Shown piece after piece: positions 1 to 42,097 of a DNA stretch of 42,097 nt; positions within the stretch are counted from its first letter, which is position 1; every line of letters starts with the position of its first letter. Origin of the DNA: Mycoplasmatota bacterium. GTDB taxonomy: Bacteria > Bacillota_I > Bacilli_A > Izemoplasmatales > Izemoplasmataceae. Below the pieces are notes generated by a model. It was given only the letters and a program-made list of their open reading frames with translations, made no database searches and was not told where the DNA came from. The DNA lies in contig JAUVLT010000008.1 of NCBI GenBank assembly GCA_030600605.1, positions 1 through 42,097 on the forward strand, in the 5' to 3' direction. Made by a program: the position numbers and the translations under genes.

Positions 1-1114
1 TATCCACTGCGTCCATAAATTCATTGGTAATAGCAACTGATATATTAGCTCCAGATAAGAATTCTGAGTTATTTACTTCATAATGTCCACCTTTATTGAT
101 TCTTTCAAAAGCAGAATCAACAATCTCTTTAGTAAAAATACCTGGAGTTATATTTGTTTGTTCTAATATGTATTCATTTATTTGAATTTCTGATTCACTT
201 AAAGGAACAAATCTTAATTTTGCTTTTGCAGCAGCAATAATTGAAGGTTCTTTTATTGTATCTATTAAAAATTGAAGAATTATAGGGTTTTGCATCTTGG
301 AAATAATAAATTCAACGATATCAGGATGCCAATCAGATAACATAATCATCTGTGCTCCTCTTCGTGAACCGCCTTGTTCAACTAAATGAGTTAATTCTGA
401 TAAATCGTGTAACCAACTTACTGCACCGCTAGATTTACCGTTTACTCCTTTGGCTAAAGAGTTTTTTGGTCTTAATGAAGAACCGTTAGTTCCAACTCCA
501 CCACCACGGCTCATTATTTCCATAACTTGTTTACGATGATCACTTATTCCACCACGAGAATCATGAATAAATGGCATAACAAAACAGTTAAAATATGTTA
601 CATTAGTATTGCTTCCTGCTCCAAATAGAACTCTTCCAGCAGGGACTAAATTCAAATTCGATACTTCATCATAAAAGTCTTTTATTGTTTGCTCATCTTC
701 ATCTTCACCGAGGTGATGAGCTACTCTTTTAGCTATTTGTTCAAAATATAACTCTAAAGGTTTATCAATGATTCTTTTAGATCTAACAACACATCCATTA
801 GAATCAGCATCTTCAGCGTTATTTATGTAGTTAGCTTCTAATTGAATTTTTACATAATCACCATTAATCTCTAAAATATTCCCAATTCCTCTTGCAGGGA
901 ATTTGGGATCATTTTTAACGATAGTAATAACTAAATCGCCTATCGACAACGTTTCTAAGGATAAATCTTTTTGGGTATACCTATCAAGCATAACTAATCT
1001 TGAAACACCAGAAAAGGTTTTTTCCATGTCATCAGTTATTGGAAACAAATGTGGAAAACCATTTGTAATATCATTATTTATTTTTTTAATTAAATCAACA
1101 TTATATTTTCTCAT
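1..1114 (-). CDS. nrdJ: Class II (adenosylcobalamin-dependent) ribonucleotide reductase, N-terminal 371 residues
   Basis: Makes deoxyribonucleotides from ribonucleotides in the cytoplasm, using a radical generated from coenzyme B12 and therefore no oxygen. The reverse strand reads without a stop from an ATG at 1114-1112 to the window edge, so the C-terminus is missing. Recognisable class II motifs are TYFNCF (Cys177, the expected N-terminal redox cysteine), SRGGGVGTNGSSLRP (about 202-216) and GGSRRGAQMIML (about 248-259). Residues 55-115 carry an insertion-like beta-rich segment (SIGDLVITI onward) before the catalytic barrel. A GGGGG-type ribosome site lies just upstream (plus-strand 1123-1128). 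The finger-loop cysteine and the C-terminal CxxC tail lie outside the window. It is divergent from cdaA and has no visible partner gene here. Family call is secure; NDP versus NTP substrate is not decided. Confidence 0.92.
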   Translation of the reverse strand, partial: MRKYNVDLIKKINNDITNGFPHLFPITDDMEKTFSGVSRLVMLDRYTQKDLSLETLSIGDLVITIVKNDPKFPARGIGNILEINGDYVKIQLEANYINNAEDADSNGCVVRSKRIIDKPLELYFEQIAKRVAHHLGEDEDEQTIKDFYDEVSNLNLVPAGRVLFGAGSNTNVTYFNCFVMPFIHDSRGGISDHRKQVMEIMSRGGGVGTNGSSLRPKNSLAKGVNGKSSGAVSWLHDLSELTHLVEQGGSRRGAQMIMLSDWHPDIVEFIISKMQNPIILQFLIDTIKEPSIIAAAKAKLRFVPLSESEIQINEYILEQTNITPGIFTKEIVDSAFERINKGGHYEVNNSEFLSGANISVAITNEFMDAVD

Positions 1115-1400
1115 CTGTATAAGCCCCCTAAAAAATAAGAGAATGTAAATTAATTATATAATAAGATAAATTTTAATAACAGTCTTGACATTTTACCAAC
1201 ACTGTGAAATCGCTTTATTAAAGGAAAAAAAATATAATAAATAAATTTATATACAAAAAAACATATATTATTACCTATTTATTATAACAATAACAATGTT
1301 ATATGAAAATAAATATATTTTTGTTCTATTATAAAATTCGGTAATTTTATGTATTAATGCTTTTACAAATTGTGTATAATTATGAAGAAGGAGTGATATT
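1115..1400. other. Divergent intergenic region between nrdJ and cdaA
   Basis: 286 bases, very AT-rich, with no gene that I can support. The plus strand has a TATAAT at 1375-1380, but it lies too close to the cdaA ribosome site (1388-1393) to be a convincing promoter, because the start of transcription would fall on the Shine-Dalgarno. I see no NrdR-box pair and no cobalamin riboswitch-like core upstream of nrdJ. Open frames in this stretch are low-complexity shadows. Confidence 0.5.
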
Positions 1401-2129
1401 ATGAGCAATTTTGATTTATTAGTTATCAATATATATCTTCTAGCTATTTTTACAATACTGGTAAAAACAAAAACAATTACACAGGTATATCGTTTACTTA
1501 AGCTTTTGAATGTTTCATTGTTCATATATCTAATAATAGTTATATTTCAAGAAAATGTAACGTTTCCTCATGCTTTTATAGCTGTTCCTATTCTATTATT
1601 AGTGGGTATTATAGTTCAAACTGAAGTAATCTTAATATTAAATAAATTAGGAATAAAACGACGTTCTTTATTTAATAATTCACTAGAAGATAACATAAAA
1701 ATTGAATTAATAAAAAGTATTGATCATTTAAGTGGTAAAAAAATTGGAGCTTTAATTACATTTGAAAAAAATACTTCAATGGATGAATTCATTGAAAACG
1801 CATTTAAAGTAGGAGCAACATTAAATAGTGAGTTGTTGTCATCTATATTTTATCCAAGCACACCATTACATGATGGTGCGGTAATAATAAGAAAGAATCA
1901 AATAGTATGTGCAGGAGCTTATTATCCACCAACTGAGCGATTAGACATTCCTAAACAACTTGGGTCGAGACATCGAGCAGCTATAGGAATAAGTGAAATT
2001 TCAGACTCATTAACAATCATTGTTAGTGAAGAAACAGGTAATATTAGTGTTTCTGTTGATGGATACTTAGATTTAGATATTAGTAAGGAATCTTTATTGT
2101 TATATTTAGAAAAACATTTACAAAATTAA
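1401..2129 (+). CDS. cdaA: Membrane diadenylate cyclase CdaA/DacA
   Basis: Condenses two ATP into the second messenger cyclic di-AMP, which in this kind of bacterium controls potassium and osmolyte transport and wall stress. Residues 6-80 form about three hydrophobic membrane segments, followed by the DAC domain at about 95-235. The domain has both catalytic signatures: LHDGAVII (DGA at 158-160) and GSRHRAAIG (RHR at 190-192). Length is 242 residues, slightly shorter than typical CdaA (about 270), mainly at the C-terminal tail. The ATG has an AAGGAG site 7 bases upstream. The usual partner gene cdaR (ybbR) is absent; a hairpin terminator follows directly, so the gene is probably transcribed alone. 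No glmM or cdaR is in the window. Confidence 0.95.
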   Translation: MSNFDLLVINIYLLAIFTILVKTKTITQVYRLLKLLNVSLFIYLIIVIFQENVTFPHAFIAVPILLLVGIIVQTEVILILNKLGIKRRSLFNNSLEDNIKIELIKSIDHLSGKKIGALITFEKNTSMDEFIENAFKVGATLNSELLSSIFYPSTPLHDGAVIIRKNQIVCAGAYYPPTERLDIPKQLGSRHRAAIGISEISDSLTIIVSEETGNISVSVDGYLDLDISKESLLLYLEKHLQN

Positions 2130-2149
2130 AAGCCCTTGTGGCTTTTTTT
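2128..2149 (+). terminator. Rho-independent terminator of cdaA
   Basis: Stem AAAAGCC (2128-2134), loop CTTGT, stem GGCTTTT (2140-2146), with the T-run continuing to 2149. The stem begins inside the cdaA stop codon. Confidence 0.8.
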
Positions 2150-2177
2150 ATTAATGATATTATCATTTTCCGAAATA

Positions 2178-2186
2178 TGATATAAT
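2178..2186 (+). promoter_or_regulatory. Extended -10 promoter for the flavoprotein unit
   Basis: TGATATAAT is a perfect TGn-TATAAT extended -10. The -35 region (about 2158-2163, TATTAT) is weak, as is common with extended -10 promoters. It lies between the cdaA terminator and the next start codon, about 30 bases before the ATG at 2217. Confidence 0.5.
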
Positions 2187-2216
2187 AAATAGTAATATTA
2201 GAAATTAGGTGATGTT

Positions 2217-4553
2217 ATGGAAAAATACGATGTAGTTATTATTGGTGGAGGACTTGGAAGCCTTACAACAGCGACTTATTTGTCGAAACGTTTACGTAAT
2301 GTTGCTGTTTTTGAACAAGGAAAGCGCAAAAAAATGCAAAGCTATACTAATCGTTTAAAAGATTCTAATAATAACAAGTATGAATTTAAGTTTTACAATT
2401 ACGATATTGGTGGAGTACATCAAGGTGATTTATTCTATGAATATACTAAAAGATGCGGATTAGAAAATAATTTTGATTATTTTGACAATCCTTTTGCTAT
2501 GATTATAGATAAAAATAGAAGAATTGTAAAAAGACCAAATGATTTTAATAATTATCTTATCTATTTAGTAAGATATTATCCTAAACAACGCGATCAAATC
2601 CATTTATTATTTGATGATATTTTAAGATATCATAAAGATTACAAAGAACAAAAGTTAGCAAGATTAAATAATTTGGAATATACTCTTCCATCTATAATGA
2701 TCGAATTAGGAGATCAAAACCTCCTATCAGTGTTAAATAAGTATTTTGATAATGAGGATTTGATAAATGAGTTTTCATTAGTTTATGATTCTGTAGGAAT
2801 ACCATTACATGAAATTAATGCTTATAACTATTTTGTTAAATGGTTTGATACTTTTATTGATGGATCTCATTTTATTAAGACATCTTTTGATAAGATTGTT
2901 AAGACATTTTCCAATGAAATTTCAAAAACAAGAGAGAAGATTTTTACAAATAGAAAAATAGATAAATTTATTATTGAAGACAATGTAATTGTTAAGATTA
3001 TTGATGCTGAAGGTGTTGAGATTCAAGCAAAGCATTATGTAATCAATATGAGAATTGATGATTTTGTAGAGCAATACATGCCAGAAAATCAAGATGTTTT
3101 AGAAAAATTTTCAAATATGTATTGTACTGTACAAAATAAAACAATGATTAATCAAGTGTATATTGGATTAAGTAAAGATGCTAAAACGCTTGGAATTAAG
3201 GAAAAACATTACTTGTTTAGTGAAATTCCAGAAGATGATATTAGAATTCTTAGTTTAGTAAATTATAGAGAGATTGATAAAACTAGTTGTCCAAAGGGAT
3301 TTGGAGCATTGTTAGTAGAGTTTATTGATGATGATATACCTCGAAAACAAAAACTTAATCAAGTGATTGATCAGGTAGTTAAATACTTTCCTAACATTAT
3401 CGATAATATTGCGGTAAGTAAGATTGGAAAGAAAAGAGAGTATTTTGGTGGAATATCTAATAAAGAGTATTGGAAAAACAAGACGATAAATGATTTATTT
3501 GATATTGATGATTATAGCGCTACTAACCCGTTTTCCAATAGTTACTTTATTGGCGCTTGGGTTAAACCAGAAGCAGGGATTTCGGGAATTATTCAAACAG
3601 GTGTTGAATATGGAGACATTATTGATGATTTAATTTATCATGGAGATGATGAAGAATATTTTATAACACACGATGAATTAATGGCTATAATAGTACATCA
3701 ATACATTCCTAATGCTTTAGGAAAGCAGGAAAAAAACATTCAATTCTTTATTGGGAAGGATTCATATTATATTCGTACAAAGGCAAAACATCATCGTGTT
3801 TACAAGGGAGTAAGTGACATTTCAGATATTATTATTATTGCAACTAATGAATGTCTTTATGATTTAAGTGTGGGTAATACAACGCTGGAAAAGGTCTTGG
3901 ATAAAGGAATATTAGAATACGTTGGCGATCGTGAATTTCTTGAAGAAGTTATTGAAGCATTTGATATGGGAATAGAAATAGAAAGTACACCAAGGTATCA
4001 ATATGTACAAGGAAAACACGGGTTAAAGTTTATGTTAGCGATAATTATGATACTAATATTATCTAATCTGCTTGCTAATTATCATAACTACTTAATTGTT
4101 GCTCCAACAACATTGGTATTATTAGGTGGAATAATATACTGGAAATACCGTATTTATAAGTTTATTACTATATTTGAATATGTAACATTAGGGATTTATG
4201 CAATAATAAGTATCTTAAGTATTTTTATACCAGAATTAAATACTTTTAAAGATAGTAGATATACATTATTGTTTTTCGCAATGTTTTGGTTAATGACTTG
4301 GTTAATCAATATACCGATTGCTTTTAACTATATTAAATATGATTACCGCACAGATTACACAAGAACAAAACTTTTTAAATCAATGTGTGGCGGACTAACA
4401 TTTATTTGGGGAATGATTTTCTTAATTGTTGCATTATTAAGTTTTTCATTAATTAGAAGTTATTCTTCATTAAGTTATTATTTAGCCATTTTAGGGCTAT
4501 ATCTAACATATTATTATCCAAATTCATATATTAAAGGAACTATTGATAAATAG
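2217..4553 (+). CDS. Membrane-anchored FAD-dependent oxidoreductase (phytoene-desaturase-like) with SCP2-like middle domain
   Basis: Three parts are visible. Residues 1-475 are a flavoprotein amine-oxidase/CrtI-type fold, with the dinucleotide-binding motif VVIIGGGLGSLTTA (about 6-19) and a C-terminal flavin-contact stretch, FIGAWVKPEAGISG (about 444-457). Residues about 485-590 resemble an SCP2 lipid-carrier fold (pattern TNECLYDL, then LEKVLDKGILEYVGD). Residues 603-778 contain about six transmembrane helices. Relatives of the first domain desaturate, saturate or isomerise carotenoids and other hydrophobic polyenes; the real substrate is unknown. At 778 residues it is far longer than ordinary CrtI proteins (about 500). 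Start ATG follows a TTAGGTGATG ribosome site. It is followed after 15 bases by the PAS/GGDEF-like gene, so the two are probably cotranscribed. The SCP2-like assignment is my inference from pattern only. Confidence 0.72.
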   Translation: MEKYDVVIIGGGLGSLTTATYLSKRLRNVAVFEQGKRKKMQSYTNRLKDSNNNKYEFKFYNYDIGGVHQGDLFYEYTKRCGLENNFDYFDNPFAMIIDKNRRIVKRPNDFNNYLIYLVRYYPKQRDQIHLLFDDILRYHKDYKEQKLARLNNLEYTLPSIMIELGDQNLLSVLNKYFDNEDLINEFSLVYDSVGIPLHEINAYNYFVKWFDTFIDGSHFIKTSFDKIVKTFSNEISKTREKIFTNRKIDKFIIEDNVIVKIIDAEGVEIQAKHYVINMRIDDFVEQYMPENQDVLEKFSNMYCTVQNKTMINQVYIGLSKDAKTLGIKEKHYLFSEIPEDDIRILSLVNYREIDKTSCPKGFGALLVEFIDDDIPRKQKLNQVIDQVVKYFPNIIDNIAVSKIGKKREYFGGISNKEYWKNKTINDLFDIDDYSATNPFSNSYFIGAWVKPEAGISGIIQTGVEYGDIIDDLIYHGDDEEYFITHDELMAIIVHQYIPNALGKQEKNIQFFIGKDSYYIRTKAKHHRVYKGVSDISDIIIIATNECLYDLSVGNTTLEKVLDKGILEYVGDREFLEEVIEAFDMGIEIESTPRYQYVQGKHGLKFMLAIIMILILSNLLANYHNYLIVAPTTLVLLGGIIYWKYRIYKFITIFEYVTLGIYAIISILSIFIPELNTFKDSRYTLLFFAMFWLMTWLINIPIAFNYIKYDYRTDYTRTKLFKSMCGGLTFIWGMIFLIVALLSFSLIRSYSSLSYYLAILGLYLTYYYPNSYIKGTIDK

Positions 4554-4568
4554 ACAAGGATGATGTAA

Positions 4569-5726
4569 ATGGAGTTATATGCTGTAATTACGATCATAAT
4601 AGTGTGGTTGTTGTTTAATCTAGTTTTAAAATTAGCAAATAAAATGAAAGCTGACTATAGTTATATAGTCACTTTTGCATTTGCACTAAGTCTGGGTTAT
4701 TTTTATTTCACAGATATGATTGGATCTACATACTATGATTACTTTACATACGCCCTAATCGGATTCTTTATATTGATTTTAATGATGAAGGTTTTAGTAA
4801 GTCTGTTTAGAAAAGATATTTCTACATTTGAGTATCATCAACTAGAGAAAAATCTAGCAGAAATCAATGAGATTACCGAATTATTACGAAAAAGATTTAT
4901 TTCAACAATAGAATTACTTAAAGATGGTATGTGTTTCAAGGATGAAGGAGAGGATTTCTTCGGAACTGACAAATTTATCGAATATTTTGGACTAGAAAAC
5001 AATGTTTTCAACCAAGAAATGTTTGAAGAAAAAATCTATAAAGATGATCTTCCACAGTATAAAAATATCATCGAAAAATTGACGAAAAAAAGACCTAATT
5101 ATACTACAACGTATCGTGTGAAAAACAAGGGTAATATTGTCTGGATAAAAGAGACGGGTAAGAAGATATTTTTGAATAAAAAAGTATCATTAATTTCTGT
5201 TATAAAACCAATGGACATTAGACAATTTCCTGAAAGTGAAATAGATGTGTTAAATCAGCTTCCTATCTACAAAAATATGTATGAGGAAATACAAAAATTA
5301 GTACGTCAAAAAGTACCATTCACACTATTGATGATTCACTTGTCAAACGTTCCAAATATCAATGAAAAATATGGTAGAGATGTAGGGGATTTAATGATGG
5401 GAGAATACTTAAAGAAACTACGTTATAACTTTATTAAAGATAACCATAGTTTGTACCGTGTTGGAGGTATAAATTTTGCCCTAATTATAAAGGATGAAAG
5501 AAAGGTTGAATTAATAGATAGAGCACTAACTCACGGAGGTGACTTATTCAATTTGACAATGGTATTTGGTGGGATAACACAAACTTTGTTCCCAAATCTT
5601 GGTATCTCTGAATCTCCTTATGAAGGGAAAAATGCTAATCAAGTAATTGAAGAAGCATTAAATGCACTTAAAATTACACTAAAGGATTCATATGATGCAA
5701 ATTACCGTTATTATGATAGGAATTAA
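4569..5726 (+). CDS. Membrane PAS plus degenerate GGDEF-like protein
   Basis: Three N-terminal transmembrane helices (about 2-22, 31-49, 58-80) lead into a short helical linker (88-112). A PAS-like fold follows at about 113-212 (pattern TTYRVKNKGNIVWIKETGKK), then a GGDEF-family fold at about 225-380. The GGDEF signature is GGINF (299-303), and the metal-binding aspartates of the preceding strand are replaced (MIHLSNVPNIN), so cyclic di-GMP synthesis is not expected. TM-PAS-degenerate GGDEF is the architecture of the c-di-AMP phosphodiesterase GdpP, but the DHH/DHHA1 nuclease half is missing: the protein stops at 385 residues. It may be a sensor or nucleotide-binding scaffold. It is cotranscribed with the flavoprotein and close to cdaA. 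No function can be assigned. Confidence 0.7.
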   Translation: MELYAVITIIIVWLLFNLVLKLANKMKADYSYIVTFAFALSLGYFYFTDMIGSTYYDYFTYALIGFFILILMMKVLVSLFRKDISTFEYHQLEKNLAEINEITELLRKRFISTIELLKDGMCFKDEGEDFFGTDKFIEYFGLENNVFNQEMFEEKIYKDDLPQYKNIIEKLTKKRPNYTTTYRVKNKGNIVWIKETGKKIFLNKKVSLISVIKPMDIRQFPESEIDVLNQLPIYKNMYEEIQKLVRQKVPFTLLMIHLSNVPNINEKYGRDVGDLMMGEYLKKLRYNFIKDNHSLYRVGGINFALIIKDERKVELIDRALTHGGDLFNLTMVFGGITQTLFPNLGISESPYEGKNANQVIEEALNALKITLKDSYDANYRYYDRN

Positions 5727-6093
5727 TAATTATAACTAATGTAAAGTTATATGAAAATTGGTATATTTTTATCACACTGTTTTAGCGGGAAACATTTATA
5801 AACATACTCAAACACTGCGTTGTGAATACTTATGTGGAAAACTCAAAAAACAAGAAAGTATTTCTTCTTGTGTATATATGACTATATTAATTTGAATAGA
5901 TTCAAAAGCTTTTAAATAATTTTGTCAAAAAACATACAAAAAAGTATATTGAAAATCATAATTATATTCACAAATAAATATTTGATGTAGTTTATAGTTT
6001 TCTTAGTAATTTCTGTGATAAAAATTTTAAAAAATTTTATAATTATTTGTTTTTTCTAAAACATTTTTACTATATTTTAAAGGAGTGATAAAT
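5727..6093. other. Long AT-rich intergenic region with DnaA-box-like sites
   Basis: About 370 bases without a credible gene. A hairpin without a T-run sits at 5731-5751 (TATAACT/AGTTATA) and a second at 5851-5870 (CAAGAA/TTCTTG). TTGTGAATA (5820-5828) and TATTCACAA (5965-5973) are exact inverted copies. Read as DnaA boxes (TTATNCACA), each matches at 8 of 9 positions. TGTGGAAAA near 5834-5842 is a third near-match in reverse. The stretch 5821-5834 (TGTGAATACTTATG) is almost the same as 34743-34756. From 5930 on, the sequence is nearly pure A/T. Confidence 0.45.
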
Positions 6094-6753
6094 TTGAAAT
6101 ATTCTACGATTATTTTAGCTGCAGGAGGTGGTCTAAGAACAGGTTTAAATATGAACAAAATATTAATTGAAATAAATGGGCAACGTGTCATAGACTACAG
6201 TTTAAATTTCTTTTTAAATGATCCAAATTGTGGAGAGATTATCTTAGTGGTATCTAAACGTGATTTTTCAAGTATGAGTAAAGATTACAAAAACAAGAAC
6301 ATTACTGTAATTTTAGGGGGCTTACATAGACAAGATAGTGTTTATAATGCCCTTAAAATAGCCGTTTATGATTATGTTTTGGTTCATGATGGTGCTCGCC
6401 CTTTTATATCTAATCACGCAGTTTCTGAAATTTACAAGAAATTGACAAGCTATCCTAGTATAACTTTAGGTGTAAAAGTTAAGGATACTATCCAGGTAGT
6501 ACAAGGAAATCGCGTTGTTAAGACGTTGGATAGAAAAAGACTGATTTTAACCCAAACGCCTCAAGGATTTGATAAAAACACATTACTTAAAGCGCATGAA
6601 CTAGCGGCGGAAGATGTTTATTATGGTACAGATGATACTGTTTTGGTAGAAAAATATCTTGATATTATGGCTTGTGTTGTAAATGGTGACTATAGAAATA
6701 TTAAATTAACAACACAAGATGATATTAAGATGTTAGAGGTAATCTTAAAATGA
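6094..6753 (+). CDS. ispD: 2-C-methyl-D-erythritol 4-phosphate cytidylyltransferase
   Basis: Third step of the MEP isoprenoid pathway: CTP plus methylerythritol phosphate gives CDP-ME in the cytoplasm. Signature elements are IILAAGGGLRTGLNMNK (about 6-22, CTP-binding loop with the conserved Lys), GGLHRQDSVYNAL, LVHDGARPF and TQTPQGF. Length is 219 residues, normal for IspD. I chose the TTG at 6094: AGGAG at 6081-6085 is 8 bases upstream, and the upstream GTG at 6085 overlaps that site and cannot be the start. The stop overlaps the ispF ATG by four bases. With ispF next door, two MEP-pathway steps are coupled; ispE and others are not in the window. Confidence 0.94.
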   Translation: MKYSTIILAAGGGLRTGLNMNKILIEINGQRVIDYSLNFFLNDPNCGEIILVVSKRDFSSMSKDYKNKNITVILGGLHRQDSVYNALKIAVYDYVLVHDGARPFISNHAVSEIYKKLTSYPSITLGVKVKDTIQVVQGNRVVKTLDRKRLILTQTPQGFDKNTLLKAHELAAEDVYYGTDDTVLVEKYLDIMACVVNGDYRNIKLTTQDDIKMLEVILK

Positions 6754-7223
6754 GAATAGGGCATAGTACAGACGTTCATAGGTTAGATATAGGGGAAAAA
6801 TTAATTATTGGAGGTGTAGATATACCTTCAACATTAGGTAGTGTAGGACATAGTGATGCCGATTGTTTACTCCATACTGTTTGTGAATCTTTACTTGGAG
6901 CTTTAGCACTTGGAGATTTAGGAGAATGGTTCCCTGATACTAGTGATGAATTTAATGGGATAAGCTCTAGTTTACTCGTTAAGAAGGTTATGGTTAAAGT
7001 AAAAGAATTAGGCTATAAAGTTATAAATATTGATTCGACAGTTTATTTAGAAGAACCAAAACTTAGTAATTATAAAGATCAAATGCGTTTGAATATAGCA
7101 AATTTATTAGATATTGATATAAATCAAGTAAGTGTTAAGGCCACAACTGGAGAAAAAGTAGGTATTATTGGCAAAAAAGAAGCGATTATGGCAGAAAGTA
7201 TTGTATTATTAGAAAAGAAATAA
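6750..7223 (+). CDS. ispF: 2-C-methyl-D-erythritol 2,4-cyclodiphosphate synthase
   Basis: Cyclises CDP-ME 2-phosphate to MEcPP with release of CMP in the MEP pathway; relatives are trimers with a divalent metal at the active site. The metal ligands are visible as D8, H10 (STDVHRL) and H42 (DADCLLHTV). The C-terminal SVKATTGEKVGIIGKKEAIM matches the family's CMP-binding and trimer-core region. Length is 157 residues, normal. It starts inside the last codons of ispD (ATGA overlap), so translation is coupled. The next gene follows after 25 bases. Confidence 0.95.
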   Translation: MRIGHSTDVHRLDIGEKLIIGGVDIPSTLGSVGHSDADCLLHTVCESLLGALALGDLGEWFPDTSDEFNGISSSLLVKKVMVKVKELGYKVINIDSTVYLEEPKLSNYKDQMRLNIANLLDIDINQVSVKATTGEKVGIIGKKEAIMAESIVLLEKK

Positions 7224-7248
7224 CTATTTATTATACGAGGTGATTTAA

Positions 7249-7527
7249 ATGAGCGTTTCAAAAAGATTATATCGAGTAGATCAAAATAAAGTTTTTATGG
7301 GTGTATGCACTGGATTATCAGAATATACTGATTTGGATGTAAACTTAGTTAGAATTCTTTTTGTAATTATCACCTTGCTTGGCGGTTTCACGCCTTTAGT
7401 TATTTATATTGTATTGGGTATTATTTTGCCTGTAAAAGAACTAGAAACAAAGAATACAGAAACAATAGAGGATGAAGTAAAAGAATATGATGAGTATGGG
7501 TATAATCCTGATGATTACAAGATGTAG
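7249..7527 (+). CDS. PspC-domain small membrane protein
   Basis: The family is named for PspC of the phage-shock envelope-stress response; many Gram-positive copies are standalone. Residues 4-60 form the PspC domain: KRLYRVDQNKVFMGVCTGLSEYTDLDVNLVRI-like core (cut here into KRLYR, GVCTGLSEY, LVRILFV), then one transmembrane segment (about 34-60, ending GIILPV). A short acidic tail follows (61-92). The ribosome site is CGAGGTG, 8 bases before the ATG. It lies between ispF and the MFS gene in the same unit. No other psp gene is nearby, so the role here is open. Confidence 0.85.
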   Translation: MSVSKRLYRVDQNKVFMGVCTGLSEYTDLDVNLVRILFVIITLLGGFTPLVIYIVLGIILPVKELETKNTETIEDEVKEYDEYGYNPDDYKM

Positions 7528-7578
7528 CAAGGTAAATAGATAAAAAAAGAAAAGAAGTATTTACTATTTATTACTCTA

Positions 7579-8754
7579 TTGTTTGGAATTCTCTTTAATA
7601 TTGGTAATCCGGCTGTTCCTCTCTATACAAATTCACTAAATATAAGTGGTAGATTTGTAGGTTTTTATTTGGCTGGTGGGGGAATTGGATTAACGATATT
7701 TGCTACTTTGTGGGGAGCACTAGGTGATATAAAAGACAGGAATAAAGTATTGGGAATTGTTTTTATTGGATTTGCTTTTGGACAGTTTCTATTTGGATTA
7801 TTCCAAAATCAGTATTTATTACTAGTGGCTTCGTTAATAAGTGGGATGTTTGTAGCTGGTATATTGGTAAATGTTTATTCTTATATTAATGATTCATATA
7901 CTGATGAGCATGAAAGAAATAGAACCCTTAGTTATGCGGTTTCCATGTATATGATTGGTGGAGCAATTGCATATTTATTAGGCGGTTATTTAGCAAAAGT
8001 ATTAAATCCTCATTACAACATGGTATTTATTATTCAAAGTGGATTATTGTTATTATCAGGAATATATATATATTTTGAAAAAACAGATTTAATTGATACA
8101 GATCATCATTTATCAAGAAGTTATTTTTGGACAGATATAAAATATATGTTTAAATTGCCATGGGTACCTATTTATACTATTACATTGACATTCTTTATAA
8201 GTTTTTCTCACAGTAATGTACGAAGGTTTCTTGATTATTATATTATTGATAGTAATTATTCTGTAGTGCAGTTAGGGTATTTTGTATTCACAGTTGGTAT
8301 TGTAAGTCTTATTTCAAATATATATATTGCACCTTATTTTTTGAAAAGATATCATAATTTCCGTTTTTTACAATTACAATTTATTTTTGCACCATTATTT
8401 TTACTTTTCTCATTCTATACTGAAAATTTAATGGTGGGATTATATACTTTTTTTATAGGATACACAATAATGTTAGCCATATATGAGCCAACTGCGATTA
8501 GCTTTATGTCTGAGAACAAAGAGGTTCCCCAGGGTATACTGGTTGGAGTAAGACAAAGTATAGTAGGGCTTGGAATGACTCTTGGATTTATTGTTGGTGG
8601 ATTTCTATATGAAATAAATAAATTATATGTATTTTATTTTTCCGTATTCTTTTATATAATAGTGTTGATTGGATTTACAGTTTTAATACATCTTAAAAAG
8701 AATGATGTCAATGAATATCGAAAAAGATACTTAAAGGAGGTAAAGAAGTTATGA
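7579..8754 (+). CDS. Major facilitator superfamily transporter
   Basis: A polytopic membrane protein of about 390 residues with 11-12 hydrophobic segments. The MFS loop 2-3 signature is visible as GALGDIKDRNKVLG (about 46-59). Substrate unknown; the fold resembles small-molecule or multidrug efflux MFS. The first available canonical start is the TTG at 7579, but this cuts into the first transmembrane helix and has no ribosome site. The frame stays open upstream to an ATA at 7540, which would give an intact KKEKKYLLFITLLFGIL helix and sits about 7 bases after AAGGT (7529-7533). I list the canonical start and treat ATA as a real possibility. It overlaps yutD by four bases. Confidence 0.85.
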   Translation: MFGILFNIGNPAVPLYTNSLNISGRFVGFYLAGGGIGLTIFATLWGALGDIKDRNKVLGIVFIGFAFGQFLFGLFQNQYLLLVASLISGMFVAGILVNVYSYINDSYTDEHERNRTLSYAVSMYMIGGAIAYLLGGYLAKVLNPHYNMVFIIQSGLLLLSGIYIYFEKTDLIDTDHHLSRSYFWTDIKYMFKLPWVPIYTITLTFFISFSHSNVRRFLDYYIIDSNYSVVQLGYFVFTVGIVSLISNIYIAPYFLKRYHNFRFLQLQFIFAPLFLLFSFYTENLMVGLYTFFIGYTIMLAIYEPTAISFMSENKEVPQGILVGVRQSIVGLGMTLGFIVGGFLYEINKLYVFYFSVFFYIIVLIGFTVLIHLKKNDVNEYRKRYLKEVKKL

Positions 8755-9002
8755 TAGAGACTGATCATGGTAATTTTGAACTAATAAAAGATTATAAAGA
8801 AGCACTTGAAATAAAGGCTTTTAATGATCGTTATGTTAGTTTTTTAGATAAGTATTTATATATTGTTGGGGATTATAGTAGTGATATGTTACGTTTTAAA
8901 GGATTTTCAGAACATAATTACGAAACAATCCCTGATTATTTAATGGAATCATGTACACCTAATGCACCATATTTCGTGCTAAAAAGACTAAATAAGGAAT
9001 AA
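8751..9002 (+). CDS. yutD: YutD-family protein
   Basis: A small soluble protein of 83 residues matching the YutD (DUF1027) family of low-GC Gram-positives. Its pattern is FELIKDYKEALEIKAFNDRY, then FLDKYLYIVGDYSSDMLRFKGF, and finally APYFVLKRL. Molecular function is not established for the family. The start has a very good AAGGAGG site and overlaps the end of the transporter gene (ATGA), so translation is coupled. A strong terminator begins inside its last codons, closing the ispD unit. Confidence 0.85.
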   Translation: MIETDHGNFELIKDYKEALEIKAFNDRYVSFLDKYLYIVGDYSSDMLRFKGFSEHNYETIPDYLMESCTPNAPYFVLKRLNKE

Positions 9003-9016
9003 TCCTTATTTTTTTT
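8991..9016 (+). terminator. Rho-independent terminator closing the ispD-yutD unit
   Basis: Perfect 8-base stem AATAAGGA (8991-8998)/TCCTTATT (9003-9010), loop ATAA, followed by six more T. The left arm encodes the last residues of YutD. Confidence 0.9.
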
Positions 9017-9026
9017 AGCATTTTAA

Positions 9027-9055
9027 TTACTCTTTAAATAAAGTTATTGTATAAT
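9027..9055 (+). promoter_or_regulatory. Promoter of the NifU-like gene
   Basis: Perfect -10 TATAAT (9050-9055) with a weak -35 TTACTC (9027-9032) at 17-base spacing. It sits directly after a terminator and about 30 bases before the start codon. Confidence 0.5.
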
Positions 9056-9086
9056 ATGTATGCATTAGTAAATCGAGGTGAATTAT

Positions 9087-9320
9087 ATGGATGCTACTAT
9101 TATTGAAAAACAAGTAAAAGAGATTTTACATAAGGTAAGACCGTACCTTCAAAGAGATGGTGGAGATGTTAATTATATTGGTTTTAGAGATGGAATTGTG
9201 TATGTTGAAATGCTTGGAGCATGTGTTGGGTGTAGTGCACTTGATTCGACTTTAAAAGATGGAATTGAAGCAATCTTAATTGAAGAGGTACCAGGAGTTA
9301 TTGGAGTAGAAAATATATAG
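9087..9320 (+). CDS. NifU C-terminal-domain Fe-S cluster carrier
   Basis: A standalone Nfu-type domain of 77 residues that carries and hands on a 4Fe-4S cluster, probably as a dimer. The fold hallmarks are RPYLQRDGGDVNYIGF (about 18-33) and the cluster-binding CVGC (Cys46 and Cys49) in LGACVGCSALDSTL. I start at ATG 9087 because GAGGTG (9075-9080) is its ribosome site; the upstream in-frame GTG at 9078 lies inside that site. It has its own promoter and terminator. In Bacillus the equivalent gene (yutI) lies in the yut region, as does yutD; the order here is compatible with that. Confidence 0.92.
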   Translation: MDATIIEKQVKEILHKVRPYLQRDGGDVNYIGFRDGIVYVEMLGACVGCSALDSTLKDGIEAILIEEVPGVIGVENI

Positions 9321-9364
9321 TGAAATAATAGAGGGTAATCCCTTTGTTTAGCAATATTCGTTAT

Positions 9365-9394
9365 AAGAAAATCAGTGAAATGATTTTCTTTTTT
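9365..9394 (+). terminator. Rho-independent terminator after the NifU-like gene
   Basis: Ten-base stem AAGAAAATCA (9365-9374)/TGATTTTCTT (9381-9390), loop GTGAAA, followed by T4. Confidence 0.9.
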
Positions 9395-9404
9395 AATTAA
9401 TTAC

Positions 9405-9433
9405 TTTCAAGTTTTTCTATTATTTGCTATACT
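9405..9433 (+). promoter_or_regulatory. Promoter of the S1-domain gene
   Basis: Extended -10 TGCTATACT (hexamer 9428-9433) with -35 TTTCAA (9405-9410) at 17-base spacing, located between a terminator and the gene. Confidence 0.55.
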
Positions 9434-9468
9434 ATTTATGAGTAATCGAAAAACGAGGTGTTTTAATA

Positions 9469-9798
9469 ATGAAACAAGGGAGCATTATTAAAGGAGAGAT
9501 TACTGCTATAAAGCCGTATGGTGCGTTTGTAAAGGTAGATAAAGAATATGTGGGACTAATACATATTTCAGAGTTTAGTGACGGTTTTGTACGTGGTATA
9601 GATGACTACGTAAATGTAGGAGATGTTATTGATTTAAAAATCTTAAATATTACTAATAACAGATTAAGTTTAAGTTATAAAGCGCTACATAAGAGAAAAA
9701 AAAGATATAACATTGAATTAGAAGCAGGATTTGATCCTTTAAAAGAAAGTCTTAATGAATGGATAAAAAGTTATAATATAAAAAACGATGAGAAATAA
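9469..9798 (+). CDS. S1 RNA-binding-domain protein (YugI/GSP13-like)
   Basis: One S1 domain at residues 1-72: GSIIKGEITAIKPYGAFVKV, then GLIHISEFSDG, then VGDVIDLKIL and RLSLSYKAL. A basic and then acidic tail follows to residue 109. Relatives (Bacillus YugI/GSP13, CvfD in streptococci) bind RNA or ribosomes and act in stress or virulence regulation. The gene is followed by pgi, and in Bacillus subtilis yugI is also close to pgi, which supports the call. The start has a CGAGGTG ribosome site. It forms its own unit with promoter and terminator. Confidence 0.88.
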   Translation: MKQGSIIKGEITAIKPYGAFVKVDKEYVGLIHISEFSDGFVRGIDDYVNVGDVIDLKILNITNNRLSLSYKALHKRKKRYNIELEAGFDPLKESLNEWIKSYNIKNDEK

Positions 9799-9810
9799 TC
9801 ATCGTTTTTT
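9781..9810 (+). terminator. Rho-independent terminator after the S1-domain gene
   Basis: Eleven-base stem AAAAACGATGA (9781-9791)/TCATCGTTTTT (9799-9809), loop GAAATAA, which holds the stop codon. It ends in a T-run. Confidence 0.9.
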
Positions 9811-9923
9811 ATTTACTAGAAAATTCTATATTATGACGGAAATATCCCTTTATTTAGTTAAAAAAGATATAAAATATGCTATATTTGTGAAAAGCCGAGT
9901 TAACATGTCTTTTTCCTTTGTTC

Positions 9924-9952
9924 TATACATAATAGTGATTTTATGGTAAAAT
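9924..9952 (+). promoter_or_regulatory. Promoter of pgi
   Basis: Extended -10 TGGTAAAAT (hexamer 9947-9952) and -35 TATACA (9924-9929) with a 17-base spacer. Transcription would start just before the AAAGGAGG ribosome site. Confidence 0.55.
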
Positions 9953-9978
9953 TTAGCAGTAGCAAAGGAGGTTTTTAT

Positions 9979-11310
9979 ATGAAAAAATATTTACATGTTG
10001 ATTACAGTAAAGCCCTTAGTTTCGTTGATGAAAAGGATTTGGGAATTATTGAAAATGAAATAAAAATAGCGCATAATGCTTTGCATAGTAAAACTGGTGA
10101 AGGAAATGAGTTTTTGGGTTGGACAGATTTGCCAATTAACTATGATAAAGCTGAATTCTTACTAGTAAAAGAAGCTGCAAGAAAAATTAGAGAATCTTCT
10201 AATGTTTTGCTAGTTATTGGTATTGGGGGGTCTTATTTAGGCTCTAAAGCTGCTATTGAAATGTTAAGTAAACACTTTAAAAAAGATAAGGAATTAGAAG
10301 TTATTTTTGTAGGACATCATATTTCTAGCTCTTATATATTGGATTTAGTAGATTATCTTGATGGATTAGATTTTTCAATTAATGTAATAAGCAAATCAGG
10401 AACAACAACTGAGCCTGCTATTGCATTTAGAGTATTTAAAAAGATTTTAATTGAAAAATATGGAGTTGAAGGTTCTAAAAAGAGGATTTATGCTACTACT
10501 GATAAGGGAAAGGGAGCTTTAAGAACTTTGGCTAAAAAAGAGGGATATACTTCTTTTATAGTTCCTGATGATGTTGGGGGAAGATTTAGTGTTTTAACAA
10601 GTGTAGGATTGCTTCCTATAGCTGCTTCAGGTATTAACATTGATGATATAATGAAAGGTGCAAAAGACGCATATAATGAGTATTTAGAGTATTCTAGTGA
10701 TAATGAAGCTTATAAATATGTGGCTATTAGAAACTTACTTTATAGAAGTGGGAAGAAAATTGAAATGTTGGTTAATTATGAACCTGCTTTCTTCTTTCTG
10801 GGTGAATGGTGGAAGCAACTTTATGGTGAAAGTGAGGGGAAAAACCATTTAGGAATTTTCCCAGCAAGTGCTTCATTTAGCACTGATTTACATAGTTTGG
10901 GACAGTATATTCAAGATGGCGAAAGGCACTTATTTGAAACTGTACTTAATGTTGGAAAAGTTGAAAGAGAATTAGTTATTGAGAGTGATAGTCTTAATCT
11001 AGATGGATTAAACTATCTAACGGGAAAAACTGTGGATTACGTGAATAATAAAGCGTTTTTAGGTACTTTGTTAGCACATACTGACGGAGGGGTTCCTAAT
11101 ATAATAATTGATATTCCAGAAATTAGTCCATATAGTTTTGGATATTTAGTATATTTCTTTGAAAAGGCATGCGCGGTAAGTGGCTATGTACTTGGGGTTA
11201 ATCCATTTAATCAACCTGGAGTAGAAGATTATAAAAAGAATATGTTTGCTTTATTAGAAAAACCAGGATATGAAAAACTAACAAAGGAATTGAAAAAGCG
11301 CTTAAAGTAA
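9979..11310 (+). CDS. pgi: Glucose-6-phosphate isomerase
   Basis: Interconverts glucose 6-phosphate and fructose 6-phosphate in glycolysis and gluconeogenesis. Conserved blocks are [18 protein letters not shown] (sugar-phosphate loop), [15 protein letters not shown] (phosphate-binding SxSGTT), [20 protein letters not shown] (PGI signature) and [15 protein letters not shown] with [11 protein letters not shown] around the catalytic Glu and His region. Length is 443 residues, typical of the short Gram-positive type. ATG 9979 follows AAAGGAGG (9964-9971) by 7 bases; an upstream in-frame GTG near 9943 would fall in the promoter and is not the start. It is a single-gene unit. Confidence 0.97.
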
Positions 11311-11319
11311 ATAAAAATG

Positions 11320-11347
11320 GTAATTCTTAATTGAATTACTTTTTTTT
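11320..11347 (+). terminator. Rho-independent terminator after pgi
   Basis: Stem GTAATTC (11320-11326)/GAATTAC (11333-11339), loop TTAATT, followed by eight T. Confidence 0.88.
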
Positions 11348-11376
11348 ATATAGTATAGTTTAATCGAGGTGTAATT

Positions 11377-12270
11377 ATGACAGATAAGAAGGTAGTTTTC
11401 GCTGAATTATCATTAGTTGGAGTCACAGTAATTTGGGGACTTGGATTCTCAATAACAAAAATTGCAGTAAATATGGGATATGGGGCTAGCACTATTATGG
11501 CTGGGCGTTTTTTTGTTGCCAGTATCTTATTAGCTATTATATATTTTGAGAAACTTAAAACAATAAATAAGACTATCTTAAAATACGGAATTATAACAGG
11601 ATTTTTTTTATTCTTTGGTTTTTACTTCCAAACAGTGGGTAATGTCTATACTACGCCTTCTAAAAATGGATTTATTACACAATTAAATATCGTATTTGTG
11701 CCATTTTTATATTATTTATTCTTTCGAAAGAAGGTGGATATATATAATATTGTTAGTGTAATAGTTGCTATTTTCGGAATGTTTTTATTAAGTTTTGATA
11801 GTAATGGATTTAATATGCTTAATATTGGGGATTTATTTACTTTGTTTTGTGCTATTATGGTTGCTTTTCATGTTGTTACTGCGTCTTATTATCAAAAAAA
11901 ATACGATTTTAATCCAGCATTATTCGTAATGATAAACATGTTTACATCTTTTATTATTTCAGTTATATTTATGATATTTTTTGATAAAATGCCTCGTATT
12001 GTACTTTTTGATTTATGGCCGTTATTGTTTTTAGGAATATTTAATACTGCACTTGGATTTCTAGTTCAAAGTTACGCACTTAAAATTAGTTTACCTACTA
12101 GAGTAAGCTTAATTGTAGCACTTGAAGGATTCTTTGCGGCTATAGGATCTGTGTTGATAATTGGGGAAATATTGACGATACAAGTAGTTATTGGAGGATT
12201 CTTAATTGTTAGTGGTATCTTAATTACTGAAATAAAACCTTTTAAGAGAAAAGAACTTAAAAATATATAA
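11377..12270 (+). CDS. EamA/DMT-family transporter
   Basis: A 297-residue membrane protein with about ten hydrophobic helices arranged as two EamA repeats (about 10-140 and 150-285). Typical motifs are VTVIWGLGFSITKIAV in the first helix and LEGFFAAIGSVLIIGEILTI in the second repeat. Relatives export or import metabolites such as amino acids; the substrate cannot be read from sequence. Start ATG with a CGAGGTG ribosome site. It lies between the pgi terminator and a promoter for the next gene, so it is probably a single-gene unit. Confidence 0.88.
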   Translation: MTDKKVVFAELSLVGVTVIWGLGFSITKIAVNMGYGASTIMAGRFFVASILLAIIYFEKLKTINKTILKYGIITGFFLFFGFYFQTVGNVYTTPSKNGFITQLNIVFVPFLYYLFFRKKVDIYNIVSVIVAIFGMFLLSFDSNGFNMLNIGDLFTLFCAIMVAFHVVTASYYQKKYDFNPALFVMINMFTSFIISVIFMIFFDKMPRIVLFDLWPLLFLGIFNTALGFLVQSYALKISLPTRVSLIVALEGFFAAIGSVLIIGEILTIQVVIGGFLIVSGILITEIKPFKRKELKNI

Positions 12271-12278
12271 CATGTTAC

Positions 12279-12307
12279 TTGAGTTTTAGAATAGAAAACT
12301 ATATAAT
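12279..12307 (+). promoter_or_regulatory. Sigma-A-type promoter of the YgjV-like gene
   Basis: -35 TTGAGT (12279-12284), exactly 17-base spacer, -10 TATAAT (12302-12307). The spacer contains a small AGTTTT/AAAACT inverted repeat that overlaps the -35 end. Confidence 0.65.
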
Positions 12308-12336
12308 ACATTAAAAAGAAGTATGGAGGTGTAAAT

Positions 12337-12969
12337 ATGGATCAACAATTATTAGAATGGATTGGGTATATAGCTAGTTTAATTGTTTTAGTTTCGTTAT
12401 TGATGAGTTCAATTAAGAAACTAAGATGGATTAACCTTTTTGGGGCTTTGTTATTTGGTGCCTATGGGTTTATGATTGGATCAACTCCAACTGGTCTTAT
12501 GAATTTTGGGATTGTTATTATCGATATTTATTATCTTATGAGAATGTATTTATCTAAGGAATATCTGAGAGTAATGCCGATTGAAGAAGATACAGAATAT
12601 TTGAAATATTTCTTAAAGTTTTATGAAAAAGATATTGGCAAATATAGTGATTTATCAAAAATTGATATTTCAGAGTCGAAAATCAAATTATACCTGTTGA
12701 GAAACATGAATCCAGCTGGTATATTTATTTGTAATGAGTATGATAAACATACACTTGAAATTGCTTTAGACTATGTTATACCTCTGTTTCGGGATTTTAA
12801 GATTGGATCATTTGTTTTTGGAAAACAAAAAATATATTTTTTAAGTAAAGGATATGATCGATTTGTTGTTTTTACTGAAAATAGAGATCATATTAGGTAT
12901 ATTAAGAAGATGGGATTCATTGAAACAAAATTGAATGGCATATTGGGATATGCTAAAGATATAAACTAA
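12337..12969 (+). CDS. YgjV-like membrane protein with C-terminal GNAT-like domain
   Basis: Residues 1-72 hold about three transmembrane helices in the pattern of the YgjV family (YIASLIVLVSLLMSSIKKL, then a WINLFGALLFGAYG helix and a MNFGIVIIDIYYLMRMY helix). Residues about 85-210 are soluble. The final part (HIRYIKKMGFIETKLNGILGYAK) resembles the last strand-helix-strand of a GNAT acetyltransferase, but I do not see a clear acetyl-CoA-binding RxxGxG/A loop. The protein may therefore keep only the fold. Function unknown. It has its own promoter and a strong terminator. The fold call for the second half is inference. Confidence 0.7.
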   Translation: MDQQLLEWIGYIASLIVLVSLLMSSIKKLRWINLFGALLFGAYGFMIGSTPTGLMNFGIVIIDIYYLMRMYLSKEYLRVMPIEEDTEYLKYFLKFYEKDIGKYSDLSKIDISESKIKLYLLRNMNPAGIFICNEYDKHTLEIALDYVIPLFRDFKIGSFVFGKQKIYFLSKGYDRFVVFTENRDHIRYIKKMGFIETKLNGILGYAKDIN

Positions 12970-12999
12970 AGGAACTATCGATGATAGTTCCTATTTTTT
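12970..12999 (+). terminator. Terminator between convergent genes
   Basis: Ten-base stem AGGAACTATC (12970-12979)/GATAGTTCCT (12983-12992) with a three-base loop and then ATTTTTT. The T-run is good in the plus direction; in the minus direction it is only TTAGTTTA, so termination of the kinase gene here would be weaker. Confidence 0.85.
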
Positions 13000-13849
13000 A
13001 TTCATAATATTTGAAATGTATTTGTTTACCAGTGCTTTTTGCTTCGATTGTTGTGATATCATAGTAATTTTCTCCATCAGCTTGAGTTATTTGAGGAGTA
13101 GTATATTCTGCTTTTATATGTTTCCCTCTTTTATGAAAGACATATTTTTTGAATTTAATATGTTTTCCTAAGTAGATTGTTAAGAATATAAATATTAGAG
13201 TTAATCTACTAGCTGAATGAGCAACAACTACATCTAAATACTCATCATTTATGTTGCCTGGTGGCGCTATTTTCATTCCACCACCAAAATACCTACCATT
13301 ATTCATAGTAACTAAATAAGTTTTTTCAAATTTGTATACTTCTCCATCAATTGTAAGTGTTAAAGGTTCGGGAATATATTTGAGTAATGCTTTAATTGTA
13401 CTTTTAAAGTATCCAAATATTCCTTTTTTAATATTTTGATCAACAAGATAGCCTACATAGCCATCTACACCCATTCCGGTACCGTTAATGAAATGAGTTT
13501 TAAACCCTGTATCATACGTTGATTCCATAATATACTGAGGTTCTATATCGCTTCCTTTTAAGCTTCTCATGTAGTCGTTGCCCGAGCCGTTTTTCTTTAA
13601 ATAAATATCTTGTGAGAAAGTGTAGTTAACGGTATCGTTGATAAAACGGTTAATAGTACCATCTCCACCAAGTAAAATCACTTTATCAATTTCTTTTTTA
13701 TTATCAAGATATTCCTTTATATCATCAATTTTCAGAATGCTTTTTAGTCGAAATGGAATTTTATTGGTTTTGTATTGTCTTACTAATTTATGAGTTTGAA
13801 CATTCGATTTACTATTTTTAGATAATGGGTTATAGAGAATTAGGTCCAT
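12998..13849 (-). CDS. Diacylglycerol kinase-family lipid kinase (DgkB/YegS-like)
   Basis: Phosphorylates a membrane lipid, most likely diacylglycerol recycled from lipoteichoic-acid or lipoprotein synthesis. The DAGK catalytic fold is clear: LILYNPLSKNS at the N-terminus (usual NPxSG region), ILLGGDGTINRF (GGDGT at 61-65, ATP site) and KNGSGNDYMRSL (86-97, usual GTGNDFA). A C-terminal beta-domain follows (MNNGRYFGGGMKIAPPG, then DVVVAHSASRL). Length is 283 residues, typical. A hydrophobic helix at about 210-230 may touch the membrane. ATG at 13849 has an AAAGGAG site. It is divergent from tsaE; whether the substrate is diacylglycerol or another lipid is undecided. Confidence 0.88.
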   Translation of the reverse strand: MDLILYNPLSKNSKSNVQTHKLVRQYKTNKIPFRLKSILKIDDIKEYLDNKKEIDKVILLGGDGTINRFINDTVNYTFSQDIYLKKNGSGNDYMRSLKGSDIEPQYIMESTYDTGFKTHFINGTGMGVDGYVGYLVDQNIKKGIFGYFKSTIKALLKYIPEPLTLTIDGEVYKFEKTYLVTMNNGRYFGGGMKIAPPGNINDEYLDVVVAHSASRLTLIFIFLTIYLGKHIKFKKYVFHKRGKHIKAEYTTPQITQADGENYYDITTIEAKSTGKQIHFKYYE

Positions 13850-13873
13850 ACAATTATCACTCCTTTTAGTAAG

Positions 13874-13902
13874 ATTATATCATAAGTGGGATTTTATATA
13901 CA
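13874..13902 (-). promoter_or_regulatory. Extended -10 promoter of the lipid kinase
   Basis: On the minus strand TGATATAAT (plus 13882-13874) is a perfect extended -10, with a poor -35 TGTATA 17 bases upstream. It mirrors the same nonamer used on the other strand at 13920-13928. Confidence 0.5.
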
Positions 13903-13919
13903 TATATTTGGCATTTATA

Positions 13920-13928
13920 TGATATAAT
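13920..13928 (+). promoter_or_regulatory. Extended -10 promoter of tsaE
   Basis: TGATATAAT about 33 bases before the tsaE ATG, without a recognisable -35. It is the most likely start of the tsaE-tsaB transcript and possibly of the whole envelope block downstream. Confidence 0.45.
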
Positions 13929-13960
13929 TTTTTATATATAAATATATAATAGGTGATTAT

Positions 13961-14410
13961 ATGTATAAGGAAATAATTATTGAAAATTTAGAGGAAATGA
14001 AGATTTTTGCTGAAGAGATTGGAAAGAGTATATTTCCTGGATTTTTGGTTTGTTTAGAGGGCGATTTAGGGGCTGGGAAGACTACTTTTACGAAGTATTT
14101 TGGTGCTAGTATTGGGATTACTGATAATATCAATTCTCCCACATTTACGATATTAAAAATTTATGAGGGAAAAAATGTTCTTTATCACATGGATGTTTAC
14201 AGACTAATGGGAATTGGAATGGATTATGAATTAGAAGAATATATTTATGGTGATGGGATATGTGTTATTGAGTGGTATAAGAATATTATTGAGAGTATTC
14301 CTAGGGAAAAATTAGTTATTGAGATGGAGATAATTGATATAAACAGAAGATTATTAAAAATTGAAGGAATTGGTAAATATGAAGAAATCGTTAAAAAGAT
14401 TAGTAATTGA
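13961..14410 (+). CDS. tsaE: tRNA threonylcarbamoyladenosine biosynthesis ATPase TsaE
   Basis: The ATPase that drives the TsaB-TsaD-TsaE complex making t6A37 in ANN-decoding tRNAs. Walker A is GDLGAGKTTF (34-43), followed by the family's NSPTFTILKIYEG, the HMDVYRL box and VIEWYKNI. Length is 149 residues, normal. The ATG has an AGGTGATT ribosome site. Its end overlaps tsaB by 32 bases. The partner genes rimI and tsaD are not next to it but at 33284-34725, on the far side of an 18-kb block. Confidence 0.94.
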   Translation: MYKEIIIENLEEMKIFAEEIGKSIFPGFLVCLEGDLGAGKTTFTKYFGASIGITDNINSPTFTILKIYEGKNVLYHMDVYRLMGIGMDYELEEYIYGDGICVIEWYKNIIESIPREKLVIEMEIIDINRRLLKIEGIGKYEEIVKKISN

Positions 14411-14984
14411 TTCAGCAACTAAATTCCTCTACGTGGCTTTATACGAGGATTTAAATTGTCTTGGAAAATATTATGAAGCAGGTAGTAATGATCACTCTAC
14501 TAAAATAATGGTTGAAATTGAAAAAATATTTAAGCTTAATGAGACAAAAGTAGCTGATTTAGATGAAATTATTATTGGGATTGGCCCGGGTAGTTATACA
14601 GGGTTACGCATTGGTGTTGTAATTGCTAAGATGTTTGGATGGAATAATGATATTACTGTAAAAACTATTAGTAGTTTGGCGGTAATGGCAAGCAGTTATA
14701 AAGGAAATAACTTGATTGTCTCTGAAATTGATGCTAGAAGAGGAAATTCATTTATCGGAGTTTATAAAAATAAAGGTAAAGGGCTAATTTTAGCCGATAA
14801 AGAAATTCTTACGAATTTAGATGAATTTACAAATTCATTAAAAGAACCCTATATTATAGTTAGTGAAGGAGAGATGAATTTAGAAAGAATTCTAAATTCA
14901 AGTTTATTGACAGAGGTTAAAGATATTCACTCATTAAACCCAAATTACTTAAGAATTACTGAAGCTGAAAGAAATTTAGGATAA
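14379..14984 (+). CDS. tsaB: TsaB, t6A-complex scaffold (inactive TsaD-like fold)
   Basis: Dimerises with TsaD to form the t6A-transferase core; it has an ASKHA fold without its own catalysis. Visible motifs are RLVIDSATKFLYVAL (about 7-21, usual ILAIDTST) and IIGIGPGSYTGLRIG (about 65-79), the hallmark of TsaB. Length is 201 residues, a little shorter than usual (220-230) at the C-terminus. I choose ATG 14379, 8 bases after AAGGAAT; this start lies inside tsaE, giving a 32-base overlap in another frame. A TTG at 14361 would also be open but has no ribosome site. No RimI gene follows directly, unlike the common order tsaE-tsaB-rimI-tsaD. Confidence 0.9.
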   Translation: MKKSLKRLVIDSATKFLYVALYEDLNCLGKYYEAGSNDHSTKIMVEIEKIFKLNETKVADLDEIIIGIGPGSYTGLRIGVVIAKMFGWNNDITVKTISSLAVMASSYKGNNLIVSEIDARRGNSFIGVYKNKGKGLILADKEILTNLDEFTNSLKEPYIIVSEGEMNLERILNSSLLTEVKDIHSLNPNYLRITEAERNLG

Positions 14985-15061
14985 ATAAAATTATTTGTTT
15001 ATAATAAATTCATAATATTTACACACAAATTTTATATTATATATTTAGGTGGTGAAAACAG

Positions 15062-16513
15062 ATGGGGATACTCCGTATAAAGAATCTACATAAGAGCTAT
15101 AAGCATGGAAATAACACCACACATGTATTAAAAGGTATTAATTTAGATATTGAAGAAGGTAGTTTTGTATCGATCTTAGGAAGAAGTGGATCGGGAAAAA
15201 CTACTCTTTTGAATGTAATAAGCACATTAATGGAGTATGAAAAGGGAAAAGTTATTATTGATGGACATGATATTTCAAAATTAAAATCTAGAAAGATAAA
15301 TACTATTAGAAATAATTATATAGGTTTTGTTTTTCAGGAATTTAATTTAGTAAAAGATATGAGTGTTTTAGATAATGTGGCAACTCCGCTTATTTTAAAC
15401 GGATTAAGCTTTAAGGAAGCTAGAAAAAAAGCGATAGTTGCGCTAACTCAAGTAGGACTAGAACAATACACCAAAGTAAGACCACCAGAATTATCAGGAG
15501 GGCAGCAACAACGCGTTGCTATTGCAAGAGCTATCGTAAATGATCAAAAGATTATTCTTTGTGATGAGCCAACTGGGGCATTAGATGATTATACAGCTGT
15601 AGATATTCTTGGAATATTAAAAGAATTATCAAAAACAAAGACAGTTATAATGGTTACTCATGATGAAGAATTTGCCAAGAAGTATAGCGATCGCATTATA
15701 ATGCTAGTTGATGGAAATATTGTAAAAGACGAAATACTAGTTAATAGAGACTTTAAAAAGACTGAGAAAAAGAAACTGAAAGACAGTAGAGCTGGATTTA
15801 TCAATCTATTGATGTATTCATTTTTGAGTATGGATATTGATAAGAAAAAATTTGGTAATACATTTAGAACTTTTAGTATCTCTTTAACTCTTTTTATTGT
15901 AATTGGTGTAATAAATCAAAATTTGGATATTTTTACTGACAGATATTTGAAGTTTTTTGTGCAAAGTGAAGCAGCGGATAAGAATATTATTTTAGATTTT
16001 ATTTATCAATTTTTGGAACAAAATATCTCTGCATTAATTCAAGTAATACTATATATATTAATTGGTTTTTGTATCGTTTCTTATCTATTTGTTTTTACTA
16101 TTAATATTATAAATAAGAAAAGGGAAATAGCTGTATTAAAGGCTTTTGGAGCATCACAAGAAGAGATAGCTATTTTGTTTATGTTAAGACCTATTAAGTT
16201 TACTTTGGCTATTTTTAAAGATACATTAATATATACGTTTATTCTTATTTTAATTATTAATGGAGTTTTTAATTTTCAATCTATTTTGATTGCTGATTAT
16301 TTTGGATTCTTCTTTAATTTTTTAGAGGTTACTTATGGTGTTTTTATATCGTTTATACTTAATAATGAATCAAGTTATATCGATTTTCATATTCACTACT
16401 CTCATATACTGTATATTTTCTTTACTGTTATTGGATTATTCATGATAGGTAGTTTAATACCTGCTTATAAAATATCAAGAAGTAATACGATACGGATGTT
16501 GGCAACAGAATGA
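15062..16513 (+). CDS. MacB-like ABC ATPase-permease fusion 1 (short ectodomain)
   Basis: A half-transporter in one chain. Residues 1-225 are the ATPase, with Walker A GRSGSGKTT (40-48), signature LSGGQQQR (144-151), Walker [13 protein letters not shown] (about 164-175) and switch His in MVTHDE. Residues about 270-470 are the permease with four helices (about 270-287, 325-350, 383-400, 447-467). The FtsX-type coupling helix is KREIAVLKAFGAS (353-365). The loop between helices 1 and 2 has only about 35 residues, so unlike the next three proteins it has almost no ectodomain there; the loop between helices 3 and 4 is about 45. ATG follows GGTGGTG. It overlaps the next gene by four bases. MacB-type pumps act by mechanotransmission on lipoproteins or peptides outside the membrane; the substrate is unknown. 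Confidence 0.88.
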   Translation: MGILRIKNLHKSYKHGNNTTHVLKGINLDIEEGSFVSILGRSGSGKTTLLNVISTLMEYEKGKVIIDGHDISKLKSRKINTIRNNYIGFVFQEFNLVKDMSVLDNVATPLILNGLSFKEARKKAIVALTQVGLEQYTKVRPPELSGGQQQRVAIARAIVNDQKIILCDEPTGALDDYTAVDILGILKELSKTKTVIMVTHDEEFAKKYSDRIIMLVDGNIVKDEILVNRDFKKTEKKKLKDSRAGFINLLMYSFLSMDIDKKKFGNTFRTFSISLTLFIVIGVINQNLDIFTDRYLKFFVQSEAADKNIILDFIYQFLEQNISALIQVILYILIGFCIVSYLFVFTINIINKKREIAVLKAFGASQEEIAILFMLRPIKFTLAIFKDTLIYTFILILIINGVFNFQSILIADYFGFFFNFLEVTYGVFISFILNNESSYIDFHIHYSHILYIFFTVIGLFMIGSLIPAYKISRSNTIRMLATE

Positions 16514-19500
16514 TTGAGTTAAAGAATTTAACAAAAGTATATGAGTCGATAAACTACAATGTAATAGCGTTAAGTGATATTAATTATAAATTTGAAAAAG
16601 GAGAAGTAATTGTTTTACTTGGAAAAAGTGGTAGTGGGAAAAGTACATTACTTAATATTCTTGGTGGTTTTGATCGTGATTACGCTGGTAAGTATATTTT
16701 GGGTGGCGAAAGTATGCGAGAAAAATCAGAAAGAGAAATTGACACTATTCGTAAACGTAAAATAGGGTTCGTTTTTCAACATTATATTTTATTAAATAAT
16801 TTAACCGTATTAGAAAACATTGAATTAGCTTTAAAGGTTATAGGTGTAATTAACTCAGGAAGCAGGAAAAGGGCTTCATTACACGCTTTAAAGCTTGTTG
16901 GACTTAGAGACCATGCTAACAAATATCCTTATGAGTTATCTGGGGGACAGAAACAACGAGTTGCTGTTGCGAGGGCATTTGTAAAGAATCCTGATGTTAT
17001 TATTGCTGATGAACCAACTGCGGCATTAGATTCTAGAACTGGTAACGAGGTTTTAGAGTTATTAAGAGATTTATGTCGTACTAAAATATTGATAATTGCA
17101 ACACATAATAAATCTATCGTAAGAGATTATGCATCAAGAGTTATTGAGCTCAAGAGTGGTTATACTATAAAAAATGAGCTAATAACTGATCCAGGTAAAG
17201 TAAGAGTAGATGAATTAGATTTAATTATTGATAAAGAAATTATTAAAGATGAAAAAATAGTACAACAAATAATTGATATTGAACAAATGGTATCAGAAGA
17301 AAATAAAGAAACGGTATTAAAGGATCTAGGTGTTGATTTAAAGAACTTTAGATTAAATACATCTGATAAATTTGATATTGATGATGAATTGAAAAAGCGC
17401 CTTATTAAAGAAAGAATGAAGAATTCTAAATTAAATACAAGAATTTATCGTTTCTTACAAACGAGTGATGATTTTCATGGTAAAAGAAAATATGCTAATA
17501 AATCATTTCTTAGAAATATAGGACTACATTTGTTTAGTTCTTTAATATTTACAGTTTTCTTACTTACTATTGTTTTTGGGTTAAACTTTGTTACTGAAAC
17601 ATTTGGAGGATTCAACGAAAAAGCCATGTTTACAAGAACAATGAATAATGAAAACGTGTTATTCTTTGCTAGCGAAGAGTTTGAAATGAAGGAAGTTGAT
17701 CAGGATTTGTATCACGATTTAGAGTTTCCTTTCATTAGTGATTTTACCCAAACAGAGATATCATCTAGTAATTTTTTAGATGAATTATTGATTGATCCTT
17801 ATTTTAGATATCAATATGAACAAGATAAAATAATATATATTCATGAAACGCTTCAAGAAAGAGATCTTGAAGATATTTTTGCTATCTATTATAACAATTC
17901 AAGTATAATTTTAAGACAAGAAAATGATGCTATTGTATTTGATGATTTAAAATATACTTATCAAAATATTGTTACTCATCCTGAGCCTTATACTTATGTT
18001 TCAGGATTTATGAATACCGACTTAGACCCTAATTTAATATATCAGTTTAATTATGTTTATAGTGAAAGCAATGAAGATATACTAAATGAACATATGCTTG
18101 AAGGAAGCCGTTTACCAGTAACTAATACTGAGGTTGTTATTCCTGTTGCATATTTGTTTGATTATGAAATTTTAAGCCAAGTAGATTTCAAAGATGAATA
18201 TGGCAATGTAATGGAAATTATTCCTAGCAATATGATAAGCGAGGCTTTTTTAGCGTTAGATGCTAGTGATAGAATGATTGAAATTACGAAGAATATAATA
18301 ACTTTTAGTGATGAAGGGAATTCTTATACGGAAAACTATACTACAGTGACGAGTGAGTTTGAAATTGTTGGATTAGTTAATTTTGATGGTGATATAAATC
18401 CTTTCTTAGAAATGCGTGATGATGTTTTTATTGCGAATAATGCCGGAATTAATTTCTCGTTTATTTTTAGTAATAAAGTTGAAGATTTAATTAACTTTGA
18501 AGTAGTGGATAATGCTTCAGTAGGTGAGTTTTCTAAAAGTATTCAATATGCTGAAATAAGTGTTGAAAACTATGAGATATATAATGTGGATGATATTGTA
18601 AATGATTTTGATGAAACATATATCTTAGAAATCAAACAAAACGTAAGTGATCAGTTTGAAACTTGGATTTTAACTCTGAATACTGCAAGTATACTAGTAA
18701 ATGATTATGTTCAAGATGATTTAGATGGATTAAATCCAGATTCTGCTTTTCTAGATGATTTAATTGATAATACAATGTTTGAAGGATTAACTCATCAAGA
18801 TTTACTGGATTACTATATTGCTCAACATATGTTAGTAACAAGTAGTAAAGAAGAATTCCAATATTTATGTGTAGGATGCAACTTCAATTCAAGATCTTTT
18901 GATAACTTAATAACTGAAGCACAAAGTGCTTACCCACGATTAAAGGCAAGTCTTCAATATGTTGATATGCTTGAAGATTATGGAGACGTGACAAGACTAA
19001 CATATCAAGAAAGCACGAATAGAATTATCTATGAAGAATATGGACATTTGTTTAATAATCAGTTTTATGAAAGTAAAAATGATGATTATTATACTTTAGA
19101 ACTAGTTAGTAGTTTTGAAAGGGAATACGGAAGTATTTTATCATTAGTCTTTTTGGTTGTACCAAGAATGATTATTGAAAATTTCCCTTTTATAGATAAA
19201 GTTATTGGGATGTTAGAAAATCTAGAAGCTAATCCAGGATTTATTAGTTTTATGGAAAGTACAAATTTAGATTTATTAATAAGTAGTGTAAGTACAAATG
19301 CTATTAGAAGTTTAGTAATGGTTGTTTTGTATCTTGTTGTATATATAATCTTGGTTGTAAGTACGATATTATTAAGTGTTGTATTAATAAATTTATATGG
19401 AAATATTTATGAAACAGCTACAAGAAAAAGAGTTAAAGAATTAGCTAGTTTAAGGGTTTTAGGTACTAGTTATGATGATATTCATGATATGATAAAGATT

Positions 19501-19794
19501 GAAAATAGGCGAGTAGCAATTTTTAGTTATCTATGCTTTTTGGGAATATTACTTATTTTAAGTAATTTACACTTATTTACTGATGCCCCTATTAAACATT
19601 ACTATATGCCTTTACTTGGGTTGTTTTTTGATTTTAATTTATTTGATGTGTTTGTCATGAATTATGTAGTTTTAGCAACAGTAACGATAATTTTCTACTT
19701 CTTCATCTATAAATTCATTATTAAGCGTGTATCTACTAAGAAACTTGGTAATATAGATACAATTAAAGCTATTAGAGATGGTGATAACTTATGA
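16510..19794 (+). CDS. MacB-like ABC ATPase-permease fusion 2 (very large ectodomain)
   Basis: ATPase at residues 1-220: Walker [10 protein letters not shown] (38-46), LSGGQKQR (about 143-150), Walker B VIIADEPTAALD and an ATHNKS switch. A charged linker at about 220-330 is followed by helix 1 (about 338-362). An ectodomain of about 560 residues runs from 365 to 925. Helices 2-4 follow at about 931-965, 1001-1021 and 1048-1074, with the coupling motif RKRVKELASLRVLGTS after helix 2. The total of 1094 residues is much larger than MacB (about 650). The ectodomain has one CVGC pair (near nt 18869-18880), which could form a disulfide. It shares four bases with each neighbour, so the ABC genes are coupled in translation. 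Confidence 0.88.
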   Translation: MIELKNLTKVYESINYNVIALSDINYKFEKGEVIVLLGKSGSGKSTLLNILGGFDRDYAGKYILGGESMREKSEREIDTIRKRKIGFVFQHYILLNNLTVLENIELALKVIGVINSGSRKRASLHALKLVGLRDHANKYPYELSGGQKQRVAVARAFVKNPDVIIADEPTAALDSRTGNEVLELLRDLCRTKILIIATHNKSIVRDYASRVIELKSGYTIKNELITDPGKVRVDELDLIIDKEIIKDEKIVQQIIDIEQMVSEENKETVLKDLGVDLKNFRLNTSDKFDIDDELKKRLIKERMKNSKLNTRIYRFLQTSDDFHGKRKYANKSFLRNIGLHLFSSLIFTVFLLTIVFGLNFVTETFGGFNEKAMFTRTMNNENVLFFASEEFEMKEVDQDLYHDLEFPFISDFTQTEISSSNFLDELLIDPYFRYQYEQDKIIYIHETLQERDLEDIFAIYYNNSSIILRQENDAIVFDDLKYTYQNIVTHPEPYTYVSGFMNTDLDPNLIYQFNYVYSESNEDILNEHMLEGSRLPVTNTEVVIPVAYLFDYEILSQVDFKDEYGNVMEIIPSNMISEAFLALDASDRMIEITKNIITFSDEGNSYTENYTTVTSEFEIVGLVNFDGDINPFLEMRDDVFIANNAGINFSFIFSNKVEDLINFEVVDNASVGEFSKSIQYAEISVENYEIYNVDDIVNDFDETYILEIKQNVSDQFETWILTLNTASILVNDYVQDDLDGLNPDSAFLDDLIDNTMFEGLTHQDLLDYYIAQHMLVTSSKEEFQYLCVGCNFNSRSFDNLITEAQSAYPRLKASLQYVDMLEDYGDVTRLTYQESTNRIIYEEYGHLFNNQFYESKNDDYYTLELVSSFEREYGSILSLVFLVVPRMIIENFPFIDKVIGMLENLEANPGFISFMESTNLDLLISSVSTNAIRSLVMVVLYLVVYIILVVSTILLSVVLINLYGNIYETATRKRVKELASLRVLGTSYDDIHDMIKIENRRVAIFSYLCFLGILLILSNLHLFTDAPIKHYYMPLLGLFFDFNLFDVFVMNYVVLATVTIIFYFFIYKFIIKRVSTKKLGNIDTIKAIRDGDNL

Positions 19795-21983
19795 TTGAGG
19801 TAAAAGATTTACAAAAGATATACCCTACTAAAGAACGTGATTTTATTGCTTTAAAAGATCTTAATCTAAAGTTTGAAGCAGGAGAGTTTATCGCTGTACT
19901 AGGGGAAAGCGGTAGTGGTAAAACAACATTTTTAAATATGATTAGTGGTGTGGATTTAAAAACAAGTGGTAAAATCATATTTAACGAACAAGATGTTGAT
20001 AAATTTAATGATGCTAAATGGCGAGAAATTAGAAACCAAGAAATTGGATTCATTTTCCAACGTTTTAATCTTATTGATCACTTAACAGTAATGGAAAATG
20101 TTGTATTACCATTAATTCTTACAGGTAGTGATAATAATATCGCAAGAGAAATTGCTAGAAGATTATTAAAAGAAGTTGAATTAGAAGGCACGGAAGATAA
20201 ATTAGCTAAAGAATTATCAGGAGGGCAAAGACAACGTGTCGCAATTGCTAGAACGATTATTGTTAATCCAACAATAATTTTAGCTGATGAACCAACTGGA
20301 GCGCTTGATAGTACTACAGGACTTGAAATTATGAAATTACTTCAGAGGTTTTCTGATGGTAGAATTATCATTATGGTTACCCATGATGAAGATTTGGCTT
20401 ATAAAAATGCTACACGAGTAATTAGATTACATGATGGTGAAGTTATTAGTGATGAGATTATTAAAGAAAAGAACAGCATTACAAGAGATACTACTAATCG
20501 ATTATTATCATATGAAACTAAGGTTACTAGAAGACTTAAAAGACGCTTGTTAAAGCAATTCCCAGAGATTGAGGATCAACTTCGAGTGGGGAAAAAATGT
20601 TTTGTGCCTTTAGAAAGAAAATATATTTCTAATAATCCAGTATTCACAAGAAAAATTGCGAGAGAGAATTTTAAGCAAAAAATTAATATAAACCGACGTA
20701 TTTTATTGAGTTTTGTTATTAGTATTAGTTTATTATTAGTTGTAAATATTGTCATGAAGAATATTAGTGCTTATAATTTTAATTTATTTGATGTTAATAA
20801 TAATTATGTTCAATATTTAGTTACTGATTATGACGATGAGACAACGGTGATAAATGCTTTAGATAATACATCTAATGTAGACGAAGTGTTACTTTATTAT
20901 GAACATTATGTTCAAGAGATGTATTTAGTGAGTGATGACGGGAATTTACCTATTACTTCTAATGTATCTACTGTTAATAAGGGAGTATTTAGTCCTAAGA
21001 TGGTTACTTTACCATCAAAATCTGAAAATTTCTTTTTAACTAGCCAAATTCTGGTAGGGGGATACCCTACTAATGATAATGAAATACTAGTTAGTAGTGA
21101 ATTTTTACTATCTAGATTTTATGGATATAGTTTAGAAAAAACATATAACCAAAGCACAGTATTAGCAGTTTCTAATTTGAATACTTTTATTGGACAAAAA
21201 CTTTATATATGTGGGGAAACCATTATTTCTAATGGAGCTGTTCCTACAACTGTTATAGATGAAAATTGTTTTGATTATGTCATCAAAGGAGTATTAAATA
21301 GTTATTACAATGGAATTAACTATACAGGGAATATTTATGTTCCTAACAAAGGGTTTACTGATTATATTACTTATTTAAGAGATGAAAAAGATTTTACTAG
21401 AGTGGATGAATATTATGATACTTATCTTTCATTCTATTTAGATGATATTACAGTTGGAATTGATATTACGAGTGTTAGTGAAGAAATTGATGCGACTATT
21501 TCAAATGAAGAATTGCGTGAATATAATGAGACACAAACATTAGAGAATATGCTTTATTATATTTATTTAGCCATATTTATTAGTTTGATTATTATTAGTG
21601 GGACAATTGATATTAATATTGTTGCTAGTAGTGTTGTGTCGAGAATTAGGGAGATTGGAATTTATTCATGTATTGGTGTAAGTAAAAAGAGCATTCGAAA
21701 TATGTTTGTGTTTGAAACATTAGAAATAGCTCTTAGGATATTAGTGATTAATTCAGCTATTTATGTAGGAATAGCCTATGGCTTTAAATTGTTGTATAAA
21801 CGAATTGTTGTTGATTTAACAATTTATGAAAGTATTTTTGGTATTAATGAGATGTTTAGTTATGAAATTTTGTTTAGCATAATGGTTATACTAGGCGCTG
21901 TAGGGTTTTTATTCGCAAGTGTATTGATTCCATCCTTTAAAGCTGCGAATATGAAGGCAATAGATGCATTAAGAAGTGGGTGA
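19791..21983 (+). CDS. MacB-like ABC ATPase-permease fusion 3
   Basis: ATPase at residues 1-225: Walker A GESGSGKTT (38-46), LSGGQRQR (about 142-149), Walker [13 protein letters not shown] and MVTHDED. A linker of about 80 residues leads to helix 1 (about 303-324). The ectodomain of about 260 residues (325-585) is MacB-sized. Helices 2-4 lie at about 586-612, 645-667 and 694-714, with the FtsX coupling motif RIREIGIYSCIGVSKKSI. It ends IDALRSG, the same kind of tail as in fusions 1, 2 and 4 (IRML, IKAIRDG, IDILREV), which fits the conserved end of MacB/FtsX permeases. Start overlaps the previous stop (ATGA); the next gene begins four bases after its stop. Confidence 0.88.
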   Translation: MIEVKDLQKIYPTKERDFIALKDLNLKFEAGEFIAVLGESGSGKTTFLNMISGVDLKTSGKIIFNEQDVDKFNDAKWREIRNQEIGFIFQRFNLIDHLTVMENVVLPLILTGSDNNIAREIARRLLKEVELEGTEDKLAKELSGGQRQRVAIARTIIVNPTIILADEPTGALDSTTGLEIMKLLQRFSDGRIIIMVTHDEDLAYKNATRVIRLHDGEVISDEIIKEKNSITRDTTNRLLSYETKVTRRLKRRLLKQFPEIEDQLRVGKKCFVPLERKYISNNPVFTRKIARENFKQKININRRILLSFVISISLLLVVNIVMKNISAYNFNLFDVNNNYVQYLVTDYDDETTVINALDNTSNVDEVLLYYEHYVQEMYLVSDDGNLPITSNVSTVNKGVFSPKMVTLPSKSENFFLTSQILVGGYPTNDNEILVSSEFLLSRFYGYSLEKTYNQSTVLAVSNLNTFIGQKLYICGETIISNGAVPTTVIDENCFDYVIKGVLNSYYNGINYTGNIYVPNKGFTDYITYLRDEKDFTRVDEYYDTYLSFYLDDITVGIDITSVSEEIDATISNEELREYNETQTLENMLYYIYLAIFISLIIISGTIDINIVASSVVSRIREIGIYSCIGVSKKSIRNMFVFETLEIALRILVINSAIYVGIAYGFKLLYKRIVVDLTIYESIFGINEMFSYEILFSIMVILGAVGFLFASVLIPSFKAANMKAIDALRSG

Positions 21984-21987
21984 TTGA

Positions 21988-24696
21988 ATGAGCCGCGGAG
22001 ATATTATTTTACGCCTTGTAGATGTTGAAAGAGTTTATGAGACAAAAGAAGGACGCAAAATTGTAGCACTTAACAAAGTGACTACGTCTTTTAAGCGTGG
22101 CGAATTCGTGGCAATTGTTGGAAAAAGTGGTAGTGGTAAGAGTACTTTAATTAATATACTTGGAGGGCTTGATAGACCTGATGGAGGAGATTACTTTTTA
22201 GAAGGGAATAACATTGTTAGTATTAATGAGGGACATTGGGATGCTATTCGAAATGAAAAGATTGGATTTATCTTTCAAGAATATCATTTAATTGAATATT
22301 TAAGTGTTTATCGAAATATTGAAATAGCCTTAAAATATCAAAGCACATTAAATAAAAAAACAAGAGCTGCTAAAGTTAAAGACATTTTAACAAAAGTAGG
22401 AATTATTGATCATATGCATAAACTTCCTGGCCAATTAAGTGGTGGGCAAAGGCAACGTGTAGCGATTGCTAGAGCTTTGGTAAAAGACCCTGACATCATT
22501 TTGGCTGATGAACCAACAGGGGCATTAGATCATAAAACTAGTGAAAATGTTATCGAATTAATTAAAGGTCTAAGTAAAGAAAGACTTGTAATTGTTGTTA
22601 CTCATGATAGAGGGATTGCTAATGAACATGCTACTAGAATTATTGAGTTAACAGAGGGTAAATTTACTAGTGATTTAATTAGAGAAGATATTGAACAAAC
22701 GTATCAAAATGTTTATAAGAAGACAAAACCAACAAATTTAAAGTTTAGAGATAAGATTGATTTAACATTTAGAAAAATAAAATCACAACTCTTAAGAACA
22801 TTCTTTACGGCGCTATCTCTAGCTTTGGCGTTTAGTTTTACAATACTTTTTAATGGTGTTGAAAGAGGTATTAGTGAATCATATGATGCTTATTTTGAAG
22901 CGTTAAACAAAGCTAATAGTTATGCATTTAGTTTTGTTCCTGAGGATGAGGCTGTAAGTTTGAATGAATATAATGAAGCTTCAGAGAATTTACTTGATTC
23001 ATTTCAATCATATTTTTATAGTGAAAATAGTGAAATAATAGAGGGGAATAGCGTAGATGTGGCGTATAGTTTGGAAAGCAGAGGAGTAGAACATGTTTCA
23101 AATATACCAACAAGGCCTGATTTACTTTCGGAATATAAACTAAGATTAATTGATGTAGCTGAGACACAAGACTATAGTTATAGTGATCTATTTATTGGAG
23201 ACAGCAATTATCCTTATGAGTTTGATGAAATTATGGTTACATCAAAATTTTATCGTCAATATACAGAGTTAAGTGATGATGTTGTTAATTTAAATTCATT
23301 TATTGGTACAAAAATATCTATGCCAATTTATAGTTTTGATATTTATACGGGAATATACAATACTGAAGAATATTTAAATCTTTTAATTGAGTTAGAAAAT
23401 GGTGATATTGTAGAAGATAACCCTTTAATAACACAAGAAACTTTAAAAGTAAGATATTTAAAAATAAACATTCCACAGTATTGTTATCATTATGAAGATA
23501 TTAATAGTTACTACCAAAATCAATGTGATCAAATCATAGATGATGAGAAATATAGTAGATATTTTGAAAGTATTGACGAATATATTGAATATGTTGATGG
23601 ATTTAAGGAACAAGTAAACAATATTGATCCAGACTATTTTGATATTTTGTTTAGAAGTGGAGCTGTCTTTTACGTTATAGATGAAAATGAAATAGAAGGA
23701 TATATTCCTCCAGGTGGAGAATATTATATTGAGAGAGTATATCGTGCTCTTTATGAAGAGGCAGATGATGATTATGATGAGGGATTATCTTATTTCAAAG
23801 AAGGGGTTTTTAAAGATCAATTGTTACAGAAAGAAATGATTGTAACAGGAATTATTGAAAATGATAATGAAGCAATTGTATATATGGATTACGAAACTTA
23901 TAATAAGTTATTTGTTTCTAGTCCGGGAGTAGATGTTTTAAGTGGGTATTATAGTATTAACTTAGAAAGTGGTATTAGAAAAGATTATGAACCTTATGAT
24001 ATAGCGGTTGAGTATTTTGCTATACCTTTACAAGGTGTGAGTAATCAGTATCAAGATGATTATTCGATTATTAGAAAAGAATATATTGAACAAGGAGAAG
24101 TTTGTTCAATATATAGTCTTGATAATGTAATTAATGATAATACTGATTTTGAAGATGTAAGGCTGTTAGGGGATGTATTCACTATTACTGATTATTCAAG
24201 TTGTAAGATGAATACTGAAAGCTATCATTATTTACAAAGTATTAAAATATTATTTGGTGTTTTCTTTAACGTGTTGATGTTTATTAGTATTATTTTCTTC
24301 AATATATTACTTCAAGTAATTTTAAGTGAAAGAATATCTGAAATTGGTGTCTATAGAAGTGTTGGATCCACTAGTAAAGATATTAAGTATTTATTCTTTA
24401 TTGAGATATTGTTTGAAATAGTTTTGGCTTCTATTATGAGTATTATTATTATCTACTTTGCTAACCAAGTTGTTAATGCAATGTTTTTATCAGCGATTAA
24501 CCAGGGAAGTGGTGTTATTACGTTTGCTGGAATGAAGCTGAGTATTGGTAATGATAATTCTATTACAAATATCAGTATGTTTAATTTGGCATTCTATATT
24601 GTTGTTGTATTCATAATGATTGGTTTCTTAAGTAACCGAAATGTTAGTAAATTGGCTAATACTAAGCCAATAGATATATTGAGAGAGGTGGAATAG
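21988..24696 (+). CDS. MacB-like ABC ATPase-permease fusion 4 (large ectodomain)
   Basis: ATPase at residues 8-235: Walker [10 protein letters not shown] (45-53), LSGGQRQR (about 150-157), Walker [13 protein letters not shown] and VVTHDR. Helix 1 is at about 269-291 ([17 protein letters not shown]), followed by an acidic, Tyr-rich ectodomain of about 460 residues (292-752) with several cysteines (near nt 23482, 23524, 24103 and 24202). Helices 2-4 lie at about 753-778, 805-828 and 868-885, and the coupling motif is [18 protein letters not shown]. The stop TAG is followed at once by the ATG of the giant lipoprotein gene, so the pump and the surface protein are made from one message. Confidence 0.88.
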
Positions 24697-27600
24697 ATGA
24701 AAACAATTAGAAGATATCTTGTTGTATTAGTAATTTTACCGCTTATAGTCTTTTTGGGAAGTTGTAGTAAAACGGCTGAAAATGAGCATTTACCGGAATA
24801 TTGTCAAACTTATTCTGGGTTTATGTCTACGGCTAGTAAAGATTTGTATGATTTAATTGGAGATATAAATAGATTTAATTATCTAAGTGTTATTTCAGAG
24901 ATTGAATTAGAATTTGAAGTTGATGATCCAAATATTGAAATTGATTTAAATGGTATTCAATGTTTCCAAAATCTTACATCTTTAACGTTAATTGGGCAAA
25001 GTTTTAAAGATATTAGTCCGATTAGTGCTCTTAAAAATATTCAAAAGATTGTTTTAATTGATACTTCTATAGTAAGTATTGATAGTTTTAAAAATTTAAG
25101 TAAAGTTAATGAATTAACCATTTCTAATACTAAAACACTACAAAGTGTTGACGGTGTTGAGGAAATGACTAAACTAACGAGGCTTGATTTAAGTGATAAT
25201 GGGATTGTTAATATTGAAGGACTAAATAATTTGGTTAATTTAACTGAATTAATTCTTTCGAATAACAAAATCACATATTTCCCTTCAATTAATCAATTAG
25301 AGTTATTAGAAACCCTTGATGTTAGTAATAATGAAATAGTGCAGTTAGGGGAAGATCTAAGTGGTCTAAGAAACTTAAAAGAGTTTATTGCTAGGCAAAA
25401 TAACATATGTGATTTAAGCACACTAGATGATTTAGTAAGTTTAGAAATTCTTGATTTAAGTGAAAATGATTTAGGATGTGGTGGACTTGGAGCTAGTCCA
25501 GACTTTTCTAGTTTAGAAAATGCTCCTAATTTAAGAGAAATCTATTTAAATGATAATAATTTAACTTCAATAGAGGATTTAAGAGGAAAAACATTAATAC
25601 TTCAAGTATTACATTTAGAAAATAATAACTTAACTGATATTACCCCTATTGGAAACTATACAACTATTAGAGAATTAGTCTTATATAACAATAATATCGT
25701 TAATATTAGTGATTTAGCAGGTATGATAAACGTTACTGAAATTGATTTGTCTGAAAATAGCATAGTTGATTTTTCTAACTTAAGAGATATTCCTAATCTT
25801 GAATCTATTGATTTAAGTAATAATAATATCGATTTTATTCCTGATATGAGTGATTCTTGGGCACATTTAGAAGTTCTTGATTTAGATAGTAATAATTTAA
25901 CTGACACTTCAGGAGTTAATGGACATGCCAATTTACAGACTTTAATACTTTCTAATAACGGAATAACTGAATTAAGTGGAATAAGTAACTTACCATTACT
26001 TGAAAATTTAGTTATGGTATGGGAAATACCTGAAGTTATCCCAGATGACTTTGTGTTTGAAGATAACCCAAATAGTATTAGTATAATTCGAGACTCATTT
26101 AATAGTTTACCTTTACTATTATTGACAGATGAAACTGATACATTTGATTTTGGATTTGAACTTGGACCACATGTTGAAATTTATAATTCAATAAGTGATA
26201 TTGATAATATTGGTACAATTGATTTTTCAGATATGGATATTGATTTTATTGATGGAGATTCAATCAATTTGGATAATTTACTAGCAATTGATGTTAGTGA
26301 TAATAATATTGCAGATATTTCCTTTATCTTAGGTAATCCCAGTCTTCAAGTATTGAATATTTCGGGTAATAGTATTAATAATTTATCAGTAATAAGTGGA
26401 GTAGATACGAGTGATCTTGATAATTTAGATCAAATAAATGCAGCGAATATTGTAACTTCAAACGACTTGGTTGATGCATTTATCGAGTTACCCGAATTGT
26501 CATATTTAGATTTAACAGGAACAAATATCACATCGATTAATAATTGTTTCAATAATTTAGATGAATTAACAGATTTGGGTATTGATTCACCAGTATTAGA
26601 AAGAATAATTGATTCATTTAATAATTTGTATGCTGTTCATACAGCAGATAACGTTATTTCATTTGTAGATAGTAAGATTGGTGAAATAAATGGTAGTTTT
26701 AACAATGGACTTTATGAACAAATTATTATTCAAGATAATATTGCTGGTTTCTCGGAAACAAAAATAATTGATTCGTTTAATAATCTAGATAGTGCGAATG
26801 ATATTAGTATTTTAATAACTGGGAATGATTTTAAAGTTGTTGAAGGTAGTTTTAATAATACAACAGCAGTTACTTTATTCCTTGGTGATAATAATATTGG
26901 AACAATTACAACAAGTTTTGATGGTTTAGCAGTGTCTGATGAGTTGAATCTTCAGAATAATAAATTAGAAACATTAGTAGGATTAAATAATGCATTTTTG
27001 ATTCCATCACTAAACTTGAGTAACAATATACTTACTACAGTTAGTTTCTTAGATGCTGTTACAGGGCTAGAAAGTTTAGATATTTCTAATCAATATGATA
27101 GTGATTTAGATGTACTAACACTAACTGAGATTGATGGTATTAATAATATGCTTTTATTGACAGAAATAGTCATGGAAGATATGTTGATAACTTCAATTGA
27201 TGGGTTTAAGAATATTGGGATAGATAGTTTTATATTAAGTAAAACTGATAATAATAACGGAACTATTGTTTCAATTTCTAGTACATCGTTTAGTAATTCA
27301 TTAATTACAGATTTAGACTTAGGAGGACATCAATTTACAAACATTGATTTTTTAAATAATTTTCCACAGTTAGTTGATTTAACAATCTCTATAAATATAG
27401 CTGATTTAAGCGACTTCCAGGATATTATATTTGAAAGCACATTAGATTCTTTATCACTTGAAAATATTTCAGAAGTAACTGATTTTAGTTATTTGAATGG
27501 TTACGATGCTTTAACATTCTTTTACTTCTCAAGTGAATTAACGTTAACAATTAATAATTTTAGTGGTTTAGATTCATTAACAAGTTCTAATTTTGCGGAT

Positions 27601-30600
27601 AGAGCTTCTATTACGACGATAAATAATAGTTTTAATAATATGAATAGCATGTCCTTAACGTCTAGTTATTTAAGTCTATTTACTAGTTTAACTGATGTAT
27701 CTACAAGTTTTAATATTTATGAAAATACTAATAGTGTATTTATTAGAGGTAATTTAAATATTGTTGATAGTTTTAATAATGTTGGAACACTAACCCTTGA
27801 TAGTGGGGCTGAAACAAGTCCTAATTTTGATACATTAAGTTTCGATTTAATGCATACAATAAGTATTGATAACAGTTACTACGATAGTTATAATTTCTTG
27901 AATGGCTATACATTGTTATCATCGGTAACAATTCAAGAATTAGAAAAAAACATGGTTGGATTAGTAAATAACAATATAACATCTATAGTTATTGCGAATG
28001 TTGATGCAACTGTATCAATAATAGATATTGATATAGCAAGTAGTGGTAGTCTAATTTTTAATAGTAATACGGCTATTAATATAGCGGTTTCTGGGGATAA
28101 TATTGAATATGATATGAGTTCAGTAGGTGGAGTCGTTACTTTATCTGTGGATAATAGCGCTTTAAGTCTTAATGGCTCATTAAATACATTAACTGTTGAT
28201 AGTGTTAATTTAACAACTACAACATTTGATGAAATTGAAACAACAAATATGACTTTTAATACTAATTTACTTAATCAAATATTAAGAACTAATTCTTCAG
28301 CATTTAACGCAACAACCATAAATATTAATAGTTTAAGTGTTGCTTTAGATATTCATGTTGAAGCTAACACACTTAATATATACGATAATAATGCAACAAC
28401 ATATGATTTAATTGTTGAAGGCGGGAATGTTAATTTATTCACTATTGAAGCTGATTTAACAGTTGGTTTTACTGGGGAAGATTTAAATGTTGCTTATGAT
28501 AGTCTTGAAACAATGGATATTAGTGGTAATATTAACAATTTAATAATTGATTCGAATGTAATTGATGATGTTAACTTAAATAACACAATTGTTAGTAGTG
28601 TGGATATTACTTCAGAACAAAGTATTATCAATGTACTGGGAACTGGCATTGTAGAGCTTCAAATAACTGATAATAACATTACTACTCCTACATTAACAGT
28701 TGGATCAGCAGATGTAACGATAACTTCAACATCTTCTGCACCATTAACAATTGATGTTAATGCCGGAAGTCTTAATTTAGAAATAGTGAATCTACCTAGT
28801 ATCGTCTTTGTAACTACTTCATCACTAGGATCTTTAGATTTAACTGATGGAGCAAATGTTGATACATTGACATACAATAATGCAAATATATTAAGTACAC
28901 ATTTAGTAACTAATCAAGCTATTCTTTCTGTTACTGGAACTAATAGTACAGGATTTGATATTGATGCAAATAATTTAACAAATGTAACCATTAATTTGGC
29001 GGGAGCAACATTTGACATTGATGCTTTAACTACAGCTATTGCTGCAGATATAGTAGCTACTACAGTTGCTATTGATAGTCCTAATTTAACAGATATTACA
29101 TTAACGGCTTCTTCAATTATTGGAACATTTGATATATTGAATAGTGTCTCTGTTGATACACTTAGTTTTGCTACTGCAAATATTAATAATCTAAATGTTA
29201 ATAGTGGTGTAATTGATATTTCATTATCATCTATAAATACACTGGAAACCGCATTACAAGGTGATAATTATAATACTATATTAGTTGATGTTGGGACAAA
29301 TAATATATCATTTGTTTCAGATAAAACATCTAGTATAGCATTTGATTTAACAGCAAGTGATGTTAGTATAATTACTACTTTAAATACAGTTACAATTAAT
29401 GATACTAGTAATATTGTTAATTTAGCTATTGCTTCGGATTCATTAACAAATGTTCTTGGAGGAAGTGCTACTATTACTACACTTGATGTTACAGGAAGTT
29501 CTGCTTCATTAAATGTTACAGGAAGTAATCTAACTTCTTTAAGTGTGAGTGATGTTGATATTACAACATTTGACGCAAATGTTGCTTTAGCTACCTCTGT
29601 TGAATTAAATACTAGTGCATCAACATTAGTTACAATAAATACAACAAGTGAAAACATCACCATCACTGGTAATTCTGATATGTCGATTACTAGTCCAACA
29701 TTAGTTGCTTCAACAATAAATACTGCAAATAATAGTGTTGTAACCTTTAATCTTAGTAAAGCTGCTTTAAATTATACTTTGAATGGAGTAATGGGGGACG
29801 CAGTTGTTAATTCAAACACAATGGATAACTTTGTTGTTGGAACAGGCTTAATTTTAGATACATTAGAAATAATTAATGATAATATTACTACATTAGACCT
29901 GAATCCAGGTACAGTTAGTAATTTGGAAATCACAAGTACAAATACTACTATGAATATACTGGGTAATAGCTTAGTTACAGTAATTATGAATATGAATAAT
30001 TTAGATAATATGACGGTAAATAGTACTGCAAGCGGAGCGATAGTTAACGCTTCAACATTTGCATCTAGTTTGAGTGTAAATGGGGCAATCGATAATGTTA
30101 TTGTTGTTGGGGGAAATTTAAGTTCTGTTGATTTGAATGGAACTATTGGCAGTGTTGATATAAGTGGAAATAGTTTGACAAGTGTTGATTTAACTAATGC
30201 AAATTATAATAATTTAGTAATAGATAGTGATGTACTAGCAAGTTTAGATACATCAGCAAATAGTGTAACTACTAGTTTAGAGGTAGCTACTACTATTAAT
30301 GATTTTAATCTAACATCAAATACTCCTAGTATTACCTTCTTAGGTGATTCTTTAGATAATCTAAATATTACTACTTCCTCTTCTGTGATGAATTTATCAA
30401 CAACTAATGATTCTGTGACATTGAATGGAGCAACAACTGATTTTATTATTACAGGAGCTAACTTAAATAATATTCTTGGTACTGCTAAGACTGTTGATAT
30501 TACAAATGAAACGGATGTACTGGGGTTTGTATTTGATTTAACCGCTAATTCAGTAACTTTTACTAGTAATACATCAACTAGTTTATTATTTACTGGTGGA

Positions 30601-31545
30601 ACAACAATTCCTACATTGAATTTGGAATCTTCATCAATTACTACAATTAATACTGATAATATAACTGTTAATACACTGAATTTTATTTCAACGGGTACAG
30701 TAACACCAGTGATTGATACATTAAGTGAAACTGTAGACATTTCAAGTACAAGTAATGATACAGTTACTTTGAATTATTCAGGAGTAAATGCATTAAATAT
30801 TTCTCTAGATAGTTTATTACTAGCAAATATTAATATTAGTAATGCTCATGTTGTTAATTTTGATGGAAATAGTACGAATGTTGAATTAAGTGGATCAAGT
30901 ATTGATACTGTGGACACAAATGCTTTATCAATAGCAAATAAATATACAATGAACGATACTTTAATTACTAATTTAGATTTCATTAGTACAAACTTATTAT
31001 TGAATATTGTTGAAATAGAAGTAAATACTCTTAATACGGCAAGTATTGAAACGATAATTACTAAATTAGAGGGTAGTGGAGTTACTCTATTTAGCCCTAT
31101 TACTTTAGCGAATATATATGATTACTATTATGATGATAAATATCTTGAATTAACTAATCAAGAAGTTCTTGACACTTTACGTTATCAAGGATTTAGAGAT
31201 GCAGCTATAACTAATGCATTTGATGAAATTAGATTAAACGAGTATTTTGATTATGTTGAGGATACTACTTTAAATACGACAATTAATGAGCAAACATATT
31301 CAACAATGCAAGTGTATTATGATGGTTATTTGGTATCAATTGGGGAAACAGAAGAATCACTAATAGCTGCGAATGATGCAGCATTTGTTCAGGCTATTAA
31401 AGATAGCATTCAAGCTACTTTAGATAAAACAGTACTTGTTATTGATGAACTTGATTTAAACACAAGTGTTGAAAATAGTATTATTGATGATTCAACGATA
31501 TATGCAACAACAGAAAGAGATAATATTGGATTCAATATTGGATAG
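24697..31545 (+). CDS. Giant surface lipoprotein: LRR domain plus long Asn/Thr/Ser-rich solenoid
   Basis: 2282 residues. A lipoprotein signal is clear: KTIRRY, a hydrophobic stretch, then lipobox LGSC with the lipidated Cys23, so the protein is anchored outside the membrane. Residues about 90-445 hold some 16 leucine-rich repeats of 22 residues, of the form LxxLDLSxNxIxxI (repeat starts near 93, 115, 137, 160, 182, 204, 227, 249, 279, 302, 324, 346, 368, 391, 413 and 435). Residues about 460-1040 continue as degenerate LRR-like turns with a recurring SFNN motif. Residues about 1085-2115 are a polar beta-solenoid-like region (Asn, Thr, Ser, Asp alternating with Ile, Leu, Val). Residues about 2120-2282 form a different, charged, mostly helical end domain. 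It starts directly at the stop of ABC fusion 4. Likely roles are adhesion or binding at the cell surface, with the ABC proteins acting on it or its ligand; that is inference. No sortase or wall-anchor signal is seen. Confidence 0.9.
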   Translation: MKTIRRYLVVLVILPLIVFLGSCSKTAENEHLPEYCQTYSGFMSTASKDLYDLIGDINRFNYLSVISEIELEFEVDDPNIEIDLNGIQCFQNLTSLTLIGQSFKDISPISALKNIQKIVLIDTSIVSIDSFKNLSKVNELTISNTKTLQSVDGVEEMTKLTRLDLSDNGIVNIEGLNNLVNLTELILSNNKITYFPSINQLELLETLDVSNNEIVQLGEDLSGLRNLKEFIARQNNICDLSTLDDLVSLEILDLSENDLGCGGLGASPDFSSLENAPNLREIYLNDNNLTSIEDLRGKTLILQVLHLENNNLTDITPIGNYTTIRELVLYNNNIVNISDLAGMINVTEIDLSENSIVDFSNLRDIPNLESIDLSNNNIDFIPDMSDSWAHLEVLDLDSNNLTDTSGVNGHANLQTLILSNNGITELSGISNLPLLENLVMVWEIPEVIPDDFVFEDNPNSISIIRDSFNSLPLLLLTDETDTFDFGFELGPHVEIYNSISDIDNIGTIDFSDMDIDFIDGDSINLDNLLAIDVSDNNIADISFILGNPSLQVLNISGNSINNLSVISGVDTSDLDNLDQINAANIVTSNDLVDAFIELPELSYLDLTGTNITSINNCFNNLDELTDLGIDSPVLERIIDSFNNLYAVHTADNVISFVDSKIGEINGSFNNGLYEQIIIQDNIAGFSETKIIDSFNNLDSANDISILITGNDFKVVEGSFNNTTAVTLFLGDNNIGTITTSFDGLAVSDELNLQNNKLETLVGLNNAFLIPSLNLSNNILTTVSFLDAVTGLESLDISNQYDSDLDVLTLTEIDGINNMLLLTEIVMEDMLITSIDGFKNIGIDSFILSKTDNNNGTIVSISSTSFSNSLITDLDLGGHQFTNIDFLNNFPQLVDLTISINIADLSDFQDIIFESTLDSLSLENISEVTDFSYLNGYDALTFFYFSSELTLTINNFSGLDSLTSSNFADRASITTINNSFNNMNSMSLTSSYLSLFTSLTDVSTSFNIYENTNSVFIRGNLNIVDSFNNVGTLTLDSGAETSPNFDTLSFDLMHTISIDNSYYDSYNFLNGYTLLSSVTIQELEKNMVGLVNNNITSIVIANVDATVSIIDIDIASSGSLIFNSNTAINIAVSGDNIEYDMSSVGGVVTLSVDNSALSLNGSLNTLTVDSVNLTTTTFDEIETTNMTFNTNLLNQILRTNSSAFNATTININSLSVALDIHVEANTLNIYDNNATTYDLIVEGGNVNLFTIEADLTVGFTGEDLNVAYDSLETMDISGNINNLIIDSNVIDDVNLNNTIVSSVDITSEQSIINVLGTGIVELQITDNNITTPTLTVGSADVTITSTSSAPLTIDVNAGSLNLEIVNLPSIVFVTTSSLGSLDLTDGANVDTLTYNNANILSTHLVTNQAILSVTGTNSTGFDIDANNLTNVTINLAGATFDIDALTTAIAADIVATTVAIDSPNLTDITLTASSIIGTFDILNSVSVDTLSFATANINNLNVNSGVIDISLSSINTLETALQGDNYNTILVDVGTNNISFVSDKTSSIAFDLTASDVSIITTLNTVTINDTSNIVNLAIASDSLTNVLGGSATITTLDVTGSSASLNVTGSNLTSLSVSDVDITTFDANVALATSVELNTSASTLVTINTTSENITITGNSDMSITSPTLVASTINTANNSVVTFNLSKAALNYTLNGVMGDAVVNSNTMDNFVVGTGLILDTLEIINDNITTLDLNPGTVSNLEITSTNTTMNILGNSLVTVIMNMNNLDNMTVNSTASGAIVNASTFASSLSVNGAIDNVIVVGGNLSSVDLNGTIGSVDISGNSLTSVDLTNANYNNLVIDSDVLASLDTSANSVTTSLEVATTINDFNLTSNTPSITFLGDSLDNLNITTSSSVMNLSTTNDSVTLNGATTDFIITGANLNNILGTAKTVDITNETDVLGFVFDLTANSVTFTSNTSTSLLFTGGTTIPTLNLESSSITTINTDNITVNTLNFISTGTVTPVIDTLSETVDISSTSNDTVTLNYSGVNALNISLDSLLLANINISNAHVVNFDGNSTNVELSGSSIDTVDTNALSIANKYTMNDTLITNLDFISTNLLLNIVEIEVNTLNTASIETIITKLEGSGVTLFSPITLANIYDYYYDDKYLELTNQEVLDTLRYQGFRDAAITNAFDEIRLNEYFDYVEDTTLNTTINEQTYSTMQVYYDGYLVSIGETEESLIAANDAAFVQAIKDSIQATLDKTVLVIDELDLNTSVENSIIDDSTIYATTERDNIGFNIG

Positions 31546-31554
31546 GAGGTGCTT

Positions 31555-32409
31555 ATGAAGAAATTATTTTTATTGCTTAGTATATTAATTCTTAGTGGTT
31601 GTGGAATGCTTGATAGAGGGAATTACAACAAAAATCGCTCAGGATACGTACTTAATGGAAACATGATTGTTAGTTATCACACTAATTCGATTGGTGAAAT
31701 CGATGTCTTTCAGATTGATCAAGTTATGTCTTTCTTCGAAGCGCTAGTTTATACTGATTTTGATTTAACTTTACTTTCTGAAAATGATATTCTTAATTCA
31801 TTTGTAAGTGTAGCTGAATTAGATAGTTGTGGTATAGATTCAACTGTTGTTATACCGAGATTTATAAGAGTACAAGATAATACTTATTTCTATAATGTTC
31901 GAGATAACGGCTATTGTACTTTTGATGAATATACATTCTATGATGAGGGATATACTGAACTAGTTGATTACACTGTGAGTGAAGTAAGTCCTTTAGAAAA
32001 GATTAATGTTACATTATTTAAAGACGCTGATTTTATGATTAACACTTTTGAAGTTGTTGTGTTTATTGAGAATATTTATTATGATGATAATCTTGAATTA
32101 TGGGTAAAAGAGATTGTTACAGCGTTACCAATGTCTTTAAAACAAGCGGGATCGATATATGAAGATAATATTAGTTTTGTTGAAGAGATAACTGTAATTG
32201 AAAAATATGTACTTGATAATCAAAGTATAAATCTATTAGTATTAAAAGAAAATTACCAAGATGAAGATGTAAATAATATTTGGGATGAAACCACTATTGA
32301 AGCGTTAGGTAGAGACCACGAGGTAATTAAAAAAGTAAGACTATACCAAACCCAAGATATTTTAGATATTATAAATGATACTTTGGGTAGATTGGGGATG
32401 TTTCAATGA
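31555..32409 (+). CDS. Small lipoprotein A of the ABC-solenoid block
   Basis: Signal peptide with lipobox LSGC near residue 17 (KKLFLLLSILILSGCGML), so lipid-anchored outside. The mature part, about 265 residues, is acidic and beta-rich with no family I recognise. It shares its opening with the next gene product: here YVLNGNMIVSYHTNSIGEID, there YLVSDDGNIIIDYKTNGNGE, followed in both by an IDxxxxxxxxxxY-type stretch. The two are therefore likely paralogues. I choose ATG 31555, placed after AGGAGG at 31544-31549; an in-frame GTG at 31549 lies at the end of that site. The gene begins 9 bases after the solenoid gene and overlaps lipoprotein B by four bases. Confidence 0.8.
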   Translation: MKKLFLLLSILILSGCGMLDRGNYNKNRSGYVLNGNMIVSYHTNSIGEIDVFQIDQVMSFFEALVYTDFDLTLLSENDILNSFVSVAELDSCGIDSTVVIPRFIRVQDNTYFYNVRDNGYCTFDEYTFYDEGYTELVDYTVSEVSPLEKINVTLFKDADFMINTFEVVVFIENIYYDDNLELWVKEIVTALPMSLKQAGSIYEDNISFVEEITVIEKYVLDNQSINLLVLKENYQDEDVNNIWDETTIEALGRDHEVIKKVRLYQTQDILDIINDTLGRLGMFQ

Positions 32410-33266
32410 AAAAACTATTTGGAATAAGTTTATTGTTGATTATCCTACTTAGTTCTTGCGATAGTAGCGCTTCTATCTATAACTTTAAAATTAGAAAAGA
32501 TGATTATTTAGTTAGTGATGATGGTAATATTATTATTGATTATAAAACAAATGGAAATGGTGAATTAATTGGGCTTAGTATTGATCGTTTGCTTACAGTA
32601 GAAGATATGATATACTTTAATCCATTAATTGATTATGATTATGTTTTAGAAGGATTTGAAGGAGATATCTTTACATCACCAGGATTTTTATGTACAAATT
32701 ACAACGAAATGATGATACCAATTAATATTGAAATTGGGAGTACTAGATTTAAATATGATCGTATTGATTGTGAATATCAGGAAGTAGATCGTAATAATAT
32801 TATTAAAAGTGGTTCATATTCTAGAAAATATCGTTTAGATGAGACGATTGGAGTATCTAAAGAAACAACTGTTAGTATTGTTGTATTTGATGTATTGTCA
32901 ATTGAAAAATTTGTTGATATTATTGATTTACCTCATACGGTAAAAATGTTAGGAGTATATAGTATTGCGATAAACGATGATTTAGATGGATTTGATTCGA
33001 GAACAACGAATTATTTTCAAGATATGGCTGTTTATGAACAATTAATATTAAAACATCAAGAAAATGAAATGGCGATTAATGAAGTTTTAGGATTTAGTAT
33101 GGATATTAACTTATTAGATTTTGATCAATTAGCCGAAGTAATTCCTTTAATTGAGGATTTTGAAAGTGATTATAGTTTAGAAATCGCAGCTATTGAGGAA
33201 TTAATAGATTTAATTGGTGTAATAAGTGATGAAGAAGTCGTCCCAGATGATGAAGAGGATGATTAA
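32406..33266 (+). CDS. Small lipoprotein B of the ABC-solenoid block
   Basis: Signal peptide KKLFGISLLLIILLSSC with lipobox LSSC (Cys18 by my count); the mature protein has about 268 residues. It is acidic, ends in a run of Glu and Asp (VVPDDEEDD), and is distantly similar to lipoprotein A at its N-terminus, suggesting a tandem duplication followed by divergence. Two cysteines in the middle (CTNYNE and DCEYQE contexts) match roughly the positions of two in lipoprotein A (DSCGID, GYCTFD), possibly a conserved disulfide. Start ATGA overlaps the previous stop. rimI begins 17 bases downstream. Function unknown; possibly a substrate or accessory part of the ABC system. Confidence 0.8.
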   Translation: MKKLFGISLLLIILLSSCDSSASIYNFKIRKDDYLVSDDGNIIIDYKTNGNGELIGLSIDRLLTVEDMIYFNPLIDYDYVLEGFEGDIFTSPGFLCTNYNEMMIPINIEIGSTRFKYDRIDCEYQEVDRNNIIKSGSYSRKYRLDETIGVSKETTVSIVVFDVLSIEKFVDIIDLPHTVKMLGVYSIAINDDLDGFDSRTTNYFQDMAVYEQLILKHQENEMAINEVLGFSMDINLLDFDQLAEVIPLIEDFESDYSLEIAAIEELIDLIGVISDEEVVPDDEEDD

Positions 33267-33283
33267 GCAAAAGGTGTGATATT

Positions 33284-33736
33284 GTGGATATAAAGATTAG
33301 AAAAATGGATTTAAGTGATGTTTCTTATGTTTACGACGAAGAAATAAAAATATTTGGAAAAAGTTTAGGTGTAAAGACATTATATAAAGAAATTATGTAT
33401 AATGATTTATCTCGGTATTTTATTGCGATTGTTGATGATAAAAGGGCGGGATATGTCGGTAGTTGGCTAACTATTCCTAATGCTGAAATATTAAATTTAT
33501 TTGTATCTTCTGAATATAGGGGACTAGGAATTGGTAAAAAATTGATGAAAGAAGTAATGGATATTTGTAATGAACAAAACATTGAATTTCTTACTTTAGA
33601 AGTAAATGTTAATAATAAATATGCTGTTAAGATGTATGAGGATTTAGGATTTACTATAAGTAGAATAAGAAAGAAATACTATGATAATAAAGAAGATGCA
33701 TTACTTATGGTCTTAGAGTTAGGAGGTAAAACATGA
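33284..33736 (+). CDS. rimI: Ribosomal-protein-alanine N-acetyltransferase-like GNAT protein
   Basis: GNAT acetyltransferase of 150 residues. The acetyl-CoA loop is [17 protein letters not shown] (about 76-92) and the end motif is [21 protein letters not shown], matching RimI (usual NxxAxxLYxxxGF). RimI acetylates the N-terminus of ribosomal protein S18 in model bacteria and is commonly encoded between tsaB and tsaD, as the overlap with tsaD supports. Start is GTG 33284, 7 bases after AAGGTG (33271-33276). It ends inside the tsaD start (ATGA overlap). Its upstream neighbour is the lipoprotein block rather than tsaB. Confidence 0.88.
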
Positions 33737-34725
33737 TTGTATTAAGCGTTGAAAGTAGTTGTGATGAAACGAGTGTCAGTATTGTTGAAAATGGTAAAGA
33801 AGTATTAAGTAATATTGTATTAAGCCAAATTGACATTCATAAAGCATATGGTGGTGTTGTACCTGAAATAGCTAGTAGAGAACACATTAAAGGTATAACA
33901 ATGGTGTTTGAAGAGGCTTTAAAAGAAGCAAAAATAAATAAAGAAAATATCAATTTAGTGGCTGTCACAAAGGGACCTGGATTGATTGGGAGTTTACTTG
34001 TTGGAGTTAACGCTGCTAAGGCATTTGCTTTTAGTAATGATATTGATATAGTAGGAGTTCATCATATTGCTGGGCATATTTATGCTAATGCTATTAGTGA
34101 TGAATTAGAGTTTCCACTAATTTGTTTAGTAGTTAGTGGTGGACACACAGAATTAATATTAATGAGAGAACATTATGATTTTGTAAAACTAGGGGAAACA
34201 ATGGACGATGCAGTCGGAGAAGCTTATGATAAAGTAGCTAGAACTGTTGGACTTGGATACCCAGGTGGACCAATAGTTGATAAACTAGCAGCTATTGGAA
34301 AACCAAACTATAAAATGCCTAATATTAGTTTAGGAGATACTTATAATTTTAGTTTTAGTGGAATTAAATCTCATGTTATTAATCTAGTACATAATATTAA
34401 ACAAAGGAAAGAGGAAGTGAATATTGAAGATTTGTGTGCTAGTTTTCAAGAAACTGTTTCAGAAGTATTAGTAACTAAAAGCTTAAAAGCAATTAATGAA
34501 TATGAAGCAAAAATGTTTATTATTGCTGGTGGTGTAGCCGCAAATAAAGGTTTGAGAAAGAAAATTAGTGAAAGAATTACTATGGTAAAAGTAGTTGTTC
34601 CTGAATTTAAATATTGCACTGATAATGCTGCAATGATTGGAATAGCGGGATATTATCAGTATTTGAAAAACAATTTAATTGATGATATGAGTTTGAATGG
34701 AGTTTCAAGAATGAAATTAGAATAA
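33733..34725 (+). CDS. tsaD: tRNA N6-adenosine threonylcarbamoyltransferase
   Basis: Catalytic subunit that transfers the threonylcarbamoyl group to A37 of ANN-decoding tRNAs, working with TsaB and TsaE. Motifs: [14 protein letters not shown] (5-18), the metal-binding HHIAGH (110-115), [10 protein letters not shown] (135-144), [19 protein letters not shown] (nucleotide and phosphate site) and a C-terminal CTDNAAMIG. Length is 330 residues, typical. The start has TTAGGAGG 7 bases upstream and overlaps rimI. No clear terminator follows; the next stretch holds the nested inverted repeat. Confidence 0.96.
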
Positions 34726-34742
34726 TTATTTTAGGTTTTCGA

Positions 34743-34814
34743 TGTGGATACTTATGAAAGTGATAAATTTGAATATTCATAAGTTATAAATATTAAATTC
34801 ATAAAATATCCACA
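34743..34814. repeat. Nested inverted repeat upstream of the CvpA-linked unit
   Basis: Outer arms TGTGGATA (34743-34750) and TATCCACA (34807-34814) are perfect inverted copies. Inside them, ACTTATGAA (34751-34759) and TTCATAAGT (34776-34784) form a second perfect 9-base pair. The outer arms match DnaA boxes (TTATNCACA) at 8 of 9 positions. The right outer arm lies about 9 bases upstream of a TATACT -10 candidate (34824-34829), so it would sit in the promoter spacer, as an operator might. Confidence 0.6.
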
Positions 34815-34823
34815 TATTTTCTA

Positions 34824-34829
34824 TATACT
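34824..34829 (+). promoter_or_regulatory. Possible -10 of the CvpA-linked unit
   Basis: TATACT about 38 bases before the ATG at 34867. The -35 position (34801-34806, ATAAAA) is poor. Support comes mainly from the position next to the inverted repeat. Confidence 0.35.
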
Positions 34830-34866
34830 AGGGTTGTATAAGAAAGAATTGAATGGAGGAATATCA

Positions 34867-36744
34867 ATGAGAAGATTATTTATGGCAATTTTTATACCGA
34901 TATTATTTATTTTAGGAACACCAGCATTAATTGCGACAATTATGTATGATGGAAGCGGAAATGTACATATGCCGACTTACCTATATACAGAAGACGCAGA
35001 TGCAGAAAAAATGTTATATGCCGAGCTTAGCGCCTCTATCGCAGATGTTGAGGACAATGTAACAGAAGATATGGTGTTTGAATTACATCAAGATATTATC
35101 AATACGGCGATTTTTGAACTTTTTAGTGGTGAGGATATGAATCCTGATTATATGCCGACTGATGATTGCGAATTAGATTCATGTAATTATGTATTTTCGG
35201 AAGTATTACCAGTTGAAGGCTTTGATTTAGGCTTAAGAGTGGTTGGTGCTTGGGTAGACTTTGAAGATGATAAGTTTATTGCGAATTTATTCTTAGAAGT
35301 TAGCCTAGATGATGGATTTACATATAAAACAATTATTCAAGTTCATTTTATATTTAAAGATTTACCAGATAAATATGAATTAGAATTTGATAAGATTCAA
35401 ATTGGTAACTTACCAATCCCTAAATCACTTATAACTTCAATACTTGGTACAATTGATGATCAAATTGATGAAATTGATTTAGAGGAACAAACAAGTGAGG
35501 TACCTTTAGGAGATTTTGATATTGATAATTTATCTTACACTTTATTGAAAGATGATATCTTAGCTGAATTATCTGATAGTCAAGAAGGTGAAGAGGATAC
35601 TGGAGCTGCATTAGCTCAAGAAGTATTATCAATTGTTTTTGATAATGAACTAGTTAATTTTGCTTTTGAACCAGAAAACTTTGTTTTAACTGCGGGAGTT
35701 TCTAAATTTAGAAGCAATGAAACAGACATTCCTTCTTACCTATATGATTTGCACTATAAAGAAATGGTTGAGGGTGTAGAGGTAATTGGAGAATTTGATC
35801 CCCTTTCATTTGATCCAGAAAGTTATTTAGCTGATAAATTTACGGAATATGTATTTAATAACGCTTTAGTTGGTGGAGGATTCAGTATTAGTGAAAGAAC
35901 ATTTAATAAACTAATATACTACAGTGCTGATGGATTTTCAGAGACTAGAACAACTTATGAATATATAAATGAAGATGATGAAATGGAAGTAATTGATATT
36001 GGATTAAAAGCAATTTGGTTTGAATTAGCTCCAGAAGAGATTTATGTATTTGCATTATTTAGAATCGGTGGAATTGATTCAGTGCTTTCAATCAAAGCGG
36101 TAGAAGTTTCTACAAGTGTAACAGAATTAGTGTTTGAATTTACTGAAATTACTTTTGGTAAAGATTCTGGAGAAGTTGACGGAGATTATTTAAGTATTGT
36201 TGATTTAGAAGTATTTGAGCAATTATTCTTAGATCTTGGTGATGTTGAATTCGGTGAATTTACTGAAGAAGCAGATGGAAGTGTTACTTTAACTATTAGT
36301 ACAGCCGGATTATCAGCTTTAATGCAAGATGGTTCTCAAGAAGGTGCTGTTAATGTTACTGGAATTAGCTTGATGCAAGATGCTATTATCTTAGATGTTG
36401 AACCTGCAGATGCAGAATTAGCTGCAGCATTGGAAGATTTCACAGAAGAACTTAATAATGTATTAGAAGATCCTGAATTATTAACTGGATTAGAAGATGC
36501 ACTTGATATTGACACTCCAGGTCCAGAACAAGATGTTTATAATGATGTAGTTGAATTACAAGACATTTTAACAGATGATGATCCTAATACAAATGTTGAT
36601 GCTGAACAAGTAACTGAGATGTTTGAAAACTTTGAAGAAATGGATTCTGAAGCTCAACAAGCATTCTTAGACGCATTTGAAGATTTAATTGACGAATCAA
36701 TTTATGAACAATTTGAAAATCTCTATTCTGGAACAACAGAATAA
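34867..36744 (+). CDS. Membrane-anchored extracytoplasmic protein of unknown function
   Basis: 625 residues with one N-terminal transmembrane anchor (about 3-24, FMAIFIPILFILGTPALIATI) and no lipobox, so the rest is outside. The body is very acidic. A beta-rich first half contains VHFIFKDLPDKYELEFDKIQ and IGNLPIPKSLITSILG, the latter reminiscent of YpmS/DUF2140 proteins (inference only). A similar beta-rich module seems to follow at about 275-500, and the last 120 residues are helical and Glu/Asp-rich. I choose ATG 34867, 6 bases after GGAGGA; the in-frame codon upstream at 34834 has no ribosome site. It precedes the CvpA-like gene, but with a hairpin terminator between them. I do not recognise its function. 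Confidence 0.75.
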   Translation: MRRLFMAIFIPILFILGTPALIATIMYDGSGNVHMPTYLYTEDADAEKMLYAELSASIADVEDNVTEDMVFELHQDIINTAIFELFSGEDMNPDYMPTDDCELDSCNYVFSEVLPVEGFDLGLRVVGAWVDFEDDKFIANLFLEVSLDDGFTYKTIIQVHFIFKDLPDKYELEFDKIQIGNLPIPKSLITSILGTIDDQIDEIDLEEQTSEVPLGDFDIDNLSYTLLKDDILAELSDSQEGEEDTGAALAQEVLSIVFDNELVNFAFEPENFVLTAGVSKFRSNETDIPSYLYDLHYKEMVEGVEVIGEFDPLSFDPESYLADKFTEYVFNNALVGGGFSISERTFNKLIYYSADGFSETRTTYEYINEDDEMEVIDIGLKAIWFELAPEEIYVFALFRIGGIDSVLSIKAVEVSTSVTELVFEFTEITFGKDSGEVDGDYLSIVDLEVFEQLFLDLGDVEFGEFTEEADGSVTLTISTAGLSALMQDGSQEGAVNVTGISLMQDAIILDVEPADAELAAALEDFTEELNNVLEDPELLTGLEDALDIDTPGPEQDVYNDVVELQDILTDDDPNTNVDAEQVTEMFENFEEMDSEAQQAFLDAFEDLIDESIYEQFENLYSGTTE

Positions 36745-36782
36745 CAAAAGCCATAATTTTAAAATATATAACCCACATATAG

Positions 36783-36813
36783 AAAAACCCTTAGTTAACC
36801 AAGGGTTTTTCTT
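36783..36813 (+). terminator. Hairpin terminator between the anchored protein and the CvpA-like gene
   Basis: Ten-base stem AAAAACCCTT (36783-36792)/AAGGGTTTTT (36801-36810) with an eight-base loop, and T-rich after. It may stop or reduce transcription into the next gene, which starts only 27 bases later with its own AGGAGG site. Confidence 0.8.
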
Positions 36814-36839
36814 GAAGGTTATTATGTTAGGAGGATAAT

Positions 36840-39161
36840 ATGATTCCAAACATAACTTATGATTTTAATTTTGATTACGTGTTAGTTCTTATATTTGCCT
36901 CATATATAATTTATGGGTATTTTTCAGGAGGGCATAAACAAATAAGGTTATCAATTAACCTTATTTTGCCTTTCATGGTAATTTATTATTTAGGTAGATA
37001 TATTACTAGTTATATGTATATTCCTTTAACAAAAACGTTTCTATTTGAATTATTTGATACTTATTTAGACATTATTAAAAATACATCTGGAATGATTATT
37101 GCATATATTATTACGTATCTAATGTTATTTTCATCTGTCTTCTTCTTATCTATATATGCAAGAAGATATGTTTTAAATGAAAATATGCGTGCAAAACTAG
37201 GCCGAAAAAATAATTATTTGGGGGCTCTTTTCGCGTTAATCAATGGATATGTACTAATATATTTTATAATTTTACCAGTATTTTCTTTAAATGTTGTAGG
37301 AGGAGAAGCAAGAATTACTAATTTTGTGTTAGAAAATCCACCTCCTTTTTCAAGAATAGCTAGAACCGCTGAAAAAGCTGTCCCAATTAAAGGATTAGCT
37401 GATAAAGCAGAAGAATTTGAACAACTAATTAGTGTTGATGGTATTGAAGGGTATTATAATGATGCAATATATGAGTACCAACAAAAATATATAGGTGATG
37501 ATTCTTATGAGACTGAATTTATGGCCGATGTTTACAAAGAGCTTAGTTTAGATTCTAAGACACTATTGAATCAAGAATATTTTGATTATTTTGATGAGAA
37601 TCTAACTAGTACTAATTATCAAGGTGTTTCAAGAGTTCTTATTTTAGAAACAACAACTAGTGATTATTTATATTTAGATTTATTAGAAATTGAGAATGAT
37701 TTTGAAACAACATTAAAAGAAATGAAAGAAATTGCAGATGATTATGATAATTCAATTATTAAATATGATAAAGATGTTATTGATTATGCTTATGGGCTTC
37801 AATATGATGCTTATTCAGATTTACTAGATGATTATGAATCAGAGGTAATTGACTATACAACTAGCAAGATAACCACTTTATTAGCAGGAAATAGTTTTAC
37901 TCTTTCCTTTAGTGAAACTAGACCTAAAATGTCGCTTGAGGAACCTAGTAATTATGTTCATCCTGATGTTTTAGTTGAGCCAACTGAACCAGTATTAACT
38001 ACGATAATTTCGGATGCAGATGATTTTGTAGATGAATATGAAGATAAAATTGATGTTAGGTCTTTATTAAGTTCTTTAGGTGAAAACTTTAGAGATCATA
38101 AAGGATTGTTAGTGTGGTATGTTGATGAACTTGATAGAAATATGGCAACATCAGCTGATGGTGGAGATATTTCTGAGACAATAGTAAGTTTTAAAATAAA
38201 TTATTTAACTATTACAGAAAACATTGATGATGAAGATTTAAAAGGAAAGTTGTATTTAGCACAAATGAGTATTACAAGTTATGATGTTTTTACAACATGG
38301 CTTGATTGTACGATGGAGAATATGGATACAATTGAACTTGATGATATCGGTGATGAAAGCAATAGATGTATTAATATAGATACTTCATTAGTTACAGATT
38401 ACGATTTTACTGATGATGCTTTAGGTATAGTAACAACTCTTTTCGAAGGAGATAGTGTTACATGGATAATCTTACAGTATAAATACGATTATGAAGCAGG
38501 AGGATTCTTAGATGAGTTTGAAGATTTTCCTGAGGTTCTTGAAGTTTTGGCAAGTACAAAAGAATTAGTAGATGATTATGATGAATATTACAAAGATATA
38601 GCCAATAGTTTAGAAGGAAATATTTCAATGGTTATCAAAATCGGAATTAGTGTTATGAAATATCATGTAGATGTTTATGATACCCTAAATAATACACCGA
38701 TTATTTCGGCTTTATTTAGTGATGTGGTTCGAGTGTGTAGTGGTTCAACAACAAGTCCGATAAATCGTGATGTATTGATCTGCCCAAAAACAACAGGAGA
38801 TTCCGGATTTGCTCGGGAAATCTTTAATATGCGCTTTTTAGCTAGTGATATTTTGTTTAAAGCATATCTCATGGTAGATAATGAAAACAAGTTAATTATT
38901 TATGATTCTGAAGAAATGAATTCTTTTTTAGAAAAAACAAATAAAGCTGTTGAAGATAATGTTATGACTGCAGAAGTAGTTAGTATGTTTGCTGATCAAT
39001 TTGCTTTTAATATTATTGATGAATCAAACAACTATACTTTATTAGAACAAATGTATGATGATGGCCAAATAACAATAGAAGCTATGCGTATTCTTGCCGA
39101 TGATGAATACGAATTATTTAGTGAGGAATTCAGAACAAGAGTAAGAAGTTTAATTAGATAG
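36840..39161 (+). CDS. CvpA-like membrane protein with large extracytoplasmic C-terminal region
   Basis: Four N-terminal helices (about 12-27, 37-58, 83-107 and 127-150). The first pair has the CvpA pattern: IIYGYFSGGHKQIRLSINLI, corresponding to the usual GYxxGxxxxxxxLxG. CvpA proteins are linked to colicin V export, envelope homeostasis and bile or stress resistance, but their molecular role is unsettled. Ordinary CvpA has about 160-180 residues; here an acidic helical region of about 620 residues follows on the same side as the last loop. It has cysteine pairs (near nt 38307 and 38367, and near 38737 and 38781). ATG has a TTAGGAGG site. The next gene starts 14 bases downstream. Confidence 0.72.
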   Translation: MIPNITYDFNFDYVLVLIFASYIIYGYFSGGHKQIRLSINLILPFMVIYYLGRYITSYMYIPLTKTFLFELFDTYLDIIKNTSGMIIAYIITYLMLFSSVFFLSIYARRYVLNENMRAKLGRKNNYLGALFALINGYVLIYFIILPVFSLNVVGGEARITNFVLENPPPFSRIARTAEKAVPIKGLADKAEEFEQLISVDGIEGYYNDAIYEYQQKYIGDDSYETEFMADVYKELSLDSKTLLNQEYFDYFDENLTSTNYQGVSRVLILETTTSDYLYLDLLEIENDFETTLKEMKEIADDYDNSIIKYDKDVIDYAYGLQYDAYSDLLDDYESEVIDYTTSKITTLLAGNSFTLSFSETRPKMSLEEPSNYVHPDVLVEPTEPVLTTIISDADDFVDEYEDKIDVRSLLSSLGENFRDHKGLLVWYVDELDRNMATSADGGDISETIVSFKINYLTITENIDDEDLKGKLYLAQMSITSYDVFTTWLDCTMENMDTIELDDIGDESNRCINIDTSLVTDYDFTDDALGIVTTLFEGDSVTWIILQYKYDYEAGGFLDEFEDFPEVLEVLASTKELVDDYDEYYKDIANSLEGNISMVIKIGISVMKYHVDVYDTLNNTPIISALFSDVVRVCSGSTTSPINRDVLICPKTTGDSGFAREIFNMRFLASDILFKAYLMVDNENKLIIYDSEEMNSFLEKTNKAVEDNVMTAEVVSMFADQFAFNIIDESNNYTLLEQMYDDGQITIEAMRILADDEYELFSEEFRTRVRSLIR

Positions 39162-39175
39162 AGAGGAGGGATTAT

Positions 39176-40207
39176 ATGAAGTCTAGTGAAGAGTTAATGC
39201 TTTTATTAGAATTAAACAATTTTGATATTCTTAAATATAAATTAAAAAAACAATTAGAATATGAAGATACTGGAAATTTAGATTTATACAAACATAAAAA
39301 ATATGCTGATTTATTAGTATGTCATTATTTATTTAAAGATAATGAAGATTTCTTTCACCGTAATCCCTTAACTTATCGAGATGATTGGAGCAAAGATGTT
39401 AAAAGCATTGATCAATTCCTCTTTACACATCCTGATGTTGAAGGAGAAACAACCTTAAAAGAATTTTTGGCTCTTAAAGATTTTGATGCTATAAATAGAG
39501 AAAGTATAATATATGATGTATTAGATGGATGGGTAGAAGAATACCGTGAAGCTAGTATTACAAAAATGGAAAACTTAAGAGAAATGATTAAGTTATTACC
39601 TAAAAAAAGCAAGAAATACCGTAAACCTAGTAAAATGACATTCCTATTTACTGTGTTGTTAGCATTACTTAGTATTTTACTTTATAAGAATCCAACTCTC
39701 TTACAGCCTTCAATGATAAGTTTTATAGTGGAAATAGTAGGAGATTTAAATCAGTTATTATACGATGTTTCATGGTACTCATTATTAGGAGTAACTTCTA
39801 TTCTATTATTATCTCTTTATGCTGTTTTAAATAATGCATTATCGAGGTTTATAAAAGATGTCAGAAGTGAAAAAAACAAACATGCTGAAAAAACATTTGA
39901 TAAATGGGAAGTTGATATGAAGAATGCTAGATTAAAACAGTCTGGTGTATTAGAAGACTATGTTGATTTAGTTGTGAAAAAGCCTTCTAAAAGCTTTTTG
40001 GATCTTAAAACACTCATAGGTCCAGAAATATTAATGAATAAATTTAAAGCATATGTACGTATGATAGAAGGAAAATTTGATTGGATGACAAAACATTATG
40101 CTAAGTTAATGTTTTCATTAAGAATATTATTTATAATTGCGTTGGTAATGGATATTATTTTTATAGGAGTAGGATTTGCCTTGACTAGGGGGTGGATCAG
40201 TGTTTAA
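39176..40207 (+). CDS. Three-helix membrane protein of unknown function
   Basis: 343 residues. A charged cytoplasmic-looking N-terminal domain (1-155) is followed by hydrophobic helices at about 160-172 (FLFTVLLALLSILLY), 200-222 (WYSLLGVTSILLLSLYAVL) and 315-338 (LRILFIIALVMDIIFIGVGFAL). A charged loop of about 90 residues lies between the last two. No motif of an enzyme or transporter is visible. The start has GAGGAGGG upstream. It overlaps the next gene by eight bases, so the pair is probably coupled and may form a membrane complex with the CvpA-like protein. Confidence 0.75.
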   Translation: MKSSEELMLLLELNNFDILKYKLKKQLEYEDTGNLDLYKHKKYADLLVCHYLFKDNEDFFHRNPLTYRDDWSKDVKSIDQFLFTHPDVEGETTLKEFLALKDFDAINRESIIYDVLDGWVEEYREASITKMENLREMIKLLPKKSKKYRKPSKMTFLFTVLLALLSILLYKNPTLLQPSMISFIVEIVGDLNQLLYDVSWYSLLGVTSILLLSLYAVLNNALSRFIKDVRSEKNKHAEKTFDKWEVDMKNARLKQSGVLEDYVDLVVKKPSKSFLDLKTLIGPEILMNKFKAYVRMIEGKFDWMTKHYAKLMFSLRILFIIALVMDIIFIGVGFALTRGWISV

Positions 40208-40817
40208 TAAGAAAAAGAAGAAAAAAAGAGAAGAACAATTTATTGATGATGAAATTGTTGTTAGTATGGGTGATGTTGCAAAAGCAATTGAGAAAAAAGA
40301 AGAAGTAAAGATTGTGGAAGTAGAAGATGATGAAATAGAAGTTGAGCAAATTGATATTGAACAAATTAAGATTGAAGAAATTGAAGACATGATTGAAGAT
40401 GATCCTGCTGATCAAGATAATCTTGAGCAAGAATTAGAAGAAGTAACAGAATTAGATGAAACTAATGATTCAAAAGAAGCAACTGTAGAGGACGCTACCT
40501 CTAAAAAAGACTTAGCTGAGTATTTTGAAGAAGGACGTAAGAAAAACAAGAAGATCAAAGTCAAAAAAGAAAAAATCAAGAAAAAATCAAAAAGACAACT
40601 TAAAAAAGCGCGAGAGTTTGCCGATATTAAGGATAGAAGGATTTTTAGATATGAGAATAAAAAATATAACAAAGTAGAAGATTTTATTATGTATTTAAAT
40701 AATCATTACTTAGATATAGAAAAAATTGCTCTAGAAGTATTAGATGATGAGAATTTTTATGGATGGATTAGTAAAAGAAGCGGTGTTTTTGATGAAAGTT
40801 TAAAAAAATTCAAATAA
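40200..40817 (+). CDS. Highly charged cytoplasmic protein of unknown function
   Basis: 205 residues with strong charge segregation: a Lys-rich start (FNKKKKKKREEQ), a long Glu/Asp-rich stretch (about 30-100), a Lys-rich stretch (about 112-142, KKNKKIKVKKEKIKKKSKR), then a compact C-terminal domain (about 150-205, YNKVEDFIMYLNNHYLDIE onward, ending in FYGWISKRSGVFD). No signal peptide or helix spans a membrane, so it is cytoplasmic and may bind nucleic acid or the membrane protein before it. GTG start at 40200 with AGGGGGTGG upstream, overlapping the previous gene. A terminator follows. Function not recognised. Confidence 0.72.
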   Translation: MFNKKKKKKREEQFIDDEIVVSMGDVAKAIEKKEEVKIVEVEDDEIEVEQIDIEQIKIEEIEDMIEDDPADQDNLEQELEEVTELDETNDSKEATVEDATSKKDLAEYFEEGRKKNKKIKVKKEKIKKKSKRQLKKAREFADIKDRRIFRYENKKYNKVEDFIMYLNNHYLDIEKIALEVLDDENFYGWISKRSGVFDESLKKFK

Positions 40818-40831
40818 TTAAAAGAAAAAAT

Positions 40832-40857
40832 CGAGAAATAAGACTTTTCTCGTTTTT
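40832..40857 (+). terminator. Terminator closing the CvpA-linked unit
   Basis: Stem CGAGAAA (40832-40838)/TTTCTCG (40846-40852) followed by T5; A-rich sequence before the stem could extend pairing. Confidence 0.85.
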
Positions 40858-40878
40858 CTATTGTATAATAATGTTATG

Positions 40879-40884
40879 TATAAT
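40879..40884 (+). promoter_or_regulatory. Probable -10 of the glnS transcript
   Basis: TATAAT at 40879-40884, right after the terminator; another TATAAT lies at 40863-40868. No good -35 is visible for either. The first leaves a leader of about 110 bases before glnS, containing the short ORF. Confidence 0.4.
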
Positions 40885-40916
40885 AGAATATCACATATAT
40901 ATAAGAGGTGATTCTT

Positions 40917-40946
40917 ATGAAAGTCCAGCAGAGCGCCCTATTTTGA
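40917..40946 (+). CDS. Nine-codon leader ORF with tandem Gln codons upstream of glnS
   Basis: Reads MKVQQSALF then TGA, with an AAGAGGTG ribosome site 7 bases before the ATG. It holds two neighbouring CAG codons although the genome strongly prefers CAA, and lies in a short G+C-rich island (40923-40939). After the TGA the frame stays open for ten more codons to a TAA at 40977-40979. Being directly upstream of glutaminyl-tRNA synthetase, it could be a leader peptide that senses charged tRNA-Gln. I see no terminator/antiterminator pair between it and glnS, so any control would have to be at translation. A broken gene remnant is the other possibility. Confidence 0.4.
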   Translation: MKVQQSALF

Positions 40947-40998
40947 TTGATTTTTAAAGAAGTATTAGAAGTTGAATAAACAAGAAAAGGGTGAAAAT

Positions 40999-42097
40999 AT
41001 GGAAATAAGTCATTTTATTAATACGATTATCGAGGAAGACATTAGATCAGGAAAACATAAAAAAACAATTACAAGGTTTCCACCTGAGCCTAGTGGGTTA
41101 CTTCATTTAGGACATGCAAGAGCAATTATTACAAACTACACAATGGCTAAAAATCATGGTGGTTATTTTAATTTACGTTTTGATGATACAAATCCTGTTA
41201 AGGAAGATATATCTTTTGTTGAAGGGATAAAGGAGGATATTGCTTGGCTTGGATGTAAATGGGAAAACTTGTTTTTTGCAAGTGATTATTTTGATGAAAT
41301 GTATGAAAGAGCTGTTTTATTGGTAAAAAGAGGAAAAGCATTTGTAGATGATTTGTCCGCAGATGAAATCAAGGAATATCGTGGGAATTTAACTACTATT
41401 GGGAAAGAGAGTCCCTATAAAAATAGAACAATTGAAGAAAATTTAAAATTATTTATTGATATGAAAAAGGGAGTTTATCCAGATGGTAGCAAAGTGTTGA
41501 GAGCTAAAATTGATATGGAAAGCCCTAATATGAATATGAGAGACCCAATTATTTATCGTATTCAAAGAGCAACTCACCATAATACAGGAGATAAATGGTG
41601 TATTTATCCAATGTATGATTATGCTCATCCGATTGAAGACGCAATTGAAGGGATTACTCATAGTTTATGCAGCTTAGAATTTGAAGATCACCGTCCACTA
41701 TACGATTGGGTTGTTAAAAATTGTGAAATGGAGAATGTACCAAGACAAATAGAGTTTGGTAAATTAATAATGGCCAACAAAGTTACTGGTAAAAGAAATC
41801 TTAAACAACTTGTTGATAATGACTTAGTAATGGGATGGGACGATCCTAGACTTATCACTTTAAGTGGACAAAGAAGAAGAGGAGTACCTCCTGAAGCTAT
41901 TGTAGATTTTATTAATGCATTAGGCCTTCCAAAATCGCAAGGAGCTACAGAAATAGATATGTTAGATCAAATGGTAAGAGATCGTTTGAAAAATTCTGCT
42001 TCTCGTACAAATGCTATTTTAGATCCTTTAAAATTGGTAATCGATAATTATCCCGAGGATAAAGTAGAATATTTAGTGGCTGAGAACAACCGTGAAA
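40999..42097 (+). CDS. glnS: Glutaminyl-tRNA synthetase, N-terminal 366 residues
   Basis: Charges tRNA-Gln with glutamine. It is open at the right edge, so the anticodon-binding beta-barrels are missing. Class I features: [14 protein letters not shown] (27-40, with HLGH as the HIGH motif), the RFDDTNP box (60-66), [14 protein letters not shown] and [16 protein letters not shown] (217-232), which is diagnostic for GlnRS rather than GluRS. The KMSKS-equivalent loop reads [12 protein letters not shown] (260-271), where bacterial GlnRS usually has VMSKRKL, so Met and Ser are replaced. ATG 40999 has AAAAGGGTG 5-6 bases upstream. It is preceded by a short leader ORF. Confidence 0.94.

Follow-up and report, generated by a model that had tools for sequence, protein, structure and literature searches.

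Four different ATPase-permease fusions (ABC1 to ABC4) and a giant LRR/beta-solenoid lipoprotein were found to be encoded by a gene unit conserved in two families of the same class, and we tentatively propose that they form a four-ATPase mechanotransmission complex that acts on, or by means of, a variable rod for recognition at the cell surface. In the window, which is the whole analyzed stretch of 42,097 nucleotides from a member of the Izemoplasmataceae, the block comprises seven co-directional ORFs at 15062-33266, all on the plus strand, which encode the four fusions, the giant lipoprotein, and two related lipoproteins, LipA and LipB (Table 1). The ORF check of the window bore out this composition as given in the original prediction, which was incomplete in that it missed the CvpA-like companions at 36840-40817 and the row of t6A genes around the block. 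The junctions in order from ABC1 to lipB were -4, -4, +4, 0, +3, and -4 bases; the predicted 4-base overlaps were thus present, and the predicted gaps of 0 to 9 bases apply only if the second lipA start is taken, which leaves 9 bases before lipA, the range otherwise being 0 to 4 bases. A promoter scan was uninformative, with 140 hits against 147 expected.

Table 1. Coordinates of the block, its companions, and the flanking genes in the window
Feature	Coordinates	Strand	Size	Evidence and remarks
tsaE and tsaB, tRNA t6A genes, outside the system	13961..14984	+		Pfam TsaD-family match for 14361-14984; flank block or empty site in relatives
ABC1, ATPase-permease fusion	15062..16513	+	483 aa	ABC_tran E 1.4e-35, FtsX E 5e-7
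ABC2, ATPase-permease fusion	16510..19794	+	1094 aa	ABC_tran E 1e-32; permease model like type VII structures
ABC3, ATPase-permease fusion	19791..21983	+	730 aa	ABC_tran, FtsX; hydropathy
ABC4, ATPase-permease fusion	21988..24696	+	902 aa	ABC_tran, FtsX E 8e-9; hydropathy
Giant LRR/beta-solenoid lipoprotein	24697..31545	+	2282 aa	LRR_4, lipobox, orthologues
Membrane-proximal LRR, conserved	24784..25896	+	residues 30-400	64% mean pairwise identity; dN 0-0.017 in near-identical pair
Distal beta-solenoid rod (predicted), hypervariable	27964..30987	+	residues 1090-2097	AF2; 25% mean identity; dN up to 0.37
C-terminal all-helical cap (predicted)	30988..31521	+	residues 2098-2275	AF2 helices 1009-1186 of modelled piece
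lipA, family-specific lipoprotein	31549..32409	+		Lipobox LSGC
lipB, lipoprotein related to lipA	32406..33266	+		Lipobox LSSC; hhalign to lipA
GNAT (rimI-like) and tsaD, ancestral, outside the system	33284..34725	+		Pfam; adjoin tsaB in most block-less relatives
CvpA-like membrane protein carrying a large additional region, companion	36840..39161	+	773 aa	Colicin_V; homologue leads f10 operon
Membrane protein, companion	39176..40207	+	343 aa	Homologue after f10 CvpA-like gene, hhalign E 4e-8
Acidic protein without TM segments, companion	40200..40817	+	205 aa	49-residue C-terminal domain common with f10 homologue, hhalign E 5e-7

The block is set inside a row of tRNA-t6A genes, with tsaE and tsaB upstream and a rimI-type GNAT gene and tsaD downstream (Pfam; the gene that we take to be tsaE was named from its sequence and position). 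It was carried by 13 Izemoplasmataceae genomes, including those of the cultured Xianfuyuplasma coldseepsis zrk13, Candidatus Izimaplasma HR2, ZiA1, and Ca. Izemoplasma acidinucleici; the ABC2 permease was found at 59 to 85% identity in nine further genomes and also in G072. Wherever contigs were long enough, the order ABC1-ABC2-ABC3-ABC4-LRR-lipA-lipB was constant between tsaB and GNAT-tsaD. In the 17 block-less family genomes that were read, three of them from the window's own genus, no block genes lay between tsaB and GNAT-tsaD, and in most of these genomes tsaB and the GNAT gene were adjacent. Four genomes (G010, G013, G024, and G027; loci L057, L053, L051, and L054) had an unrelated gene of ~250 aa at the tsaB/GNAT junction instead, which implies that this spot took up unrelated genes more than once.

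In the tsaD tree, all carriers, the partial genomes G003, G004, G006, and G012, and genome G031 formed one clade (support 99/100) with the other non-carriers outside, indicating either several separate losses within the clade or a less simple history. For G003, loss of the block was evident from a deletion scar, since its site keeps lipB remnants (18 residues at 72%, plus the C-terminal end). Upon loss, the LRR gene goes together with the ABC genes, and no relative was found that kept ABC1 to ABC4 with the solenoid gene absent or elsewhere, the pattern by which the original prediction would have recognized accidental linkage. Downstream of tsaD, the window encodes a conserved, membrane-anchored protein of 636 aa without a Pfam family (34834-36744), and nearly every family genome that was read has it in this position; in G001, G002, G004, and G006, tsaD is followed by a short relative of ~211 aa. 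Elsewhere in the window, a GGDEF diguanylate-cyclase-like protein (4569-5726) is encoded near a DisA-type DAC protein (1401-2129), in what is a small genome of a wall-less organism.

The co-occurrence of the LRR lipoprotein with runs of ABC fusions, for which a search had been suggested, was found to be conserved in two families. In four of the eight genomes of the second family (f10), the core of ABC1 to ABC4 and the LRR gene occurred in the same order at a different locus, within the arrangement CvpA-like gene, membrane protein gene, small acidic protein gene, ABC1, ABC2, ABC3, ABC4, and LRR lipoprotein gene; the contig of the f10 genome G101 ends inside ABC4. The LRR gene followed ABC4 in every complete block of both families. 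Constant order among the 13 genomes wherever contigs allowed, recurrence of the core at an unrelated f10 locus, and joint loss uphold the predicted block as a real conserved unit. A sample of 392 genomes from across the phylum yielded no further strong ABC2 match. The gene mraY was lacking in the host-family genomes that were sampled and present in all eight f10 genomes searched, carriers and non-carriers alike, and on the latter ground a tie of the system to wall-lessness was rejected. LipA and LipB, whose similarity spans ~150 residues (hhalign E 6e-8), are family-specific extras: lipA was present in 13 of 49 Izemoplasmataceae genomes and had no match in the genomes sampled from the rest of the class, those of f10 included, and in f10 the LRR gene is not followed by a pair of lipoprotein genes.

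The CvpA-like gene at 36840 scored 29.0 bits (E 1.2e-6) against the Colicin_V Pfam model, just under the cut-off of 29.3, and aligned with the CvpA-like gene that leads the f10 operon at an hhalign E of 1e-11. Within the Izemoplasmataceae, it was absent wherever the block was absent, and the two genes that follow it (39176 and 40200) were retained in G003, G004, G006, and G012. Related CvpA-like modules that lack an ABC block adjoin gltX in both f18 and f10, and others adjoin recA in f10; in the CvpA tree the Izemoplasmataceae gene grouped with the gltX/recA-linked f10 copies and not with the ABC-linked ones (support 85/85, with long branches). Because of these ABC-free modules and this grouping, we rejected the idea that the triplet cannot be separated from the core and treat it here as a recruited companion. 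Several CvpA-like paralogues near gltX or recA/pgsA, each with a conserved partner of ~300 aa, were seen in f10 genomes (L129-L131, L133, L134, and L137).

Each of the four pumps is a type VII ABC subunit, ABC2 being placed by its predicted structure alone and the other three by the FtsX Pfam model and hydropathy. ABC_tran matched well above its cut-off in ABC1 to ABC4 (E 1e-32 to 1e-35), and the FtsX model was passed by ABC1, ABC3, and ABC4 and failed by the ABC2 permease. The Walker A, signature, Walker B, and H-loop motifs were intact in all four subunits across 12 or 13 orthologues of each (13 for ABC1). Each NBD was nearest to its own f10 counterpart (51 to 68%, versus 35 to 45% to its block neighbours), which implies that four distinct subunits already existed in the common ancestor of both operons. 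Hydropathy indicated about four to five hydrophobic segments per subunit (seven raw matches in ABC2), with the ectodomain after the first segment; this ectodomain was nearly absent from ABC1 (a loop of about 37 residues), largest in ABC2 (about 500 to 570 aa), and about 270 aa in ABC3 and 470 aa in ABC4. As modelled by AF2 (784 residues, mean pLDDT 73), the ABC2 permease matched LolE (Z 10.4), MacB (Z 10.1), BceB, HrtB, FtsX, YbbP, and YtrF, and the top 25 structural matches were all type VII (Z 10.4 to 6.8), values that are middling for a model of this size yet strongly consistent. By sequence, no solved relative was found for the ABC2 permease, LipA, or the CvpA-like protein. The ABC3 gene was split into two ORFs in G072 (L087:6029) and G001 (L016:8440), the latter break probably being an assembly fault, since it contains an unread base.

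The best or near-best family-model matches of the NBDs include LolD and MacB, and the domains belong to the LolD/MacB/FtsE class while scoring under every cut-off checked: 177 to 224 bits against the NCBIfam MacB equivalog (cut-off 966), 194 to 219 bits against the LolD equivalog (307.75), and 181 to 205 bits against the FtsE equivalog (264.85), which also separates them from FtsEX. The MacB_PCD domain had no match in the whole genome, and 13 of 14 control genomes did match. Membership in the MacB family was rejected on the absence of MacB_PCD and the low MacB scores, and the earlier designation of the pumps as MacB type was therefore too specific.

The giant protein, LipA, and LipB each have a signal peptide and a lipobox cysteine near residue 20 and are predicted lipoproteins; the lipobox of the giant protein is LGSC, with Cys23. 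LRR_4 matched 12 stretches of it (E 2e-31; 108 bits versus a cut-off of 27), and LRR_8 reached 74 bits versus 27. For residues 1090 to 2282, AF2 predicted (mean pLDDT 86) a continuous beta-solenoid of ~1,000 residues with repeated strands, followed by a helical cap; at ~20 to 22 residues per turn, the rod would measure an estimated 45 to 50 nm if straight. A Foldseek search with the beta-solenoid returned nothing below E 0.1, the best match being the S-layer protein RsaA, and gave no evidence of a new fold. In G005 (L013:14946-14955), a stop at about residue 1384 interrupts the giant LRR ORF, which then continues in frame; decay, error, or true truncation would each account for this.

Mean pairwise identity among seven species fell from 64% in the proximal LRR through 42% in the middle to 25% in the rod and was 36% in the cap; ABC4, at 69%, was only a little more conserved than the proximal LRR, and tsaD had 79%. 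Variability was also compared in one near-identical pair, HR2 and CSMAG_300, both of them metagenome assemblies. In this pair the distal rod was hypervariable and the tested neighbours were nearly fixed: dN was 0.003 to 0.008 and dS 0.07 to 0.16 in ABC2 to ABC4, lipA, lipB, the GNAT gene, and tsaD; dN was 0.028 in gene 34834 and 0 to 0.017 in the first 400 residues of the giant protein; and windows at residues 700 to 2200 reached a dN of 0.39 and a dS of 1.05, with dN up to 0.39 at residues 701 to 800 and up to 0.37 in the distal rod. One strain of the pair has an extra module of 112 residues in the giant protein that is 44% like its neighbour module. The raised dS in the rod indicates that recombination contributes to the variability, and dN/dS was 0.5 to 0.9 at residues 1400 to 1900 and about 0.03 to 0.08 in most neighbours, suggesting that relaxed or diversifying selection acted as well.

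The simplest reading would be a conserved, ATP-driven base that carries a variable recognition arm. Four type VII half-transporters, probably arranged as two heterodimers, would form one membrane machine in which, judging from the fold class, cytoplasmic ATP hydrolysis moves the extracytoplasmic domains and no solute is passed through a channel. These domains would act on the giant lipoprotein anchored alongside in the outer leaflet. The N-terminus of a lipoprotein is its membrane end, so that the conserved LRR should lie beside the ABC ectodomains and the variable rod should point away, and by its conservation the membrane-proximal LRR is the likeliest docking part. The solenoid rod would project outward, vary fast, and recognize a surface, a polymer, or another ligand, and ATP-driven movement could reset, release, or reposition the rod or its cargo. 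Lineage-specific helper functions may fall to LipA and LipB, with the CvpA-like module as a recruited companion. That pump heterodimers act on the giant lipoprotein had been part of the original prediction; such action would be reasonable for type VII pumps, but ABC1 has, by its hydropathy, nearly no ectodomain.

Several known systems resemble the block in part. LolCDE shares the type VII fold, LolD-like NBDs, and action at a lipoprotein-bearing face; in contrast to it, the block has its ATPases fused in all four subunits, encodes its own giant lipoprotein, and includes no LolA, and no outer membrane is expected. MacB of MacAB-TolC is likewise an ATPase-first fusion with its ectodomain between TM1 and TM2, whereas the block has four unlike subunits and neither MacA nor TolC. 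YbbAP-TesA is a type VII ABC system with an extracytoplasmic partner, and YbbP is among the ABC2 matches (Z 8.6), but that partner is a lipid hydrolase and not an LRR lipoprotein (PMC12646458). The non-canonical Streptococcus pneumoniae ABC transporter (5xu1; Z 7.2 to ABC2) is a Gram-positive type VII transporter, though with a separate ATPase and no giant surface rod. BceAB has 10 TM helices and an ectodomain between TM7 and TM8, unlike the block subunits. Among LRR proteins, internalins come closest in that the LRR stretch matched the NCBIfam internalin_A model at 94 bits, far below the cut-off of 1600; unlike them, the block protein is anchored by a lipobox, has a predicted beta-solenoid of ~1,000 residues, and is linked to four ABC genes. 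LRR surface proteins and type VII ABC systems are both known kinds, and the new feature is the linkage of four unlike fused subunits with a single giant lipoprotein. A partial literature search returned no published description of such a system, in agreement with the original prediction, which knew of none.

Other functions were weighed against this reading. The pumps might pull the giant lipoprotein, lipids, or peptides from the membrane, as LolCDE or YbbAP does, for instance so that the rod is shed or placed on another surface. We regard such extraction as unlikely: LolD and MacB are among the best NBD matches, the structure closest to the ABC2 model is LolE, and the Izemoplasmataceae block encodes three lipoproteins, but all four NBDs fall under the LolD cut-off, the block has no LolA-like carrier, and we know of no Lol system that needs four different ATPase subunits. 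Nor is there any sign of a second membrane, given the lack of mraY in the sampled host-family genomes and the wall-less state of the cultured member (PMC8397711). That the rod binds an extracellular polymer, DNA being the obvious candidate, and passes it to pumps or nucleases for uptake would suit both a long, variable binding rod and hosts that degrade DNA (PMC8289736, PMC8397711). This idea is improbable in view of the block's lack of a nuclease or binding protein, the other genes with which published nucleic-acid loci are described, and the presence of the system in f10, a second family that may have another diet; moreover, type VII ABC systems are not, to our knowledge, importers of polymers.

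We are equally doubtful of a role in sensing or stress like that of BceAB or FtsEX, in which the pumps and the CvpA-like protein would signal or dampen envelope stress, with the rod as a shield or decoy diversified by the pressure of attacking phages or grazers. Rod-specific diversification is what a phage receptor or decoy should exhibit, and BceB and FtsX are close structural matches of the ABC2 model; against this, the block has no two-component system, the subunits have about 4 transmembrane segments by hydropathy versus 10 in BceB, and defence models matched only generic ATPases. An anti-phage system as such was rejected on that same search, and a motility role was rejected because the cultured, wall-less carrier zrk13 is described as non-motile (PMC8397711). 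Finally, independent surface genes may be kept together solely by their position in an essential gene row, as the conserved host row tsaE-tsaB-rimI-tsaD and the solitary CvpA-like modules elsewhere would allow. Such linkage without a common function is very improbable, being largely refuted by the second family with the same gene order at an unrelated locus, and it also runs counter to the overlapping ORFs and to the disappearance of the entire block from several lineages.

Four different fused subunits are retained next to one another in two families, along with a giant lipoprotein whose outer part is the fastest-evolving section of the locus. The type VII ABC systems known to us use one permease dimer and one type of ATPase. 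It is conceivable, if somewhat unlikely, that the block represents a new class of envelope machine, in which four obligately different type VII ATPases actuate a hypervariable rod of ~50 nm and so move or reload a recognition arm outside a single membrane. If the proposed mechanotransmission complex is confirmed, mechanotransmission would extend to long surface structures, and wall-less, DNA-eating marine sediment bacteria would gain a named surface machine, one that is open to testing because the unit is present in the cultured X. coldseepsis zrk13.

Follow-up and report, generated by a model that had tools for sequence, protein, structure and literature searches.

Four consecutive ABC-FtsX fusions (F1 to F4) and a giant LRR lipoprotein are encoded side by side in the window, the whole 42,097-nucleotide stretch of DNA that we analysed. 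The same gene order in distant relatives, together with the joint presence and absence of this set and MreB among close relatives, suggests an uncharacterised machine that connects the cell's internal skeleton with its surface. We propose, with a probability of roughly 0.48, that the quartet forms a type VII mechanotransmission ABC array, which consists of two heterodimers, is tied to tandem MreB, and has the lipoproteins and a nearby gene trio as its partners.

Gene order and conservation of the cassette

The first-pass annotation had placed four consecutive fusions at positions 15062-24696, and the open reading frames and an N-terminal ABC_tran domain in all four bear this out. All of the window genes described here lie on the + strand. 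F1 (15062..16513, 483 aa) has an ectodomain of ~35 aa, while the ABC-FtsX-like F2 (16510..19794, 1094 aa) has the largest, ~585 aa, with a linker of ~110 aa ahead of TM1. The ectodomains of F3 (19791..21983, 730 aa) and F4 (21988..24696, 902 aa) comprise ~270 and ~470 aa, respectively. Directly 3′ of F4 lies the gene for the giant LRR lipoprotein (24697..31545, 2282 aa), in which an LRR region precedes a long N/T/S-rich region, followed by those for the lipoprotein LP1 (31549..32409) and its distant paralogue LP2 (32406..33266), each with a lipobox visible in the sequence. Housekeeping genes outside the cassette flank it: tsaB (14361..14984) upstream, and a rimI-like acetyltransferase gene with tsaD (33284..34725) downstream. 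The trio consists of w773 (36840..39161), which has a CvpA-like four-TM N-terminus and a large domain that, judging from the loop charges, is probably outside the cell; the membrane protein w343 (39176..40207); and w205 (40200..40817), an acidic protein without predicted TM segments. Promoter-like sites number 139, against 141 in shuffled sequences, and terminator-like sites 6, against 3.7; an Rfam scan gave no match at gathering scores. A role in anti-phage defence was rejected, as the matches are of the ATPase type only.

F1-F4 in order, followed by the LRR lipoprotein, are found in 13 of 90 genomes of the window's own wall-less order, Izemoplasmatales. As far as the contigs extend, this order is kept in all 12 F1-positive genomes, and the cassette lies between tsaB and rimI-tsaD. 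A second order (f10), which is related to Izemoplasmatales and retains PBP genes, has the quartet in four of eight genomes, with the same F1-F4-LRR order in these four loci, although one contig stops inside F4. In the loci examined, the four members are never apart; six weak matches to the F1 profile occur in f21 and f15 genomes, and the five whose loci were examined (all except G178) are single fusions. The trio member searched genome-wide, w773, occurs in exactly the 13 system-positive genomes, and is homologous to a gene upstream of F1 in the f10 order. The three genes of the trio match those of the f10 trio at 9.7e-10, 8.3e-8, and 1.5e-5, with w343 corresponding to the second gene there and w205 probably to the third. 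The cassette is absent from G052, where its loss has probably left a remnant of the last cassette gene, the 3′ end of LP2.

Architecture and probable pairing of the four subunits

The ATPase motifs are intact in all four subunits, as the earlier reading had stated: Walker A, LSGGQ, and Walker B were all found, and the Q-loop, D-loop, Walker B Glu, and H-switch His are also present. Accordingly, none of F1-F4 has a degenerate ATPase site that could serve as proof of a heterodimer. In the f10 order, the signature motif of both F2 and F3 carries E in place of Q, and the F2 signature reads ISGGQ in G060 and G061; such variants are probably functional. The Pfam FtsX C-terminal domain scores above the cut-off in F1, F3, and F4, while F2 has no match to it at E<=1. 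The FtsX-type coupling helix ascribed to all four is thus supported by Pfam in three of them, and F2 is assigned to the FtsX type through its TM topology and a profile alignment with F4 that spans only 48 columns (5.1e-5). The graded ectodomains stand as well, with hydropathy giving 37, 586, 270, and 470 residues for F1, F2, F3, and F4. Measured in the same way, with the window included, the orthologues have ectodomains of 28-44 residues in F1 (14 sequences), 533-608 in F2 (15), 261-316 in F3 (13), and 458-492 in F4 (13). Since these sizes are similar, the grading is a conserved trait, rather than a product of chance.

Did the four subunits arise by local duplication? In the ATPase tree, which had been suggested as a check on this point, F1, F2, F3, and F4 form four clades with 100% bootstrap, each spanning both orders. 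Each subunit is therefore an old lineage, and a recent local duplication is rejected. The tree also contains an independent pair of fusion genes, whose first (“alpha”) member falls with the F1 and F3 ATPases; its second (“beta”) member lies, with weaker support, beside those of F2 and F4. The operon thereby reads alpha-beta-alpha-beta, and the smaller ectodomain comes first in each neighbouring pair. The AU test rejects a clade of F1+F2 (0.008), one of F1+F4 (0.003), and, in a smaller sequence set, one of all four (0.036), while F3+F4 as sister groups are not rejected (0.082). The alpha/beta tree and the AU tests of subunit pairs cover 31 of the 55 quartet rows, with two long-branched singles omitted, and long-branch warnings apply to F2 with F4 and to the gene pair p660 with F1. 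Four of the 17 “alpha” rows have no partner in the available flank and fell with the single fusions; the partner in G076 failed the motif filter.

How do the subunits pair? The alpha/beta placement favours alpha-beta heterodimers, and two of them are the most likely arrangement, with F1:F2 and F3:F4 as a first guess. A bald half next to an ectodomain-bearing half has a precedent in BceB (PMC5985334). In nine genomes, the residual correlation of evolutionary rates peaks at 0.83 for F1-F3 and drops to its minimum, 0.32, for F1-F2, which argues against pairing F1 with its neighbour. The heterodimers advanced in the first-pass annotation thus gain from the ATPase placement and from a quartet not found apart, whereas the rate test opposes F1:F2 and the intact ATPase sites supply no proof. 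Four independent homodimers, merely co-transcribed and each with a separate job, would agree with the full catalytic motifs of every subunit and with the single ABC-FtsX fusions, presumably homodimers, in the same genomes. Such homodimers are nevertheless quite unlikely, because F1-F4 were not found singly in the loci examined, the near-bald F1 has no room for a Porter-type domain, and the alpha-beta order alternates in the operon.

Association with MreB and the proposed machine

In the window's family, the cassette co-occurs with w773 and with MreB. Tandem MreB genes, unlinked to the cassette, are present in 12 of the 13 system-positive Izemoplasmatales genomes and in 12 of the 12 F1-positive ones; the exception is G059, a 53% complete genome in which the system occurs but MreB gave no match. 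On a tree of tsaB and tsaD, MreB and the cassette agree in five of five independent contrasts (p 0.0625, the lowest value attainable with five). This species tree covers the family's 49 genomes except G050, G066, G067, G070, and G075, and seven of the 41 others. G052 has neither the cassette nor MreB, and the four quartet genomes of the f10 order have 5-8 strong MreB matches each. The f10 genome G146 (3.4 Mb) has seven such matches; seven MreBs are reported for Haloplasma contractile. MreB without the quartet is found in G011 and G013 of the window's order, in G129 and G138 of the f10 order, and as a single copy, perhaps a contamination, in G031; the dependence is therefore one-way at most. 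G050, with MreB but no F1, tsaB, tsaD, w773, or strong F4 match, was scored as negative when the Fisher test spanned the whole order, and was omitted when it spanned the family only.

The quartet and MreB might instead be physically uncoupled, and be kept or shed together with one lifestyle, such as that of larger or shaped cells. We consider this explanation possible, but somewhat doubtful. The genomes with MreB and no quartet speak for it, as does the number of independent contrasts, which is only five. However, all five are concordant, and the five close negative genomes are not clearly smaller, with assemblies of 1.2-1.8 Mb versus 1.0-2.1 Mb for the positives (uncorrected for completeness). 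Moreover, p660, an unrelated patchy gene pair, departs from the cassette-MreB pattern: within the family, it occurs at E<=1e-100 in three system-positive and three system-negative genomes, and with any match in 23 genomes, with seven listed without one.

We favour an array coupled in function to the tandem MreB cytoskeleton. Within the type VII (MacB/LolCDE/FtsEX) ABC superfamily, F1-F4 would be half-transporters that have each specialised and depend on one another, and ATP would move their ectodomains without a solute being carried through the membrane. On the outer face of the wall-less cell, the ectodomains would cooperate with the giant LRR lipoprotein, LP1, and LP2, and the w773-w343-w205 trio would provide additional partners of the quartet. 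Such an envelope machine may transmit or sense force, or remodel the surface, across the membrane. A more specific form, to which we give only a modest chance, is an ATP-driven trans-envelope force machine. In the wall-less Izemoplasmas and the f10 order, two type VII heterodimers, one with a Porter-less half, would pull on the LRR lipoprotein outside, and the CvpA-like trio would connect them to the tandem MreB filaments within. MreB-dependent shape or surface movement would then be anchored without peptidoglycan. A PBP transpeptidase was not found in any of the seven Izemoplasmas tested.

The role of MreB in wall-less cells, and what its filaments pull against, are open in Spiroplasma, Haloplasma, and their relatives. 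A conserved envelope set of ~10 genes that is missing along with MreB from close relatives offers concrete partner candidates. A cultured carrier of the cassette, Xianfuyuplasma coldseepsis zrk13, also appears to exist; it is described as non-motile and coccoid (PMC8397711), which counts against an MreB-linked machine.

Relation to known type VII systems

An N-terminal ATPase is fused to a 4-TM FtsX-type permease in each subunit, with the permease of F2 assigned by topology only. The earlier label “MacB-like” suits this architecture and the fold of F4, but MacB orthology is rejected, as the scores for the NCBIfam equivalog PRK10535, 177-224 bits, fall short of its cut-off, 966. The window's genome has no MacB_PCD match at E<=0.001, and no neighbour resembled MacA or TolC in the Pfam scans, which covered all but a few small ORFs. 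The predicted F4 model, with a poor ATPase part and scores of mostly 70-95 in the ectodomain and mostly 50-78 in the TM part, matches MacB (5gko, E 2.8e-10), YtrF, and LolE among the solved structures. Structural neighbours from the group of MacB, LolC/E, YtrF, FtsX, and BceB were obtained for F4 only, with Z of 13-16 in the best rows; the periplasmic domain of MacB aligns with the model at Z 8.3-8.4, and that of LolE at 9.6. The F2 model (mean pLDDT 62, pTM 0.42) is too poor for use, and the top match of the F1 TM profile among the solved structures is LolF (E 5e-5). A Porter subdomain is present in the ectodomains of all superfamily members, as far as the authors of PMC5985334 knew. The TM1-TM2 gap of F1 is only 28-44 residues in 14 of 14 sequences, and F1 is placed in the superfamily through its FtsX domain and ATPase. 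A conserved Porter-less half-transporter contradicts the published generalisation and points to hetero-oligomers.

The quartet could also handle lipoproteins or lipids in the manner of Lol or YbbAP, by extracting, loading, or displaying them; the giant LRR lipoprotein would be its main substrate, and the link to MreB would be indirect. This would accord with the LRR lipoprotein gene after F4 in every contig that extends there, and with the matches of F4 to LolE and YtrF and of F1 to LolF. We regard it as unlikely, since the lineage leads us to expect no second membrane as a lipoprotein destination, and the joint absence with MreB is left unexplained. A BceAB-like module for sensing or resisting antimicrobial peptides is very improbable, despite the BceB-like combination of a bald and an ectodomain-bearing half (PMC5985334): no two-component genes were recognised by eye among the window ORFs, and the failure to find a PBP transpeptidase in the seven Izemoplasmas makes lipid II protection unlikely.

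The mechanotransmission array that we prefer shares the order of an N-terminal ATPase and TM1-ectodomain-TM2-4 with MacB of MacAB-TolC, the closest match of the F4 model, but has four different subunits, and its F1 lacks a Porter-size domain. BceB has 10 TM helices, and works with a separate ATPase and a two-component partner. Its two permease domains with one ectodomain provide the likeness (PMC5985334), whereas it is one polypeptide and F1-F4 are 4-TM halves fused to ATPases. In LolCDE and YbbAP, the permease consists of two different halves or of two units, with two ectodomains (PMC5985334); here, in contrast, the ATPase is fused, the subunits number four, and no outer membrane is expected in the lineage. 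In Bacillus subtilis, the type VII system FtsEX and MreB isologues act in one pathway to regulate the hydrolase CwlO (PMC3817527), a precedent for the proposed link; that system controls peptidoglycan hydrolysis, whereas no PBP transpeptidase was found in the seven Izemoplasmas. Finally, Spiroplasma uses a fibril plus MreB and Haloplasma has no fibril, and the available text of PMC8432965 does not mention an ABC quartet in either; the likeness lies in the several MreB paralogues of these wall-less relatives, with MreB-based swimming in Spiroplasma and a proposed contraction in Haloplasma contractile.

Architecture of the fusion quartet

Each of the four consecutive ABC-FtsX fusion genes encodes an ABC ATPase joined to a membrane part in which an ectodomain stands between TM1 and TM2-4. 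According to hydropathy, the ectodomain comprises 37 residues in F1 (15062-16513), 586 in F2 (16510-19794), 270 in F3 (19791-21983) and 470 in F4 (21988-24696). The first-pass annotation had described four such fusions with unequal ectodomains and intact ATPase motifs, and both descriptions hold: the catalytic motifs are kept in all four proteins and in every orthologue aligned, and the ATPase domains share 39-44% pairwise identity. F1/F2 and F2/F3 overlap by 4 bases, F3 and F4 are spaced by 4 bases, and the gene for a giant leucine-rich repeat (LRR) lipoprotein begins immediately 3′ of F4. In the relatives G047 and G081, F3 is broken into two frames that overlap or adjoin (L014 7516-9697; L018 4215-6464), by sequencing error or inactivation.

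Thirteen sequences underlie the F4 model, which can be used from about residue 270 onward, with confidence mostly 70-95 in the ectodomain and mostly 50-78 in the TM part. Its structural matches are MacB (5gko, E 2.8e-10), YtrF and LolE, and the same families appear at Z 13-16. These predicted similarities fit the type VII “mechanotransmission” ABC proteins, described in PMC5985334 as working outside the membrane, not in solute transport through it. In F1, the span between TM1 and TM2 is only 28-44 residues in all 14 sequences, which leaves no room for a Porter-type domain, the subdomain that PMC5985334 ascribes to every member its authors knew of.

Ancestry of the ATPases and the partner question

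How did the four halves arise? In the ATPase trees, F1, F2, F3 and F4 each form a single clade with 100% bootstrap, covering both the window's order and f10, a family of a second order in the same class. These four separate clades rule out the recent local duplication that the annotation had proposed to examine with such a tree. Moreover, a separate ABC-FtsX fusion pair lies on another contig of the window's genome (C54, L149:676-4927; 660 and 754 aa, the shorter first), and also occurs in other f1 and f10 genomes. F1 and F3 cluster with the first genes of this pair (13, from f1 and f10; support 93/86). F2 and F4 group together (75/84) and with the second genes (12 rows, 75/83; 95/86 when fewer pairs are included). 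The AU test rejects a sister relationship for F1+F2 (0.008) and for F1+F4 (0.003), but not for F3+F4 (0.082). The first gene is the shorter in all five pairs with both frames seen (660/754, 670/808, 685/756, 681/772 and 697/736); G146 has an additional 724-aa frame next to its pair. We read the operon as a probable alpha-beta-alpha-beta series, after the types of the first and second genes.

The membrane parts show no clean split: by profile, F1 lies closest to F3 and F2 to F4, yet F3 is the closest match of F4 and of the two proteins of the separate pair. The annotation had further proposed obligate heterodimers. The alpha-beta ATPase groupings favor heterodimers, but the rate residuals across nine genomes, which peak for F1-F3 and are smallest for F1-F2, count against the pairing of neighbors. 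Judging from these sequences, the quartet likely forms heterodimers of one pairing or another.

Distribution of the cassette and of MreB

The F1 permease part occurs in 12 of the 90 genomes of the order, and the named carriers include Candidatus Izimaplasma/Izemoplasma genomes. A thirteenth carrier, G059 (53% complete), has F4, the LRR end, the lipoprotein genes LP1 and LP2, rimI, tsaD, w636, w773 and w343. Across the loci read, the genes F1-F2-F3-F4-LRR-LP1-LP2 keep a constant order up to the contig ends, with tsaB before and rimI-tsaD after; all seven cassette genes are whole in six loci, including the window. The tsaE, tsaB and tsaD genes pass the NCBIfam cut-offs. LP1 and LP2 (31549-33266) are distant paralogues (G059 LP2 versus LP1, 23% identity, E 1.5e-8). 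A GGDEF-domain protein (4569-5726, Pfam E 4.4e-13) is encoded 9 kb upstream of the cassette. The gene after tsaD, w636 (34834-36744), encodes a single-TM protein of ~630 aa with relatives also in cassette-less genomes; G048 and G049 have a short, diverged relative (~210 aa) after tsaD.

In five cassette-less relatives (G048, G049, G052, G058 and G078), tsaB, rimI and tsaD adjoin. The tsaB-rimI gap of G052, just 5′ of rimI, still encodes a tail that resembles the last part of LP2 in the window (95% over 22 bases, E 3e-5 in a small set; 13/19 residues identical by eye). The LP2 of G053 ends differently, without this tail. Although the tail is short and acidic, its place in the gap makes us consider it a probable LP2 remnant, suggesting cassette loss.

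Outside the window's family, the F1 profile finds full-length homologues in four f10 genomes (E 7e-18 to 8e-21) and otherwise six weak matches only, among 395 sampled genomes. The quartet is present in four of the eight genomes examined of the f10 order, with identical gene order and ectodomain grading. The LRR lipoprotein follows F4 in the three whose contigs extend that far; that of G118 stops inside F4. Three genes upstream of the f10 quartet align by profile with w773 (9.7e-10), w343 (8.3e-8) and w205 (1.5e-5), a trio located past tsaD and w636 in the Izemoplasmas. The 13 of the 90 genomes with the w773 gene are exactly those with the cassette, and the w773 N-terminus is CvpA-like, slightly under the Pfam cut-off (29.0 versus 29.3 bits). 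The Izemoplasma group is reported as wall-less in PMC8397711; PBP transpeptidase was not found in any of the seven Izemoplasmas tested, and all eight f10 genomes have 2-4.

At E<=1e-30, MreB occurs in 16 of the 90 genomes, including all 12 F1-positive ones, which have three MreB genes each, but two in G045. G059 has the system and no MreB match at this threshold; G050 has MreB, and the cassette region was not found in its assembly. G011, G013 and G031 have MreB without the quartet. Across the whole order and with relatedness ignored, the association has a Fisher p of 8e-11. In a tree built from tsaB and tsaD for 51 genomes (44 of the 49 in the family and 7 others), the system changes state five times, and MreB is concordant in all five independent contrasts (p 0.0625, the minimum attainable with five); a minority of random pairings gave four concordant contrasts and one without difference. 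The MreB genes sit on a separate contig or hundreds of kilobases from the cassette. Since the five cassette-less relatives are 75-91% complete, missing sequence is unlikely to be the sole cause of MreB absence in all of them. Among the f10 genomes, the quartet carriers have several strong MreB matches (G146, 7; G118, 8; G096, 5; G154, 5), and G129 and G138 have six each without the quartet; G107 and G162 lack both MreB and the quartet. The quartet thereby implies MreB, while MreB does not imply the quartet.

On contig C11 of the window's genome (L082:14964-16412), a protein with an EAL domain and a weak match to GGDEF is encoded directly 3′ of three tandem MreB genes, and homologues lie 3′ of MreB in all three other Izemoplasma loci read. 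A protein of about 880 aa, without a Pfam match, follows in the window's genome (882 aa) and in two of the other three. This placement may point to a link between c-di-GMP and MreB in wall-less cells. In G146, a 2355-aa protein (L091:5756-12823, minus strand), whose two ends each have a hydrophobic stretch, is encoded near two MreB genes.

Possible mechanism and known systems

ATP binding: In the reading that we favor, and by analogy with the superfamily, ATP would close the ATPase pairs and the TM helices would zip.

Surface movement: As gene order and co-occurrence suggest, the unequal ectodomains might then set the LRR lipoprotein, or ligands of it, in motion on the cell surface.

Cytoplasmic coupling: From their co-occurrence, w773, w343 and w205 could join this surface machine to the cytoplasm, the site of MreB.

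Is this a motility system? Models of Spiroplasma swimming build on MreB together with fibril, and for Haloplasma a related contraction has been suggested (PMC8432965). Xianfuyuplasma coldseepsis zrk13, apparently the carrier G079, is described as coccoid, non-motile and without a flagellum (PMC8397711), which counts against a motility reading. Hujiaoplasma nucleasis zrk29, also of the Izemoplasmatales, is likewise described as coccoid and non-motile (PMC10470597). It may be G006, in whose single 1.8-Mb contig neither F1 nor MreB was found, and simple shape does not separate the two strains.

Our literature searches, with the Skennerton 2016 Izimaplasma paper outside their scope, found no description of this gene set in the texts covered, and nothing combining three of Izemoplasma, Haloplasma, FtsX, MacB and leucine-rich repeat. 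A precedent for the proposed quartet-MreB coupling is B. subtilis FtsEX-CwlO, where a type VII ABC system acts on the same pathway as MreB isologues (PMC3817527). The nearest precedent for the near-bald half formed by F1 is BceB, whose two permease domains come with a single ectodomain. We rate the quartet as a fixed four-subunit array of the known type VII ABC kind, in which the four-subunit array is the new part.
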